From NCBI GenBank assembly GCA_031763025.1, contig JASSKH010000031.1:1922001-1986000 (forward strand): a stretch of DNA of 64,000 nt, written 5' to 3'. The translations under genes were made by a program, and so were the position numbers. Below, one piece after another: positions 1 through 64,000 of the stretch. The number at the start of each line of letters is the position of its first letter. Positions within the stretch are counted from its first letter, which is position 1. Under the pieces are notes generated by a model. The model was not told where the DNA came from. It made no database searches and saw only the letters and a program-made list of their open reading frames with translations. The stretch is from Macrocystis pyrifera (Eukaryota; Sar; Phaeophyceae; Laminariales; Laminariaceae).

Positions 1-868
1 ACTAGTAATACAGTATTAAGAGAATAACTGGGAATGCACCCACTCAAAACAAATAGAGACATGAGAAAGTCGAACTGGCAATATAAAGTAAGGAACATGC
101 CAAAAAAGAGATTGCCAGTCATAGTTGACAAAGCAATATGGGAGAAAGTAACAAAAGGGCGAGCTGGAATAAGGTGGGATGGCGTAGTTGAGAAAGTATG
201 GAAGGATACAGGGGGAAACCAAGAAGAGGTGATGCCCGCCGGGAAGTTTGGGAGGTACAAGCCAGAAGTAGAAGAGAGGATAGAAAGAAGGAAAAGGCTA
301 GCGCTAAGAAACAAGGTGGAATCGGAAACTTAAAGATGTACGGGGGGTCGAGGGAAGGAATAGGAATGAAAACGTATTTGCACGGCCCAATGGACTTCGC
401 GAACACGCTGAAACTGCGCTTTCGTGTAGGGGACCTGGACCTGCCAGAAAGAAGAAAGGGGTACATCAGTACCCAGGAGGAGGAGGAAGTAGATGCACAG
501 ATGTGCGCGCTGTGGCAAAGCAATAGAGCGTAGAACTCACACAGTACGAGAATGTGAAATATACAAGGGGGAACGGGATGTGTAAAAGAGGAGATGAGGG
601 AAATAGACGAATGTGACATGGAGGAGTTTGATACAGTGAATAGCAGCGAGAAAACGATCGCTCTCTTAGGAGATACTTGGTGGCCACAGGAGGCCAAACA
701 GGAACGGGATAAGATTAGCAAAACCTTTCTATGTAATATATGAAAACAACGTAATGAGCGCCCAATTGTTGGAGGTGTCTTTATCAGGAGTAGCAACGGT
801 GCTCTGTCTCGAAAGGGATGCGTGGTCAATTATCAAATGACTAAGGCAAGCAACAAATGAGTACGCCC
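1..868 (+). pseudogene. Decayed 3' end of a non-LTR retrotransposon with a poly(C) tail
   Basis: A protein-like reading runs across the segment but needs several frame changes (near 330, 500-520 and 583) and crosses a stop at about 742 where a Trp codon is expected. The first part (34-333) is basic and contains GRAGIRWDGVVEKVWKD. The middle (345-500) contains LRFRVGDLDLPERRK. A later stretch has a Cys/His pattern (THTVRECEIY) like the C-terminal zinc motif of many LINE ORF2 proteins. The reading ends at KASNK-stop (about 853), almost directly followed by GTACG and a C-run, so the 3' UTR is nearly absent. Short copies of this same tail recur at 47.74 kb and 58.5-58.75 kb. The LINE assignment is from recollection of the family and is moderate. 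The element enters from outside the window, so its RT is not visible. Confidence 0.55.
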
Positions 869-1430
869 CCCCCCATATTATATACCTGGTATATATATAT
901 ATATAGGTCGGGTTGGCGTCGGTTGGCGACGACGCTGTAAAACATGCCTCTCACTGCGTGAGCTAGACAGCAAGGGCGCCGTTTTTAGTTTTTGTTTTGT
1001 TTTGGCGGTTACCACGGCTGGCGGTCAAGTCGGAACATTTTTGTGCTGGGAGAACCTTCCCTCCGCACAAGGGGAATGATCGTATCACGTAGTGTGTATA
1101 TGGTGAGGTACCCGCGGGGCAGTTACATAGTAAACCCATTGCTGTCTCTGGAAGTGGCCATACGCCAGATTTGAAATCAATTAATTGATGCTGTCATCCA
1201 TATGCAAGAAACTCCGCCTCTAAAGCGGTGCTTAGTAGGATGCAGCTCACCCTTCATGCGACTCGCCCAACACCTCACCGCGCTACGCGCTTGGTGCAAG
1301 CAATGTCTGCCTGGTCGGTGAAAACCCGACATGCTCCGTCTCGGCATTGTGGGGACGCGAGGGTCTATGGTCATACGACTACGGCCATGCATGATAATGA
1401 CTACACCCCCCCCCCCCCCCCCCCCCCCAA
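868..1430 (+). mobile_element. C-tailed SINE-like element, copy A
   Basis: This is a representative copy of a ~500 bp family found about 15 times here. In this orientation it runs from an AT-rich start (TATATACCTGG), through GCTCACTGCGTGAGC, a T-run, TAACCCATTGCTGTCTCTGG and short hairpins, to CCATGCATGATAATGACTAC and a ~25 nt C-run at 1407-1430. The short self-complementary pieces are GTCGG/CCGAC, GCTTG/CAAGC, GCGC/GCGC and CCGC/GCGG. No long ORF is conserved between copies and no clear tRNA-like head is visible. It lies directly against the C tail of the upstream LINE fragment. Copy A forms the outer end of the first inverted repeat. Confidence 0.7.
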
Positions 1431-1462
1431 CCCTTACCCTTACCCCCCGCCGCCGTCTACAG

Positions 1463-2020
1463 CGCATTGAGGAGCTGGAGCGAAAGCTGGACATAGCGAC
1501 GGGAGCTCTGGAGGTGGCGGAGGAGAGGGAAGAAGAAATGCACCAATCAGCAGCGGAACAGGCGGCGAACCAATCAGCGGCGGCAGTGGCGGCAGCAGTG
1601 GCGAAAGCAGACGCCGCGGCGGCCGCTACTCGAGAAGAGGCCGAGGAAGCCGCTTCGACAGAGCGTGCGGGGCTTACTGCGGCCCTGGAGGCCATGCACG
1701 TGGAATGCCGGGATCTGAAGGAGAGGCGGGACGCGGATGCGGAAGCGGCCGAGTTTTCCCTCGCGGAGATTGAGCGGATCGCTGCCGAACAGCGCGCGAG
1801 GATGGTGTCGCATGTCGAAGATCTCGAGCGCCAAGCGGGGGAAAGTCGTGTCGCGCTTCAAGCTCAAACCGCAGGAGCTGAGATGGCATGGAGCCAGTCG
1901 AAGAAGCCACGGGCATCTCTGGATGACGCGGAGCGGAAGGGAGCGGCCGGAGAGGTCGCGGCGGCGAGGGTGCGGAAGGAGGCGGTGGAGCTGCGGTGCC
2001 AGCTGGAAAGTGGTTCGCAG
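1463..2020 (+). CDS. Coiled-coil protein, internal exon (left arm)
   Basis: The exon is 558 bp, phase 0 to 0, 186 codons without a stop. It is bounded by a pyrimidine-rich acceptor (CGCCGTCTACAG) and the donor CAG|GTAATG. The product is rich in Glu, Ala, Arg and Leu with heptad spacing throughout, for example RIEELERKLD at the start and KERRDADAEAAEFSLAEIER in the middle, so a long alpha-helical coiled coil is expected. I do not recognise the family; tropomyosin- or myosin-tail-like similarity would be compositional only. Upstream coding exons and the start codon are not visible, because the acceptor follows directly on a retroelement C-run. It joins in phase to the exon at 2436. The antisense ORFs over the same bases are GC-rich shadows. 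Confidence 0.6.
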
Positions 2021-2435
2021 GTAATGACGTGGCAGTAGTGTTGATGTGGATGTCACTTGAATGCTCACAGCTGCGCGCCTGAGAAAGTGTGCTCTTTTAT
2101 TTTTCCTGGAGCTTGTTTCTTGATGGGTACTCGTACGACTACGGATACTCATGATGTCGAGTACACCCCCCCTTCCCCCCCTACTCCACCCCGCTAGCCG
2201 TCAATACATCTAACCAAGAAGAACAGCGTGTTTCGTCCCACCTACTATGTATTTACGTAAACGCTTTTGCTTGGCAGAAATATCCGCCTCATCGCCCCCC
2301 CCCCCCCCACCTTCGCACCAAGGTTTCTGCCCGAAAATATCTGTTCATCGCTCCAAGTAGGGGAGACACCAGAACTCAATAATCCCTCCCCTCACATATC
2401 TACCTCTCCCCGCCCCCCCTCCCGGCCCTCGGCAG

Positions 2436-2645
2436 TTATTGGCCCAACCCTTCGAACGCTACCTACGCAGATTGAAAAATTACCTTCAGACACTACCCCC
2501 CATCAACACCTATCAGCGCTTAGCCGAAACGGGAGAAGCTCTTGCCAACCAGCAGAGAGAGGGGGACGAGGTGCTGGGGCGGACCTCGAGGCTGCGAGGC
2601 AGACCCTCGACGATACAGCCCGGGCGGCGGAAGTGGCAAGCCTAG
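2436..2645 (+). CDS. Second exon of the coiled-coil gene (left arm), possibly terminal
   Basis: The acceptor is strong (CCCGGCCCTCGGCAG) and phase 0, matching the preceding exon. The reading contains LAQPFERYLRRLKNYLQTLP, then a Glu/Gln-rich helix (ALANQQREGDEVL). From about 2580 the coil-like reading (GADLEAARQTLDD...) moves to another frame, which suggests either a one-base indel in the GGGG at 2577-2580 or a different exon end. In the original frame the ORF stops at 2643-2645. The inverted copy has the same GGGG and an open frame. Confidence 0.45.
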   Translation, partial: LLAQPFERYLRRLKNYLQTLPPINTYQRLAETGEALANQQREGDEVLGRTSRLRGRPSTIQPGRRKWQA

Positions 2646-2753
2646 AAGCGGCAAACCAAGATGCGAAAAAAACAAGCGAAGGCTAGGGTGGCCATGGGAA
2701 CATCGGAGGCGACGGCCGCTTCCGACGTCGCCTTTGATGTTCCCACGGCGGTC

Positions 2754-2990
2754 CTAGCCTTGGCTTGGTTTGCCGTTTCTTGGTTTACCGCTTCTCGGCT
2801 TGCCGCTTGCGCCTCCGGGGCTGCGGCTCCGCGGCCTCGAGGTCCGCCCCAGCACCTCGTGCTCCTCTCCCTGCTTGGTCGCAAGAGCTTCTTCTGCTTC
2901 GGCTAAGCGATGATAGGTTGCGAAGGAGGGTAGTGTCTGAAGGTAATTTTTCAATCTGCGTAGGTAGCGTTCGAAAGGTTGGGCCAATAA
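2754..2990 (-). CDS. Second exon of the coiled-coil gene (right arm)
   Basis: This is the mirror copy of the exon at 2436. The acceptor is again CCCTCGGCAG, read on the minus strand just above 2990. The reading (AQPFERYLRRLKNYLQTLPS, then LAEAEEALATKQGEEHEVL) stays open into the centre of the inverted repeat and ends about 2754. Substitutions relative to the left arm are mostly conservative in the helix, but the C-terminal part differs and is Gly/Lys/Arg-rich. The coding exons of the two arms converge on the palindrome centre, so transcripts from both would be complementary. Confidence 0.42.
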   Translation of the reverse strand, partial: LLAQPFERYLRRLKNYLQTLPSFATYHRLAEAEEALATKQGEEHEVLGRTSRPRSRSPGGASGKPRSGKPRNGKPSQG

Positions 2991-3413
2991 CTGCCGAGGG
3001 CCGGGAGGGGGGGCGGGGGAGAGGTAGATATGTGGGGAGAGGGATGATTGAGTTATGGTGTCTCCCCTACTTGGAGCGATGAACAGATATTTTCGGGCAG
3101 ACACCTTGGTGCGAAGGCGGGGGGGGGGGGGGGGGAGGGGGGCGATGAGGCGGATATTTCCACCAAGCAAAATCGTTTACGCAAATACACAGTAGGTGGG
3201 ACGAAACACGCTTTCCTTCTTGGTTAGATGCATTGACGGCTAGCGGGGTGGAGTAGGGGGGGAAGGGGGGGTGTACTCGACATTATGCATGGCCGCAGTC
3301 GTACGAGTGCCCATCAAGAAACAAGCTCCAGGAAAAACAAAAAAGAGCACACTATCTCAGGCGCGCAGCTGTGAGCATTCAAGTGACGTTCGTACCAACT
3401 GCCACGTCAATAC

Positions 3414-3944
3414 CTGCGAACCACTCTCCAGCTGGCACCGCAGCTCCACCGCCTCCTTCCGCACCCTCGCCGCCGCGACCTCTCCGGCCGCTCCCTTCCG
3501 CTCCGCGTCCTCCAGAGATGCCCGTAGCTTCTTCGACTGGCTCCGTGCCATCTCAGCTCCTGCGGTTTGAGCTTGAAGCGCGACGCGACTTTCCCCCGCT
3601 TGGCGCTCGAGATCTTCGACATGCGACACCATCCTCGCGCGCTGTTCGGCAGCGATCCGCTCAATCTCCGCGAGGGAAAACTCGGCCGCCTCCGCATCCG
3701 CGTCCCGCCTCTCCTTCAGATCCCGGCACTCCACGCGCAAGGCCTCCAGGGCCGCAGTAAGCTCCGCACGCTCTGTCGAAGCGGCTTCCTCGGCCTCTTC
3801 TCGAGTAGCGGCCGCCGCGGCGTCTGCTTTCGCTACTGCTTCCGCCACTGCCGCCGCTGATTGGTGCATTTCTTCTTCCCTCTCCTCCGCCGCCTCCAGA
3901 GCTCCCGTCGCTATGTCCAGCTTTCGCTCCAGCTCCTCAATGCG
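3414..3944 (-). CDS. Coiled-coil protein, internal exon (right arm)
   Basis: This is the inverted copy of the exon at 1463-2020: 531 bp, 177 codons, open, with the same acceptor (GTCTACAG) and the donor CAG|GTATTG. It lacks nine residues after MHQSAA that the left arm has (about 27 bp, in frame), and few other residues differ. Preservation of frame and splice sites in both arms suggests that at least one is transcribed. No start codon or 5' exons are visible on this side either. It could be a second functional gene or a recent foldback duplicate. Confidence 0.55.
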
Positions 3945-3989
3945 CTGTAGACGGCGGCGGGGGGGGGGTAGAGGTAAGGGTTGGGGGGG

Positions 3990-4275
3990 GCATGGGGGGG
4001 GGGGGTAGGGGGGTGCTCGATATTATGCAAGGCCGTAGTCGTATGACCATAGACCCTCGCATCCCTACAATGCCGGGACGGAGCACGTCGGGGATTCACC
4101 GACCAGGCAGACATTGCTTGCATCAAGCACGAAGCGCCGTGAGGTGTCCGGCGAGTCGCATGAAGGGTGAGCTGCTTCCTACTATGAACAGCTTGTGAGG
4201 CGGGCGTGCACACGAATGGCAGCTTCAACGTGAGTAAATTTAATTTCCGGTGTGGCCACTTCCAGGGACAGCAAT
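3990..4275 (-). mobile_element. C-tailed SINE-like element, copy B (truncated)
   Basis: On the plus strand it reads as a G-run, then CTCGATATTATGCAAGGCCG, the GTCGTATGACCATAGACCC block, the hairpin series and CCACTTCCAGGGACAGCAATG. It breaks off into another G-run near 4275. It occupies the outer end of the right arm of inverted repeat 1, in the position matching copy A, but is more diverged than the exons. Confidence 0.65.
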
Positions 4276-5640
4276 GTGTGGGGAGGGGGGCGGAGGTTTG
4301 AAGGAGAATATATGAGTGGCACCGACTGCCAAGATCGCAGGTTGATCACGAATAGGAGAGTGAAGTCGTGTACAACTGGCTGATGCTGCACTGTTGTAGA
4401 CGTGACACCGGTATCATTTCCCTGGTCTTCATTTCACGTTCAGGCGGCTCCACTGTTTCGATTTTCGAAACGCTACGGTCAGTATCGAATCGAATACGGA
4501 AAACTTATTCCGCCCTTGCAGGTTCGAGATAAAACTCGCGGTACACTCTACTGCTACTGCGGTCACCTCAAGCCATGAGCGCAACTATAAGTTGGACGTT
4601 GACCTGGGTACCCCACTGCCCGGCTGGTAGACTGGTACTCCTAGGGAACCTTGTTGTTGTTGTTCTTCCGCATTGTGCTACACACAGCTGCAGTACTAAC
4701 CCTAACGCTAACCCGACTATGAGCCAATCTAGCAATTAAGCTTGACATATCGATATTCTGATGTCCGATTATATCGCGTTTGACAAGGTGCGCTGCAGTC
4801 ATCCACGGGGGGTGGAGGGATGGAGCGGCTCATCCTGTGCTGAGATCCCTGATTCAGTACGAGCGGGAGGTTTGTACGCCATTGAAAATTGGCAATTTCA
4901 GTCGACTCTTTTTTAGAGGTGTCGGATGCAAAATCGAAACTGCTTGCACTTGTCGTTCCGGTGTCGAACGAACAGAGTAGTGCACCCTTTTCCCCCTTCG
5001 CGCTACTTGAATGCGTACAACAACCTTCGAGACTATCCGGCGTACCGGGTACCCGTGATATTTTCGGGTACTCGTATTCGAAAAGTCAGCCTCAGCGCGA
5101 GAGGAATAGCTATGTATGATACAATATCCCAATAGTGCAATGCTTCGTACCACTGTAGACCCTAATGCTAGCGAGCATACATTTGCTTTTCCTTTTTTGG
5201 TCTATGCACGCTTCGTACTACATTGGTGGTGCTTAAGTAGTTACTGCTGTTTTGTTTCACGTAGCATATAATGCAGTACCGTTGAAGTCTATAGTTGCAT
5301 TTACATGCACACGAGATTGAGATTCCCTCCGGAGGTAACGAAAAAAAAACAACAAATCGATTCGAATAATTGGTAAAGAGCACCCATGGTGCGTGGATAT
5401 GACAAAAAGTGCAAACATTTTTCCACCTTGTCCAAAAACTAGAAGGAACGCTCGTGCATACATATATTTATCCCGAAACGGTCCAACATATTTAGGGTAA
5501 AAATAGTACTTAATATGCTAGCCCACAGCAAGCACACAGGGGGGGGGGGGGGGGGGGGTGACGCAAGATATCAGGGAATACGCCCCATGTAATCACTACC
5601 TGAGCGGAACCGGCAGCAGCGGAACCAGCAACAGCGACAG

Positions 5641-5671
<31 letters not shown>

Positions 5672-6521
5672 TGCAGCAACTAAACGACCACCAACCAGCC
5701 AGAGGAGTGCACGAAAACGAAGATTGGACGCCATTATCGACACCCCAAGAGAATTTGTTTTCCCAAGAGAGTATTTTTCGCCATCGGACCGGGAGTGTGT
5801 AGTCTAAAACCGAACTAAAGAGAATCATAAAAAAGACTGCGAAAAAATACGAGGACATGCTGTATTTCACATTGCGTACCGAAATCACCCCCTGTTCTGT
5901 TTTTCAGTACTTCGACCTACTGTACTCCATACACGTATGGTCATTTTCGGGTTGTCGATATAAGTCCCGTCCCCGCAACCCTTACCGCACCCTGTGCTCT
6001 GCCGTCGCCAGACATTCGACCATGCTGCTGTAGCAACTGTGCGGGGTATAAGCATATCACACGTTCCAACGTTTGCTCGGGTCCAAGAAGAAAGTGAGAA
6101 AAAAAGGTGAAAAATGCCGTCCCGTCTTCATCAGCAATTTTAGAAAACAACTTATTCCCCGTAAAAACAAAACCTACGAGCAACTGCAAACAGAAAGGCG
6201 AGGGGAAAATATTAGCCCTATGTACGTACCAGGTACGTTGGTACGAGTATTGGCCCAGAAAAAAGTGGATTTTGTCCTGCTTCATGAGATTTTTCGTAGA
6301 AAACGCGATCCCTGAAACAAGCCCTTAAAAAGCTATCCGAAAGGAAAGGAAAAAGAGCAGCCATCCGGCAAGAAGCCGGACAAATGACACCGACCAGCTC
6401 ACACGAGTTCATATAAGGTCACGTCTACAGTGTCTACTTTGCAGGTATCTCCTGCTCTGTGCTTGGCGGAATCCCCAACGCCGCCAGCACTTTCCTCTCC
6501 CTCGCTCCTCCATTCCCATTA
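4276..6521. other. Non-coding stretch with a G-run and a CAA tract
   Basis: No exon with both splice sites and a convincing reading was found. It holds a 20 bp G-run at 5539-5558 and a (CAA)n tract at 5637-5672 extending a CAG/CAA-rich area. The ORFs across the CAA tract are Val or Gln runs without other support. Confidence 0.5.
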
Positions 6522-6749
6522 TCAAACCTGGCAATCAGTAGAGGAATTGTTCACGTGGATGCCGATGGTGGTGGGCGTTCTAGTCACGAGGGCCTTGAAT
6601 TTGGCTGAGGCTGCCCTGCCCTGGCCGGACACCAAGGCCAACAGAGCCACAGCAACACCAAGAATAGAAAACGCGGTCGACGCCCAGCTTTGCGCCGACT
6701 GTGGCGGCCCTGCCATGTCGCCAGCCCATGCCTTACGGAGCTCATCAAC
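6522..6749 (-). CDS. Two-pass membrane protein, exon 3 (terminal)
   Basis: Terminal exon of the gene starting at 8930. The acceptor is ATTATCGAACAATCCAG in phase 0, and the coding sequence ends with a TGA at 6522-6524 after STDCQV. It encodes residues 125-199: the end of the charged helix (VDELRKAWAGD), a Pro/Ser spacer, a second membrane segment (WASTAFSILGVAVALLALVS, residues 146-165) and a ~33-residue tail. A donor-like CAG|GTTTGA overlaps the end, so an additional 3' exon cannot be excluded. No family was recognised. Confidence 0.65.
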   Translation of the reverse strand, partial: VDELRKAWAGDMAGPPQSAQSWASTAFSILGVAVALLALVSGQGRAASAKFKALVTRTPTTIGIHVNNSSTDCQV

Positions 6750-7431
6750 CTGGATTGTTCGATAATCAGTCGACGGCGGTTTCAACGCGAATCAGTCTAC
6801 CGCATTTTTATGGTGTGCGTATCGTTGCATTTATTTTCAAGGAAATAGACAGTAGGTACATAGGGGTTGTCAGTAGCATGATATTTCCCGCTGAATTACG
6901 TAGTTACCTGGTGCGTATTTTGTAGGTTTTGCAGGTGCGGTACAGGCAGTAGTATGGTATCCAAATGTGCCCAATCTCGAGACTACTAAACGGTCGGGTC
7001 TATGACGCCAGTAAAAAATATCGAAGGCTAAGTACCCTGAAGCGCAACAAAATTCCGTGAAAATCGGCGAGCAGTGACTGGGGAAAAGCTGATGAACCCG
7101 ACTGCATTTATCATACAATACGTACGATACAAATGAAGGCAAGTGCAGGGGGGGAGAGAGAGCTGACAGCACACCCGCATGCTGGTAGCTACTACCTGTG
7201 ATCTCGGCTTGCCCAGAAAGGCCGCTGTGTAAGGGTAAACACGAGCTAAGCTCGAAAATAAAGGCGATGATGACACAAAGCTAACAGGCTTCATCACACA
7301 AGATACGATTTTGCTTGGTAGGTGTGTAACCAGGCACCAGGTGACAAACAGTACGACTGAGCACTACATCATACGCACAACAAAAATATCTTCAGGGGGC
7401 GAAACGTTCGGCTTCATTCCTCGTTGCTCAC

Positions 7432-7721
7432 CGCTTCCGCGTCGCGGCGGGCTTCCTCCTTCTGCACTAAAGCGAGTTCGCGATCCTTCCGCACGAACTC
7501 GTGTACGCTGGAAATAGAGTTCTGCAGCCCACGAATAAACTCGTCGAGGTCATCTCTGCGGAACTCTGAGCCGTTCACAGGCCGTGCGCCGTTGCCGCTG
7601 AGGCCACTGACGGAATCAACTTGCTGCCCACCGACAACGCCGATCAGCGGTGCCACAAAGACAATTGGAAGCAGCAACCACCGAAGTTTCCCCCGCCGAG
7701 CGTATCGGGTCTTGGCAAACC
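7432..7721 (-). CDS. Two-pass membrane protein, exon 2
   Basis: The exon is 290 bp with a classic acceptor (CATTTTTTTCCGCAG) and donor (GAAGCG|GTGAGC). Its first two bases complete the codon begun by exon 1, and it ends in phase 0, matching exon 3. It encodes residues 28-124: a basic stretch (FAKTRYARRGKLR), a first membrane segment (WLLLPIVFVAPLIGVVGG, residues 42-59), a Gly/Ser linker and a charged helix with likely coiled-coil character (residues 83-124). Without splicing, the frame would end soon after at 7414. The basic N terminus followed by a hydrophobic helix could suit an organelle inner-membrane protein with the helical domain between its two membrane spans, but that is inference. 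Confidence 0.68.
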
Positions 7722-7893
7722 CTGCGGAAAAAAATGCGTGTAGACAGAAGATCTTATACACCTTGTGGAGGCGTTAAGTGGAAATGGTGTGATGATGTAT
7801 TTACGGTCATTAAACTTCTGTTCTCTCGATTTCCGATTTTCGCTCGTCCCGCGTCCTGCATCCTACTGCGTGCACCGCTCTTCCACTATTGCG

Positions 7894-7996
7894 GGGGACC
7901 ATAGTAAACAGGGCCTGCGGTACATACAATAACCTACATATTTCCCTGTTTTTACTAACAATATTTGGTCCTATTTACTATGTTCCCCCGCAATAC
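7894..7996. mobile_element. TTACGGGGG-type MITE in intron 1 of the membrane-protein gene
   Basis: The inverted ends read TTGCGGGGGACCATAGTAAA and, reversed, the same, about 100 bp apart, with an AT-rich middle (AACCTACATATTT, then TTTTTACTAACAATATTTGG). One member of a family of at least 14 copies in the window. No coding capacity. Confidence 0.85.
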
Positions 7997-8848
7997 CACT
8001 AACTATGAGTACTCCTGCTAAAACTACTAGTAATGCTACTTCTTTCAATATTACTTTCAATACTACTGCCACTACTACTTCTATTTCTCCGGCCTCGACG
8101 AGGCAGAGGTACGCGAGCCGACCGTAGTAGTACGGTGGCTACACTGTTATATTAGGCGACTGCAGCGCTACTGCAATAAGATAAAACGAGAGCGCTCTCC
8201 GCGAAAAACGTTACCTGGCACGGATACATGGTATTATAATGCATGATATTACTAAAATAGGTATTTATTTATCGTCAGGCGTAGAGCTATGGCATGATAT
8301 ATCTGGGTATGTATTAGAGACGGGCGCCGGAGGGCATATTCGAAAAAACGAAACCCGGATAGGAAGCATTCTTCTCAAAAACGGAAAACGCTACGAGCAT
8401 AAATAACCGTATTGTTCTGGCCGATTGTATCCGGATAACCGAACACCGGTTGAACCGGTTTTGGTATGTTGAACCATCCATAACATTTCTCTTGACTTTC
8501 CCCTTGTCGTGCCCGCTCAAGTGCGTGTTTGGCTCCGTTCGGAAAAATGCGTCTCGTCGAGATGGAGTACCAAGCGTAATGGTGTTGATCAGTTGGAAAT
8601 ATATGATTTACAAGGTTAAGTTTCCCTTCCAAGAAGTGCCTAGGGGAGTGGCGCAAGAACTAACAGAAAGCACCCAACATCTGACGGCACCTATACCGTA
8701 AATCATAAAGCACAACGTATACCTGGCATAAAACATGTCCGGGTCGAGTATATGCTGGTATGCGCAACGTTTCATCGGGGCCTCTACTTTTTTTCTCTAG
8801 CGAGCCAATACGGTACGAAGATCGCCTCTCTTTCCAACAATATCTCAC

Positions 8849-8930
8849 CTTCACGTAGTAGCGCCGTGCGAGCATGCCGTTTCCTGGCGTACTGGAGGCC
8901 CTTTGCGGTGAGGTACCATCGACGGTGCAT
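8849..8930 (-). CDS. Two-pass membrane protein, exon 1 with start codon
   Basis: The ATG at 8930-8928 sits in GCGGCCACCATGC, a near-ideal eukaryotic initiation context, and fixes the start. The exon encodes 27 residues (MHRRWYLTAKGLQYARKRHA...) plus one base, then the donor GAAG|GTGAGA. The single leftover base joins exactly with the two-base start of exon 2. The total for 8849-8930, 7432-7721 and 6522-6749 is 600 bp, or 199 codons plus stop. The N terminus is strongly basic with few acidic residues, resembling a mitochondrial presequence; plastid targeting by a signal peptide is not suggested. Product unrecognised. Confidence 0.65.
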
Positions 8931-9929
8931 GGTGGCCGCGGAGGCAGGGGGGCAACAGCAGAGGGCGTCAAGCACTTGTGCACGTTTATAGGCGACATGT
9001 CGATTGATCAAAAGAAGGCCGCCAGCAAGTCTTGCCATCATGCAATACGCACATAGGGGACGTGATATATTACAATAGAACTTCCAAACACTGTTTCATG
9101 GCAACTAACACAGACGTCCGCGCTGCCTACATAATGTCTGATTCCACGGTGCCCTCGGTTCGTCTCATTGCGCTCGGCCCCCTACAGGGAGTCATAACAC
9201 CCTACGATACCTCTTGCCGATTGTGGTTGGTTACCGCATCGCTCTCCCATCTCTACCAATAGTGCTTGCACATAAAATCGGTTTGATTCCACCACTGTAC
9301 TACTACTCTGTGGTCTATTTCATACTAACATGAATAGTGGTCCGCCACGTCGTTCGTGCCAATATCGGTCATACAGCAGTCATCATCAGCAGCACGAACA
9401 TGAGGGCGAGCAAAAGCTCTTCCCATGTTCTCGGGCTACTGCAATTCGGCGTCAGTCTGCATCGCAGTCTTTAGGGAGCAGTCCCGGAGCGTGGCACACA
9501 GTACGCAGAAATACGTGATAATTACGGTACCTACAAAAAAGATCGAGCAAGCGATCGAGCAAGCGATCGAGCGAGCGGGCGACCGACGAAGGGACGACAG
9601 CTAGGACGATACCAAGGATGACAGCATGACAAAACATGACGGAAGACGTCCCGTCGGTCTCATCCTTGCTGATGCTATTCGTCGGTAACAGGCGGCAGCA
9701 TCCATTCGACGATGACGGATATTCGGGGCATGTCAGCAGCACCGCAAGCATGGCAAGGTGACAACCATGACAGCTACGTACGTATGGCGGCACGTCAGCA
9801 TGGAGGAAACCCACCGCCTCGACACACATGACAGTACCAAGGAGGACGAGCTACAATACACCCAATCCATTGGCTTGACATGGGCTGGCATAGGCGCTTC
9901 ACCCGTGCTGCGGTAGGGGTGAATAGTGT
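8931..9929. other. Upstream region of the membrane-protein gene
   Basis: The 5' flank lies just above 8930; a TATA-like element was not obvious. The rest has no supported exon. A short tandem (GATCGAGCAAGC)n lies at 9541-9582. Confidence 0.4.
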
Positions 9930-10255
9930 AGTGCTGGTATAGTATAGATAGTATATATAGCATTGTACTGGTATAGCCTATAGTACGAGTATACTATATA
10001 GTATAGTACTGGTATAGTACATACCACACTGTACCCAAATATTGCGACCATTTGTATATTAAGAATAAATGAAAACGTTTTTCAATTTTTATGAACAAAG
10101 TATTAATGGTAGCGCCTAAATTTTATAGGTATAGTACTGGTATAGTACATACCACCCTGTACGAAAATATAGGGACGATTAGCATACTGATAATAAATGA
10201 AAACGTTCCTCACATGTACGAACAGACTGGTAGCGTCCAAAGTTTCCGAGGCCTC
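9930..10255. repeat. AT-rich tandem duplication
   Basis: After a GGTATAGTATAG-rich lead-in (9935-10020), two ~125 bp diverged direct copies follow at about 10002-10128 and 10130-10250. Both begin GTATAGTACTGGTATAGTAC, share AATAAATGAAAACGTT and end with GGTAGCG.CC.AA. Confidence 0.7.
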
Positions 10256-10524
10256 TCGCGCACTTAACGAGCTCTATCAAGCACCCAACTATTATTTTTC
10301 GAAAGTCCCGGTGAGATATAAGCGACACCCCCCGGCACGCAATCTCATGTGTTGCTGGTAAATCATAGTAACTAATACTGCAAAACACACAAACCAGGTA
10401 TACCAGTACATCAGATCCAACGATATTGGGTACACATGCACCTCCTCGGGTTGCAATGGTTGATGCCATGGTTGAGGACCCTCCCTCCGTCCGTGAGAAG
10501 CGCTATTTAGGCTGGAAAATAAAG

Positions 10525-10655
10525 TGTTACCCCTAATCGCAATCGCTAATTGCAACCCCTGATTGTAACCCCTAACCGGATTCCTTAATTACAATCCCTC
10601 CTTGAAACCCCTACTTGAAACCCCTAACAGCAATCCCTAAGAACAATCCCTACCG
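10525..10655. repeat. AACCCCTAA-like short tandem repeat
   Basis: Degenerate ~15 bp units centred on CAACCCCTAATTGC repeat about eight times. It resembles a telomere-like motif only superficially, because the register varies. Confidence 0.6.
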
Positions 10656-10762
10656 TATCACACCGTCGCTTCCTTTCGAGGGGGTAGCGTATGTACGAAG
10701 TAGTCGCAGGGAAGGAGCGCTGACAAGGGACTGCCTGGTACAATATAATAATTCGCCTTTGC

Positions 10763-10796
<34 letters not shown>

Positions 10797-11335
10797 TATA
10801 TACATAGGTTGGGTCGGCAATTGTTGGCAGCGACACTGTGGAACATGCCGCTCACTACGTGAGCTAGACAACCAGGGTACCGTTTCTTTCTTCCTTTTCT
10901 TTTCTTTTGGCGGTCGCCCACAGCTAGTCGTCGAGTTAGATCGTTTGTGCGAGGTGAACAACCTTTACTCCGCACAGGGGAATTGATCGTATCGCGTAGT
11001 GTTCATGGTATGGCACCCACGGGGCAGTTGTATAGTACTCCCATCGCTGTCTCTGGAAGTGGCTACACCGGAAATTAAATCAACCCAGTGAAGCTATCAT
11101 CCATATGCAAGTCCCGCCTCACAAGCGGTTCTTAGTATTAATAGAATACAGGTCACCCTTCATGCGACTCGCCGGACACCTCACGGCGCTTCGCGCTTGG
11201 TGCAAGTAATGTCTACCTGGTCGGTGAAAACCCGACATGCTCCGTCCCGGCACTATAGGGATACGAGGGTCTATGGTCATACGGCTACGGCCATGCATGA
11301 GATCAAGTACATATCTCCTATCGAGTACACCCCCC
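10763..11335 (+). mobile_element. C-tailed SINE-like element, copy C (near full length)
   Basis: It starts after a ~30 nt C-run (10763-10793) with TAATATATACATAGGTTGGG. All family blocks are present in order: GCTCACTACGTGAGC, T-run, GGCGGTCGCCCACAGC, CATTGCTGTCTCTGG, AAGCGGTTCTTAGTA, the hairpin series and GGCCATGCATGAGATCAAG. It ends TCGAGTACACCCCCCC. The tail belongs to a variant with an extra TACATATCTCCTATC insert, shared with the copies at 49.4 and 54.1 kb. Confidence 0.75.
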
Positions 11336-11923
11336 CAACCGAGTGAGCAGCATGCAAACAGCAGTGGAAACCCCTTCTAAAAAAGAGGGGTGCATGAAGC
11401 GGGGCGTGGGAGGCGTGGGGGCGGGGGGGGGGGGGCTGATTCATCGAACGTAATTACTAAACATGGTGCGACAGCGCAGCACACTAGCGTAGCTACCAGC
11501 TGTGAAACGCGGTACCCCTCTGGTCATGAATATAGAGAACGGTTAGGCATCAATATGAGTCATAAACGGTCTTTATATTTCCGTCGAGAGTGGTGTAGCA
11601 TAGCTGTCGCGAGGCATTCGCGCGTATTTGTAACCGTCGTCACCCTGTGTGCGGTGCTTGACTCTCGGAGACTCTGGACGCAATTATAACGACCGTTTGA
11701 TCACCATCTCAATGTTGCAACGCTGCTTATCTTTCTGTCCAGAACGGTGTAAATTAATCTGCAGGTCGACGGTTGTACGCAGGTTCATTCGGCTCCAGCC
11801 ATCTCGAAAGAGGGGAGGGGGTCTACTTTGGCGCCTTCAAAAACTACAGTAAACCACAAAGAAAGCTCGCACTCGCCCGTACTACTGTAAAAAAGGAATC
11901 AAAAGCTTCCGTTATCTGCTCAC

Positions 11924-12054
11924 GTCTTTCTTGGTCATATCGCACAGCCCCGTGTACACGTCCCGAGGCTTGGGGGAGGGGACAAGGTCCACCGGAGCCC
12001 ACCCTTTAGCGTCAATCTGGAGAGCCACGTAGTGCCGAAAGCCATTGAACGAGC
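11924..12054 (-). pseudogene. T7/mitochondrial-type RNA polymerase exon D, array copy 1
   Basis: The exon is 131 bp. Its acceptor follows a pyrimidine-rich stretch and ends CGCGCGGCAG; the donor is GAC|GTGAGC. Two bases plus 43 codons read GSFNGFRHYVALQ (the first Gly comes from the junction), then GWAPVDLV and PKPRDVYTG. In single-subunit phage-type polymerases the palm motif A reads roughly HQDGSCNGLQHYAALG, followed by VNL, then P.DVY, and this exon follows that order. With exon B it rebuilds the motif across a phase-1 intron. Copy 1 keeps GS where copies 2 and 3 have GL. I call it a pseudogene because upstream and downstream exons of the gene are not found next to it. Confidence 0.72.
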
Positions 12055-12165
12055 CTGCCGCGCGAGGCAACAAAACAGGCAGCGAGATAGGGGGAGGGGA
12101 GGGGTATCGATGCTTTGAGCGTTTCGTGGTCACTGACCCTATAGTGTAACCGTAAACCGATACTA

Positions 12166-12270
12166 TTACGGGGGACCATAGTAAATAGGACCAAATATTG
12201 TTATTGAAAACAGGTAAATAGATAGGTTTTTGTCTGTACGGTAGGTCCTATTTACTATGATCCCCCGTAA
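12166..12270. mobile_element. TTACGGGGG-type MITE (array copy 1)
   Basis: Inverted ends TTACGGGGGACCATAGTAAA at both sides, with flanking TA on each side. It lies in the intron between polymerase exons B and D. Confidence 0.88.
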
Positions 12271-12469
12271 TAAGTATTTTGTACAGCAGCCGTGCGCTTT
12301 TCTCCTTTTCTCCGAGCGAGTGTTTATTTCGTTGTTGGTGTTTAGGGCTGTAGTCCCTTCAGTGTTTCCCTTTTGTTTTCCTTCCAAGAGCATTTTAACC
12401 TGTTTTTGCGGCCATCAATACAGTTTAAAAAAACTAAAGGATTTTGGTGAATTAGTGTGAGCATACCAA

Positions 12470-12592
12470 CAACACCATTAACAGCAACAACAACAACAAC
12501 AACAGCAACCATAACACCAACATTAAACCACCAACAACAGCAACAGCAGCAGCAGCAACAAAAACACCAACAACAACAGCAACAACACTCTG
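12470..12592. repeat. CAA/CAG tract (array copy 1)
   Basis: Interrupted (CAA)n/(CAG)n, with the same counterpart at 19450-19585 and 24790-24925. It lies in the B-D intron. ORFs through it are Gln/Thr runs or, in reverse, Val/Cys runs and are not taken as genes. Confidence 0.8.
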
Positions 12593-13010
12593 TATTATGT
12601 TCAACGTGTGCAGCGTTTTTAGAGCGACCTCCCTACACGCTTTCGTGCAAGCCTTCTCATCCTCTGTCGTGATATAATAGGGTAAAAGTTCCTACGTGGC
12701 AAACGCAAAAAAAAAATACGATCGTGACAGTTGTAGAAAATGGTGTCAAGTCACGTTGTGTAAAAAAGCAAGAATCACAACCACGCCCGGTTTTGTCACG
12801 AAGACATGATATCAATTACTGTACGAGTAGGGTATTATTGTTTCTTGATTTCGTTCAAAGTTGAAGAATTTCATCGTCGCGATTCCGTCACAAATATACG
12901 CAAATATCACCACGATTCGTGATAGCAAAATATCGCAAATAGATCAAATATTTTCCTTCATCGAAAAAACTTCGTGGCCACCAATTTGGTCGTGTAGGAA
13001 TGACCCTCAC

Positions 13011-13167
13011 CGTCCTGGTGCACCGGAAGAGGCAAGAAGTACTGAGAAAGGTCGTGGAAAACGAGGGCCACCGTGAGGTCCTGGCATACCGCTGGGCACT
13101 GCCAAGGGTGTCCCGCTCCCATCAACCACCGGTCGCCATCCAGCGGTCGAAAGGCCCTGTCTCGAAT
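13011..13167 (-). pseudogene. T7/mitochondrial-type RNA polymerase exon B, array copy 1
   Basis: The exon is 157 bp: 52 open codons plus one base. Its acceptor is CGTCGTTGTCGATAG and its donor GACG|GTGAGG. The reading begins IRDRAFRPLDGDRWLMGAGH, continues PWQC.AVCQDL and ends LPLPVHQD. In mitochondrial and plastid phage-type RNA polymerases the segment before motif A has the pattern PL.G.RWW..A..PWQ.LA...EL and then HLPVHQDG, which this matches closely. The final Asp corresponds to the catalytic metal-binding Asp of motif A. The last base plus the two first bases of exon D give the expected Gly. Family knowledge is from memory. Confidence 0.74.
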
Positions 13168-13199
13168 CTATCGACAACGACGGGTTAAAGGTATAAGGG

Positions 13200-13372
13200 C
13201 ACGATTCGATACGATACGATACGATACGATACGGTGAGGTAGGATAGGATAGGATAGGATAGGGTAGGGAAGGACAGGGTAGGGTAGGGTAGGGTAGGGA
13301 AGGGTAGGACAGGGTAGGGTAGGGTAGGGTAGGGAAGGGAAGGGAAAGGCAGGGTAGGTAGGTGGGGTTAGA
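13200..13372. repeat. GATAC / TAGGA / TAGGG pentanucleotide minisatellite (copy 1)
   Basis: A run of CGATA pentamers passes into TAGGA and then TAGGG pentamers with occasional AAGGG. It sits just upstream (minus-strand sense) of polymerase exon B. Counterparts: 20190-20345 and 25534-25668. The repeat is five bases, so it is not the TTTAGGG telomere repeat. Confidence 0.85.
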
Positions 13373-14085
13373 GTTAGGGCCAGTGTTCGCGGAAATACGA
13401 TGTTTCAGGAGTGTGAACAATAAATGTATTACGAAGTTGTTTGTAAAAGGTTAGGGCAGAGCAGTAGCTACGGCATTGTAGCTTTCATTGCTTCCTTTTG
13501 ATATCGACCACAAAAAACCGAGGAACCGAAAATTGATGTCTTCTTCAAAATATGACGAAAGCGCCTACTTTCGTTTGGATCCAACTACGTACCCAGTCTC
13601 GACCCAACGCAAAAAATGCGGAAAAATTTAAACCGCTCACGGCTTTGTACGATGTCATTTTTTACCCAAATATCCGCAACTAATTGCTCGCCCCTCCCCT
13701 GCCCGCCCAAAGCCGTGCCTGCCCCCCCGCCTCCCCGCCACTCCCGCCCCGCTCCCTCCCTGCCCCTCTCCCTCCCACTCCCATCCCCCGCCTGCCCTCT
13801 CTCCCCCCCTCGTTCGCCAAGGGGTCCACATTCGGGGGGTGGTCAAAACAAGAAAAAAAGCGACTATGGCAACAACGGCGTCAATCAACCATGCAAGCAA
13901 TCCGCAGCTGGACTTAGCAATGTACTACCTCTCCGGCCTGCCCCGTCCTTGGGGTGGGCCGAGGAAGCCCGCAAGGACTTACAGCGGTCTAGCAGCAGCC
14001 ACACGAGCATCGAGCCTCGGGCTGGGTAGAGAGGGAACCTCGCGCGGTCTGGCGAGTGAACTGTTCACTCTAAGGACCGCGCGGG

Positions 14086-15160
14086 GTGGTGGTGATGAGT
14101 TTTATTTTTAACCCGGATGCCGAGGAGTTCATCCCCGAGAGGCAGGACGGGTACATCACCACAGCAGAGAGCGCTGCGTGGGCAACCTGGGGAGAGGAGA
14201 GGCTGGCCACCGCGTGGGTACGCAAGCGCGACAGGAAGGATGGGGGTGTCGGAGTTGGCTGGGACGGCTGCACCCAACCAACGGAAACCAAGGCGCGAAC
14301 CGGGCTACAAAGCGGAGAGCCAATATTATCATAGAGAAAAAGAAGAGACAAAAAAAGCAAAAAAGGAGGAGGGGACGAGTCTCTCGTCGGCTGGCAAAAA
14401 AAGCAGCACGCGAGGCTCGTAAGAGGCGGAAGGCGGCACTTGTGGTGGTAGCGACCTACAATGTGCGTACCCTGGCCGTAAAGGGGAAGAACGGGTACGG
14501 GCATGACGAGTGCGTACTTGCGAAAGGACGGAAACTCGGTTGTGACTTCATTGGTCTGCAGGAAACCCGACGGTCCGGCAACACGAGATTTCGTGCAGCT
14601 GGATACCAAGTTTTTTGTTCAGGTCAGGAAAAAACAGCAGCGAGACAATGGTTGTATGGGGTAGGTTTAGCAGTAAAAGACTCAATATGCCGTACGTCTA
14701 AGTTCACTCAGCAGTTTATTGACGAACGACTTATGTCTATGCGCTTTGAGTTGGACGGTCGGTGCGATGCGGTTAATTTCGTCGTTGCGTACGCCCCAAC
14801 TGATTGTACCAAAGACTCCAAGCAGAAAGGCATGTTCTGGCGAAAGTTGGAGGACATGGTTGAGCAGATTCCTGCTAAAGAGTGTTTGTTTGTGCTTATA
14901 GATGCCAATGGGCGAACTGGGGGGAGGATAGAAGGGTGCAGTGATGATGAATGTAGGGTGCTCGGAGTATACGGACGAGATGTTCGTAGTGATAACGGCA
15001 AACGGCTTTTGTCGTTCGCTACCAGTTGCAAGCTAGCGCTCACCAACACATTTTTCAGCACGCGCAAGGGCGGAATATCGCATACATACAACGGCACCAG
15101 CCTGAATGATCGTAAGCGAATCGACTACATCCTAACTCGTCAAGCAGAGTACATAATGTT
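14086..15160 (+). pseudogene. LINE leader ORF and APE-type endonuclease domain
   Basis: A reading from an ATG at 14095 (MSFIFNPDAEEFIPERQDGY) is overtaken in another frame by a very basic stretch (KKKRQKKQKRRRGRV, about 14330). The endonuclease follows: VVATYNVRTL (Asn of the first motif), FIGLQETRRSG (catalytic Glu), VVAYAPTD, VLIDANGRTG (catalytic Asp/Asn) and RIDYIL. After a frame change near 15158, the last motif SDHNIV (Asp-His) appears in the next frame at about 15195-15212. All main catalytic residues of an AP-endonuclease-like LINE nuclease can be seen. It would nick the target DNA to prime reverse transcription. Confidence 0.82.
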
Positions 15161-16587
15161 ACAGTCGTCCCACAGCCCCCACCACCTGCTAAGGCTGATT
15201 CAGACCATAACATCGTGTACATCAAGGCCCGACTTAGTGGTCACTTTTCGTCTAACCGAAGATTGCTGAAACCCCCAAAACGCCGAGAATTCGACAGGCA
15301 GCTTTTCTTATCCGATGGAGAGCGTCGACACCGAATAGTCGAGAGGGTCGTTTCCACTCTTAACCAACCTACCCAGCCTCGTAACACGTCTGGCATGGTT
15401 GAGTTTTTCACCACAACTGTCATGAATGCTGTTGAGAAAGAGGTGCCACCTCCACCACGTCGCCACCACCGAAACGGTTGGTGTGAGACCCCCGAAACGG
15501 TGGCCGCTTTCAAAGTAGCATGGACAGCGAGGGAGGATGCGAGACAGCTCTTGCGTGTCTACCCCCGAGATAGTACAGCGTAGAAGAAGTTGAGATCCGC
15601 CTGTGCGAATCTGCAGGAAGTGGTCGCCGCAGGAGTCAACGCGTATTTTGAAGAGTACCTCGCTGAAACCGAGAAATTCCTCGCGAGTTCCGATCAACGA
15701 GGGTTCTACAAGCACCTGAAGAGTACGGTAGGGTTGCAAGGTACGAAAGCGAGGAGTGAACAGTTTATCATGGACGAGGATGGCGCGCTGTTGCGGGATC
15801 AAGCGCGAATTCGTGAAAGATGGGCGGGGCACTACCACAAACTATTGAACACGAAATCGCTGAAACTTGACCCCACGATCATCAACCTAGTGCCACCACG
15901 ACCGCTGAAACTATCCCTTGGAAATGAACCATCCATTGACGAGATGATGGAAGCAGTGAAGGGTATGTCAAACTGGAAAGCCGTTGGACCAGATGGTCTC
16001 CCGGTCGAAGTATTGAAACTTGACCACCCCGCTTTCGTGCAGTATTTTCACAGTATCCTTGTTAACGTTTGGGTAACGGGAGAAGTCCCCCAGCAATGGA
16101 AAGATGCGATCATAAAAACCCTTCATAAAAAGAAGGATAGAACTGATTGCAACAACTACAGAGGTATTTCGCTTGTTGCTCACGCAGGCAAGGTGTTGCT
16201 GAAAATCGTTGCGTCCCGTCTAAGCAGCTACTGCGAGACCGAGCATATACTCCCTGAAGAACAGTGCGGCTTCCGCCCCGCACGGTCAACAGTCGATATA
16301 CTGTTTGTCGTGCGCCGGTTGCAGCAGCTCGGGCGGCAGAAGAAAATCCCCCTGTACATGTGCTTCATCGACTTGCAGAAAGCGTACGACTCTGTCGACC
16401 GAGAACTGTTGTGGGAGGTACTCACACGCCTTGGTGTACCAACCAAGATGCTCACAATCATTCGCAATTTTCACGAAGGCATGCGGGCTCGCGTGCGTGC
16501 GGATGACGGTGAACACTCGGACTGGTTCAATGTAACCCAGGGGCTGCGGCAAGGCTGCGTACTATCGCCGTTACTGTTCAACGTGTC
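15161..16587 (+). pseudogene. LINE reverse transcriptase, fingers and palm part 1
   Basis: One frame is open except for a TAG at 15581-15583. Recognisable RT blocks in order: [18 protein letters not shown] (block 1), [20 protein letters not shown] then YRGISL (block 2), [14 protein letters not shown] (block 3), [17 protein letters not shown] (block 4, with the first catalytic Asp) and [15 protein letters not shown] (block 5). The frame then changes near 16587. The blocks suit a non-LTR RT of the APE lineage; I do not assign a clade. Confidence 0.86.
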
Positions 16588-16848
16588 TTCGCCGCTGCGA
16601 TACACATCGTGCTGGTACGCCTCAGCAAAGACGAATGCATCGTAAGGGATTTGGTTCATCTCGAAGAGGACAGGGTTGTCGGAAAAGAGGAACCGTTGGC
16701 ATGCGTGCAAAGGGCTGTGTGGGGCATGTTGTATGCAGACGATGCAGGAATAGTCTCGAAGTCGGCGGAAGGCCTTGCAAGAATGATGACAGTCATCGTG
16801 ACTGTCTTCGAAGCAGTAGGTCTCACGGTATCTGAGAAGAAGACAGAC
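16588..16848 (+). pseudogene. LINE reverse transcriptase, YADD block
   Basis: The next frame carries [16 protein letters not shown], an insert, then GMLYADDAGIVS, the catalytic YADD box (two Asp), and VFEAVGLTVSEKKT. A further frame change occurs near 16848. No residue of the catalytic triad is lost, so inactivation is only through frameshifts and the stop. Confidence 0.85.
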
Positions 16849-17809
16849 GATGCTCCTACGAACACCGGATCAGACGTTTACCACCTCACCGCTCGCGATT
16901 GAAGCTGCAGGCCAAAAGTATAAACAGACGACCCAGTTTTTGTACCTAGGAGGCATTATCCACGAGAACGCTGACCTCTCCTTCGAAATCGAGCGACGAA
17001 TCCGTCTGATGCGGGCATGCCTCAAACGGTATGGTCCGGAACTGTACGATAGGACGAACGCACCGCTTAGTCTGAAAGTCCGGATGCTGAAGGCCGAGGT
17101 GAATGAGACCTTGCTGTACGGTTGCGTGACGTGGACCCTCAATGCGGACCACTTCGCCAAGCTTCGATCAGCCCACCACGAAGTCCTTCTGCGAGTCATT
17201 GGTTTCCAGCGCCGACTACGCACCGACCACACCACCCTCTCGTATGCGAAGGCGCTCAGGATAACACGATGCGAAAGTATCGAAACGACCATCCGTAAAC
17301 GGCGACTCTTCTTTGCGGGGGCTGTGGTGCGGCAACACGAGGGGCGATTGCCCAGTCGGTTGATGTTCGGGACGATCGCTGGTGGGGGGAGCCCGAAACC
17401 AGGCGGGCAGCCCAAGACTTGGCCTAGGGCCATTGCTGAGGACCTTAGAGTGTTCAAAGCCATCGAGGGATCAACGGAAGACTCCCCCTTAGTCTTTGGA
17501 GTTGGGACCGCACTGTGGCCCACTGCAGCAAAACAGACGGGAAAGTGGTACCGGGGAATCCTCGAAGCAGCTGAACAGTTCATGGGCGGGTGGCACGAGG
17601 CTGAGGCAAAGCTGAGTAGACAGCGCCGTGCATCCGCTGCAGGTAGTGTTAGAGGGAATGGGGGGAGGGGTAACAGCAGGAGGGGTAGAAGGAACACCGT
17701 ACAAGTGTATGGGGGCAGGGGGGGGAACAGGAGGAGTAGAAGGGAAACCGCGGTAGAAGAGAGTAGCAGAGAGACCGCAGATAGGGTAGCAAGGTACCAG
17801 GCCGACTAA
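16849..17809 (+). pseudogene. LINE thumb and C-terminal region
   Basis: The open reading resumes with MLLRTPDQTF, continues QFLYLGGIIHEN, then RRIRLMRACLKRYGPELYD, LLYGCVTWTL and RKRRLFFAGAVVRQHEGRLP. It ends with a Gly/Arg-rich tail and ETADRVARYQAD-stop at 17809. The LYLG and LLYGCVTW pieces are common behind the YADD box in many LINEs, with the R-rich tail probably binding RNA. The same ending is found, reversed, at 34.87-34.92 kb. Confidence 0.84.
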
Positions 17810-18922
17810 TAGGTTGGACTTTTCTTTGCTAGTCGTACCGCCAACTGCTGCGGCCGTTCGGTATGCATTTTGATTTTTCTCCCTTCTTATCCTTATGAAA
17901 GAAGTACTACATAGTGGATGGGTGACGAGCGTATTTTGGCCCACTCACTATTGCTCTTTTTACTTAGTTAAGTGTTCACCGGGATGCATAGTCCCCTTTT
18001 TCCTTCTCGTATCTTTCCCCTTGCACGTCCCTTTTGGCTCATGCTCGGGGTAAGTATGTATGTTTCTGAGCTTTGGCTTCCCATTTTACTTATTTATTTG
18101 GGATTCTTCTCCTTTTCTTTTTCTTTTTCTTGTTCTTTTTCGGTTTGGTTTCTTCGTTGCTTCTCTTTCTTCATGATGTATTTTGGTTGCTGGCGTATGT
18201 ATGTATGTTGTGTCGGCCGCACCTAGTGCGAAGGCATGGTATTGCGTAGGCTATTAATGCATTACGGTGTGTTATCTCTGTGTCGTAGTCTGTGACCACA
18301 GAGCTCGTATCTTTATAGGGTGAAGAATCAGCACGGACACTGGGCTTGCTGGATGTCGACGAGTAGAAGAACGGTTTAATGTGAAGAACACACACACACT
18401 TGCATACGACTTGGTTCGTCTTCAAAAACGAAAAACGTTCAAGCGTACGTTTAAGCTCGTAGTGCGCATCGACTCTCATCACATACTCATTCCGAGAAAG
18501 TTCCCAGGAGCGCTCGGGATTAGCGCTACAGTTGGAGACAGTTTTAGGGAATGTTTACTGTCACGCTTTTATGTCAAACCAACTTGTCATAGCATAGATG
18601 CCGCGAGGGATTCGCGCATATTTGTAACCGTCGTCACCCTGTGTGCGGTGCTTGACTCTCGGAGACTCTGGACGCAATTATAACGACCGTTTGATCACCA
18701 TATCAATGTTGCAACGTTGCTTATTTTTCTGTCCAGAACGGTGTATATTAATCTGCAGGTCGACCGTCGTACGCAGGTTCATTCGGCTCCAGCCATCTCG
18801 AAAGAGGGGAGGGGGTCCCTATTTCTTTGGCGCCTTCAAAAACTACAGTAAACCACAAAGAAAGCTCGCACTCGCCCGTACTACTGTAAAAAAGGAATCA
18901 AAAGCTTCCGTTCTCTGCTCAC

Positions 18923-19053
18923 GTCTTTCTTGGTCATATCGCACAGCCCCGTGTACACGTCCCGAGGCTTGGGGGAGGGGACGAGGTCCACCGGAGCCCA
19001 CCCTTTAGCGTCAATCTGGAGAGCCACGTAGTGCTGAAAGTCATTCAACAAGC
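18923..19053 (-). pseudogene. T7/mitochondrial-type RNA polymerase exon D, array copy 2
   Basis: The exon has the same limits and phase as in copy 1. It reads LLNDFQHYVALQ, keeping the QHY of the family motif better than the other copies but with N-D for N-G. The rest matches copy 1 and the donor GTGAGC is intact. Confidence 0.7.
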
Positions 19054-19158
19054 CTGCCGCGCGAGGCAACAGGCAGCGAGATAGGGAGGGGGGGGGTATC
19101 GATGCTTAGAGCGTTTCGTGGTCACTGACCCTATAGTGTAGCCGTAAACCGATACTAT

Positions 19159-19262
19159 ACCGGGGGACCATAGTAAATAGGACCCAATATTGTTGTTGAA
19201 AATAAGTAAATATATAGGTTTTTGTCTGCGCCGTAGGTCCTATTTACTATGGTCCCTCGTGA
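19159..19262. mobile_element. TTACGGGGG-type MITE (array copy 2)
   Basis: Same insertion as at 12166, with slightly eroded ends (CCGGGGGACC and GGTCCCTCGT). Confidence 0.85.
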
Positions 19263-19997
19263 TAAGTATTTTGTACAGCAGCCGTGCGCTTTTCTCCGAG
19301 CGAGTGCTTATTTCGTTTTTGGTGTTTAGGGCTGTAGTCCCTTCAGTGTTTCCCTTTGGTTTTCCTTCCAAGGGCATCTTAACCTGTTCTTGCGGCCATC
19401 AATACACTTTAAAAAAACTAAAGGATTTTGGTGAATTAATGTGAGCATAACAACAACACCATTAACAGCAACAACAACAACAGCAGCAACCATAACACCA
19501 ACATTAAACCACCAACAACAGCAACAGCAGCAGCAGCAACAAAAACACCAACAACACCACCATAAAACAACAACAGCAACAACACTCTGTATTATGTTCG
19601 ACGTGTGCAGCGTTTTTAGAGCGACCTCCCTACACGCTTTCGTGCAACCCTTCTCATCCTCTGTCGCGATATAGTAGGGTAAAAGCTCCTGGTACGTGAC
19701 AAACGCAAGAAAAAATACGCTCATGACCAGTTGTAGAAAATGGTGCCAAGTCACGTTGTGTAAAAAAACAAAAATCACGCCCTGTTTTGTCACGAAGACA
19801 TGCTATCAATTACTGTACGAGTAGGATATTATTGTTTCTTGATTTCGTTCAAACTTGAAGAATTTCATCGTCACGGTTCCGTCACAAATAAACGCAAATA
19901 TCACCACGATTCGTGATAGCAAAAATATCGCAAAAATAATTCCTTCATCGCGAAAACTTCGTGGCCAACAATTTGTTCGTGTAGGAATGACCCTCAC

Positions 19998-20154
19998 CGT
20001 CCTGGTGCACCGGAAGAGTCAAGAGGTACTGAGAAAGGCCGTGGAAAACGAGGGCCACCGTGAGGTCCTGGCATACGGCTAGGCACTGCCAAGGGTGGCC
20101 CGCTCCCATCAACCACCGGTCGCCATCCAGCGGTCGAAAGGCCCTGTCTCGAAT
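19998..20154 (-). pseudogene. T7/mitochondrial-type RNA polymerase exon B, array copy 2
   Basis: The exon is 157 bp, open, with acceptor and donor as in copy 1. Substitutions near the end give FHGLSQYLLTLPVHQD; the catalytic Asp position is kept. Confidence 0.72.
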
Positions 20155-20189
20155 CTATCGACAACGACGTGTTAAAGGTATGAGGGCAC

Positions 20190-20345
20190 GATGCGATACG
20201 ATACGATACGATACGATACGATACGGTGAGGTAGGATAGGATAGGGTAGGGTAGGGTAGGGTAGGGAAGGGAAGGGTAGGGTAGGGAAGGACAGGGTAGG
20301 GTAGGGTAGGGTAGGGTAGGGTAGGGAAGGGTAGGTAGGTGGGGT
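20190..20345. repeat. GATAC / TAGGG minisatellite (copy 2)
   Basis: Pentamer array in the same place as in copy 1, with a different repeat count and order. Confidence 0.85.
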
Positions 20346-20879
20346 TAGAGTTAGGGCCAGTGTTCGCGGAAATATGATGTTCCAGGAGTGTGAAAAAAAA
20401 TAAATGTTATTGTCCTCGATGAAATGCATTCGAGCGCTGTTCTCAGTTTGCTTGTCTCTTTTTTTGTGAAGTCGCAGGTGGAGTTGTTGAGAGTGGCGGG
20501 AGAGGTCAGTCGGGACCAGCACAGACGGAACACAAGAGTGCTGTGTTTGGCTCAGGCAGAGCGTCTACTTGCTGACTATCGGTACCACTTGTTATAGTAC
20601 TCGGCGGGGACATATATCGAGCAGCAACACAAGAAGACGGCACGAGCACCCGCACCAGTACCACAGCAATGGGATCGATATCATTGAGATGTAATTGGGG
20701 TTGCAGGGCAAAATACAAGACTGTTGGCCAATGAAAAACGAAACATGAACGGGGAGAGATCTCCAACAATCAGTCAGAAAGCTGACGACGCTCTCTTGGC
20801 CAAAGCAAAACATGTCCGTTGTTTATTACAACAAGTAAACGACAGATTGACAAGAGATCTCTGTACCGCGAAATAGTTG

Positions 20880-22500
20880 CTGTTGGCGAAATGAGAACTG
20901 AGGTGCATGCATGCTCTACGGGGCGAGAGCTTGCCGCTGGCGCCCTACGGTATGCTCCCAAACCTGAAAAAAACATTTTTTGTTGTGTGTTGTTACACAT
21001 TCGACAGATTGACGTATTTTCAACTGCCGGGTTATTATCTTTGCGAGTACCGAAACATACGATGAGGATCGCAAAATACAAATAAAGGCGAAAAGTAGAA
21101 AGTAATCACCTAACTGCTGTTGTTGTAAAAGACCTACGATAGTTCGTATGCATTTTTTTAGTAGTAGTAGTTTTCAGGCTCTACTGCTGCTATAGTATGC
21201 GAATGACGACGCTTTGTTGGCCAACGAAAAACATTTTATGGGTTGTTACACATTCGACAGATTGACATGTATTTTCAACTGGCGGGTTATTATATGCGAG
21301 CACCGAAACATACGATGACGATCGCAAACAAATAAAGGCGAAAAGTAGAAGGTAATCCACTGCTGCCGGCGGCGTCCTACGGTATCTCCCCAAAACCTGA
21401 AAAAAAAACATGTTTTGCCTTTCGCTGCTGTAAAAGACCTGCGATAGTATGCAATTTTTGCCATTCGAGACACAGTAGTACTCGTAGATGATTTTGCTGT
21501 GGCACAAAAAGGAACCCACTCCTGTTGTTGTACTGCTGTAAAAGACCTGCTATAGTATGCGAATGGAAACGCGAAGTACACCAAAAAAGAATTATTTCAG
21601 CTCGTGCCACGATACACGATCGACACTCGATCTCGACAGAGATTCAGCCCACGGACAACCCGCGCGGTGGCGGGCAAAATCAACTAGTATAGATGACGGG
21701 CTCGAAGGAATGAGGTGGATGCATGCTCTAGGGGGCAAGAGCTTGCCGGCGGCGTCCAACAGTATCCTCCCAAAACTGAAAAAAACCCATTTTTTGCCAT
21801 TCGAGACGTTTGTTGTACTGATGTACTGATAGACGAAATTCGTTTTTTTGCCATTCTGTTATGGTGCTGCTTGGATACAGCACTCTGCAGTACAGCAGTA
21901 CTCGTAGATAATTTTGCTGTGACACAAAAAGTAACCCACTCCTGTTGTACTGTAAAAGACCTGCTATAGGATGCGAATGGAAACGTAAAGTACACCAAAA
22001 AAGTATTATTTCAGCTCGTGCCACGATACACGATAGACGCTCGATCTCGACAGAGACTCAGCCCACGGGCAACCCGCGCGATGGCGGTCAAGATTAACTA
22101 GAATAGATGACGGGCTCGAAGAAATGACGTGGATGCATGCTCTAGGGGGCAAGAACTTGCCGGCGGCGTCCAACGATATCCTCCCAAACCTGAAAATAAG
22201 CCCATTTTTGCCATTCGACACGTTTGTTGTACTGCTCTAAAAGACCTGCTCGTGCGACGATAGACGATAGACGTTTATTGCACAGTAACTGTAAAGACCT
22301 GCTCGTGCGACGATACACACAATGATAGACGCTCGATCTCGACAGAGACTCAGCCCACGGGCAACCCGCTCGGTGGCGGGAAAGATCAACTAGTATAGAT
22401 GACGGGCTCGAAGAAATGACGTGGATGCATGCTCTAGGGGGCAAGAGCTTGCCGGCGGCGTCCTACGGTATCCTCCCAAACCTGAAAAAAAGCCCATTTA
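20880..22500. repeat. Degenerate tandem repeat of ~300-450 bp units
   Basis: About five units carry GGATGCATGCTCTAGGGGGC, GCCGGCGGCGTCC, CCCAAACCTGAAAAAA, CTGTAAAAGACCTGCTATAG and CTCGATCTCGACAGAGACTC in that order. The later units (21.5-22.5 kb) are the most alike. ORFs on the minus strand (for example GRISLDAAGKFLPPRACI) merely follow the repeat. Confidence 0.75.
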
Positions 22501-22605
22501 TTGCCATTCGAGACGGATGCAGCAGTAGTAGTACTCGTAGCTAATGTTTTTCATCTATTTCGTGCACACCAGCGGCCAATGCGCTGCACTGAGCGTGGGA
22601 CCCAA

Positions 22606-22829
22606 GCGTCTGAGCCAACTCCTACTCTTGTATCCATCGCCACCCTGGCAAAACAAGACAGCACTACAACAGTAGCAGGCACCGGGTCGGGTGTATAAAA
22701 GTCTCCCCAACTCGGTATGGGCGTCTGAGCCAACTCTTGTATTGATCGCCACCTTTGCAGAACAAGGCGGCACTCCAGCAGTAGCAGGCACCCGGTCTGG
22801 TGTATAGCCGGCTCCCCAACTCGGTATGG
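22606..22829. repeat. Two-copy tandem repeat of ~111 bp
   Basis: Both copies run from GCGTCTGAGCCAACTC to CCCCAACTCGGTATGG and include AGTAGCAGGCACC.GGTC.GG. They are about 85% alike by eye. Confidence 0.8.
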
Positions 22830-23065
22830 GACATGGGATATGTTGGTGGTATGGTATATGGGAATATGGGAATATGGGATATGTTGGTGGTATGGTACAT
22901 GGGAATATGGGAAAACCACCGTATGTGGTATGGTATGTGTTGACGGTATGGTACGGGAAAAACACAGTATAAGGTATGGTACGTTTGTGGTATGGTACCA
23001 TGGCACGATGTCGTGGATGTATTATATGGCTAAATTTGCCTGGTGGTATGGTATGTTTCAGTATA
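22830..23065. repeat. GGTATGGTA-based minisatellite
   Basis: Repeats of TATGTTGGTGGTATGGTA and GGGAATATGGGA, degenerating rightwards. No gene. Confidence 0.75.
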
Positions 23066-24238
23066 TAAGGTCCGTAAGGGTCGAAAACGTCGTACGAATA
23101 TCATCTGTAACGAGCTTATATACCGGCCATTGGAAAGTGTTCGAAAATAAAGGCCTTGCCGAAAGACAGACAGACAGACACACAGATTTGCATTTACCAA
23201 AACAGAGAGTCAGTGCTACAAACTGAGAATTACGAAGTTGTTTGTAAAAGGTTAGGGCAGAGCAGTAGCTACGGCATTGTAGCTTTCATTGCTTCCTTTT
23301 GATATCGACTACAAAAAACCGAGGGACCGAAAATTGCCGTCTTTTCAAAATATGACGAACGCGCCTACCTTCGTTTGGACCCAACTACGTACCCAGTCTC
23401 GACCCAACGCAAAAATGTGGAAAAATTTAAACCGCTCACGGCTTTGCACGATGTCATCTTTTACCCACAATATCCGCAACTAATCGCTCGCGCCCCCCCT
23501 GCCCGCCCAACGCCGTGCCTACCCCCCCCCCCTTCCCCCCGCTCCCGCCCCGCTCCCTCCCTGCCCCTCTCCCTCCCACTCCCACCCCCCGTCTGGCCTC
23601 CCTCCCCCCCTCGTTCGCCAAGAGGTCCACATTCGGGGGGTGGTCAAAACAAGAAAAAAACGAGTATGGCAACAACGGCGTCAATCAATCATGTAAACAA
23701 TCCGCAGCTGGACTTAGCAATGTACTTGCATACGACTTGGTTCGTCTTCAAAAACGAAAAACGTTCAAGCGTACGTTTAAGCTCGTAGTGCGCATCGACT
23801 CTCATTACATACTCATTCCGAGAAAGTTCCCAGGAGCGCTCGGGATTAGCGCTGGAGTTGGAGACAGTTTTAGGGAATGTTTACGGTCACGCTTTTATGT
23901 CAAACCAACTTGTCATAGCATAGCTGTCGCGAGGAATTTGTAACCGTCGTCACCCTGTGTGCGCTGCTTGACTCTCGGAGACTCTGGACGCAATTATAAC
24001 GACCGTTTGATCACCATATCAATGTTGCAACGTTGCTTATTTTTCTGTCCAGAACGGTGTATATTAATCTGCAGGTCGACCGTCGTACGCAGGTTCATTC
24101 GGCTCCAGCCATCTCGAAAGAGGGGAGGGGGTCCCTATTTCTTTGGCGCCTTCAAAAACTACAGTAAACCACAAAGAAAGCTCGCACTCGCCCGTACTAC
24201 TGTAAAAAAGGAATCAAAAGCTTCCGTTATCTGCTCAC

Positions 24239-24369
24239 GTCTTTCTTGGTCATATCGCACAGCCCCGTGTACACGTCCCGAGGCTTGGGGGAGCGGACGA
24301 GGTCCACCGGAGCCCACCCTTTACCGTTAATCTGGAGAGCCACGTAGTTCCGAAAGCCATTCAACAAGC
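24239..24369 (-). pseudogene. T7/mitochondrial-type RNA polymerase exon D, array copy 3
   Basis: 131 bp, same acceptor, donor and phase. It reads LLNGFRNYVALQINGKGWAP and PKPRDVYTGLCDM. The His of the QHY-like position is Asn here, a change expected to be harmful in an active enzyme. Confidence 0.72.
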
Positions 24370-24478
24370 CTGCCGCGCGAGGCAACAAAACAGGCGGCGA
24401 GATAGGGGGAGGGGAGGGGTATCGATGCTTTGAGCGTTTCGTGGTCACTGACCCTATAGTGTAGCCGTAAACCGATAC

Positions 24479-24595
24479 TATTACGGGGGGTCATAGTAAA
24501 TACGAACAAATATTGTTAGTGAAAATACAGTAGTAAACATATACCAGGTAGGTTTTTGTCCGTACCGTAGTCCTATTTACTATGGTCCCCCGTGA
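24479..24595. mobile_element. TTACGGGGG-type MITE (array copy 3)
   Basis: Left end TTACGGGGGGTCATAGTAAA and right end TTTACTATGGTCCCCCGT. The middle is ~10 bp longer than in copy 1. Confidence 0.84.
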
Positions 24596-25340
24596 TAAGT
24601 ATTTTGTACAGCAGCCGTGCGCTTTTCTCCTTTTTCTCCGAGCGAGTGCTTATTTCGTTGTTGGTGTTTAGGGCTGTAGTCCCTTCAGTGTTTCCCTTTT
24701 GTTTTCCTTCCAAGAGCATTTTAACCTGTTTTTGCGGCCATCAATACACTTTAAAAAAACTAAAGGATTTTGGTGAATTAGTGTGAGCATAGCAACAACA
24801 CCATTAACAGCAACAACAACAGCAACAGCAGCAACCATAACACCAACATTAAACCACCAACAACAGCAACAGCAGCAGCAGCAACAAAAACACCAACAAC
24901 ACCACCATAAAACAACAACAGCAACAACACTCTGTATTATGTTCGACGTGTGCAGCGTTTTTAGAGCGACCTCCCTACACGCTTTCGTGCAACCCTTCTC
25001 ATCCTCTGTTGCGTCATAATAGGGTAAAAGCTCCTGGTACGTGACAAACGCAAAAAAAAATACGATCGTGACAGTTGTAGAAAATGGGGTCAAGTCACGT
25101 TGTGTAAAAAACGAAAATCACGCCCGGTTTTGTCACGAAGACATGCTATCAATTACTGTACGAGTAGGGTATTATTGTTTCTTGATTTCGCTCAAAGTTG
25201 AAGAATTTCATCGTCACGATTCCGTCACAAATATACGCAAATATCACCACGATGCGTGGTAGCAAAATATCGCAAAAAATAATTCCTTCATCGCGAAAAC
25301 TTCGTGGCCAACAATTTGTTCGTGTAGGAATGACCCTCAC

Positions 25341-25497
25341 CGTCCTGGTGCACCGGAAGAGGCAAGCGGTACTGAGAAAGGTCGTGGAAAACGAGGGCTA
25401 CCGTGAGGTCCTGGCATACGGCTAGGCACTGCCAAGGGTGGCCCGCTCCCATCAACCACCGGTCGCCATCCAGCGGTCGAAAGGCCCTGTCTCGAAT
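25341..25497 (-). pseudogene. T7/mitochondrial-type RNA polymerase exon B, array copy 3
   Basis: 157 bp, open, with intact splice sites. It reads GDRWLMGAGHPWQCLAVCQD and LSQYRLPLPVHQD. Its PWQCLAVC segment is closest to the remembered family pattern PWQCLAAC. On the minus strand, exons A (upstream) and E (downstream) of a complete gene would be expected outside 24.2-25.5 kb but were not found within the unit. Confidence 0.74.
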
Positions 25498-25533
25498 CTA
25501 TCGACAACGACGGGTGAGAGGTATAAGGGCACG

Positions 25534-25668
25534 ATGCGATACGATACGATACGATACGATACGATACGGTGACGTAGGATAGGATAGGGTAGGGTAGGGT
25601 AGGGAAGGACAGGGTAGGGTAGGGTAGGACAGGGTAGGGTAGGGTAGGGTAGGCAGGTGGGGTTAGAG
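25534..25668. repeat. GATAC / TAGGG minisatellite (copy 3)
   Basis: Third counterpart of the pentamer array upstream of exon B, shorter than copies 1 and 2. Confidence 0.85.
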
Positions 25669-26411
25669 TTAGGGCCAGTGTTCGCGTAAATATGATGTTC
25701 CAGGAGTGTGAAACATAAATGTATTACGAAGTTGTTTGTAAAAGGTTAGGGCAGAGCAGTAGCTATGGCATTGTAGCTTTCATTGCTTCCTTTTGATATC
25801 GACTACAAAAAACCGAGGGACCGAAAATTGCCGTCTTCTTCAAAATATGACGAAAGCGCCTACTTTCGTTTGGATCCAACTACGTACCCAGTCTCGACCC
25901 AACGCAAAAAATGCGGAAAAATTTAAACCGCTCACGGCTTTGCACGATGTCATCTTTTACCCACAATATCCGCAACTAATTGCTCGCTCCCCCCCCTGCC
26001 CGCCCAAAGCCGTGCCTACCCCCCCCTTCCGCTCCGCTCCCGCCCCGCTCCCTCCCTGCCCCTCTCCCTCCCACTCCCATCCCCCGCCTGGCCTCCCTCC
26101 CCCCCTCGTTTGCCAAGAGGTCTACATTCGGGGGGTGGTCAAAACAAGAAAAAAAGCGACTATGGCGACAACGGCGTCAATCTACCATGTAAACAATCCG
26201 CAGCTGGACTTAGCAACGTATTTGCATACGACTTGGCTCGTCGTCAAAAACGAAAAAAAGTTCAAGGGGGTTTTTTGCTCGTAGTGCGCATCGACTCTCA
26301 TTACATACTCATTCCGAGAAAGTTCCCAGGAGCGCTCGGGATTGGCGCTAGAGCTAGAGACAGTTTTGGGCAATGTTTACGGTCAGGTTTTTATGCCAAA
26401 CGAGCTTGTCA

Positions 26412-26889
26412 CAGCCGGGCTAACGTCTATGCGACCCTGCCCTGCCCTGCCCTACCCTACCCTACCCTACCCTACCCTACCCTACCCTACCCTACCCTAC
26501 CCCCTACCCTACCCTGCCCTACCGTAAGTTCACCCGGGACACGCGACTCGCGACACGCACCACATAGAGCGTAACGAAACAGCACAAAATAGCACGTACC
26601 ACTTACACCTCCTACCTGTATCTGGATGTCGTTGGCCTTGATCTAAGTAAGGCAGATACCACGCAAACAAACGGACAGGGTGAGGGTAGGGGGAGGAAAG
26701 AAGGAAGGGACGGAGGGAGGGAGGGAAATTTTACGGGGGAGAGCAAAGTAGACATATTATGCGACATGGCAAGGGTGGAGAGAGAGCAGGCAGCGTTGTG
26801 GCACGGTAAGGAAAAGGTAAGTTGCAGCAAGTACCAGGGAGGCGATGGTGGGCCGGCACAGCACGGGCAAAAGCTGCAAGGACAGGAAG
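26412..26889. repeat. CCCTA pentamer run and purine-rich flank at the array end
   Basis: A (CCCTA)n run occupies 26437-26522, the opposite strand orientation of the TAGGG arrays inside the units. After it comes a GGAGGGAGGGAGGG-rich stretch (26680-26730) and sequence with no supported exon. Confidence 0.7.
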
Positions 26890-27225
26890 GGGGATCGACG
26901 ATTGATATAATCCATCAGCCCATCCATATTGCCCAAAATGTATCCATCAACCAATCAATATTGTCCAACTCTGTCGATTTGCCAATCAATATAGTCCAAA
27001 TCTGTCCATCAACCAATCAATTTTGTCCAAACTCTGTCCATCAACTCATCGAAATTGTCCAAAATGTGTCCATCAACCAATCAATATTGTCCAACTCTGT
27101 CGATTTGCCAATCAATATAGTCCAAATCTGTCCATCAACCAATCAATTTTGTCAAAGCTCTGTCCATCAACTCATCGAAATTGTCAAAAATCTGTCCATC
27201 AACCAACCAATCATGTCCAAATTAT
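26890..27225. repeat. ~31 bp minisatellite with a ~125 bp higher-order period
   Basis: The base unit is close to CCATCAACCAATCAATATTG plus TCCAAATCTGT. Four variants make a ~125 bp block that occurs twice (26935-27060 and 27061-27185) almost unchanged. It translates as an INQSILSN-type repeat, which is not taken as a gene. The same unit occurs reversed at 30370-30480 and 30655-30700. Confidence 0.8.
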
Positions 27226-27239
27226 AAACACCTCGAACA

Positions 27240-28510
27240 GATCAGCTCACGGTAGCTCACCGGTGAGCTACGTGAGCTATACATGTTTTCCTGGCTTGAG
27301 CTATATGAGGGTAGCTCATCTGCACATGTTTTCCAAGCTTGAGCTACAGAGGATAGATCATTTTCACATATATGTCCAGAGTGAGCTACGTATAGGAACT
27401 ACATGAGCTACACATGTTTTCCCCGGCTTGAGCTATAGGCGGTAGCTCATCTGCACATGTTTTCGGAGCTTGAGCTATAGGCGGTAGCTCATCTGCACAT
27501 GTTTTTAAAGCTTGAGCTATAGGCGATAGCTCATCTGCACATGTTTTCAAAGCTTGAGCTATAGGGGATAGATGAGCTACTGTAGTTCATGAGCTGTATA
27601 AGTGACCAATACAAGCACGCAGAATAGAACGATATCAACACAAACAACCACATATTTTATGTACGTACCAAGTACTGTATGTGATGTTGTATGAGATTGG
27701 ATCTGCTTCTGTTCTGAAGATACCTGACGCTAGGTCGACACCCAACATAGTTTGAATTTTCGTAATTTGACAACAGCTATATACAGAAGCTGTCAGTTGT
27801 CACCATGCACACCACAAGAGGCGCTCGCACAGAACACAACATCGACACCCCACAGCTACACCCCTAGCATGCCCACGACCCGGGGTAGCAGCTCTAGCGG
27901 CGCTTCCGCCGTAGACCAGGCTGGCGGCGGGCAGCAACCGGATCCATCGATGGGTGTGGACCCCACGAACAACGTAATCGATGTGGATGAGGACAACGAT
28001 CAAACCCATGCCGGACCCATATGTTCCTATACATACGCAGTTGTCCCGGAGGGTGGGCTTTTTCAGCGACATATCTTACACGCATTTGTTGTCGAGAAAG
28101 AGCTACAATGAGCTGCGTGCATGAGCTATGATTACGTTTCTGGGGGTGAGCTGTAGGCGATAGCTCATCTGCACATGTTTCCCCTGCTTGAGCTATAGGC
28201 GTTGGCTCATCTGCACATGTTTTGAAGTCTTGAGCTCTAGGTGGTAGCCCATCTGCACATGTTTTGAAGTCTTGAGCTTTAGGCGGTAGGTCAGCTGCAC
28301 ATGTTTTGAAGGCTTGAGCTATAGGTGGTAGCTCATCTACACACATTTTCCCAGGCTGAGCTATAGGAGCTACATGATCTAGCTCATCTGCGACCGAGAT
28401 GGGCTATAGGAGCTACATGGGCTACACATGTTTCCCCCGGCTTGAGCTATAGGCGGTAGCTCATCTGCACATGTTTTCGAAGCTTGAGCTATAAACGATC
28501 AATGAGCTAG
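27240..28510. repeat. ~50 bp GAGCTATAGG / AGCTCATCTGCACATG minisatellite
   Basis: Units near CTTGAGCTATAGGCGGTAGC plus TCATCTGCACATGTTTTC recur about 14 times in two clusters (27240-27600 and 28110-28510) on either side of the small ORF at 27869. GAGCT..AGCTC in each unit can form short stems. Confidence 0.8.
27869..28111 (+). CDS. Small acidic ORF between two minisatellite clusters
   Basis: From the ATG at 27869 it encodes 80 residues: a Ser/Gly-rich start (MPTTRGSSSSGASAV), a Gln/Pro part, then an acidic core (NVIDVDEDNDQTHAG) and a hydrophobic end. Base composition is higher in GC than the flanking satellite. Such a start resembles N termini of domesticated or DNA-transposon proteins, but no zinc finger or catalytic motif is present. 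It may be a lone 5' exon. Confidence 0.3.
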   Translation: MPTTRGSSSSGASAVDQAGGGQQPDPSMGVDPTNNVIDVDEDNDQTHAGPICSYTYAVVPEGGLFQRHILHAFVVEKELQ

Positions 28511-28603
28511 CTCATGAGCTGTCCGGGGTGTGGAATTATATCTATCAAGGAAACGGTCCACTGATCGATCACGGCCAGTCAGCCAAGGACGGAATCAACT
28601 CAC

Positions 28604-29041
28604 CTATGAGGTAGTGAGCCAACCCTGTCGACCTAAACCAGAAATCAACCCACCCATAGGATTGATAGACCACAAAAGAAAATCTAAAAATCTAGACTCA
28701 AACCTATTAAAAGTTAAAAACGTGTACGTATCTCCTGGCTTTCCCTCCGTATCTTCTATCCTTCCCCCAATCACCGACAACGCCGAGGATGCAACGCCCA
28801 CGTTAAGCACAGCGACGACCAGAAACAAAAGAAACTGAAGATCACACTGAAGAACACACTGCACCCCTGTTTCTACCTGAGCATATATTTTGATAACCTT
28901 TGCAGTACCAGATGGATGCATACACACAACCCCCTCCAATCCCCCCCAGTCCACCACAGCCTGCGCCGAGACGACAAGCACCCCATGAAGCATCACTACC
29001 AGCGACAACAAAAAAGATTGCGTGAAAAGCGAGCACCACAA
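28604..29041 (-). CDS. ORF with two signal-peptide-like segments (left arm)
   Basis: An open reading of 145 residues, without a confident ATG at its start (first ATG inside at about 28989). It contains two similar hydrophobic blocks, FLLSLVVMLHGVLVVSAQA and FLLFLVVAVLNVGVASSALS. Each is followed by a short GG(L/R)E stretch, which suggests tandem duplication of a secretory leader-like exon. The matching right-arm sequence is broken up. It could be spurious, since no splice pair was fixed. Confidence 0.28.
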   Translation of the reverse strand: MWCSLFTQSFLLSLVVMLHGVLVVSAQAVVDWGGLEGVVCMHPSGTAKVIKIYAQVETGVQCVLQCDLQFLLFLVVAVLNVGVASSALSVIGGRIEDTEGKPGDTYTFLTFNRFESRFLDFLLWSINPMGGLISGLGRQGWLTTS

Positions 29042-29118
29042 AACAAGTAACCCTCTCTTGCTCCCCCCCCCCCCCCCCCCCTCCTCCTCACCCCACCCTA
29101 CACATGAAAATCAATCAC

Positions 29119-29300
29119 CTTATCCACGATTCGCTTGTAACCATAGTGCGTCCGCTGCCTTCTCTTGTCCGCTCTCTCCTCCTCCTTGCTCTCGTCCCCA
29201 ACCTTTCACGGCAGCGGCACGAGCTTGCCCTTCTCGCCCGCCTCCACCTCCACCTCCTCGGGCGGCGGCGGCAGCGGGGGCAGCGGCAGGTTCTCTCCGT
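29119..29300 (-). pseudogene. Charged exon, left-arm copy, with a stop
   Basis: Mirror of the exon at 29290-29472. It reads VGDESKEEERADKRRQRTHY then GYKRIVDK|GTGATT at the donor. Relative to the right arm, CCGAGG has become CCGTGA, giving a stop at 29206-29208. Its upstream part is acidic (EEVEVEAGEKGKLVPLP). Confidence 0.45.
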
Positions 29301-29472
29301 CGGCAAGGACCTGCCGCTGCCGCTGCCGCCCGAGAAGGTGGAAGTGGAGGCGGACGAGAAGGGCAAGCTCGTGCCGCTGCCGAGGAAGGTTGGGGACGAG
29401 AGCAAGGAGGAGGAGAGAGCGGACAAGAGAAGGCGACGGACGCACTATGGCTGCAAGCGAATCGTCGAAAAG
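29290..29472 (+). CDS. Charged exon, right-arm copy of inverted repeat 2
   Basis: The exon is 183 bp, 61 codons, phase 0. Acceptor GGCAGCGGCAG, donor AAAG|GTGATT. The reading goes from VLSVGKDLPLPLPPEKVEVE through KLVPLPRKVGDESKEEERAD to a basic end RRRRTHYGCKRIVEK. Family unrecognised. The acceptor lies within the palindrome centre, so the exon begin may be an accident of the inversion; the true 5' neighbour is lost. Confidence 0.42.
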
Positions 29473-29678
29473 GTGATTTTATTTGTATGTCTGGGGTGGG
29501 CTGAGGAGGAGAGGGGGAGAGGGGGGAGGGGGGAGGACGAGGACGAGGAGGAGGAGGAGGAGGAGGAGGAGGAGGAGGAGGTTCGTTTTCTGGTGCTCAA
29601 TTTTCACGCAACCTTTTATCGTCGCCGGTATTGATGCTTCATGGGGGTTTGTTGTCTCGACGAAGGCTGTGGTGGACT

Positions 29679-30000
29679 AGGGGGGGGCGGGGGGGGGGGT
29701 GTACTAGTTATCATGCATGACCGTAGTCGTATGGCCATAGACGTTCGCATCCTTACAGTGCCGGGACGGAGCACGTCTGATTTTCACCGACCAGACAGAC
29801 CTTGCTTGCACCAAGCGCGAAGCGCCGTGGGGTGTTGGGGAGAGTCGCATGAAGGGTGAGCTGCGTCCTACTATAAACCGCTTTTGAGGCGGATTTTCTT
29901 GCATATAATATGGATGACAGCGTCAATGAGTTGATTTATTCCCTGCTGTGGCCACTTCCAGAGACAGCAATAGCTTTACCATGTAACTGCCTCGTGGACT
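29679..30000 (-). mobile_element. C-tailed SINE-like element, copy D, with target duplication
   Basis: Comparison with the left arm of inverted repeat 2 shows a clean insertion. GTGGACT occurs at 29672-29678 and again at 29994-30000, while the left arm has it once (as AGTCCAC). The insert begins with a G-run and CATGCATGACCGTAGTCG and is cut short after ATGTAACTGCCTC, so it lacks the family's 5' half. A 7 bp duplication and 5' truncation are what target-primed retrotransposition leaves. Confidence 0.78.
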
Positions 30001-30382
30001 GGGGGGAGGAGTCTTTTGTGTATGCATCCAATTGGTGCTGCAAAGGTTATCAAAATATAGGCTCAGGTAGAAACAGAAGCGCCGTGTGTTCTTCAGTGTG
30101 GTCTTCGGTTTCTTTTTCTCGGTTCGTCGCTGTGCTTAACGTGGGCGTTGCATCCTCGGCGTTGTCGGTGATTGGGGGAAGGATAGAAGGATACGGAGGG
30201 AAAGCCTGGAGATACGTACACGTTTTATCTTTGTATCATAATTTTTTATATCTTCTTTCATGATCAATCAATCCTGTGGGTGGGTTGGTTCTCTGTTAGG
30301 TTGACGGGGGTTGGCTCACTACCTCATGGGTGAGTTGATTCCGTCCTTGGTAGACTGGCCGTGATCGACCGGTGGGCAAGAT

Positions 30383-31365
30383 TGGTTGGTTGATGGACAG
30401 ATTTTGGACGGTATGGATTGGTTGATGGACAGATTTTTGGCAAGGTTGATTGGTTGATGAACAGATTGCAGACAAGATTACATGACTCCCCGGGGCAGAG
30501 AGGGAAGAAAACTTTACCCGGACCAAATCGGTGGCGAGGTGGTCGCGAGAGGGGCGGGCAGCGTACGAGGCTGAGAGAAGCTCTGATGTTCGATTTTGTT
30601 TCTGACCGGCGCAAGGTGCTCCGATCAGACGGGGAAGAATTACGAACCCTTGACTGATGAACAGATTTTTGGACAAGATTGATTGGTTGATGGATATTTT
30701 TGTAAATGGATCTCCCTGAGCTGGTGATGTTGTATTGGCTGACTGGTACTGGCGTACAGTCGCACGTGGGATTTGTCTGGCACACTGCACGCCTTTCTAT
30801 CGGGTCTCAAAATGGTTCAACACTGCCGTGGCGATACTTCGAATTTATTATTTGTAAAATCCTGGTGCTGCTTTTGCTGCGGTACGTTGCGAGTGTTGGG
30901 TCTTAAAGTGGTTGACACATATCGGCACTCCCATTTAATATTTTTCTGGTGCTGCTTTCGCTGTAGTACGCTACGCGTATTGGGTTTCCAAATGGTTTGA
31001 CACTATTTTATCAACACTTGGTATTGATATATTTCTGGTCGTGCTTGTGTTTTGTTTATGTTGTTGGGCCCCAAGAGGGTATTGGATATCATATCGTTTT
31101 TTTCCAAAATAATCGGACTTTTAAGTTTCGATGTATCGTATGTATCGAATGTGTTTTCCCCTCTCCATCCCCTGGCATCCCGGCGTGTTTCAAGCAGACA
31201 CTGAGCGAAAAGCTTCGACGTATCAACTATCCATCTGTAGGTGATATATCTGTAGATGATCTATCCGTAGATCATCTGTCTGTTTGACGGGTGAAAGGGT
31301 TAACACTCTTACTGTGTGTATGCCTGATGCTGGTTTTCCTCCGTTGCTGGGTCCCAAAAGGGCTA
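30383..31365. repeat. Inverted minisatellite units and a dispersed repeat
   Basis: GATTGGTTGATGGACAGATT units (reverse of the 26.9 kb minisatellite) lie at 30370-30480 and 30655-30700. A ~150 bp repeat at 30487-30640 (GGGCAGAGAGGGA... GGCGAGGTGGTCGCGAGAGG) recurs at 35788-35940. The rest, 30700-31365, shows T-rich sequence with GGTGCTGCTTT motifs and no supported exon. Confidence 0.6.
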
Positions 31366-31472
31366 TTACGGGGGACCATAGTTAATAGGACCAAATATTG
31401 TTAGTAAAAATAGGTAAATATATAGGTTTTTATGTATACTATAGGTCCTACTAACTATGGACCCCCGTAATA
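31366..31472. mobile_element. TTACGGGGG-type MITE
   Basis: Ends TTACGGGGGACCATAGTTAA and, reversed, TTACGGGGGTCCATAGTTAG, in a TA context. A hybrid of the two end types seen in the window. Confidence 0.88.
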
Positions 31473-32134
31473 GCACCATCAAGACTACTGCTGTACTACT
31501 TATATAGCTGACGCTGGTTTGTCTCTGTGGTTGGTGATTGCGTTGGTAATTTAGTCGCCCCGGCGGCCAAGGTAAACCTAGTGGGCAGGACGAAGGAGAG
31601 GAATGAGGCGAAGCCGCTGCCCCCCGTCAGCAATCGCAGACACGTACGAGAGGTATGGTGCGGCTGTGCATGCGTGCGTGCGTGTGCGCTCTTTACGGCT
31701 TGTTTTCGCCGCTGGTTTGATGCAGCAGTACTGCTACGTACTGCCAATATTGCTTTTGCAAATACTTTTACGGCTGTTGTTGTTGCTACTACCGCTGCTG
31801 CTGCTGCTGCTGCTGCTATTGCGACGCACTGATGTGCTACTATTTATGCTACTACTTCAGTGTTCCCTGTGTATGTTCACCATTTTTAATACGCCAAGTT
31901 TTCTGCTGCTGAGCTAGTGCTGCTGTGCTACATACTACTACCACTGCTAGCAGTCTATTACTGTAGAGTGTGTCGAGGGGCCGTGCGCGAAGGCAAAGCC
32001 TCCAGCTATTTTGCATCCACCCACGCGTTGGTATCCTGTTTGCGTTCGATTCGTTTCGTTCCTTCTGCTCATAATAATAATATTTTTTTCTTTCTCATCC
32101 GTTCTAGGTTTTTCGTTTTCCACACACCCACCAG
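31473..32134. other. Intergenic or intronic stretch with CTG repeats
   Basis: Contains (CTG)n at about 31790-31820 and T-rich sequence before the acceptor at 32134. Upstream exons of the polymerase-like gene were looked for here and not found. Confidence 0.4.
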
Positions 32135-32413
32135 GTGAACAACAAAGAGCAGGATGCCCTCGGCATGCTCGAGCACACCGACTGGCCCATCGGGGCCCAA
32201 GTCAAGCTCGGAGCTGCATGGGTAAAACTTATCATAGAGACGGCAACCTGGGCGCACGACGAGAGCATTGGGGGCTTTTCCGGACTAGAGCCATGGGAAG
32301 GGACAGGGGGAAGGACTTCGACGGGCATGCCGCGAGCGGCTTTCGTTCTCCAAGTCGTCATGTGCATGTGCGAGCGCAAGCAGCAGCGGGGGACCCTTTC
32401 GCTGCCCCCCAAG
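32135..32413 (+). CDS. Exon resembling the N-terminal part of a T7/mitochondrial-type RNA polymerase
   Basis: The exon is 279 bp, 93 codons, phase 0 to 0, with acceptor TTTTCCACACACCCACCAG and donor AAG|GTATAC. The reading includes EHTDWPIGAQVKLGAAWVKL then IIETATW, a Gly-rich insert, and PRAAFVLQVVMCMCERKQQR followed by GTLSLPPK. Nuclear-encoded phage-type polymerases have before the palm a segment of the form W....R.KLGA.L...L.ETA ... PAF.H......K..G, which this resembles; the match is moderate and from memory. It lies on the strand opposite to the motif-A exons at 12-25 kb, so the two cannot be spliced together as they stand. No further polymerase exon (for example the YFPHN or WLKIHLAN segments) was found downstream. 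Confidence 0.5.
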
Positions 32414-34306
32414 GTATACGCCAAGGCGAGTGTGGAGGGGTGGGCGTGGGGACGAGGATGGGGGTGGGTGGGTGGGTGAGGGGGGGGTGGTGTAGCACGT
32501 GCAAAGTGTGGTTCAGGCAGTGCGTGTCTAGTTGATTTTGTCGAGAAAAATACAAAATGGGACATTTTTTGTTTGCGGCAATCTGATGCCGCAGGGTGGA
32601 TGGACCCATGGCGCCTCGTGGTGATGTTTCTGTGTAGTTCCTGTGCTTGCGTTTTGTTTTGTTGTGCTTGTGGCTGTGCTTGTACACGTCGGAAAGCTCA
32701 CGATCTACCTGTCTACTGTAGGTCAGATAGATCATTTGCGGTAGACCCGAACCTGTCGTTCTGAGGTACTACCTTTGCAAGATCTGTACAGTACAGATCC
32801 ATTGCAGGAAGCCTGTCCTAGATCGTCCAGGTTAAGCGGCTCCCAGGTCGCAACACGAGCTGGATCATACCGATCATACAGATCAGGAATATATCGGTCT
32901 CTTTTTTTTATCGAGATGAAGAAATGGGAATGATCTGTAGACGACCTGTTCGATGCGTGAACTACTACTACAGTAGTAGTACATCGATCGGTCTTCGGAA
33001 GTTTCTGACGCTCCCTTCAGCCTCAACCCTCACAATAGCACACCAGCAGTATGGTTGTTGCCCGTCAGATACCACCAGGTTCCAATACTCTACCGTGTAC
33101 GTTTGCTTGTCTGGAATAAGCCGCCGTGTCCCTGTCTCTCTCCTGAGTGGGAGTTCAACCTCAACCAGATTCGCTCTCTCTCGTACTCGTATGCATCCTC
33201 TTACCAGCCATGCCTTCGTATATGTTAAGATTCAACCCCGCCGCATAAAGCCCAGATGTCCTACAATACGTTAAATCTTACAAATTGTTTGTGACAATGC
33301 AAACAAAAACCACAAACATCGATCGGTGAAGCCGGTCTTCCGCGTGGCATGCCGAAACAGGCACAGGCGGGAAGATCCAGTTGGACATCATCAGTATCAT
33401 CATTGTCAGCATCATCATCACCATCACTATCATCATCACCAGTATAACGGTACTATTGGTAGCAGCACAAATGTTACGGTGTTGGCAACGGTGATTGTCA
33501 ACGGTAAAATCAACGGAAAACACAACGGGGTTGATAGCGTCAAAAGATAACGGCATTGGTAACGGTACAGGCAGCGGAAAATTCAACTGGATGGCTGTTG
33601 TTTTGGCAACGATGTCGATAAGGGAACCCTTGTTGGTAGCGATAAGAGTGCCATCATTTTTCAAGCCGAGGCATTCCGTTAACCCTTTCTTCATGCGTGA
33701 AGTATTGGGATCGCCTCCACTAAGCGATGCGCGTCAGTGCAGAGGCCTTGTACCTGGTACCTGGAGCGTGTCATATTATGCGAGGGGCTCGGTACTGGTC
33801 CAGCATCTACTCGCAGTACACTGGTCCTGGTAGTACACCCCTCCTGGCTGAGAGAGGTGCCAGGATTCCAGGATATTGGCAACTTACGTACATCCCACTC
33901 AAACGCCTTATATTACAACCGAAATACATAGAAACGTGCTCAAGAGAAGAGAATGGAGAAAGAGAACAGAAACGTACAGCAGCGTTCCGTACACTCCTCT
34001 ATCACCAAACATTCCGTTGGCATTTTCGACTTTTTTCTGTTTCAATCCACATGTATATACCACCTACCCCTGGCCCAAAACTTCATGCCTTTGAGATACA
34101 TACCGGGTGCGGCCTAAGATCAACGTATTTTCTAGCTCTAGAGAGTGAAGTCAAATCGCGTGAAAATGTGCTTCCGGCAGGGCGCCTCCAGCGGGACCTT
34201 CCGGGGGCACCTCCGTCGGGGCCCCCTCACCAGCCGGGGGGGGGGGGGTGACGTTCAAGTCGCATTGAAGTCCTGGTTGGAACCAGGTTCCTGGCAGCTG
34301 GCGTAA
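32414..34306. other. Stretch without supported genes
   Basis: A GATCTGTAGA-type degenerate motif occurs at 32700-32960, a CATCATCA tract at 33388-33440 and a G-run at 34237-34248. A minus-strand ORF (33278-33694, MKKGLTECLGLKNDGTLIAT...) has a reasonable N-terminal composition but ends in a repeat-encoded Met run; I could not fix splice sites and leave it unannotated. Confidence 0.4.
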
Positions 34307-34925
34307 TGTGTGTGTTCTTCACATTAACCCTTTTAGAACTGCAGTCCCGTTTTTGGGGACAAACTACCCTAATTCCAAGTAGTTTGTCCCCAAAACGGGA
34401 CTGCGGTTCTAAAAGGGTTAAACCGTTCTACCCCGTCGATATCCAGTGTCCGTGCTGATTCTTCAATCCTAGAGAGATACAACCACAAGTTATGTGGTCA
34501 CAAAACTACGCCACGGAGATATTAATAGTACATTGTGACGTATGCAGTAAGCACAGTAGACAATGCAATGCCATGTCATCATACTGGATATGACAGGCAC
34601 GATATACACATTCTATGAAAGAGAGAAAACGAAAGAAAACGAAGAAAATAAACGGAAAGAGAAAAATGAATAATAATACGAAAACCTGTCGTGCCTCCCC
34701 GCAGGGGATGTGGCAGACTCTTAGAGAGAACGAGCTAAAGAAAAAACACCACTAATTATTAACAGGGTAAGACTAAGAACCAAGCAAGGGAAAATAATAG
34801 GCAAACAAAAGCACAAAGCATTCTCCAGGTAGCCACAGCAGTTTGTGCAACACAGCCAGGTTCTCCCTACTAGTCCGCTTGGGACCTTGCTACCCTGTCT
34901 GCTGTCTCCGTCCTGCGTTTGTCAA
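34307..34925 (-). mobile_element. 3' fragment of the AC-tailed LINE (minus strand)
   Basis: Reading the minus strand, TCTGCAGACAGGGTAGCAAG-like sequence (RRTETADRVARSQAD-stop, near 34870) corresponds to the end of the 14-18 kb LINE. The 3' UTR follows with GCACGGACACTGG, TCGACGGGGTAGAACGGTTTAA and a terminal GTGAAGAACACACA. The middle of the UTR is diverged. It holds the hairpin MITE at 34328. Confidence 0.7.
34324..34421. mobile_element. piggyBac-like MITE with TTAA target duplication
   Basis: A 90 bp near-perfect palindrome (34328-34417) begins CCCTTTTAGAACTGCAGTCC and ends with its reverse complement around a ~10 bp loop. It is flanked by TTAA at 34324-34327 and 34418-34421. The intact LINE 3' end (18375-18385) has a single TTAA at that position, so the element inserted into TTAA and duplicated it. 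That target and the CCC-start ends fit the piggyBac superfamily; no transposase is present. Confidence 0.82.
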
Positions 34926-35199
34926 CTATGCCCCGCCCCTCGGCATCAGACAATACGAAACAGCAAAGCAGGCTCGTCATCCACCCACGCCACACGACTC
35001 CTTTCAGATGGACAGGAATAAAGGAAGAGAAAGAAATAAAATGAAGACCACAGAGGATCAAGCGCAAAAAAAAAAAGAGAAGACACTGTAGTCAGGAATC
35101 ATTTTCCTGGCTACCAGTAGAACTACTATAATACCAGTACCTAGCCCTATACCCTATACCTGTGTTATTGCTGCAAACCGTTGGGTACAAACCGGTACT

Positions 35200-35283
35200 C
35201 TAGGATGAAGAATTAGCACGGACACTGGGTGTGTTGGATGTCGACGGGAAGAAAGACCAGTTTAAGAATAACACACATAGGGG
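35200..35283 (+). mobile_element. 3' terminal fragment of the AC-tailed LINE (plus strand)
   Basis: GCACGGACACTGGGTGTGTT, GGATGTCGACG and a final AATAACACACA match the last ~80 bp of the LINE at 18316-18398. A strongly 5'-truncated copy. Confidence 0.65.
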
Positions 35284-37620
35284 TATATATAGACTTGCAA
35301 ATATATTTTTCCTAAGCGTGCTCGGTTGGTACATCCCTGGCATCTCAGAGCTCCCACTTTGTACACCGCCTCTGTCGATTTCTTGCCGAGAGAGCCTTTT
35401 ATGTTTCGTGTTTTGGTTTGTGCGTGTGCGTGTACCCAGAGCACAGTACCGCGGGCGAGCGCGGCGCCGTCACGGGTATCAGCGGGCGCTGGCGGATAGA
35501 GGGGGGGTTGGAAGGAGCGCGGTCGCCGTTTTCGTGGCTAGGCGTCGCGTGTGCATCGAGACACGAGGGAAGCATGGATGGGCTCTGTCTGGCCTCCGGA
35601 TGTAGGGGTTGAAAAAAATACGTACGAGTCTACACCTGTCGTTTAGGGTTGCAAAGAATATTCACGGGGTGCCTATTTTTTCAACGAAGCCGAATTTCGG
35701 AGGGAGAGCATCGCAGTCTGAGCAACGAGCTGGCGAACGAGGGCCACGGTGAGCACCGGGCTTCACGCGAGGCGCGCGACGGGGCTCACTGGGGCAGAGA
35801 GGGAGGAAAACTTTTCCCGGACCGAATCGGTGGCGAGGTGGTCGCGAGAGGGGCGGGCAGCGTACAAGGCTGAGAGAGGTTCTTCTGTTCGTTTTTTATT
35901 TCGGCCGGCGCAAGGTGTTCCAATCAGGCGGGAAATATTTATATCAGAGGGAACGATATTTTTTTTTTTCGAATTTTCGTTTTACTTTTCAGGTGTGTCT
36001 AAACAGAATCGAAATCGAAAATTGAAAATGGAACTGATATTAAACAAGGCGCTGATTGGTCCCTGGTCAGAACATGTTCCCTTTCGTTTTTTAGGTTCGG
36101 AGAAAATGAACGATTTACAACCCAATGCCAAAAAAAAGAAGTTGACGGTGGGAAATCGAAAAGCAAATCGAAAGCACGAGCAGCAACAATTCTGCGCGTC
36201 CTACTGGTCAGCGCAGCCACGTCAAAATATCACATCTGGATCGCCGTACACAGCATCCAACCCACAGCTAGCACGGCAACACAGCCGCACAGATCCCCCG
36301 TAAACAGCCAGCAGGCGAACCACAGCACCAGCCCCGACGTTCTCGGGCTTTTGTTTCCCGGCGTTCGAGTCAAAGCAAACGTAGTTTTAGGAAAATTCAG
36401 GATGATACCCTCGAGAACGAGGTCGGAAGTTCGTTCTCAGTGTAGTTTCAAGTTTGATCTCGGGGCGTCAACGTTGGACGCGCCACCACCTCCATGGGAG
36501 GGAGGCCCAACGACGTCCCGGAATCGAACTGCCGTCGCGTTTGCCTGCTTCTGTGGTGGATTGGTGTTGCCGAGCGCCAGATTTCCGGCATGTGTGCACA
36601 GTTGCGAACGGCCCAAGTAGGTTGTGCTCTCCGCTGCTTTTCGCCGGGATTTTTATTTTCAATTGTCGATTCTGCTTGGACACCTTCGCTATTTTTTATG
36701 GAAATCGAAATGAATTCGATTTTCGATTGCGTTTTTTCGATTCTGTCTAGACACACCCTCATTGTTTTTGCGGTGCTGTGCCGTGCTGTGCTTTCTCTTT
36801 CGTACATATCACAATAAGAAAATGGGTATGTACGTAGGTTCCTGGATGGAGCATGGACCTCTTGGCATTTGCAAGTCGGCTGTTTGTACCTAATTGTTTA
36901 GACCGCCTGTTCCGTTCAATTCTTCCTCGCGAGCGAGCGTAACAGGCGGGACCGCCCGCCTTCGCGACGCGCCTTGTAATGCATACTGCTCTCCACTTAC
37001 TGCAGTATCTCGTATTCGTATACCTGGTGTATCACACTGGTACCTGACACACGAAGATATTTGCTGCTGCTTTGTACCTGTTATGATGAGGCGCGCGAAG
37101 CGCGCAGCGCGAGCCTTTTTTTTTGGTTTTCCAAGGAAAAAAAAGCTTCTTCATAACGGCTCGGAAACGAGGGTAGGGTGCCTTGCTTTGAGTTTCTCTA
37201 TATGTGTGTATGTGGGTGCGTGATTCTACATTTTTGTGGGCCACGCTTGACCACCGCGCTCAACGCACACGGCACCAATTCCAGTCCCGGCGGGCTCTGT
37301 GCACGCACACACACAAACGAAACCTTCCGGTGCTGGTGCGGTGGTAAGTCGTTCACAGTTGGTCGGGCTAGGTGCGGCAACGTGTGTAGGCACATGTTTG
37401 GGCTGGGCCATGTTGAAAAAACACAGAACCAACAACACCGTAAAATATTATAACGGTTTTTGCTTTTTGAGTTCTACCTAACGAAACCCAGCTCTACGAG
37501 TACTCGTACGCAGACTGTGCCTGTCCACAGCAACGAGCGTTCGGGCCATGTCCCCGAGACATGCTGCAGGTGGTATTATCAGGCCCACCCTCCTACTGAT
37601 GATGGGACGGAGAAGCAGGA
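35284..37620. other. Stretch with one dispersed repeat and no supported genes
   Basis: The ~150 bp repeat at 35788-35940 matches 30487-30640. A weak tRNA B-box-like GTTCGATTCC is present on the minus strand near 36520. AT-rich TTTCGATTTTCGATT motifs lie near 36000 and 36700. ORFs were judged chance readings. Confidence 0.4.
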
Positions 37621-37624
37621 GAAG

Positions 37625-37985
37625 ATCTGCTGTAGTTGTTGTACAGCAGTAGTAGTAGTGGTGGCACTGCTAGAAGCTCTGTTGGACACACGTCAGATTG
37701 TAGATTTTTCGTCTTCAAATTATGAGTTCGGAACCTGGAAACACATACGAAGGGTTCACACACAGGCCGAGCGTACAGCGACCCTGACCCTGGCCTCGTG
37801 TGTCCTACTGCTACTGCTGCTGTTTTGTTGCTGGAGAAACACTGCTGCTGTAGATGTCGTACATCAGTACAAGCAAGTAGTGGTGGCACCTGCTACGAGA
37901 AAGAAGCTCTTCTGTAGGACAAAACATTTCAGATGCAGATTTTTCGTCTTCAAATTATGCTGAACTTCAACCAGAAAACACTGTT
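37625..37985. repeat. ~220 bp tandem duplication
   Basis: Two diverged copies carry GTAGTGGTGGCAC, AGAAGCTCT and CAGATTTTTCGTCTTCAAATTATG (the last piece also at 38128-38152). The duplication precedes a LINE 3' fragment. Confidence 0.6.
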
Positions 37986-37995
37986 GGAAAAAACA

Positions 37996-38130
37996 TGTCA
38001 GGTGTGTGTTTGTTTGTCCTTGTTCTTTCTACCCGTCGACATCCAGCACAACCAGTGTCCGTGTCGATTCTTGAATCCTCGAGAGATACGATACGAATAC
38101 AAGTTCTGTGGTCACAGCAGTGCATACTTT
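37996..38130 (-). mobile_element. 3' terminal fragment of the AC-tailed LINE (minus strand)
   Basis: Plus-strand text AGGTGTGTGTTTGT, CCCGTCGACATCCAGCA, AGTGTCCGTG and GAATCCTCGAGAGATACG is the reverse of the LINE 3' UTR. Length ~135 bp. Confidence 0.62.
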
Positions 38131-38212
38131 TCGTCTTCAAATTATTATGCCGGATTTCGAGGTGGAAACAGGATACACACCACAAAAATCCTGTACTTGT
38201 TTTTATTTTATA

Positions 38213-39662
38213 GGCCGGATCTTACGCAATTTTTTTTTAGTGATTGAAAAAGCAGGGAGTCGGATTTTCCTGCGGCAAAAAGCCACACCAGATCAGTGCG
38301 CCATGTGCCGTCTTCTTATGGTGTTTTTGGTTTTACTTCATGGGAGAATAAAAAAAAGAACAGAACCGAGATCTTGAAGTTTCCTTGAACTCTACGTACG
38401 TGGACCACGACACGAACGAGTCGTTCACGCCGGGTTGGTTGGGCGATCAACCTTCACCAGCTCCTCGAAGGAAGGAACGGAACGTGGAACCTCCTGGGGA
38501 GCTGCGTAAGGGGTTTGCTAGTCGCTGGACCAGCAAGGAGCTCTCGCTCTCGCGGAGCATGAGCTGCTTGCGGCCGTCGTAGTCAGAAAAAAAAACGTTA
38601 GATTGTTTTGATACTGCTGTAGTCTCGTCCTATTCGTCTCCAAAGTTGTTTTGCCTAGAGCAGCTGCAGTTGGGCGGCCGCAAGGGACGCGACGGTGGCC
38701 AAGGTATCGATGCCTTCTCTCTCCGTAGTGGCCGATGCACAAGTCCTGGAGCCCAGCTGTGGATAAGAGTAACCAAGCATGTAGCGTCGTGACCCATCAT
38801 GAGCCCTGTCTGTAACCTATACAAAATTGTACAATGCCTCCGAGGTCTTGTGCAAAAGCAAATTTTATCACTTTCAGATTTGATCAGAAAAGGCTGTAAA
38901 AAAAAAACACTTCCTTCCTGGAATTTTATTTTATGTTGCTCCGAGATTTTATCATCACTCATGAAATTCCAGGCAGTGATTTTTTTTTTACAGCCTTTTC
39001 TGATCAACTCTGAAGAAAGTGATAAAATTTGCTTTTGCACAAGACCTCGGAGGCATTGTACAATTTTGTATAGGTTACAGACAGGGCTCATGATGGGTCA
39101 CGACGCTACATGCTTGGTTACTCTTGTACACAGCTGGGCTCCAGCACTTGTGCATTGGCCACTACGGAGAGAGAGGGCATCAATAATACCTTGGCCACCA
39201 CCGCGTCCCTTGCGGCCGCCCAACTGCAGCTGCTCTAGGCAAAACAACTTTGGATACGAATAAGACGAGACTACAGCAGTATCAAAACAATCTAACGTTC
39301 TTCTTTTCTGACTACGACGGCCGCAAGCAGCTCATGCTCCGCGAGAGCGAGAGCTCCTTGCTGGTCCAGCGACCCCTTACGCAGCTCCCCAGGAAGTTCC
39401 ACGTTCCGTTCCTTCCTTGGAGGAGCTGGTGGTGAAGGTTGATGGCCCAACCCGGCGTGAACGACTCGTTCGTGTCGTGGTCCACGTACGTAGAGTTCAA
39501 GGAAACTTCAAGATCTCGGTTCTGTTCTTTTTTTTTTGTTCTCCCATGAAATAAAACCAAAAACACCACATGGCGCACCGATCTGATGTGGCTTTTTGCC
39601 GCAGGAAAATCCGACTTCCTGCCTTTTTCTATCACTCAAAAAATATTGCATAAGATCTGGCC
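38213..39662. repeat. Large inverted repeat 3, two ~0.7 kb arms
   Basis: The left arm (38213-38930) and right arm (38965-39662) are reverse complements with few differences, around a centre of about 35 bp. Outer ends: GGCCGGATCTTACGCAAT against ATTGCATAAGATCTGGCC. Both arms include the CTACGACGGCCGCAAGCAGC coding piece and a long AAAGCAAATTTTATCACTTT segment near the centre. Confidence 0.88.
39215..39530 (+). pseudogene. Frameshifted coding segment in inverted repeat 3 (mirrored at 38350-38745 minus)
   Basis: A protein-like reading crosses three frames. It starts TNKTRLQQYQNNLTFFFSDY, continues GRKQLMLRESESSLLVQRPL and then TQLPRKFHVPF. It passes to EELVVKVDGP in a second frame and to PGVNDSFVSWSTYVEFKETS in a third. 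The mirrored copy is shifted already at the T-run before SDYDGRK. All three pieces have amino-acid composition unlike chance, so this is probably a decayed exon pair, at first coiled-coil. Family unknown. Confidence 0.45.
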
Positions 39663-39799
39663 TTAAGGGTGTGTGCGTACCGCTGTGTTTTTCATATATC
39701 AAGAGCAGAAGAGGCCAAGAACATCTACGATATTGAGATTCACCAACGACGGCGTATTTTTTTTTATTTTTTTTTTTCATCATCACTTTTACTTTCCAG

Positions 39800-39878
39800 C
39801 CCCACTCGTAGGAGGTTTTACCCTCGACGATCTTCTGGACAAGCCGTGGTCACAGGTGTCGTCCCTTCTCCCCCCCCG
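39800..39878 (+). CDS. Possible small exon
   Basis: 79 bp between acceptor CACTTTTACTTTCCAG and donor CCCG|GTACGT. It reads PLVGGFTLDDLLDKPWSQVS followed by SLLPP. A helix-cap/acid pattern suits a real protein; function unknown. A preceding candidate exon (AEEAKNIYDIEIHQ, about 39708-39757) has weaker splice sites. It may belong to the same gene as the decayed segment in inverted repeat 3. Confidence 0.38.
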
Positions 39879-40012
39879 GTACGTGCCTTTAGTTTTTATC
39901 GCGCATAGGGTTCAGCATTCCCACTGCTCGTCGATTTTCATCGAATGTACAGCTAACTCACGCTCTCGCGCTTTCCGCTAATCAATTTTATGCAAGAAAA
40001 AGTCCCTATGAG

Positions 40013-40090
40013 CATGCACTCGGTGAGACTCGAACTCACGAAATTGATCTTGACAGGCTCGCGGACCACCTACCAAGCCACCGGGGACGC
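40013..40090 (-). tRNA. tRNA-like sequence (pseudo-tRNA or SINE head)
   Basis: On the minus strand, GGTGGCTTGGTAGGTGG gives an A-box-like D arm, and GTGAGTTCGAGTCTCAC is a perfect T arm (5 bp stem, 7 nt loop, B box GAGTTCGAGTC). A T5 run follows ~20 nt downstream. The acceptor stem pairs poorly (GCGTCCC against CGAGTGC) and the anticodon arm is irregular, so a functional tRNA is unlikely. Confidence 0.4.
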
Positions 40091-40304
40091 CGGCTATAGG
40101 TAGTATTAATAGTAGATGTTCGTTCGTGTTGGTTCTGCACAAAACAGAATAATCCGTATTCGCCCAGCATGATGCATCGCAGATATGACTACTGCTGTAG
40201 GTATTACTGAGGTCGCGCCTCATTACCACCAATACCTGGCATATCGTACAAACGTTTCGCACCTGATGGTCAGCCTCGTGTTGTCGCACCAGTTGGACCT
40301 GCTG

Positions 40305-40320
40305 CTGGTGCTGGTGCTGC

Positions 40321-40353
<33 letters not shown>

Positions 40354-40380
40354 TGTGCTGCTGCTGCTGCTGCTGCTGAA
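40305..40380. repeat. (CTG)n tract
   Basis: Interrupted CTG trinucleotides (CAG on the minus strand). The minus-strand ORF through it (40223-40471) begins MRPGSNAIAEEIGAVSSPEA and then has a Gln/Ser run. The non-repeat start might be an exon, but it lacks a clear acceptor. Confidence 0.8.
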
Positions 40381-40949
40381 GCACAGCAGTACCAACGCCG
40401 TCTTCTGCGTCAGCTTCGGGCGAGCTGACCGCCCCGATCTCCTCCGCAATGGCGTTCGATCCAGGACGCATTTTCCTGCGCGAGTTGCCATCAAGGGCAG
40501 GGTTGTGCTGGCAGTTTAGAGTACGAGTACGTAAAGCTGCGCGAAAGGCTTTACTTGCTCTACGTACTGCTGCTTACAACAGCAGCAGTATACGATCTAT
40601 TGGCATTCATTCGTGCGGCACTCATGTGCTGTTGTTTCATGTGTTACGCAACTCATAAAGATACGAACAAGATTCAAGAGAGAACACACCTACTGTAACT
40701 ACAACAAGACACCCCCTGGGCTGCATTCCCAGCCAATTTTCTCAAAAACGGGGGGGGGGGGCACACACGACGAACATTGTGGCTTTGGAAAGGTCTCAAG
40801 ATCATTCCATAGGCGCCATCCCTCGGCGTTTGCGTTGCCCTTACTGTCGAGAAAGCTAGCTTGGAAATTCGTCCGACGGCGGGCGCAATCTTTCGTCCTA
40901 CTGCTGTACTACACACGAGTACCTGGTGTACGCCAACGCGCGGCCTGAC

Positions 40950-41120
40950 CTTGTGCTCTTCTTGCTGTTCAAAGAAAAAATGTTTCATGAGACGACCGGT
41001 CCACCAGTCAAGCTTCAGCTCATGCGCGCAGTAGCGCAGCATCATCGGCAACGCTATATCATGGGGCATTGCAATATGACCCTCTGATCCTTCAATGGGA
41101 ATGACTCCCATTGTACGCAA
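40950..41120 (-). CDS. Possible exon of an unidentified protein
   Basis: An open minus-strand reading of ~57 residues ends at donor CACAAG|GTCAGG. It includes MGVIPIEGSEGHIAMPHDIA and YCAHELKLDWWTGRLMKHFF. Composition (His, Trp, Phe, amphipathic helix) is convincingly protein-like. The upstream limit is uncertain: AG acceptors lie at about 41100 and 41150. No family recognised. Confidence 0.4.
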
Positions 41121-42884
41121 TTGTTTTGTACGTAGAGGGGGACTTAAACCACCTACCCGAGGCCTATCCCATCCGGGGGGTTGCCTCGAAAAAAAAAAAA
41201 AAAAACGTGCGCGCGAATGTCGGCTGTGGATCTACATACATACTGTTAGATTTGCGGATCATGGTGGGGTAGCGAAGCTACACACAGAGAGTAAAAAAGC
41301 CCGACGAGCACAAGGCACGCTCGATCCTCCCATCGCATAGCGTCTTCCCCCGCCTGTTAATCTCGGAGGGGGTATATTAGATGTTTTCAGCTGTCACAGT
41401 GCGACTCCCCGTAATTAATTATTGTACACCGGTACGTAGCAAGCAGCACTCGCAACATACAGCACTCCTCGGTACCTACTTTCGGTACCTCGTACTACTA
41501 GTAACTGCTATAATAGCTGCTGTGGTACGATTTACTTTGCAATAATAACCCAAGTTTGGCACGAACGATGCTCCCTGACCGCAGGTAGATGATATCTGGC
41601 AGGTTCGTTCGTCGTGCTCGCCGCAGAGTTACACTTGGCAGTATACTCATGTTGTTGAGTAGTTCTTCTCCTGCGCGTGCAGCGATGCACGCTCATCAAG
41701 AAGAGCACCCCCCCTGTGGTTTGAACAGGAATATCATTAGAGGGCCGTTTCGCGTCGTGCCTTGTGATCACTGCTTGCTGCTGTTGTTAATGTTTTGTAT
41801 CTTTCTCTACATAGATGCAGCACAAAGATCTAGAATAATGTTGGATACCGGGTACGTATGATATGTAGCCGCTTTGCCGCCGAACCACAATCGTGGGTGC
41901 CCTGAGCTCGCGTCGAGCCTCTTTGATCTCTCACCTCCTTCGTGGTTCCTCTCTTGCTTTGTACTGAGCCGAGCCCCATGCAGCGCCGCACGGAAGGCTG
42001 CCGCGTTTGTTTGCCGTTGTTTTTCTTTCTGCTCGATGTGGTGCACATGTGGGGGGCGAACACTTCGTGTACCGGACCAGCTTTTAATTAATTGAATTCC
42101 GGGGGCGAAGGCCCCGAAAATTCTTGGAAACCCTGTGATGTACATAAGATGGATAATAAATCTGTATGTCTCTTTGCTTTTGTCGCAGACGGGCGACCGA
42201 CGAACCATCAGACTTCAACTCAGCTTGAAGAATGGTTGATATTTTTTTTACCCCTTCCATCTATTATCCTCGATTGCCCATCCCCTACCCCGAATCGCCT
42301 CCATTGGGGCTCGGGGCCGACTGACTAGACACGGCGTGTTTCAGGCCTTCAGCACAACGCCGAAAAAAAAAGCGTGAAAGATGGGGAAAACATGGTGGCG
42401 GGTTCATGGTGTGCCTTTTCGACCGATCCCAGCCCATCGTATCACACCATGAATGAACAAGCGCATGAAATCCACCTACTCGTACTTCCTGGCACTATTT
42501 ATTAGTAGTAGCAGTGATGTGTACGAGTGCCTAAGGTGTTTGCAGCTGTCGGTTAGCACTACAATGTACGAGAATACATACATACCGTTTGGCGACCGAC
42601 CTCAGACCTTAGACCGACACACCCCGGCACCACCTGGTACCCATGGGTATACCGGTATGTGGCAAACGTTGTTCCCGCAGTAAACCAACAGCGACAACAC
42701 CATCAGCTATTAATAGAACAGAAGAAACAACCACGGCCACAATCACGATAGGTATTACTCCCGTCCTCTCTCCCTGTCTCCCTCCCTCTCTCCGTTCCCC
42801 ACGCATGACATCGAAGGGATATCGTTCCCACAACCAAGTGCCTCGCGGACGACGCTAACTCAACCCAACCCAATCTCTGCCAGC
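41121..42884. other. Stretch without supported genes
   Basis: Contains an A-run at 41190-41205. ORFs on both strands (for example 41807-42208) show no splice or domain support. Confidence 0.4.
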
Positions 42885-43300
42885 CGGGGGGGGCGGCGGC
42901 GCGCGGGGGGGTGTACTCATTATCATGTATGACCGTAGTCGTATGACCATAGACTCTCGCATCCCTACAATGCCGGGACGGAGCACGTCGGGTTTCACCG
43001 ACCAGGCAGACATTGCTTGCACCAAGCGCGAAGCGCCGTGAGTTGTTGGGCGAGTCGCATGAAGGATGAGCTGCATCCTACTAAGAATCGCTTTATAGGC
43101 GGATTTTCGTGCTTATGCATGACAGCATCAATGAATAGACTTAATTTCTGGTGTAGCTACAGTACTTCCAGAGACAGCAATGGGTTTACTATGCAACTGC
43201 CTCGTGGGTGCCTAGGGCGGGGGGTACTCGATAGGACAGATGTACTCGATCGCATGCATGGTCGTAGTCGTATGACAATAGACTGGGGGGTACAGCGGTA
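42885..43300 (-). mobile_element. C-tailed SINE-like element, copy E, plus a tail fragment
   Basis: A copy from the G-run and TACTCATTATCATGTATGACC to GCAACTGCCTCGTGGGTGCC (42885-43215) lacks the 5' half. A further ~85 bp tail fragment with the TCGATAGGACAGATGTACTC variant follows at 43217-43300. Confidence 0.72.
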
Positions 43301-43559
43301 TACGAGGAGGTAAAACCAAAACGCCTTCCAGGGGCCTCATACTATTTATGCTACTACTGCAACTCCTGTAGGCCAAACTGCTGCCGGAACCGTCTACGTG
43401 TGGGAACCAAAATGTAGTGAGTGTGTCTCCCTATGGTACGTCGTCAAAAACCAATTGGCGTGAAAACAAACATGCAAAGCAACTGACTGTGTACGTACGC
43501 AAGTTAAGGGGAAGTCGAGCAAAAGACGGTGCTCAACAAGCCACCACAACCTCCCCTTT

Positions 43560-45060
43560 CAAGGAGGGATGAGGGACCTGCTTTCTCTTTCTGCCTCTTG
43601 CAATAAACTATCAACCCCATTGACCACGATGCCTCATCCATCATCTGGGGTTTTCACGCGGAGGCTCACGCTGCAGTCTATATACCTGCTGTTGGTGCAT
43701 CAAACACCGTCCGATACAAAAATCGACTGCTATTCTATCCGTCATCCTTCAACTACAAGTGATATTTCATGCTGCATCAATCATACATACCGGCTAATCA
43801 TCTATCAAGCAGTTCCCATCAGTCAAGCAGTATTTCCATCGTTAGCCCATCCAGGAACCATCTGGGGCTTCACGCTGTTGCATATTGCCTCCGTCCAACG
43901 AATCGACAAACCCTTCTCTATCCGTCACCCAGCATCCGCCTTCCATCAACTACACGCACGTACGTACGTGACGTTCGCGCAGTTGAAGCAGTCCTACAGT
44001 CCGACCATCTATGAACCATTCACCATACAGCCAACACAACTATCAATACTCCAAGGTCAACTCACATATCAACCATCTGGGGGGCTCAGGCCTGTTGTTT
44101 ATCGCATCACACGTTCTGGTCCTCCTACCAACAAATACTCCGTCAGGCCGCCGCCATCCGTCTGTTCACGCTGTTGCATCAACAGTACCGCCCAATCACA
44201 TAGCAACCATTGTCCCATGAACCAATAACCATTGCATCATGAGTCAGTCAGCCATCCATCAAAACATCTGGGGTGGCATACACCCCGATCGTACAACATC
44301 ATCAACCATTCCTCTACCAATCAACCATTATCCCACACATAGGGCAGACGACGATCTACAGTAGGCCATCTAAATCCTATATTCCAGGGCCGTTCAAGAG
44401 CGGGTTCAAACCTCGAGGGTCAAGTCGCATCGGGCAGGGTAACGGTGACCCCACGCGACCCGTGATAAGTTGGAAACCTCCTGACCCGGCCCGGCCCGGC
44501 CCGGCCCGGCCCGACCCGGCCCGACCCGGCCCGACCCGGCCCGACCCGACCCCACCCGTCATATTGCAAAACCTTCCTGACCCGTCAAGGGCCCTGCTAT
44601 ATTCGCCGTTATGAGATGTTGTGCAAAAGCTGTGCCGTGTATATCCCACCCGGACAACATAATATACATATCTTGCAAAATCATTAAATCGCCATTCTGT
44701 CTGTATCTGTCTGTCCCAAAACATCTAGGTCATGAAGTGGGGATCTGATCTGATTTGATCTTGTCCATCACCCATCAACCACCCTGCCAAATGATCTAGA
44801 TCATGAAATGGGGACCAACCTCTCCAACCATCGACCAACCATTCCCTCAATGATCTAAACCATGAAACGGATATCTGATCTGATCTGTCCAATTTTCCAT
44901 CTCAACCATTATCTCTTCAACCATCTGAGGTGTTCATTCACGCTGTTGCGTGCGACATCACACCGTCCACTCGTATAACATTAACCGTTCGTCAGTCTAC
45001 CCCGATCAACCATTTGTCCGTCAGCCGTCTAGGGGAGTTCACGCGGCACAAGGAGGAGGA
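43560..45060. repeat. Degenerate ~200 bp repeats (CATCTGGGG ... CACGCTGTTGC) and CCCGG pentamers
   Basis: ACCATCTGGGG followed by TTCACGCTGTTGCAT recurs near 43635, 43858, 44072, 44262, 44925 and 45020, mixed with CATCAACCAT motifs. A (CCCGGC/CCCGAC)n run lies at 44481-44556. The 219-codon ORF at 43569-44228 is a by-product of the stop-poor repeat. Confidence 0.6.
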
Positions 45061-45751
45061 GGAGTGAGCATACAGCACATACACCACGAAAAAAAAGGAA
45101 TAATAAAAGTCTCACAAGAAAAAAAAAACACCAAAAAGAGGGGGAGGAAACGCGACATATTGACACCACAAAAAAAACACCAAAAATCCAAAACCACCAA
45201 AACAAAGCACTAAAAATCCAAACCCACAAAAAAGGCGGAGCGAAACATAATATCATCACGACAAACAAAGGAGAAAAACCAAAACATCAAAGAAAAAAGA
45301 GATGGGACACACTGTACATACTGCTATGTACTGCAAATAACTCCTTTCCTCTCGAGTGTGTAGGCATCGACAGCAACAGAGCAAGAACGCAAGAAGGAAA
45401 AAAAAGAGAATCAACAGCAAGAAGCATATGTATGTAGCGAACCAATCTCGCTGACCGAATGAACGATGAGCCGGTATACACCCAACCATGGGGGCGGGGC
45501 GGAGGGGGGATAATAGAGGGGGGGAGCGGGAGGGGAGCGGTGGAGTGTGATACCTTACTTCTTTTCAAGGAATACGGTATGCCTTGCACGCTGGAAGAAA
45601 TAATCCGGCAACAACCAGCCAGCCGCGATGTCGAACAAACGCAAAAACAAAACTACTCTTGACAATATTTTCACTTGACACAGAACCTTCCTCGCCCGTT
45701 ATTCTGCAAGCACACGCTCCCTTGGTTCTAACCCCCCTCCCCTCCGGCCCC
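45061..45751. other. A-rich and G-rich stretch without genes
   Basis: A-runs with AAAACACCAAAAA motifs occupy 45090-45240, and a GGGGCGGAGGGGGG stretch lies near 45500. No exon found. Confidence 0.4.
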
Positions 45752-45865
45752 TCTCCCTGCCTGGTCGGTGAAAACCCGATGTGCTCCATACCGGAATTGT
45801 AGGGATGCGACGGTCCACGGTCATACGATCACAGCCATGCATGATACCGTGTGCACCCCCCCCCC
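45752..45865 (+). mobile_element. C-tailed SINE-like element, copy F (3' ~110 bp)
   Basis: CCTGCCTGGTCGGTGAAAACCC to AGCCATGCATGATACCGTG and a C-run. Only the terminal part of the family is present. Confidence 0.68.
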
Positions 45866-48209
45866 CTTCCCCCTCCTCCCCTTCCTCTCGGCCGCTCTCC
45901 TCTATAGTGGAGAGTCCCAGGCTTTTTACTGCATACAGGAAGAAAAAGCAGAAAAAACGGAGAAAAAAAACACAGAAAGAAAATAGACAGAACCGAAAAA
46001 GGAGGGGAAAAAAAAAAAAAGAGAAAAAAAAACAAGAACAAAAAAAACCGGAGCGAGAAAAATATCAGATATGAAAAGGAGACGAAAAAAACGAGAAAAA
46101 TATCATGGAGAAGGAAAAAGAGTCAGGCGAAAACTTGGCGTACAAACGCACCCACGGAGACGGGAAAAAAACAGCGCCGACAAAACAATAAAGAGCTTCT
46201 ACAGGCAGGTCAAGGCAGGGCGCGCGAAGAAGGGGGAGTTGCCGCGACGTTTGCTTTGCTGCCGCGGCCGTCACGCAGTCCTATCCCCAATCTTCGGCGC
46301 GCTTTCACCAGCGCACTTTCTTCCGCCTCAGGCTCTTCGTTCCAGAGAAGGGGATAACAGAACAGAACAGGACAGAACAGAGCAGCAGCGGCAATCTCGT
46401 AATCTCCCTCTCTCCCCTCCCTCCTTCCCTCTACGCCGCCCCCCCCCCCCCCCAGCCGTACAGCGCTAGATTCTTCGTTTGGTAGAGCAGAAAAGAGGAA
46501 GGAATAACAGAACACAGCACAGCGGCAGCGGCAGCGACAATCGTCAACCCCCCCTCCCTCCCTCCCTCCACCCTCCCCCCCCCCCCCCGCCACGTCTCCC
46601 CACCCATAAGAGTAGGGCAGAGCGAAACAGAGCGGAGCAGCAGTGCCAATCGCCAAACTTCGTCCCCTCCTTCTCTTCCTTCCGTTTGTCGCCCCCGTCC
46701 CCCCTCTCGTTGCCTCCGTCCCTCCTTCCCTCCCTCCCTCAACCCCTCCTCCACCCCGTTCCCCCTCTCCCCCTCCCATCCCCCACCAACTCCCCCCTAC
46801 CTCCTCCCACCGGCGCATGCCCCCCCCCGGGGACAGAGAAAAGGGCCAGTAGATAAAAAAAACGAAACCGTCGGTAGATAAAAACCGAAACCGTCGAAAA
46901 CAGCACACACAGCCTACGTACTCTCGCGCAACTATGTCAGCAAGCGGAAACCGCGGTGTGACCCCTTGGCTGAACTGTTCTACACTAAACCTAGTATATT
47001 AAGACCAGAAGAGGTCTTCGCGCACCCAAAAAATACAGGGCCGTCTCCCTCGGTAGCATAATGTCTCGTTACGGGTGGGCATTTGTGGTAAGCAGAACCA
47101 TATATGGTGTGTGAACATAGGGGGATACACGGTTTTGCGGGTCCCTCGTGGGTTCTGATTACCATGTCTTACTATGTATCACTATGCCCCCCCATGTTAG
47201 TACAAAGAAGAGACCAAACGTTCATCATTCAACTGGCACAGCCGCCGCCACCACCACCACCACCGCCATAAAAAAAACAAAGCGAGCGGGGCGAAGGAGG
47301 CATCTGACGAGAACCATTCCTAACCTAACGCCCCTCCCCTGCTCCCCCCGCTGGCCTCCTCTCTATACCCCTCGCCCCCGTAAAAAACAAATATCCATTA
47401 AAAAAATCCATGGAAAAATCTGGAAAATTCGGAATTTCTTGAAAACAACGGAAATTTTATTTCTTATTTCCTTGGGAAACACTTTCTCTTTCCCCCCGCC
47501 GGAACTTGAAGCCGCTATGCTACAAGTGTGTTGCGAGCTCTTCAAAGTCATTGAAGGAAAACCCTACTCGGCTTGACTCCACAGCAGGGACTTCAGGTCC
47601 CCCTAGCCCGCGGCGCCTGTCTCTTCCCCTCCCCACCCGCCTGCCCCCCGCCCGCTCCACTAGTCTCCTCCCCACCCTCACCTCCTCTTCCCCCGCCTCC
47701 TTTTTCATCCCCCCCCCCCCCCCCCCCGCCCCGTCTCGAAAGAGATGCGTAGTCAATGGTTAAATAACAAAGCCAAACAGCAAATGAATACGCCCCCCTC
47801 CCCCCCTCTTCTCCTAACGCCTTCCGCTCCCCCCCCCCCCTCCTACCCCCGCCATACACGCCTCTGCCACGCAAAACCACGGTCCGTACGGCGACGATGC
47901 ACACAAACCCGCCGCCGTCGAAGCGCGCGAGGTACCTCTGTTCCTATTCACACCGTCTTCGAGACTTTGCGTGCGTGTGCTCGAGGTCTGTCACCGGTCG
48001 GGACGCTCGTTTTGATGCCTTCCAGCAAAACGTTTACACGCTTCTTTCTGTACGCAGTACAAAAGTCGTCGAATCTACCGGCAATCCTGGCAGCTCCCTC
48101 AGCCAGGAGATACGTACTGCCAGGAGCTGTGTACTGTCAGCACTTCCTGGCCCAGTACCCAGCCCTACTGTAACTATAGTCCAAAAAGCGTGCCCTCCTC
48201 CACTCTCTC
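45866..48209. other. Homopurine/homopyrimidine-rich stretch
   Basis: Long A-rich (45940-46110) and C/T-rich (46400-46830, 47620-47850) tracts with several C-runs. Two to three diverged ~170 bp direct copies of CGGCAGCG..AATC..C plus CCCTCCCTCCCTCC lie at 46380-46830. A ~57 bp tail of the C-tailed LINE (TCTCGAAAGAGATGCGTAGT...) occurs at 47739-47795. No exon was supported. Confidence 0.5.
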
Positions 48210-48581
48210 TCACTGCACGCTGCAGCAGTGCTGCCTGTTTTCCACCTGCCGCCTGCTCTTCTGAGACCGAGCGATTTTCGCGGATAGCTGCTTCCGTTCA
48301 CTCCCCATCCCTCTCCTGCTCAGCCTCTCCCCCTTCCCCCCTCCCACACCCCGTCCCCCTCTCGCCTCCCTCCCCCCCATAACACCACCACCACCACCAC
48401 TACTGCTGCTGCCGCCGCTGCCACGGCCCCAAATCCTCTTCGCGGTTTTAGACCCAGCAGGACCCCCACTACCACCACCACCACCACCGCCGCCGCCGCG
48501 ACGTGTCCCCCCTTCTGTAGTCCGGCTTCGGGAGCGGTGCGCCTCGCAAACGCGAGGCTTGCCAGCTCTCGCAAGCGACAT
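48210..48581 (-). CDS. Gly/Arg-rich ORF, low support
   Basis: From an ATG at 48581 the reading is MSLARAGKPRVCEAHRSRSR, then long Gly/Ser runs, and it ends RKQLSAKIARSQKSRRQVEN before the stop. The ends are basic and might bind RNA or DNA. The Gly runs come from CCA/CCG trinucleotide repeats, and the frame is open well upstream, so it could be chance. Confidence 0.25.
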   Translation of the reverse strand: MSLARAGKPRVCEAHRSRSRTTEGGTRRGGGGGGGGGSGGPAGSKTAKRIWGRGSGGSSSSGGGGGVMGGREARGGRGVGGGKGERLSRRGMGSERKQLSAKIARSQKSRRQVENRQHCCSVQ

Positions 48582-48689
48582 GCTGCGGTGGGTAGTGGAA
48601 ACCCCGGTGGGGTCCCCGTTTAAGGTGTGAGTCGTTCGGAGGTCCGTTTGGCACTCGGAGCAATCGGCCTGCGGGGGAGGGGGGGGGGG

Positions 48690-48900
48690 TGGGAGGGGGA
48701 AAGGTGGGGATGGGGTGGGCCGGGGCGGGAGAAGGGACGGGTAGGGTGGGGTGGGGTAGGGTGGTGTGGCCGGGTGGGGTGGGGTAGGGTGGCGTAGGGT
48801 GGGGTAGGGTAGGATGGGGTGGCGTGGGGTACGGTGGGGTACGTTGGGGGGGTGGGGGCAGGATAAGGGAGGGGTGGGGTGGGGGAGGGTGTGACAAGGG
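48690..48900. repeat. G-rich TAGGGTGGGG minisatellite
   Basis: Repeats of GGGTAGGGTGGGGTGGGG with variations; C-rich on the other strand. It adjoins a SINE-like tail. Confidence 0.75.
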
Positions 48901-48907
48901 AACGGTT

Positions 48908-49464
48908 CAGGGGGGGGGGGGTACTCATTATCATGCATGGCCGCAAGTCGTATGACCATAGACCCTCGCATCCCTACAATGCCGGGACAGAGTACGTCGG
49001 GTTTTCACCGACCAGGCAGACATTGCTTGCACCAAGCGCGAAGCGCTGTGAGTTGTTGGGCGAGTCGCATGAAGGGTGAGCTGCATCCTACTAAGAATCG
49101 CTTTGAGGCGGATTGTCTTGCATATGGATGACAGCGTCAATGAATTGATTTTATTTTTCTGGTGTGGCCACTCCCAGAGACACCAACGGGTTTACTATGT
49201 AACTGCCTCGTGATGCCTTACCAAATATACATTTCGTGATACGATCCTCCCCCTTGTGCGGAGTGAAGGTTCTCTCCGCCCAAACATTATCTAACTCGAC
49301 CGCCAGCCGTGGTGACCGCCAAACGAGAAAAAAAAAGGTACCCTGGCTATCTAACTCACGTAGCCAGAGGCGCGTTTTAGAGCGTCGGCGCCAACCGACG
49401 CCAACCCAACCTATACATAAACCAGGCATATAATATAGGGGGGGGGGGGGGGGGGGGGGGGGGG
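48908..49464 (-). mobile_element. C-tailed SINE-like element, copy G (full length)
   Basis: The most complete minus-strand copy: GTACTCATTATCATGCATGG at the tail side, through the hairpin series, CCAGAGACACCAACGGG, GCGGAGTGAAGGTTC, AAAAAAAAGG, to CCAACCTATACATAAACCAG and a 27 nt G-run. About 530 bp of body. Confidence 0.78.
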
Positions 49465-50015
49465 ATACTCGATAGGAGAGATGTACTCGAGCGCGAAGCG
49501 CCGTAAGGTGTGCGGCGAGTCGCATGAAGGGTGAGCTGCATCCTACTAAGAACCGCTTACGAAGCGGACTTGCCTATGGATGACAGCTTCAATGAGGTAG
49601 TTTAATTTCCGTTGTGGCCACTTCCAGAGGCAGCAATGGGAGTACTATGTAACTGCCTCTTGGGTGCCGTACCTTGAACACTACGTGATACGATCAATTC
49701 CCTTGTGCAGAGTAAAGGTTCTTTACTTCGCACAAATAATCTATAACTAGACGACCAGCTGTGGGCGACCGCCAGAAAAAAAAAAAAAAAAAAAACGGTA
49801 CCCTGGATGTCTAGCTCACGTAGTGAGCGGCGTGTTTTACAGTGTCGTTGCCAACCGACGCCAACCCAACCCATATATAATATATGGGGGGAGGATAATA
49901 TAGGGGGGGGGGGATACTCATTATCGAGCATCGCCGTAGGCGTATGACCAAAGACCCCCGCATCCCTACAATGCTGGGACGGATCACGTCGGGTTTTCAC
50001 CGACCAGGCACAAGG
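49465..50015 (-). mobile_element. C-tailed SINE-like copies H and I, head-to-tail with copy G
   Basis: Copy H (49465-49905) begins with the TCGATAGGAGAGATGTACTC tail variant, then jumps directly to GCGCGAAGCGCCGTAAGGTG, missing about 110 bp of the usual tail region. Copy I (49906-50015) is a tail fragment up to GACCAGGCACAAGGG. The three share G-runs at their joints, forming a tandem. Confidence 0.72.
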
Positions 50016-50954
50016 GGGAAGGGGATTATTAAGTCAAGCCGGCGGGGCAGACGCTACTGGACATTTAACCGCGTTTTACAAGACATGGGTGGATAGACGG
50101 ATGGATGGATGGATAGATACATGTAAAAACACCACGCCGGTGCTCAGCGACAGAAACAAAATCGCCCGCGAGGCCGTGGCGCTGGAGGCGCGGTCTGGAG
50201 ATACGAAGCCCTACGTTTTTATTTTCTCCGTCTCGAGTAATTTTACCATATTTACTTGCCAGCAGCGCATCTTGCAGAAAAGATTAACATAATGAAGCAC
50301 GTGAGTATAGAGCCGAACCCGACATTTCCATTGGGTTCCTTGGAATATCCATGGTTGATTGATATCATGCCGACGGGAGGGGAAGGGTCGATGCCTGCAT
50401 GCACGATGTCAAGCATGCAGATCAGGAGCAAGCGCAGCAGTGCGCACTCGTTCAGCTACTCGTAACGCGCGCAAAACTGCGCAAAGGATAGCAAACGAGC
50501 ACCAGTGGACGCGCCGCGACACTGCCTGCTGTCGGTGCGGACAATAGGTCTAGAGGCTACGAGCATTGTTCTGCTGTAGAAACGTTTAGGCTACGAGTGC
50601 TGTTCTCATATTATAGAAACGTTTAGGCTACGAGTACTGCTCTGTTGCAGAAACGACTTACGCTCTGTTAACCTCGGGACAAACAAGTCCTGGCTACAGG
50701 TATCTTCCTTCTCTCCCTCCTGCGTATCATACATGGCTCGGTTTTTCCTACGCAGGGGGTTAACCCTTTCAGAAAATGCACTCCCATTGGGCAAAAAACA
50801 GCTGGGATCAGGGTAACATCTTGGTTTCTGTACACTGCAGCACTAAAGGTGTAAATAAAGCATTCCCACCGCTACTGGACTTCAATTCGTCGTCAGGTGC
50901 CAACTCGCGCTCTCGTGCTCTCAGAGACCGAAGAAAGCGGTTTCGGAAATACTA
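50016..50954. other. Stretch without supported genes
   Basis: A (GGAT)n run lies at 50097-50117. A plus-strand piece with GDRNKI/REAVALEARSGDTK-like reading (50145-50205) has an acceptor-like CTCAG but no donor. GGCTACGAGTGCTGTTCTC repeats three times at 50545-50650. Confidence 0.4.
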
Positions 50955-51060
50955 TTACGGGGGGACCATAGTAGGACCTATGGTATAGACAAAAACCTAT
51001 ATATTTGCCTATTTTCACTGACAAGTATTTGGTCCTATTTACTATGGCCCTCCGAAATAG
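50955..51060. mobile_element. TTACGGGGG-type MITE with a shortened left end
   Basis: Left end TTACGGGGGGACCATAGTAG, right end TTTACTATGGCCCTCCGAAA. About ten bases are missing just inside the left end. Confidence 0.8.
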
Positions 51061-51800
51061 ATAATCCCTTCGGGGCTTGATTGACTTGATTATAGTGAAG
51101 ATGGAAACAAATTTCGGTAGGAGAAAAAAGACGATGTAATCCATATGGGACTTGATCGACTTGATTATATTATACCTTGTACCAGTAGCTACTGTAGTAT
51201 ACATAGAGGGAAAAAATGACAGAAAAGAAGGACGATTTACCCATCCCTGTGAGACTTCACCAACTTGATTATAGTATAAAGGGACGAAAAAAAACGAGCA
51301 AAAAAGACGATTTGCTGCCTTTGGGACTTGATTAATTTGAGTATAGTATAGAGAGAAACAACGTCGGGAAAAAAGGCGATTGAATCCCTTCAGACTTAAG
51401 TAACTTGATTATATCATACCTCGTAGTACATACAGAGGGAAAAAATTACCGAAAATAAGCACGATTCACGTGCCCCTTTGGGGCGTCACTAAGTTGATTA
51501 CAGTATAGAGGGACAAAAACGTCCGGCAAAAAAGATCATTTCATTCCTTTGGGACTCGATTAACTTGATTATAGTATGTCGGGGAGAAAAAACACAATTA
51601 AAACCCCAAAGCCCTACTGCAACCTACAGTAGGCCCTACTACACGACCTGCTGTAAGCCCTACTGTAAAGCCTACTGCTGTAAACTCTACAGCAAAACTT
51701 ACTGTCGAAACAACTGCAAAACCTACTGTGAAAAACTGCTGCAAAACCTACTGTAAAACCTACTGTAAAGAACAACTTCAAAATGTCTACTGCATAGCCT
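51061..51800. repeat. Two adjacent tandem repeats
   Basis: 51061-51560: about six units of 75-110 bp with ACTTGATTATAGTATAGAGG, GAAAAAA.GACGAT and CCTTTGGGACTTGATTAA. 51610-51800: CTACTGTAAAACC-type ~13 bp units. No gene. Confidence 0.72.
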
Positions 51801-51929
51801 ACTGTAAGCCCCAAGCCTCTCACCATCAAAGTGCGCTGCGATCGAATCGACTCCATCAACCCAACTTCCGACTCCGCTGCTCCACTCGGGCGTGGTCGAA
51901 CCACCTGAAAACGGCAAGAGCGGTGATCG

Positions 51930-52237
51930 GAAACATCAGTATCAGCAGCAGCAATAACAGCAGGAACATCAACATCATCAGAAATAGCAGAAATAGCAGC
52001 AGAGCAGCAGCAGCAAAAACAGTACACGCAGTAGCAAATTTAGCTGCAGCAGTGAAAAGCAGCAGTCATGACAGTAGCAGCAGCAAAGATAACAACAGCA
52101 GTAACAGCAGCAACAAGAACAAGCAGTAGCAGCAGAAACCGCGGCAGCAGCAGCAGCAACGCCAGAAGAAGCTGCAGCAGTAGCAACAACAACAGCAGCA
52201 GCAACCGTAGCATCAGCATTAGCTGCATCGGCCTCAT

Positions 52238-52270
<33 letters not shown>

Positions 52271-52370
52271 TAACGGGTGACACAAGAAGTAACTACTATA
52301 ATACTACAGTACTGTTTAGGTATTTTTACTAACAATATTTGGTCCTGTTTACTATGGCCCCCCGTAACAA
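51930..52370. repeat. CAG/CAA tract and a solo MITE end
   Basis: Interrupted AGCAGCAGC/AACAAC trinucleotides at 51935-52270. Then comes a right MITE end (TTTTTACTAACAATATTTGG to GGCCCCCCGTAA) at 52320-52368 with no left partner. Confidence 0.75.
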
Positions 52371-53425
52371 CAACGATAAAGGTGACGGCAGCGGCGACAT
52401 CACACCGTGCGCAAGCGTTCCACCGCCACCACCTCCTCCACCCACGCGACGGTAGAAATAGGGTATCCCCAAACATCACGCGGCTCTGCCCGCTGATTAC
52501 AATTAAAAGGCGCTAAACGACAAGACCGCGATTAGACCCCTTGACTGGCCGTCCCTGACCGCCCCCAGCACTAAAACTAGCATACTACGGTCAAACGAGG
52601 CCTTTTTTACCCCTTGACTGACTGCCCCTAACTAAAACTAGTACTAGTAAGGGCAAAACAGGCCTTGAAGCGCCCCACAGGACCGGCCCCCCATTGTTAA
52701 TAGTAAAAAAAATAGCGCCCAATCGGTAGTGGTCTGTACAAAAACTAAAGGCACATACATCAGACTACGAACGGGAATACATTTTCGGCAAAAAGTGACA
52801 AGATGTGTTAAGGTCAGAACAACGCTTGACGCGCCCAAAACAATATCGGTCTCCCCAGGGTCAATACACAAGAAAAAACAAATCGAACCCCCTGCTTTTT
52901 TTTTTAGACCCAGACAGAGGGGGGAAAGGTGGGCGGTATACTACAACCAAATTTAATTCGTACAGCAAATCCAAGCCCACTATTTTTTCTGTTTTTTTTT
53001 TTCGTTTTTAACCTTCTTGGAGAGAAGAGTGTGGTTGCCGTTTCTTCTCCCTCGGTCGTGTACCCCTGGTTTTCTATGAATAGCATGTTTGTTCACAATC
53101 GGTGGCGGTCTCCTCGGGTGTATGCTTGCTATTTATACCAATCGATACCTAGCGGTCTGCTCGAGGCTCTTGCTCATAAGCGGCACGTAGCGGTCTGCAC
53201 AAGAACAATCATAGTGCAACAAAGCCTTGACGCCGAAAAATCCGATCTCCTACGCGCGTATACCAGACTCGTGACTACGTACCGTTCCCTCGCGTATTGG
53301 TACGCACTTGGGGTGCCACCTATTATCACGCTTCTTCTTTTTTCTTGGTTTTTTTTTTGTTTGTTTGCCTGTTGTTGTGGCCACCGGCTAGACTTCATGA
53401 AGGGAAAATGTTCTACGTAATGCGC
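52371..53425. other. Stretch with one unassigned open reading frame
   Basis: A plus-strand reading at 53060-53320 (SGLLEALAHKRHVAVCTRTI, RAYTRLVTTYRSLAYW) is open and helix-like, followed by a T-rich hydrophobic end. No start or splice sites could be fixed, so it stays unannotated. The rest is T-rich or AT-rich. Confidence 0.35.
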
Positions 53426-53429
53426 GAAC

Positions 53430-53856
<427 letters not shown>

Positions 53857-53860
<4 letters not shown>

Positions 53861-53994
53861 CGCGTAACAGCACGCTTGCTCACAATCGGTAGAGGTCTGC
53901 TCGATATTCTGTCGGCTCGCTGCTGATGATCCTGGGTCGACAAGAGCTGCTTCAAGTTAGCCTTCACCGCATCGTCTACCCACGGTGCTGCCAC
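53857..53994 (-). CDS. Ankyrin-repeat protein, exon 5 (terminal)
   Basis: Acceptor CCGACAACAAACAG, phase 0, then 45 codons and a TGA (53857-53859). The reading VAAPWVDDAVKANLKQLLST, ADRISSRPLPIVSKRAVTR forms the C-terminal tail after the last ankyrin repeat: one short helix followed by a basic end. The stop is supplied by the first TGA of the (ATG)n microsatellite, so the C terminus may have been reshaped by repeat expansion. The exon matches the phase of exon 4 but has no domain of its own to prove membership. Confidence 0.5.
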
Positions 53995-54099
53995 CTGTTT
54001 GTTGTCGGCGAGGCGTCAAAAAGACAAGGAGGGCGCCGGTGGGGAGGGGGCGAGACGGAGGGGGGTGGGAAATTGGGGGAGGGGGGGGAGGGGGGGGGG

Positions 54100-54515
54100 G
54101 GGGGGCGGGGTCCTCGATAGGAGAGATGTACTTGATCTCATGCATGGTCACAGTCGTATGACCATAGACCCTCGCATCCCTACAATGCCGGGACGGAGCA
54201 TGTCGGGTTTCACCGACCAGGCAGACATTGCTTGCACCAAGCGCGAAGCGCCGTGAAGTGTCCGGCGAATCGCATGAAGGGTGACCTGCATCCTACTGAG
54301 AACCGTTTGTGAGGCGGACTTGCATGTGGAAGCCAACTTCAGTGAGTTAATTTATTCTCTGGTGTAGCCTCTTCAGAGACAGCAATGGGAGTACTATGTA
54401 ACTGCCTCTTGGATGCCTGACCATGAACACTACGTGACACGATCATTCCCACTTGTGTGGAGTAAAGGGTGTTCACCTCGCACAAATGATCTAACTCGAC
54501 AGGGGGGGGGCGGTG
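54100..54515 (-). mobile_element. C-tailed SINE-like element, copy J
   Basis: From the GGTCCTCGATAGGAGAGATG tail variant through GACCATAGACCCTCGCATCC and the hairpin series to GATCTAACTCGACAG and a G-run. It lacks the 5' end and lies in intron 4 of the ankyrin gene. Confidence 0.72.
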
Positions 54516-54569
54516 AGGAGGGGAGGGGTGGGGGCGGAGTGGGCGCGCGGGGGGGGGGGGGGGGATGGG

Positions 54570-54715
54570 GGCTGTGGGCAGGTGTACTTATCGTCATGCA
54601 TGGCCGTAATCGTACAGCCGTAGACCCACGCACCGCCTACAATGCCGGAACGGAGCACGCCGGGTTTTCGCCGACCAGGAAGGCATTGGTTGGACCGAGA
54701 TTAGGGGGGGGGGGG
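54570..54715 (-). mobile_element. C-tailed SINE-like element, copy K (tail fragment)
   Basis: GTGTACTTATCGTCATGCAT to GCCGACCAGGAAGGCATTGG, more diverged than the neighbouring copy J. Confidence 0.65.
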
Positions 54716-54769
54716 GGATAGTCGGCAAGACGTGTGATATGACCTTTGATCTGAAACGCATTGACCGTG

Positions 54770-55000
54770 GGTTAATGGTGGTTACAGCAGCAATTTGCAG
54801 TTGCAATTACAGCTACAAAGGCAATAGTAGCTAACAGTTACGTATACAGCTACAGTTACAGCTACTGCTATAGTTACAGTTGCAGTCACAAATACAGTTA
54901 CAATACCGTTGCATTACAGTTACAATACAGTTACAACACAGTAGTTACAACACAGTTACATTACAGTTACATTGCAGTTATATTAGAGTTACAGTAGCTC
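54770..55000. repeat. CAGTTA hexanucleotide tract
   Basis: Degenerate ACAGTTA/ACAGCTA repeats about 30 times, in intron 4 of the ankyrin gene just downstream of exon 4. Confidence 0.8.
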
Positions 55001-55005
55001 ATTAC

Positions 55006-55127
55006 CTCGGCGGGAACAGCCCCGGCTTCGTTCAAGCAGTTCACATCCGCTCCCCACTCTAGAAGGAGCTGCACATTCCCCACCAGGCCTCGGTCACAAG
55101 CCAGATGTAACGGAGTGTTTCCAGCGA
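55006..55127 (-). CDS. Ankyrin-repeat protein, exon 4
   Basis: 122 bp with acceptor TTCTCGTCCTGCAG and donor GAG|GTAATG. Two bases complete a codon from exon 3 and 40 codons follow. It holds an almost canonical ankyrin repeat: GNTPLHLACDRGLVGNVQLL then LEWGADVNCLNEAG, with TPLHLA starting helix 1 and GADVN starting the loop. Ends in phase 0. Confidence 0.78.
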
Positions 55128-55484
55128 CTGCAGGACGAGAAGTTGCGTGAAGACGAGAGGGGCAGAGTGAAGGCCGGGGGGGGGGGGTAAGGGAGGGAGG
55201 GGGGCCCAAGCATCGGGAAAAAGAAATTGTATTCGTAGATCCATCTGAATAGTTTACAGAGCCATTGGCGCGCACCGCGTGATTGATTGCCGGCTTGCCG
55301 ACAGCGTTTCCTAACACTACGACTGCCACTTGAACATACTATCACCTGCTGTGTTTTATCAATACTCCATTTTCAACAAAAAAATCGACAACTACTTCAG
55401 CCACTACTTCCACCACTACCATTACAACCACTGCCGCTGCTACTACTCTGACATTACTACTGCTACTACAGTAATACTACTATT

Positions 55485-55697
55485 ACGGGGGACCATAAAA
55501 AATCGGACCAAATATTGTTATTACGGGGGTCCATAGTTAACGGGACCAAACTTTGTAAGTAAAAATAGGTAAATATATAGGTTTTTATGTACACCATAGG
55601 TCCTATTAACTATGGACCCCCGTAATAGTAAAAATAGTAAAATATATAGGTTTTTATGTGTACCATTGCTCCTATAAACTATGGACCCCCCGTAATA
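55485..55697. mobile_element. Nested MITE pair (composite 1)
   Basis: The outer element begins TTACGGGGGACCATAAAAAA and ends TATGGACCCCCCGTAA (55697). At ATATTGTTA a second element (55519-55628, TTACGGGGGTCCATAGTTAA ends) is inserted. The outer middle resumes with TAGTAAAAATAG. In intron 3 of the ankyrin gene. The same nesting at the same internal position is found at 60190-60400. Confidence 0.84.
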
Positions 55698-55790
55698 CTA
55701 CTACCGCCACTACCACTACCACTACCACTACCACTACCACTACCCACCACACCAATAAAAGAGTGCTACGCGTACTCGTGTACCGCTTAC

Positions 55791-55902
55791 CTGTCTTAGC
55801 GTCGAAGTCAGCGCCATTCTGCAGGAGCAGAAGGGTAGTGTCCAAGCCGCCCGATCTGCTAGCGTAGTGCAGGGGCGTCCTTGCCAACTCTTCGTCCCGA
55901 GC
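55791..55902 (-). CDS. Ankyrin-repeat protein, exon 3
   Basis: 112 bp with acceptor TCATAATGCCTCAG and a perfect donor ACAG|GTAAGC. It reads ARDEELARTPLHYASRSGGL then LLLLQNGADFDAKT plus one base, which with exon 4 makes Val. RTPLHYAS and NGADFDAKT are standard ankyrin positions. The junctions to exon 2 (GADIE-ARD) and exon 4 (AKTV-AGNTPLHLA) both keep the 33-residue period. Confidence 0.8.
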
Positions 55903-55934
55903 CTGAGGCATTATGAGGAGGGAGGAGGGGGTGG

Positions 55935-56465
55935 GGGGGTGTACTCGCTATCATGCATGGCCGTAGTCGTATGACCATAGACCCTCGCATGCCTACATTG
56001 CCGGGACGGAGCACGTTGGGCTTTGACCGACCAGGCAGACATCGCTTGCACCAAGCTTTGCGAAGCGCCGTGAGGTGTCCGGCGAGTCGCAAGAAGGGGG
56101 AGCTGCACCCTACTAAGAACCGCTCTAGAGGCGGATTTTCTTGCATATGGATGACAGCTTCAATGAGTTCATTTTACTTCCGGTGTGGCCACTTCCAGAG
56201 ACAGCAATGGAAGCACTATGAAACTACCTGCCTCCTTGGTGCCTTACCATATAAACACTACGTCAAACGAGCATTCCCATTTGTGCGGAGTAAAGGTTGT
56301 TCACCTCGAACAAATGATCTAACTCGGCCACCAGCTGTGACCGACCGCCAAAAAAAAAAAAAAACGATACCGGTTGTCTAGCTCAAGTAGTGAGCGGCAT
56401 GTTTTACAGTGTCGTTGTCAACCGATGCCAACTCAAACAAAGGTATCTGATATACAGGGGAGGTA
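55935..56465 (-). mobile_element. C-tailed SINE-like element, copy L (near full length)
   Basis: GTGTACTCGCTATCATGCAT through the hairpin series (with a small TTTGC insertion in the AAGC..GCGAAGCGCC piece), CCAGAGACAGCAATGG, AAAAAAAAAAAA and TGCCAACTCAAAC to CTGATATACAGGGG. In intron 2 of the ankyrin gene, only ~30 bp from the acceptor of exon 3. Confidence 0.76.
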
Positions 56466-56549
56466 GGAGGGTGTGGTGGGGGGGGGTTTACCCCATTTTG
56501 TTCGAAAATTTATCGACACATTTGGATATTTTTTCAGGGCAGAATAGTA

Positions 56550-57540
56550 GCGTAAGTGAAGAATTGGGCTTCCACACATTGACTTTCACAAATTGAATCA
56601 CATGTTGACCTTGAACTACATATTGTCAGTTAAAAAAAATAGTACCTTTTCACATACCTGGTATGGTCAGCTTTCACATGATGACACTCACAGATGGACT
56701 TCCCCAAACTGACTTTTACATAACTGATATTGACTGCACTATCTGCACGAGCTGAATATCGCAAATTGATTTCACGTGAATAACTAAATTTCACTATTTA
56801 ATAACAGTATCCGGCTTCTTACAAATCACACGAGTGTTAGCTTTCACAGATTGATCTTTTCCCCAGTTGACTTTCACAGATTGACTGTCCCAGATTGAGT
56901 ACTACAAAAAAGAACTCTCAAATTTGCTTTCGACCATGGAAGCAATCCTATTGTAATTTTCAGCGTAAATACAAGCAACGCTACTGCTGTGTACTTTTTT
57001 CACCATAAATATTTGACTTCCACGCCGTAGACTGGCATTCACAAATACAATTTCACACATTGATTTTTACGAACTGAGTTTCACAGATTGGTTTTCACGT
57101 ACAGCACCAGCATACACTGCACTTTTCACTATCTGACTTACACATAGTAGCTTTCACTCACACAACACACTATTAATAGTTTTCACATCGTATTGACCTT
57201 CACACCTGCGATTTCAAATACAGCAATACTGACTTTTACAAGTGATTTTCACTCATTGGCCCTGGGCATAATCGCTTTCTTCTCAGATTGGCTGGGACAA
57301 AACGGACATTCGCACGTTTACCTTTCACAGATTGGCTGTCACCCATATAGTTAAGTTGTCACATGTTGACTTTCACCTCGGCTTTCCCCTGCTGGAGGCT
57401 GGATATCGGAGACTACGACGTTGTCACACATCGACTTCCACAGATTGATTTTCACAGACTGACTTTTCCACGAATTGACTTCCACAAATTTATTTTCACG
57501 AATTGATTTTCACCAAAAAAGATTTTCACAAGGTTTTTCG
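56550..57540. repeat. Degenerate GATTGACTTTCACA repeats filling an intron
   Basis: A ~14-16 bp motif (CACAGATTGACTTTCACA) recurs more than 40 times in variable spacing over about 1 kb, within intron 2 of the ankyrin gene. Each unit ends in a short pyrimidine tract plus ACAG-like bases on the plus strand. No ORF. Confidence 0.75.
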
Positions 57541-57605
57541 CAGAATGGCGTGCGCAGATTTCATTTTGAGGGTTGATCATGAGCATGGGATGGTCGGTCT
57601 CTCGC

Positions 57606-57734
57606 CTCGATGTCGGCACCGGCATCGAGAAGCAGCACGCTGCAGGCCGGGGACCCCCATCGAGCCGCCCTATGAAGGGGGGTTCTGCTAGTGGAATCGA
57701 TGGCGTTCGGGTCGGCTCCGTGCTCCAGCAGCAC
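57606..57734 (-). CDS. Ankyrin-repeat protein, exon 2 (GC donor)
   Basis: 129 bp, 43 codons, phase 0 to 0. Acceptor CTCGTTTGTTTGCCGGGCAG. It reads VLLEHGADPNAIDSTSRTPL, HRAARWG and VLLLDAGADIE, so it ends in the middle of one repeat and contains a whole repeat. The donor has GC instead of GT: GAG|GCGAGAG. The choice is supported because exon 3 starts with ARD, giving the standard ADIEARD..TPLH order. Reading through would also give ARD but meets a stop within ~40 codons and loses the next repeat. Confidence 0.75.
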
Positions 57735-57790
57735 CTGCCCGGCAAACAAACGAGAACGCAGAAAGCGAACACGGAAACGGACGGTGCAGA

Positions 57791-57821
<31 letters not shown>

Positions 57822-58157
57822 AAAGCAGAGGCAACAAACTTGGGCATCCTCATAGAACTAGCGCTCACAAACGTCGACATTTATCCGACATCTACGGCAG
57901 CAAAAGACGCGAGCAGAAAATTTCGACAGCGACAACGGCGATGACATATATATTATATATATATATATACCTACGAGCAAATAACAACAAGCAATATTGT
58001 ATATATGTACCTACGAGCGAATAACAATAAGCAATAACGCCAACAGCAACAACAAAACCACCACCCCCACTCCCAGAACAACCATTCAATCGCTCGCCCC
58101 CTCCCACCCCCCCCCCCCCCCCACCCTCACCTCCCCCTTCCCCAACCCCCCCCCTCC

Positions 58158-58500
58158 TCATACGACGACTACGGCCATGCATGACATGAGTAAGCCCCCT
58201 CCCTTCTCGCGCCCCCCCCCCCCCCCCCCCCCCTCTCGAGTAATTCGCCGCCGTCATCCGTATGCAAGAAAGTCCGCCTCACAAGCGGTTCGTATTAGGA
58301 TGCAGCTCACCCTTCGTGCGACTCGCCGAGCACCTCACGGCGCTTGCCGCTTGGTGCAAGCCATGTCTGCCTGGCCGGTGTAAACCCGATGTGCCCCAAC
58401 CCGGCATTGCAGGGATTTGAGGGTCTGTGGTCATACGACTATGGCCATGCATGACATGAATACCCCCCACACACCTCTCTCGAGCATACCCCCCCCCCCC
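58158..58500 (+). mobile_element. C-tailed SINE-like element, copy M with an adjoining tail fragment
   Basis: A tail fragment (ACGACTACGGCCATGCATGA, 58161-58200) with a C-run is followed by a 3' part from GTCATCCGTATGCAAGAAAG to GGCCATGCATGACATGAATA plus C-run (58250-58500). In intron 1 of the visible ankyrin gene. Confidence 0.7.
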
Positions 58501-58504
58501 CCCC

Positions 58505-58755
58505 CCCGTCTCGAAAGGGATGCGTGGTCAATGGTCAAATGAATAAGGCAAGCAACAAATGAGTACGCCCCCCCCCCCCCCCCCCTCGTACATCTCGGAA
58601 GGGATGTGTGGTCAATGGTCAAATAACTAAGGCAAGCAACAAATGAGTACCCCCCCCCCCCCTATCACGTAGTGTGCATATGGTACGTCACCCACGAGCG
58701 TAGTCAACGGTCAAAAGACTAAGGAAAGCAACAAATGAGTACGTCCCCCCCGTAT
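58505..58755 (+). mobile_element. Three short tail copies of the C-tailed LINE
   Basis: CTCGAAAGGGATGCGTGGTC... AAATGAGTACGCCC (58506-58580), a second copy (58592-58660) and a third, more diverged (58700-58757). Each ends in a C-run and contains only the last ~65 bp of the LINE seen at 1-868, encoding GCVVNGQM.KASNK in two of them. Confidence 0.75.
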
Positions 58756-58756
58756 C

Positions 58757-59095
58757 ACGTAGTGTGTATATGGTAAGTCACCCACGAGACAGTTATATAG
58801 TAAACCCATTGCTGTCTCTGGAAGTGGCCACACCAGAAAATAAATCAATTCATTGACGCTGTCATCCATATCCAATAAAAGCCGCCTCTAACGCGGTTTT
58901 TAGTAGAATGCAGCTCACCCTTCATGCGACTCGCCCAGCATCTCACGTTTCGCTTCGCGCTTGGTGCAAGCAATGTCTGCCTGGTCGGTGAAAACCCGAC
59001 GTGTTCCGTCCCGACATTGAATGGATGCGAGGGTCTATGGTGATACGACTACGGCCATGCATGATAATGAGTACCCTCCCCCCCCCCCTGTCGTG
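58757..59095 (+). mobile_element. C-tailed SINE-like element, copy N
   Basis: From TATCACGTAGTGTGTATATG through GCTGTCTCTGGAAGTGG and the hairpin series to CATGCATGATAATGAGTACC and a C-run. A second shorter start (58664-58698) precedes it. Confidence 0.74.
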
Positions 59096-59118
59096 CAAAC
59101 CCTTCCCCCTCTCCTCAC

Positions 59119-59265
59119 CTTCACCACGCCGGAGTTGCAGCCTGTGCAGGCACGGTGAAGCGGGGTTCTCATCTTACCATCCCCTGCTTGAACCGAGGCC
59201 CCGCACGACAGCAATATTCGGGCCACGTCTAGATGGCCCAACCGTGCCGCCCACCCCAGGAGAGT
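59119..59265 (-). CDS. Ankyrin-repeat protein, first visible exon
   Basis: 147 bp, 49 codons, phase 0 to 0. Acceptor CTCTCCAACGAACGACAG and donor AAG|GTGAGG. It reads TLLGWAARLGHLDVARILLS, CGASVQAGDGKMRTPLHRAC and ends VVK, which joins to VLLEHGADPN of exon 2. GHLDVARILLSCGASV is a canonical ankyrin second helix plus turn. Together the five exons give ~215 residues with four ankyrin repeats, a protein-protein interaction scaffold. The N terminus lies upstream (above 59.3 kb) and was not found. Exons match single repeats only partly, as is common in ankyrin genes. Confidence 0.77.
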
Positions 59266-59289
59266 CTGTCGTTCGTTGGAGAGGCGTAT

Positions 59290-59348
59290 TTTAGGGGGGG
59301 GGGGGGAGGGTACTCAATATCATGCATGGCCGTAGTCGTATGACAATT
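59290..59348 (-). mobile_element. C-tailed SINE-like element, copy O (tail fragment)
   Basis: G-run, TACTCAATATCATGCATGGC and CGTAGTCGTATGACAAT, then unrelated sequence. It lies just upstream of the first visible ankyrin exon. Confidence 0.65.
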
Positions 59349-59693
59349 TTGGGGGGGGTGGTGGGGCGTCCACAATAGCTATGGCTGTGAATAGCCTGGT
59401 CGTAACGATAAGCTACTACTACCGAGGAATATTCATCCTGTTCATAACCAAAAGTGGTGTCAAAACACATAGGGGGATACATGTCATCCGGGTCCAACCG
59501 TAGGTTATGAATACTATTACCTTATGAATACTATTACCACTGTCCCGACGTACAAACACCGTTTGGTTTAATAACTAGTGTAAAACCGGTGCTTATAAAA
59601 TAGGACAGACTAACAGAGTACTTACTCCCTATATGTGGTGTGAAAACATGCCATACGGATCAAATCGTGGGTTCTGATTATTCTATTACGGGG

Positions 59694-59793
59694 GTCCACA
59701 GTTAACGAGACCAAAATTTGTTAGTAAACATACGTGAATATACAGGTTTTTATGTATACCCCAGGTCCTATTAACTATGGACCCCCGTAATAT
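59694..59793. mobile_element. TTACGGGGG-type MITE
   Basis: Ends TTACGGGGGTCCACAGTTAA and, reversed, TTACGGGGGTCCATAGTTAA, in a TA context. GTCC subfamily. Confidence 0.87.
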
Positions 59794-59984
59794 ATTATAT
59801 CACTCGGTCCCATAATATAAGAACCGGTTTTACACTAATTATTAAACCAAAAGTTTCTTATATTTCGGGACAGAGTGGTAGTAATCAGAACCAAACGTGG
59901 TGTAAAAACATACCTGGTGGGAGGATACATCGTTTTTGGGTGGATACATGTCCATACGGGTCCAATCGTGGGTTATATTACCAT

Positions 59985-60095
59985 TGCGGGGGGCCATAGT
60001 AAATAGGACCTACCTACGACAAACACAAAAAACAATATATATATTTTTTTGTCAAACAATATTTGGTCCTGTTTACATTGGTCCCCCGTGTAATA
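59985..60095. mobile_element. TTACGGGGG-type MITE
   Basis: Ends TTGCGGGGGGCCATAGTAAA and TTTACATTGGTCCCCCGT. GACC subfamily, somewhat eroded. Confidence 0.82.
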
Positions 60096-60189
60096 TACCA
60101 GGTATATAAGTCAGAACTAAAACTGGTGTGAAAACATAGGGGGGATACTTGTCGCATGGGTCCAATCGTGGGTTCTGATTACTCTATAT

Positions 60190-60400
60190 ATTACGGGGGA
60201 CCACAGTAAATAGGACCAAATATCGTTATTACGGGGGTCCATAGTTAATGGGACCAAATTTTGTTAGTAAATAGGAAAATATATAGGTTTTTATGTATAC
60301 CATAGGTCCTATTAACTATGGACCTCCGTAATAGTAAAAGTAGGGAAATATATAAGTTTTTGTGTGTACCTAGGTCATATTTACTATGGTCCCCCGTAAC
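60190..60400. mobile_element. Nested MITE pair (composite 2)
   Basis: The outer element TTACGGGGGACCACAGTAAA ... CTATGGTCCCCCGTAA is interrupted at ATATCGTTA by an inner element with TTACGGGGGTCCATAGTTAA ends. Both inner sequence and insertion point agree with composite 1. Confidence 0.85.
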
Positions 60401-61704
60401 CGTGTGTCTGCTCCCGTAAATACTGGTTCATTGGGCGCAGCGGAGTAAGTCAACTAACCGACGATCGTTATTCATCATCATCAATCAATAAAAGACACAC
60501 TTGGAGTCACAAAACGTTCCAGCCAGACACGAAAACGCAGAACTCCGCAAATTACCGCACGCGATCAGCTGTAATACCTACCCAGCTAAAGACTGATCTA
60601 CTGCTGTAATACCTAGTCAACTAATGGCTATAATATATATATATTAATAGCAAATTATTGGCTAATATAGTCGGCGACTTATAGTCAGCCAATTCACAGC
60701 TCTTATCATGACCGTTGGGGAGGCGTTAAGGAGGGGGGGGCAACTATGGCCGTTGGGGAGAGGGGCAGCAAGGAGGCATGTTCACTGAGAAGGGGAAGGG
60801 AGGGGGGGGGGGGGGGGGGGGGGGGGTTGTCCCACAGTGGCCGTTGAGGAGGTATTAACCCTTTTCCAACCAAAAAATGATAATATTACAATTTCGAGCG
60901 TTTTGTCTCCAAAACGGAAGTCCAGTGGCATACTCGGTTAAGAAGGCGTGTTTACAGAGGGAGGGAGGGGTTGTTTCGCAGTGGAGGGATTGACGCACTC
61001 CACCCACGTGTTGGGGACAAAAATACTTAGAACTAGAGTGGGGAACGTATGGCAGTAAAAACGAAAGCACCCCATCCACGTCTTGCGGACAAAAAACTAC
61101 TTACAGTTGGAGTAGCGACAGGGGGGACGAGCAGCGACTTTACAAAGAAAACGCCCAAAGCAAGACCCTTCCTACTCCGAAACTGGTAACTCTCAGATAA
61201 ATCTTGTACGAGATCTTGACAACAACGCTATGCACAGCAGCATTGACATTCATGGGAACTCACACAACCCGGAAAAGAAAATATCAGTTCGTCAATCTTG
61301 ATCTTTCGGTACAGTGTACCACTTATCGGGAAAGTGGTCGGCACAGAGTGTGTACGCTGTGTACGAGACAACGGCACTATGAACTATAAACAATGGTTGA
61401 ATGGGTCTGATTGGCTCAGGCTCAGGCTCGGGGGTTACCTGGTAATTGGCTCGGCTCAAGCTTGAGGGTTACCTGGTAGCTGTACCCGTCTCGTACAAAC
61501 ACAGTGAGCCTCAAAACGTTCTTCTCTCGAAGAGGTGGCAGGATAGATACCCTCAGATCGTGAAACAAAAATATGTTCTACAGCGAGGCAGTAGCAATGG
61601 CTTTGGGCATTTGACATCAGCATCACCGGTGACATCAGCGGTGACATCAGCGGTGACATCAGCACTGGAGCATCTGACATTAGCGTTGACATCAGGTTTG
61701 GCAC
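60401..61704. other. Stretch without supported genes
   Basis: A G-run at 60801-60826. A TTAACCCTTTTCC at 60856 resembles the end of the TTAA-flanked element at 34.3 kb, but no partner end was found. GGCTCAGGCTCAGGCTCGG and GACATCAGCGGTGACATCAG (61618-61665) are short tandem repeats. Confidence 0.4.
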
Positions 61705-61760
61705 TATTGTGGGGGACCAGAGTAATCAGGACCCATCGCATAGACGTACACACAAAAACC
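61705..61760. mobile_element. Left end only of a TTACGGGGG-type MITE
   Basis: TTGTGGGGGACCAGAGTAAT followed by family-like AGACGTACACACAAAAACC; no right end. Confidence 0.6.
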
Positions 61761-61996
61761 CACCTGGTACGCGTATGTACTAATCGTTGTTCGTGAAAAA
61801 AAAATCGCACTTTTTCGAACTTATCTCTTCGTACCAGCAGTTTTCGGCAAAGCACGGAGTAGTCGACACGGGAAGCCCGGCCGGACATATGGGTCGAGGT
61901 CCGGGCGTGATCCGTGCAGTGTGGAGCGCGTGGCAAGCGCTCAAAGTTCTTTTTTTCGGCGGGAGTGGATATGACGATTCCCTTGATTTCAGTATC

Positions 61997-62103
61997 AATT
62001 ACGGGGGACCATAGTAAATAGGACCTGCGGTGCACACAAACACCCATATATTTACATATTTTTACTAACAATATTTGGTCTTATTAACTATGGTCCCCCG
62101 TAA
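61997..62103. mobile_element. TTACGGGGG-type MITE
   Basis: Ends TTACGGGGGACCATAGTAAA and ATTAACTATGGTCCCCCGTA, with TA on both flanks. Confidence 0.88.
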
Positions 62104-62740
62104 TAGAGGCCTTATTTTGTACGTACGTACCGGTAAAATGTTGTCTGTTTTTTTTTTTCCCAGGCTCTCACGAGCACACAGCCCAGACATACCCCAGGTA
62201 GACAACAGACAACATGCACAGACCACGACGATACAACGCTGCCGCCCAAACGCCGTGCGTGTGCGACACACCCATACCAGGTATGCGCTGTACTGCTGTG
62301 GCTGGGTGTGCGTTATCGGAGCCTGCGGTCCGTAATCCACCATCTACCTCTTTGCTGCTGCTCCATGCGTGACAGATCCACGCACACTCTGGATGGAAAT
62401 GTAAGGACCGTTTGGATTGAATGTAAGTATCTCAACTGCCCTTATATTTCGGACGTATTGTGTTTCTCGCCCGAGACACACCCACGAGCTCGAGACATCA
62501 TACAACATGCAAAGAAAACAAACGACGTCACAACCCCGCCTAGCAGCACAAGCAGCAGCGGGCCACACCACGCGCGCGTTGCAGTTCCGTCGTATATTGC
62601 TATGGCTAGCTTCTTTATCCGAGGCTGCGGTCCGTCATCTGTCATCACCACCTCTCTCTCTTCTGCCGTGCTGCTGTGCTGTATGTGCGGTGTGTCGTGT
62701 GCGCTGTGGAAAACAACACCAGGTAATATGGGTCTTTCGT
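62104..62740. repeat. Stretch with an internal diverged duplication
   Basis: GGAGCCTGCGGTCCGTAATC (62319) and CGAGGCTGCGGTCCGTCATC (62622) head two similar ~60 bp pieces, both followed by CACC and CTCT-rich sequence. ORFs on the minus strand (VVMTDDGPQPRIKKLA) run over the second copy; without splice sites I do not call a gene. Confidence 0.45.
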
Positions 62741-62815
62741 AACTTAGTAAGATGGCCGCGATGCTCGATGTCGGACTTGAATGCGCGAGTTCGATCCTCG
62801 CAGAGAACACGTCTA
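62741..62815 (+). tRNA. tRNA-like sequence (pseudo-tRNA or SINE head)
   Basis: GCGAGTTCGATCCTCGC at 62785-62801 is a perfect T arm and B box. AAGATGGCCGCGATGC resembles an A box, and GTCGGACTTGAAT resembles a Ser-type anticodon region. A T7 run follows at ~62815. The acceptor stem does not pair, so it is not a working tRNA. It shares TGTC and the T-arm layout with the one at 40013. Confidence 0.4.
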
Positions 62816-62879
62816 TTTTTTTCAGGGCTCTACACGGGTACCCCGGCCCATCGGTCCAGTTAGGAACTGTTCGAAGTCT

Positions 62880-63015
62880 CACCGGTCGGGTCGAGTCGGA
62901 TCGGGCCGGGTCAGGAAGATGTCAAACTCTCGCGGGTCGGGTCCCAGGAAGATTTCAAACTCTCGCGGGTCGGGTCGGGTCGGGTCCCCCTTACCCGACC
63001 CGACCCGACCCGCGA
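62880..63015. repeat. GGTCG pentamers in inverted arrangement
   Basis: GGGTCGGGTCGGGTCGGGTC faces ACCCGACCCGACCCGACCCG across CCCTT, giving a stable hairpin. Two direct ~35 bp copies of CAGGAAGAT.TCAAACTCTC plus GCGGGTCGGGTC precede it. Similar pentamers lie at 44.5 kb. Confidence 0.78.
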
Positions 63016-63446
63016 AGTTTGACCCGAACCGTGAACAGATTTTTTTTTTTGGAACTTTACTGTTTCCATATTTTTTTTTCTTGTATTTTGTACGCAACCC
63101 AGACGCCACAGACACCAAACAGCACACGATTTAGACATCATGACGCCTGTGCGGTAGTGTTGTTGTCGCTTCCTATAAATAGTTGTTGTTTTTTTATCGG
63201 GCCCTGCAAACTGCATAGCTGGGGGTCTGCTGTTGTGCGATATACACATAACATGCGTGTTGCCATAGGTGCGATTTTCGTCAGCAGGCAGCAGTGCGAC
63301 TTTCGTCGGCAGGCAGCCGAGTGTGGTTGAGAGTTCCTTCCACGGTAAATCCTCTTCTATTTCTGAAAATAGTATCCCACTACTGCTGTACTGCCGTGTT
63401 CCGTGTGCCACGCGCGGAATGCTTTTAATGTTTTTCTTGTCGGCAG

Positions 63447-63498
63447 TCCTAGGTTTCGTGAGGAAGAGGCGTTCTTCACCGTGAGCGCCACAACAAAG
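63447..63498 (+). CDS. Possible small exon
   Basis: 52 bp between acceptor TTTTTCTTGTCGGCAG and donor AAAG|GTACGC. One base plus 17 codons reads PRFREEEAFFTVSATTK. Splice sites are good, but the exon is short and has no recognised domain; no neighbours were fixed. Confidence 0.32.
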
Positions 63499-63837
63499 GT
63501 ACGCATGAACATACCGGTAAATGTGAGACAATGTTGGGCGGAACCACCAGGAAAATCTATGAATGTAGATTCAGTCAACAGTAGCAAGAATTCCACATTA
63601 TTTCCATGCATGTATGTTTTGTCCCCAAAAAAGCAGGTGCAGTTGTAAAACGGTCGTCTTCTACTCTACTTGTCTATATGTACAGCAGCAATATGCAGAT
63701 ATTTCATAACACCTCGTAATATTTTTACCAAATGCGTATGACATGCATGCTGTATCATGCTTCCGCCACTCCCTAGGCACGTCCCGGAGGGGAACCTTGT
63801 ATTCCAGTATTTTTACAACGAAACTTTGGTCCTGATT

Positions 63838-63970
63838 ACTATTCACGGGGGGGCATACTTAACAGGACCTACGGTACATACACAAAAACCTATGTATTCC
63901 CCTATTTTTACTACTAAATAACAACATTTGGTTCCCCGTAATATTGATTACTATGTTCTCCCGTAACAGC
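63838..63970. mobile_element. Degenerate TTACGGGGG-type MITE
   Basis: Left end CACGGGGGGGCATACTTAAC, then family-like GGACCTACGGTACATACACA and ATTTTTACTA. The right end is duplicated or disrupted (GGTTCCCCGTAATATTGATT then ACTATGTTCTCCCGTAAC). Confidence 0.68.
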
Positions 63971-63983
63971 GCTGACAGATTAT

Positions 63984-64000
63984 CTCTGTTACGGGGGTCC
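63984..64000. mobile_element. Start of another TTACGGGGG-type MITE cut by the window end
   Basis: TTACGGGGGTCC is the left end of the GTCC subfamily; the remainder lies beyond the window. Confidence 0.6.

What the first reader, a model, noticed from the sequence alone, without database searches (positions are those of the whole stretch)
11597..26411. Triplicated catalytic-core exons of a T7/mitochondrial-type RNA polymerase
Two minus-strand exons (157 and 131 bp) occur in three ~2.5 kb tandem copies. Spliced together they rebuild the motif-A region (LPVHQDG then N.F.HYVALQ). Splice sites and the phase-1 junction are preserved in all three copies, though no other exon of the gene lies in the unit. 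Either this is a fragment captured and amplified as a satellite-like unit, or it is part of a long gene whose core exons were multiplied. Copy-specific changes at conserved positions (GS/GL, QHY/RNY) argue for relaxed selection.
Basis: partly seen in the sequence, partly recalled or inferred. Interest (0 to 1): 0.82.

Follow-up and report, generated by a model that had tools for sequence, protein, structure and literature searches.

The report
Decayed kelp mitochondrial polymerase gene copy
A broken, partial copy of the giant-kelp gene for the mitochondrial RNA polymerase lies here, in which one two-exon stretch was later copied three times in a row; it looks like an ordinary unprocessed pseudogene, and what appears to be the working gene sits on another scaffold.

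Summary
The 157-nt and 131-nt minus-strand exons occur three times, all open, with 12 of 12 AG/GT dinucleotides intact; copy 1 hits Pfam RNA_pol at 1e-25. Size and contig count fit the giant kelp (Macrocystis pyrifera) assembly. A gene for the same single-subunit RNA polymerase, open in every exon modelled, lies on another scaffold. The window matches it at DNA level, introns included, so this is an unprocessed partial duplicate, not a retrocopy or a satellite.

They include an upstream exon remnant (a stop in one arm, an inverted second arm), another exon with 27 nt deleted, and an inverted N-terminal exon. Exons Ea, Eb and everything after Ed were not found. Three 2.5-kb tandem units fill 11,596-26,415, split by a LINE and another insert. 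Amino-acid changes fall 22 on the copy lineage against 1 on the parent's; 16 of 44 invariant positions are broken.

Best reading: a decayed partial paralogue with a late local triplication. The lack of indels in these exons hints that the frame was protected for a time. Novelty is low.

The parts
11596..26415 (-). Array of three tandem ~2.5-kb units (period ~2,496), interrupted by two later insertions
   Evidence: Self-BLAST joins 11596-13924 = 23916-26220, 13428-13926 = 23229-23726, 18400-18593 = 26222-26415; junction sequences
13011..13167 (-). Exon Ec, copy 1 (157 nt; ends ...LPVHQD|G)
11924..12054 (-). Exon Ed, copy 1 (131 nt; GSFNGFRHYVALQ...)
19998..20154 (-). Exon Ec, copy 2
18923..19053 (-). 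Exon Ed, copy 2 (GLLNDFQHY)
25341..25497 (-). Exon Ec, copy 3
24239..24369 (-). Exon Ed, copy 3 (GLLNGFRNY)
13925..18397 (+). LINE-type retrotransposon insertion splitting the array (endonuclease and reverse-transcriptase ORFs in separate frames); ends good to a few bases
   Evidence: Pfam Exo_endo_phos 1.9e-6 and RVT_1 1.4e-24; the third ORF tested had no hit; uninterrupted equivalent site in copy 3
20408..23228 (.). Second insertion splitting the array, with internal repeats; not classified
10657..11595 (-). Continuation of the duplicated Ed-Ee intron beyond the array, split by a repeat at 10761-11336, ending about 160 nt before where exon Ee would be; the outermost piece (10657-10732) is a weak match on its own
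   Evidence: 11331-11508 at 1.4e-17, 10657-10732 at 1.2e-4; same order in the fragment at C213:1875456; repeat
26452..27008 (-). Duplicated intron/exon segment, 69% to parent; holds the remnant (about 26616-26642) of the 18-codon exon IKTKNANMHSLRCDMQIK with 27 nt missing in two in-frame gaps
28547..28937 (-). Duplicated intron segment, 67% to parent
29063..29303 (-). Remnant of upstream exon up3: acceptor and roughly the first 26 of 86 codons not recovered, in-frame TGA at about 29208-29206
29293..29475 (+). Inverted second arm of exon up3 (palindrome with the minus arm), open from its truncated start
31530..32876 (+). Inverted N-terminal part of the duplicate, colinear with the parent in three pieces (32016-32444 75%, 32434-32672 74%, 32724-32876 72%) plus 31530-31685 at 81%
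32135..32425 (+). N-terminal exon (about 97 codons, open, CAG acceptor kept); the donor that is GT in the parent is GC here
   Evidence: tblastn 1e-28 from 32132; Pfam RPOL_N only 15.9 bits, below its cut-off of 30.1; splice context

Best explanation
This is a decayed, partial, unprocessed duplicate (pseudogene) of the kelp nuclear gene for the mitochondrial single-subunit RNA polymerase. Shown: a gene open in all modelled exons lies on scaffold C204; pieces of its genomic DNA, introns included, from upstream of the N-terminal exon to just before exon Ee, occur here in rearranged and incomplete form; the Ec-intron-Ed block forms three tandem 2.5-kb units; a LINE and a second insert split the array; exon Ea, exon Eb, the second modelled N-terminal exon and the exons after Ed were not found. 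Inferred: the order of events (duplication, loss of constraint, palindrome and inversion near up3, local tandem triplication probably by unequal exchange, insertions) and the absence of a function today.
For: Parent exons with GT-AG sites and catalytic exons on C204. Window introns match parent introns at 67-75%. Two further exon remnants and an N-terminal exon in the same window. PF00940 in the genome: 10 matches, 5 on C204 and 5 in this array, with profile positions beyond about 140 only on C204. In-frame stop and lost start of up3; 27-nt loss in the KTKN...LRC exon. Of 96 positions, 22 changes lie on the copy lineage and 1 on the parent lineage, counted where four brown-algal outgroups agree; 16 of 44 positions invariant in the parent plus 10 other proteins are changed in at least one copy. 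dN/dS 0.52, 0.63 and 0.67 against the parent; 0.80, 0.69 and 2.8 among copies on few changes. Among copies the exons differ by 3.5-4.5%, the intron between them by 4.5-5.7%, the 5' flank by 5.3-12.0% and the 3' flank by 1.5-3.7%.
Against: All six core exons stay open and all 12 splice dinucleotides are kept. The exons have 0 indels against the parent in all three copies, where flanking introns have 16, 7 and 18 events over 554, 236 and 566 sites; at half the flank rate the chance of none is 0.010-0.016. The copies share ancestry, so this is essentially one test, low-complexity flanks inflate the rate, and with cheaper gaps 6, 2 and 4 length-neutral exon indels appear against 24, 12 and 29 in flanks. 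Exon divergence from the parent (0.19-0.21) is below flank divergence (0.28-0.30), though part of that is constraint on the parent. The N-terminal exon is open too, so the duplicate was probably a coding gene for some time.
Confidence: 0.87

Rival explanations
1. Exon-cassette gene: the Ec+Ed pair is phase-symmetric (288 nt, starts and ends in phase 0), so the three pairs can be spliced in frame into a 288-residue triple repeat of the motif-A region, expressed as a new protein.
For: All six exons open, splice dinucleotides kept, an in-frame concatemer of 288 codons without a stop exists, no exon indels. Tandem in-phase exon cassettes are described in brown-algal ROCO genes (PMC11378527, passages).
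Against: No sign of constraint on amino acids among copies (8, 8 and 9 of 96 residues differ on 11, 13 and 10 nucleotide changes); conserved positions broken; no transcript data were available. I did not search for a new start exon or promoter.
Confidence: 0.05
2. Part of a second, full-length working RPOT paralogue whose remaining exons lie outside the window or in gaps.
For: Frames of several exons are open; dN/dS to parent below 1.
Against: The whole-genome PF00940 search finds the downstream catalytic exons only on C204; tblastn of C213:1856001-1996000 finds no Ea, Eb, Ee or later exon, though that search used a low-complexity filter and also missed the up3 remnants; the upstream exon has a stop and lost its start.
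Confidence: 0.03
3. Satellite-like or transposon-captured fragment that spreads on its own.
For: Three tandem copies; many repeats and a LINE nearby.
Against: In one search the unit is returned only here and, diverged, at the parent, plus one broken 3' fragment at C213:1875456-1876580 (extended). Most other hits are one ~120-nt repeat inside the unit.
Confidence: 0.04
4. Assembly artefact (falsely duplicated sequence).
For: A three-copy repeat could be mis-assembled.
Against: Copies differ by 7-9% in BLAST identity, have private indels and are separated by different insertions, so they are distinct sequences.
Confidence: 0.01

Closest known systems
Unprocessed (duplicated) pseudogenes
   Same: Intron-bearing, partial, with a stop, deletions, transposon insertion and relaxed amino-acid evolution
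   Different: One internal exon pair was afterwards multiplied threefold in tandem, with frames still open
Mitochondrial single-subunit RNA polymerase (RPOT/POLRMT/Rpo41)
   Same: Sequence homology over the motif-A region; the parent gene is a clear relative (PDB 6ymv E=1.7e-76; Ectocarpus protein P0125, 68%)
   Different: No exons for the rest of the catalytic domain were found here, so the window locus should not encode a polymerase
Tandem LRR exon cassettes of brown-algal ROCO genes (PMC11378527; passages read)
   Same: Tandem repetition of phase-symmetric exon units inside a gene
   Different: Per that paper those exons are alternatively spliced and under diversifying selection; here the host gene is broken
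RpoT gene family of land plants (PMC3022604, PMC3895441; only the search listing and start of abstract seen)
   Same: Duplication of a mitochondrial RpoT gene
   Different: Plant duplicates gave rise to further organelle polymerases; this one is partial and decayed

Membership tests
Single-subunit RNA polymerase (PF00940) | Significant match to the RNA_pol profile | tested here: met
   Copy 1: 1e-25, 90.9 bits; whole-genome search rings for 5 of 6 window exons
Single-subunit RNA polymerase (PF00940) | Complete catalytic domain, including the exons after motif A | tested here: not met
   Profile positions beyond ~140 of 448 found only on C204; no such exon in the window or, with a filtered search, on C213:1856001-1996000
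Single-subunit RNA polymerase (PF00940) | Conserved residues of the motif-A region (HQDGSCNGLQHY in relatives; its role as motif A is recalled) | tested here: not met
   HQDG kept in 3 of 3 copies; C of SCNG lost in 3 of 3; QHY kept in 1 of 3
Unprocessed pseudogene | Homology to parent extends into introns | tested here: met
   67-75% intron identity; further pieces
Unprocessed pseudogene | Disabling lesions | tested here: met
   Stop in the minus arm of up3, exons not found, 27-nt exon loss
Unprocessed pseudogene | Neutral amino-acid evolution | tested here: inconclusive
   22 to 1 excess on copy lineage, but no exon indels and dN/dS to parent 0.52-0.67
Unprocessed pseudogene | No functional transcript | not testable with these tools
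   No RNA data available
Satellite DNA | Many dispersed or long-array copies | tested here: not met
   Three units in one array returned by a capped whole-genome DNA search

The most novel reading that the evidence does not exclude
A broken polymerase gene has been recycled into a new short gene: the phase-symmetric Ec+Ed cassette, triplicated in tandem, is spliced in frame into a 288-residue triple repeat of the polymerase's motif-A region that no longer polymerises but is kept for another role.
Probability: 0.04. Interest if true: 0.7.

Novelty: new member of a known kind. Interest (0 to 1): 0.22.

Why it matters
It explains a striking pattern (triplicated core exons of an essential enzyme) as gene duplication followed by decay and local tandem duplication, and gives a warning for annotation: automatic gene finders could join these open, well-spliced exons into false RNA-polymerase genes. 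If transcripts were found, it would be a test case for tandem exon cassettes arising from a dead gene.

Tried and rejected
Retrocopy: rejected, since introns are present and homologous. Phage or organelle origin: rejected, since the nearest named relatives of the parent are brown-algal proteins and introns are present. Exon Ee remnant in window 9500-11300 or at C213:1875900-1878400: none, score 22 in both against shuffled maxima of 32 and 33. Ea, Eb, Ee to Ei in the window: no hit better than E=0.19. Two further open frames of the parent region (up1, up2), tried as possible exons, hit several places in the window; I took them as repeats and did not use them. Rfam and tRNA scans of the window: 0 and 0. 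A first indel count with cheap gaps gave a weaker contrast than the stricter one, so that result depends on scoring. The whole-genome search with the parent protein did not complete, so fragments too diverged for the PF00940 or DNA searches may exist elsewhere. Literature: one search listed 1 paper (a review of organelle replication), one search listed 8 of 20, one search listed 8 of 1,403, one search listed 6 of 311; none of the listed titles concerns this locus, which is a weak negative.
Full report
What was checked. Spliced, each pair gives 96 open codons; translated from its own first base the 131-nt exon runs into a stop, and its frame is seen only after splicing. All acceptors are AG and donors GT, 12 of 12. 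Copy 1 matches Pfam RNA_pol at 1e-25.

The genome and the parent. The window is C213:1922001-1986000 of an assembly of 537,376,219 bases in 223 contigs. This fits the published giant kelp assembly, 537 Mb in 35 scaffolds plus 188 contigs (PMC10498591, passages read); the identification is by these numbers and by the brown-algal relatives, not by a label. The parent gene lies on C204, minus strand, about 2,660,300-2,679,600 for the part modelled. Its exons Ea to Ef read through in frame and later catalytic exons are present. The exon between Ef and Eg was seen by tblastn but not put into my 677-aa model, and exons further upstream were not modelled, so 'intact' means open in all modelled exons. 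Its closest named relatives are brown-algal: Discosporangium 69% over 99% and Sphacelaria 81% over 56% of a 251-aa core; Pylaiella 69% and Ectocarpus 68% over the 677-aa model, after two unnamed proteins at 70%. By sequence all 16 matches in the PDB are mitochondrial or phage-type RNA polymerases, the mitochondrial ones best.

A DNA-level duplicate. The window copies match the parent not only in exons but in introns: 12997-13709 at 69.7% and 25327-26067 at 67.5% around Ec, 11918-12104 at 78.7% around Ed. Downstream, homology goes on past the array to about 10657, about 160 nt before where exon Ee would start; the last piece is weak (E=1.2e-4). The exons found in these pieces are an N-terminal exon (about 97 codons, inverted, donor now GC), exon up3 twice as a palindrome (minus arm with a TGA; in both arms roughly the first 26 of 86 codons are not recovered), and the KTKNANMHSLRC exon with 27 nt missing in frame. 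The second modelled N-terminal exon, Ea, Eb and everything from Ee on were not found in the window. On C213:1856001-1996000 they were not found either, but that search used a low-complexity filter and also missed the up3 remnants.

The array. Leaving out two inserts, the stretch 11596-26415 is three units of about 2.5 kb. The first insert is a LINE with endonuclease and reverse-transcriptase domains; the second was not classified. A whole-genome DNA search with one unit gave 59 matches: the array, the parent, a broken 3' fragment at C213:1875456, and mostly a short repeat inside the unit. It scored only 40 of 4,107 candidates. The fragment, 1875456-1876580, matches window stretches between 11909 and 10026 in four pieces at 76-82%, so it probably stems from the same duplicate.

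Selection. Against the parent dN/dS is 0.52, 0.63 and 0.67 (NG86). Where four brown-algal outgroups agree, 22 amino-acid changes fall on the copy lineage and 1 on the parent lineage; positions where the outgroups disagree were left out. Of 44 positions invariant in the parent and 10 other proteins (P0094 covers only 53 of the 96 positions; two more lack a few at the ends), 16 are changed in at least one copy. Among copies the exons differ by 3.5-4.5%, against 4.5-5.7% in the intron, 5.3-12.0% in the 5' flank and 1.5-3.7% in the 3' flank, so there is no clear slowing of the exons. Simulated neutral change leaves no stop with probability 0.13-0.28 on the shared branch, depending on the number of changes, and 0.50-0.53 on the private branches. 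Against full neutrality, the exons have no indel where half the flank rate predicts 4.2-4.6, chance 0.010-0.016; with cheaper gaps the contrast is weaker. I read this as some protection of the frame early on, then loss.

Conclusion. The most likely history is duplication of a genomic piece of the polymerase gene, relaxed selection, breakage with an inverted repeat near exon up3, tandem triplication of the Ec-Ed block, and transposon insertions. Function today is unlikely. An in-frame cassette protein is possible on sequence alone, but nothing else here supports it.

Noticed in passing
window 14112-17809 (+): LINE-type element with endonuclease (Exo_endo_phos) and reverse-transcriptase (RVT_1) ORFs in separate frames, with an (AC)n stretch at its right junction
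   Followed up: partly
window 28558-30375: Palindrome (28558-28954 against 30375-29994, 29113-29277 against 29314-29478) centred near 29295, inside the polymerase duplicate
   Followed up: partly
C213:1875456-1876580: Second, inverted fragment, probably of the same polymerase duplicate, starting near the last bases of exon Ed, about 45 kb left of the window
   Followed up: partly
window 12163-12272, 19155-19264, 31363-31472: Short ~110-120-nt repeat with TATTACGGGGG-like ends, hit at more than 30 places in the genome; possibly a small DNA transposon
   Followed up: no
window 53429-53861: (CAT)n array of about 144 units, giving long poly-Met or poly-His open frames that could be mis-annotated as genes
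   Followed up: no
window 1322-2038 (+) and 3357-4022 (-): Two inverted, similar charged open frames (LQRIEELERKLDIATGALE...), perhaps a transposon or gene family
   Followed up: no
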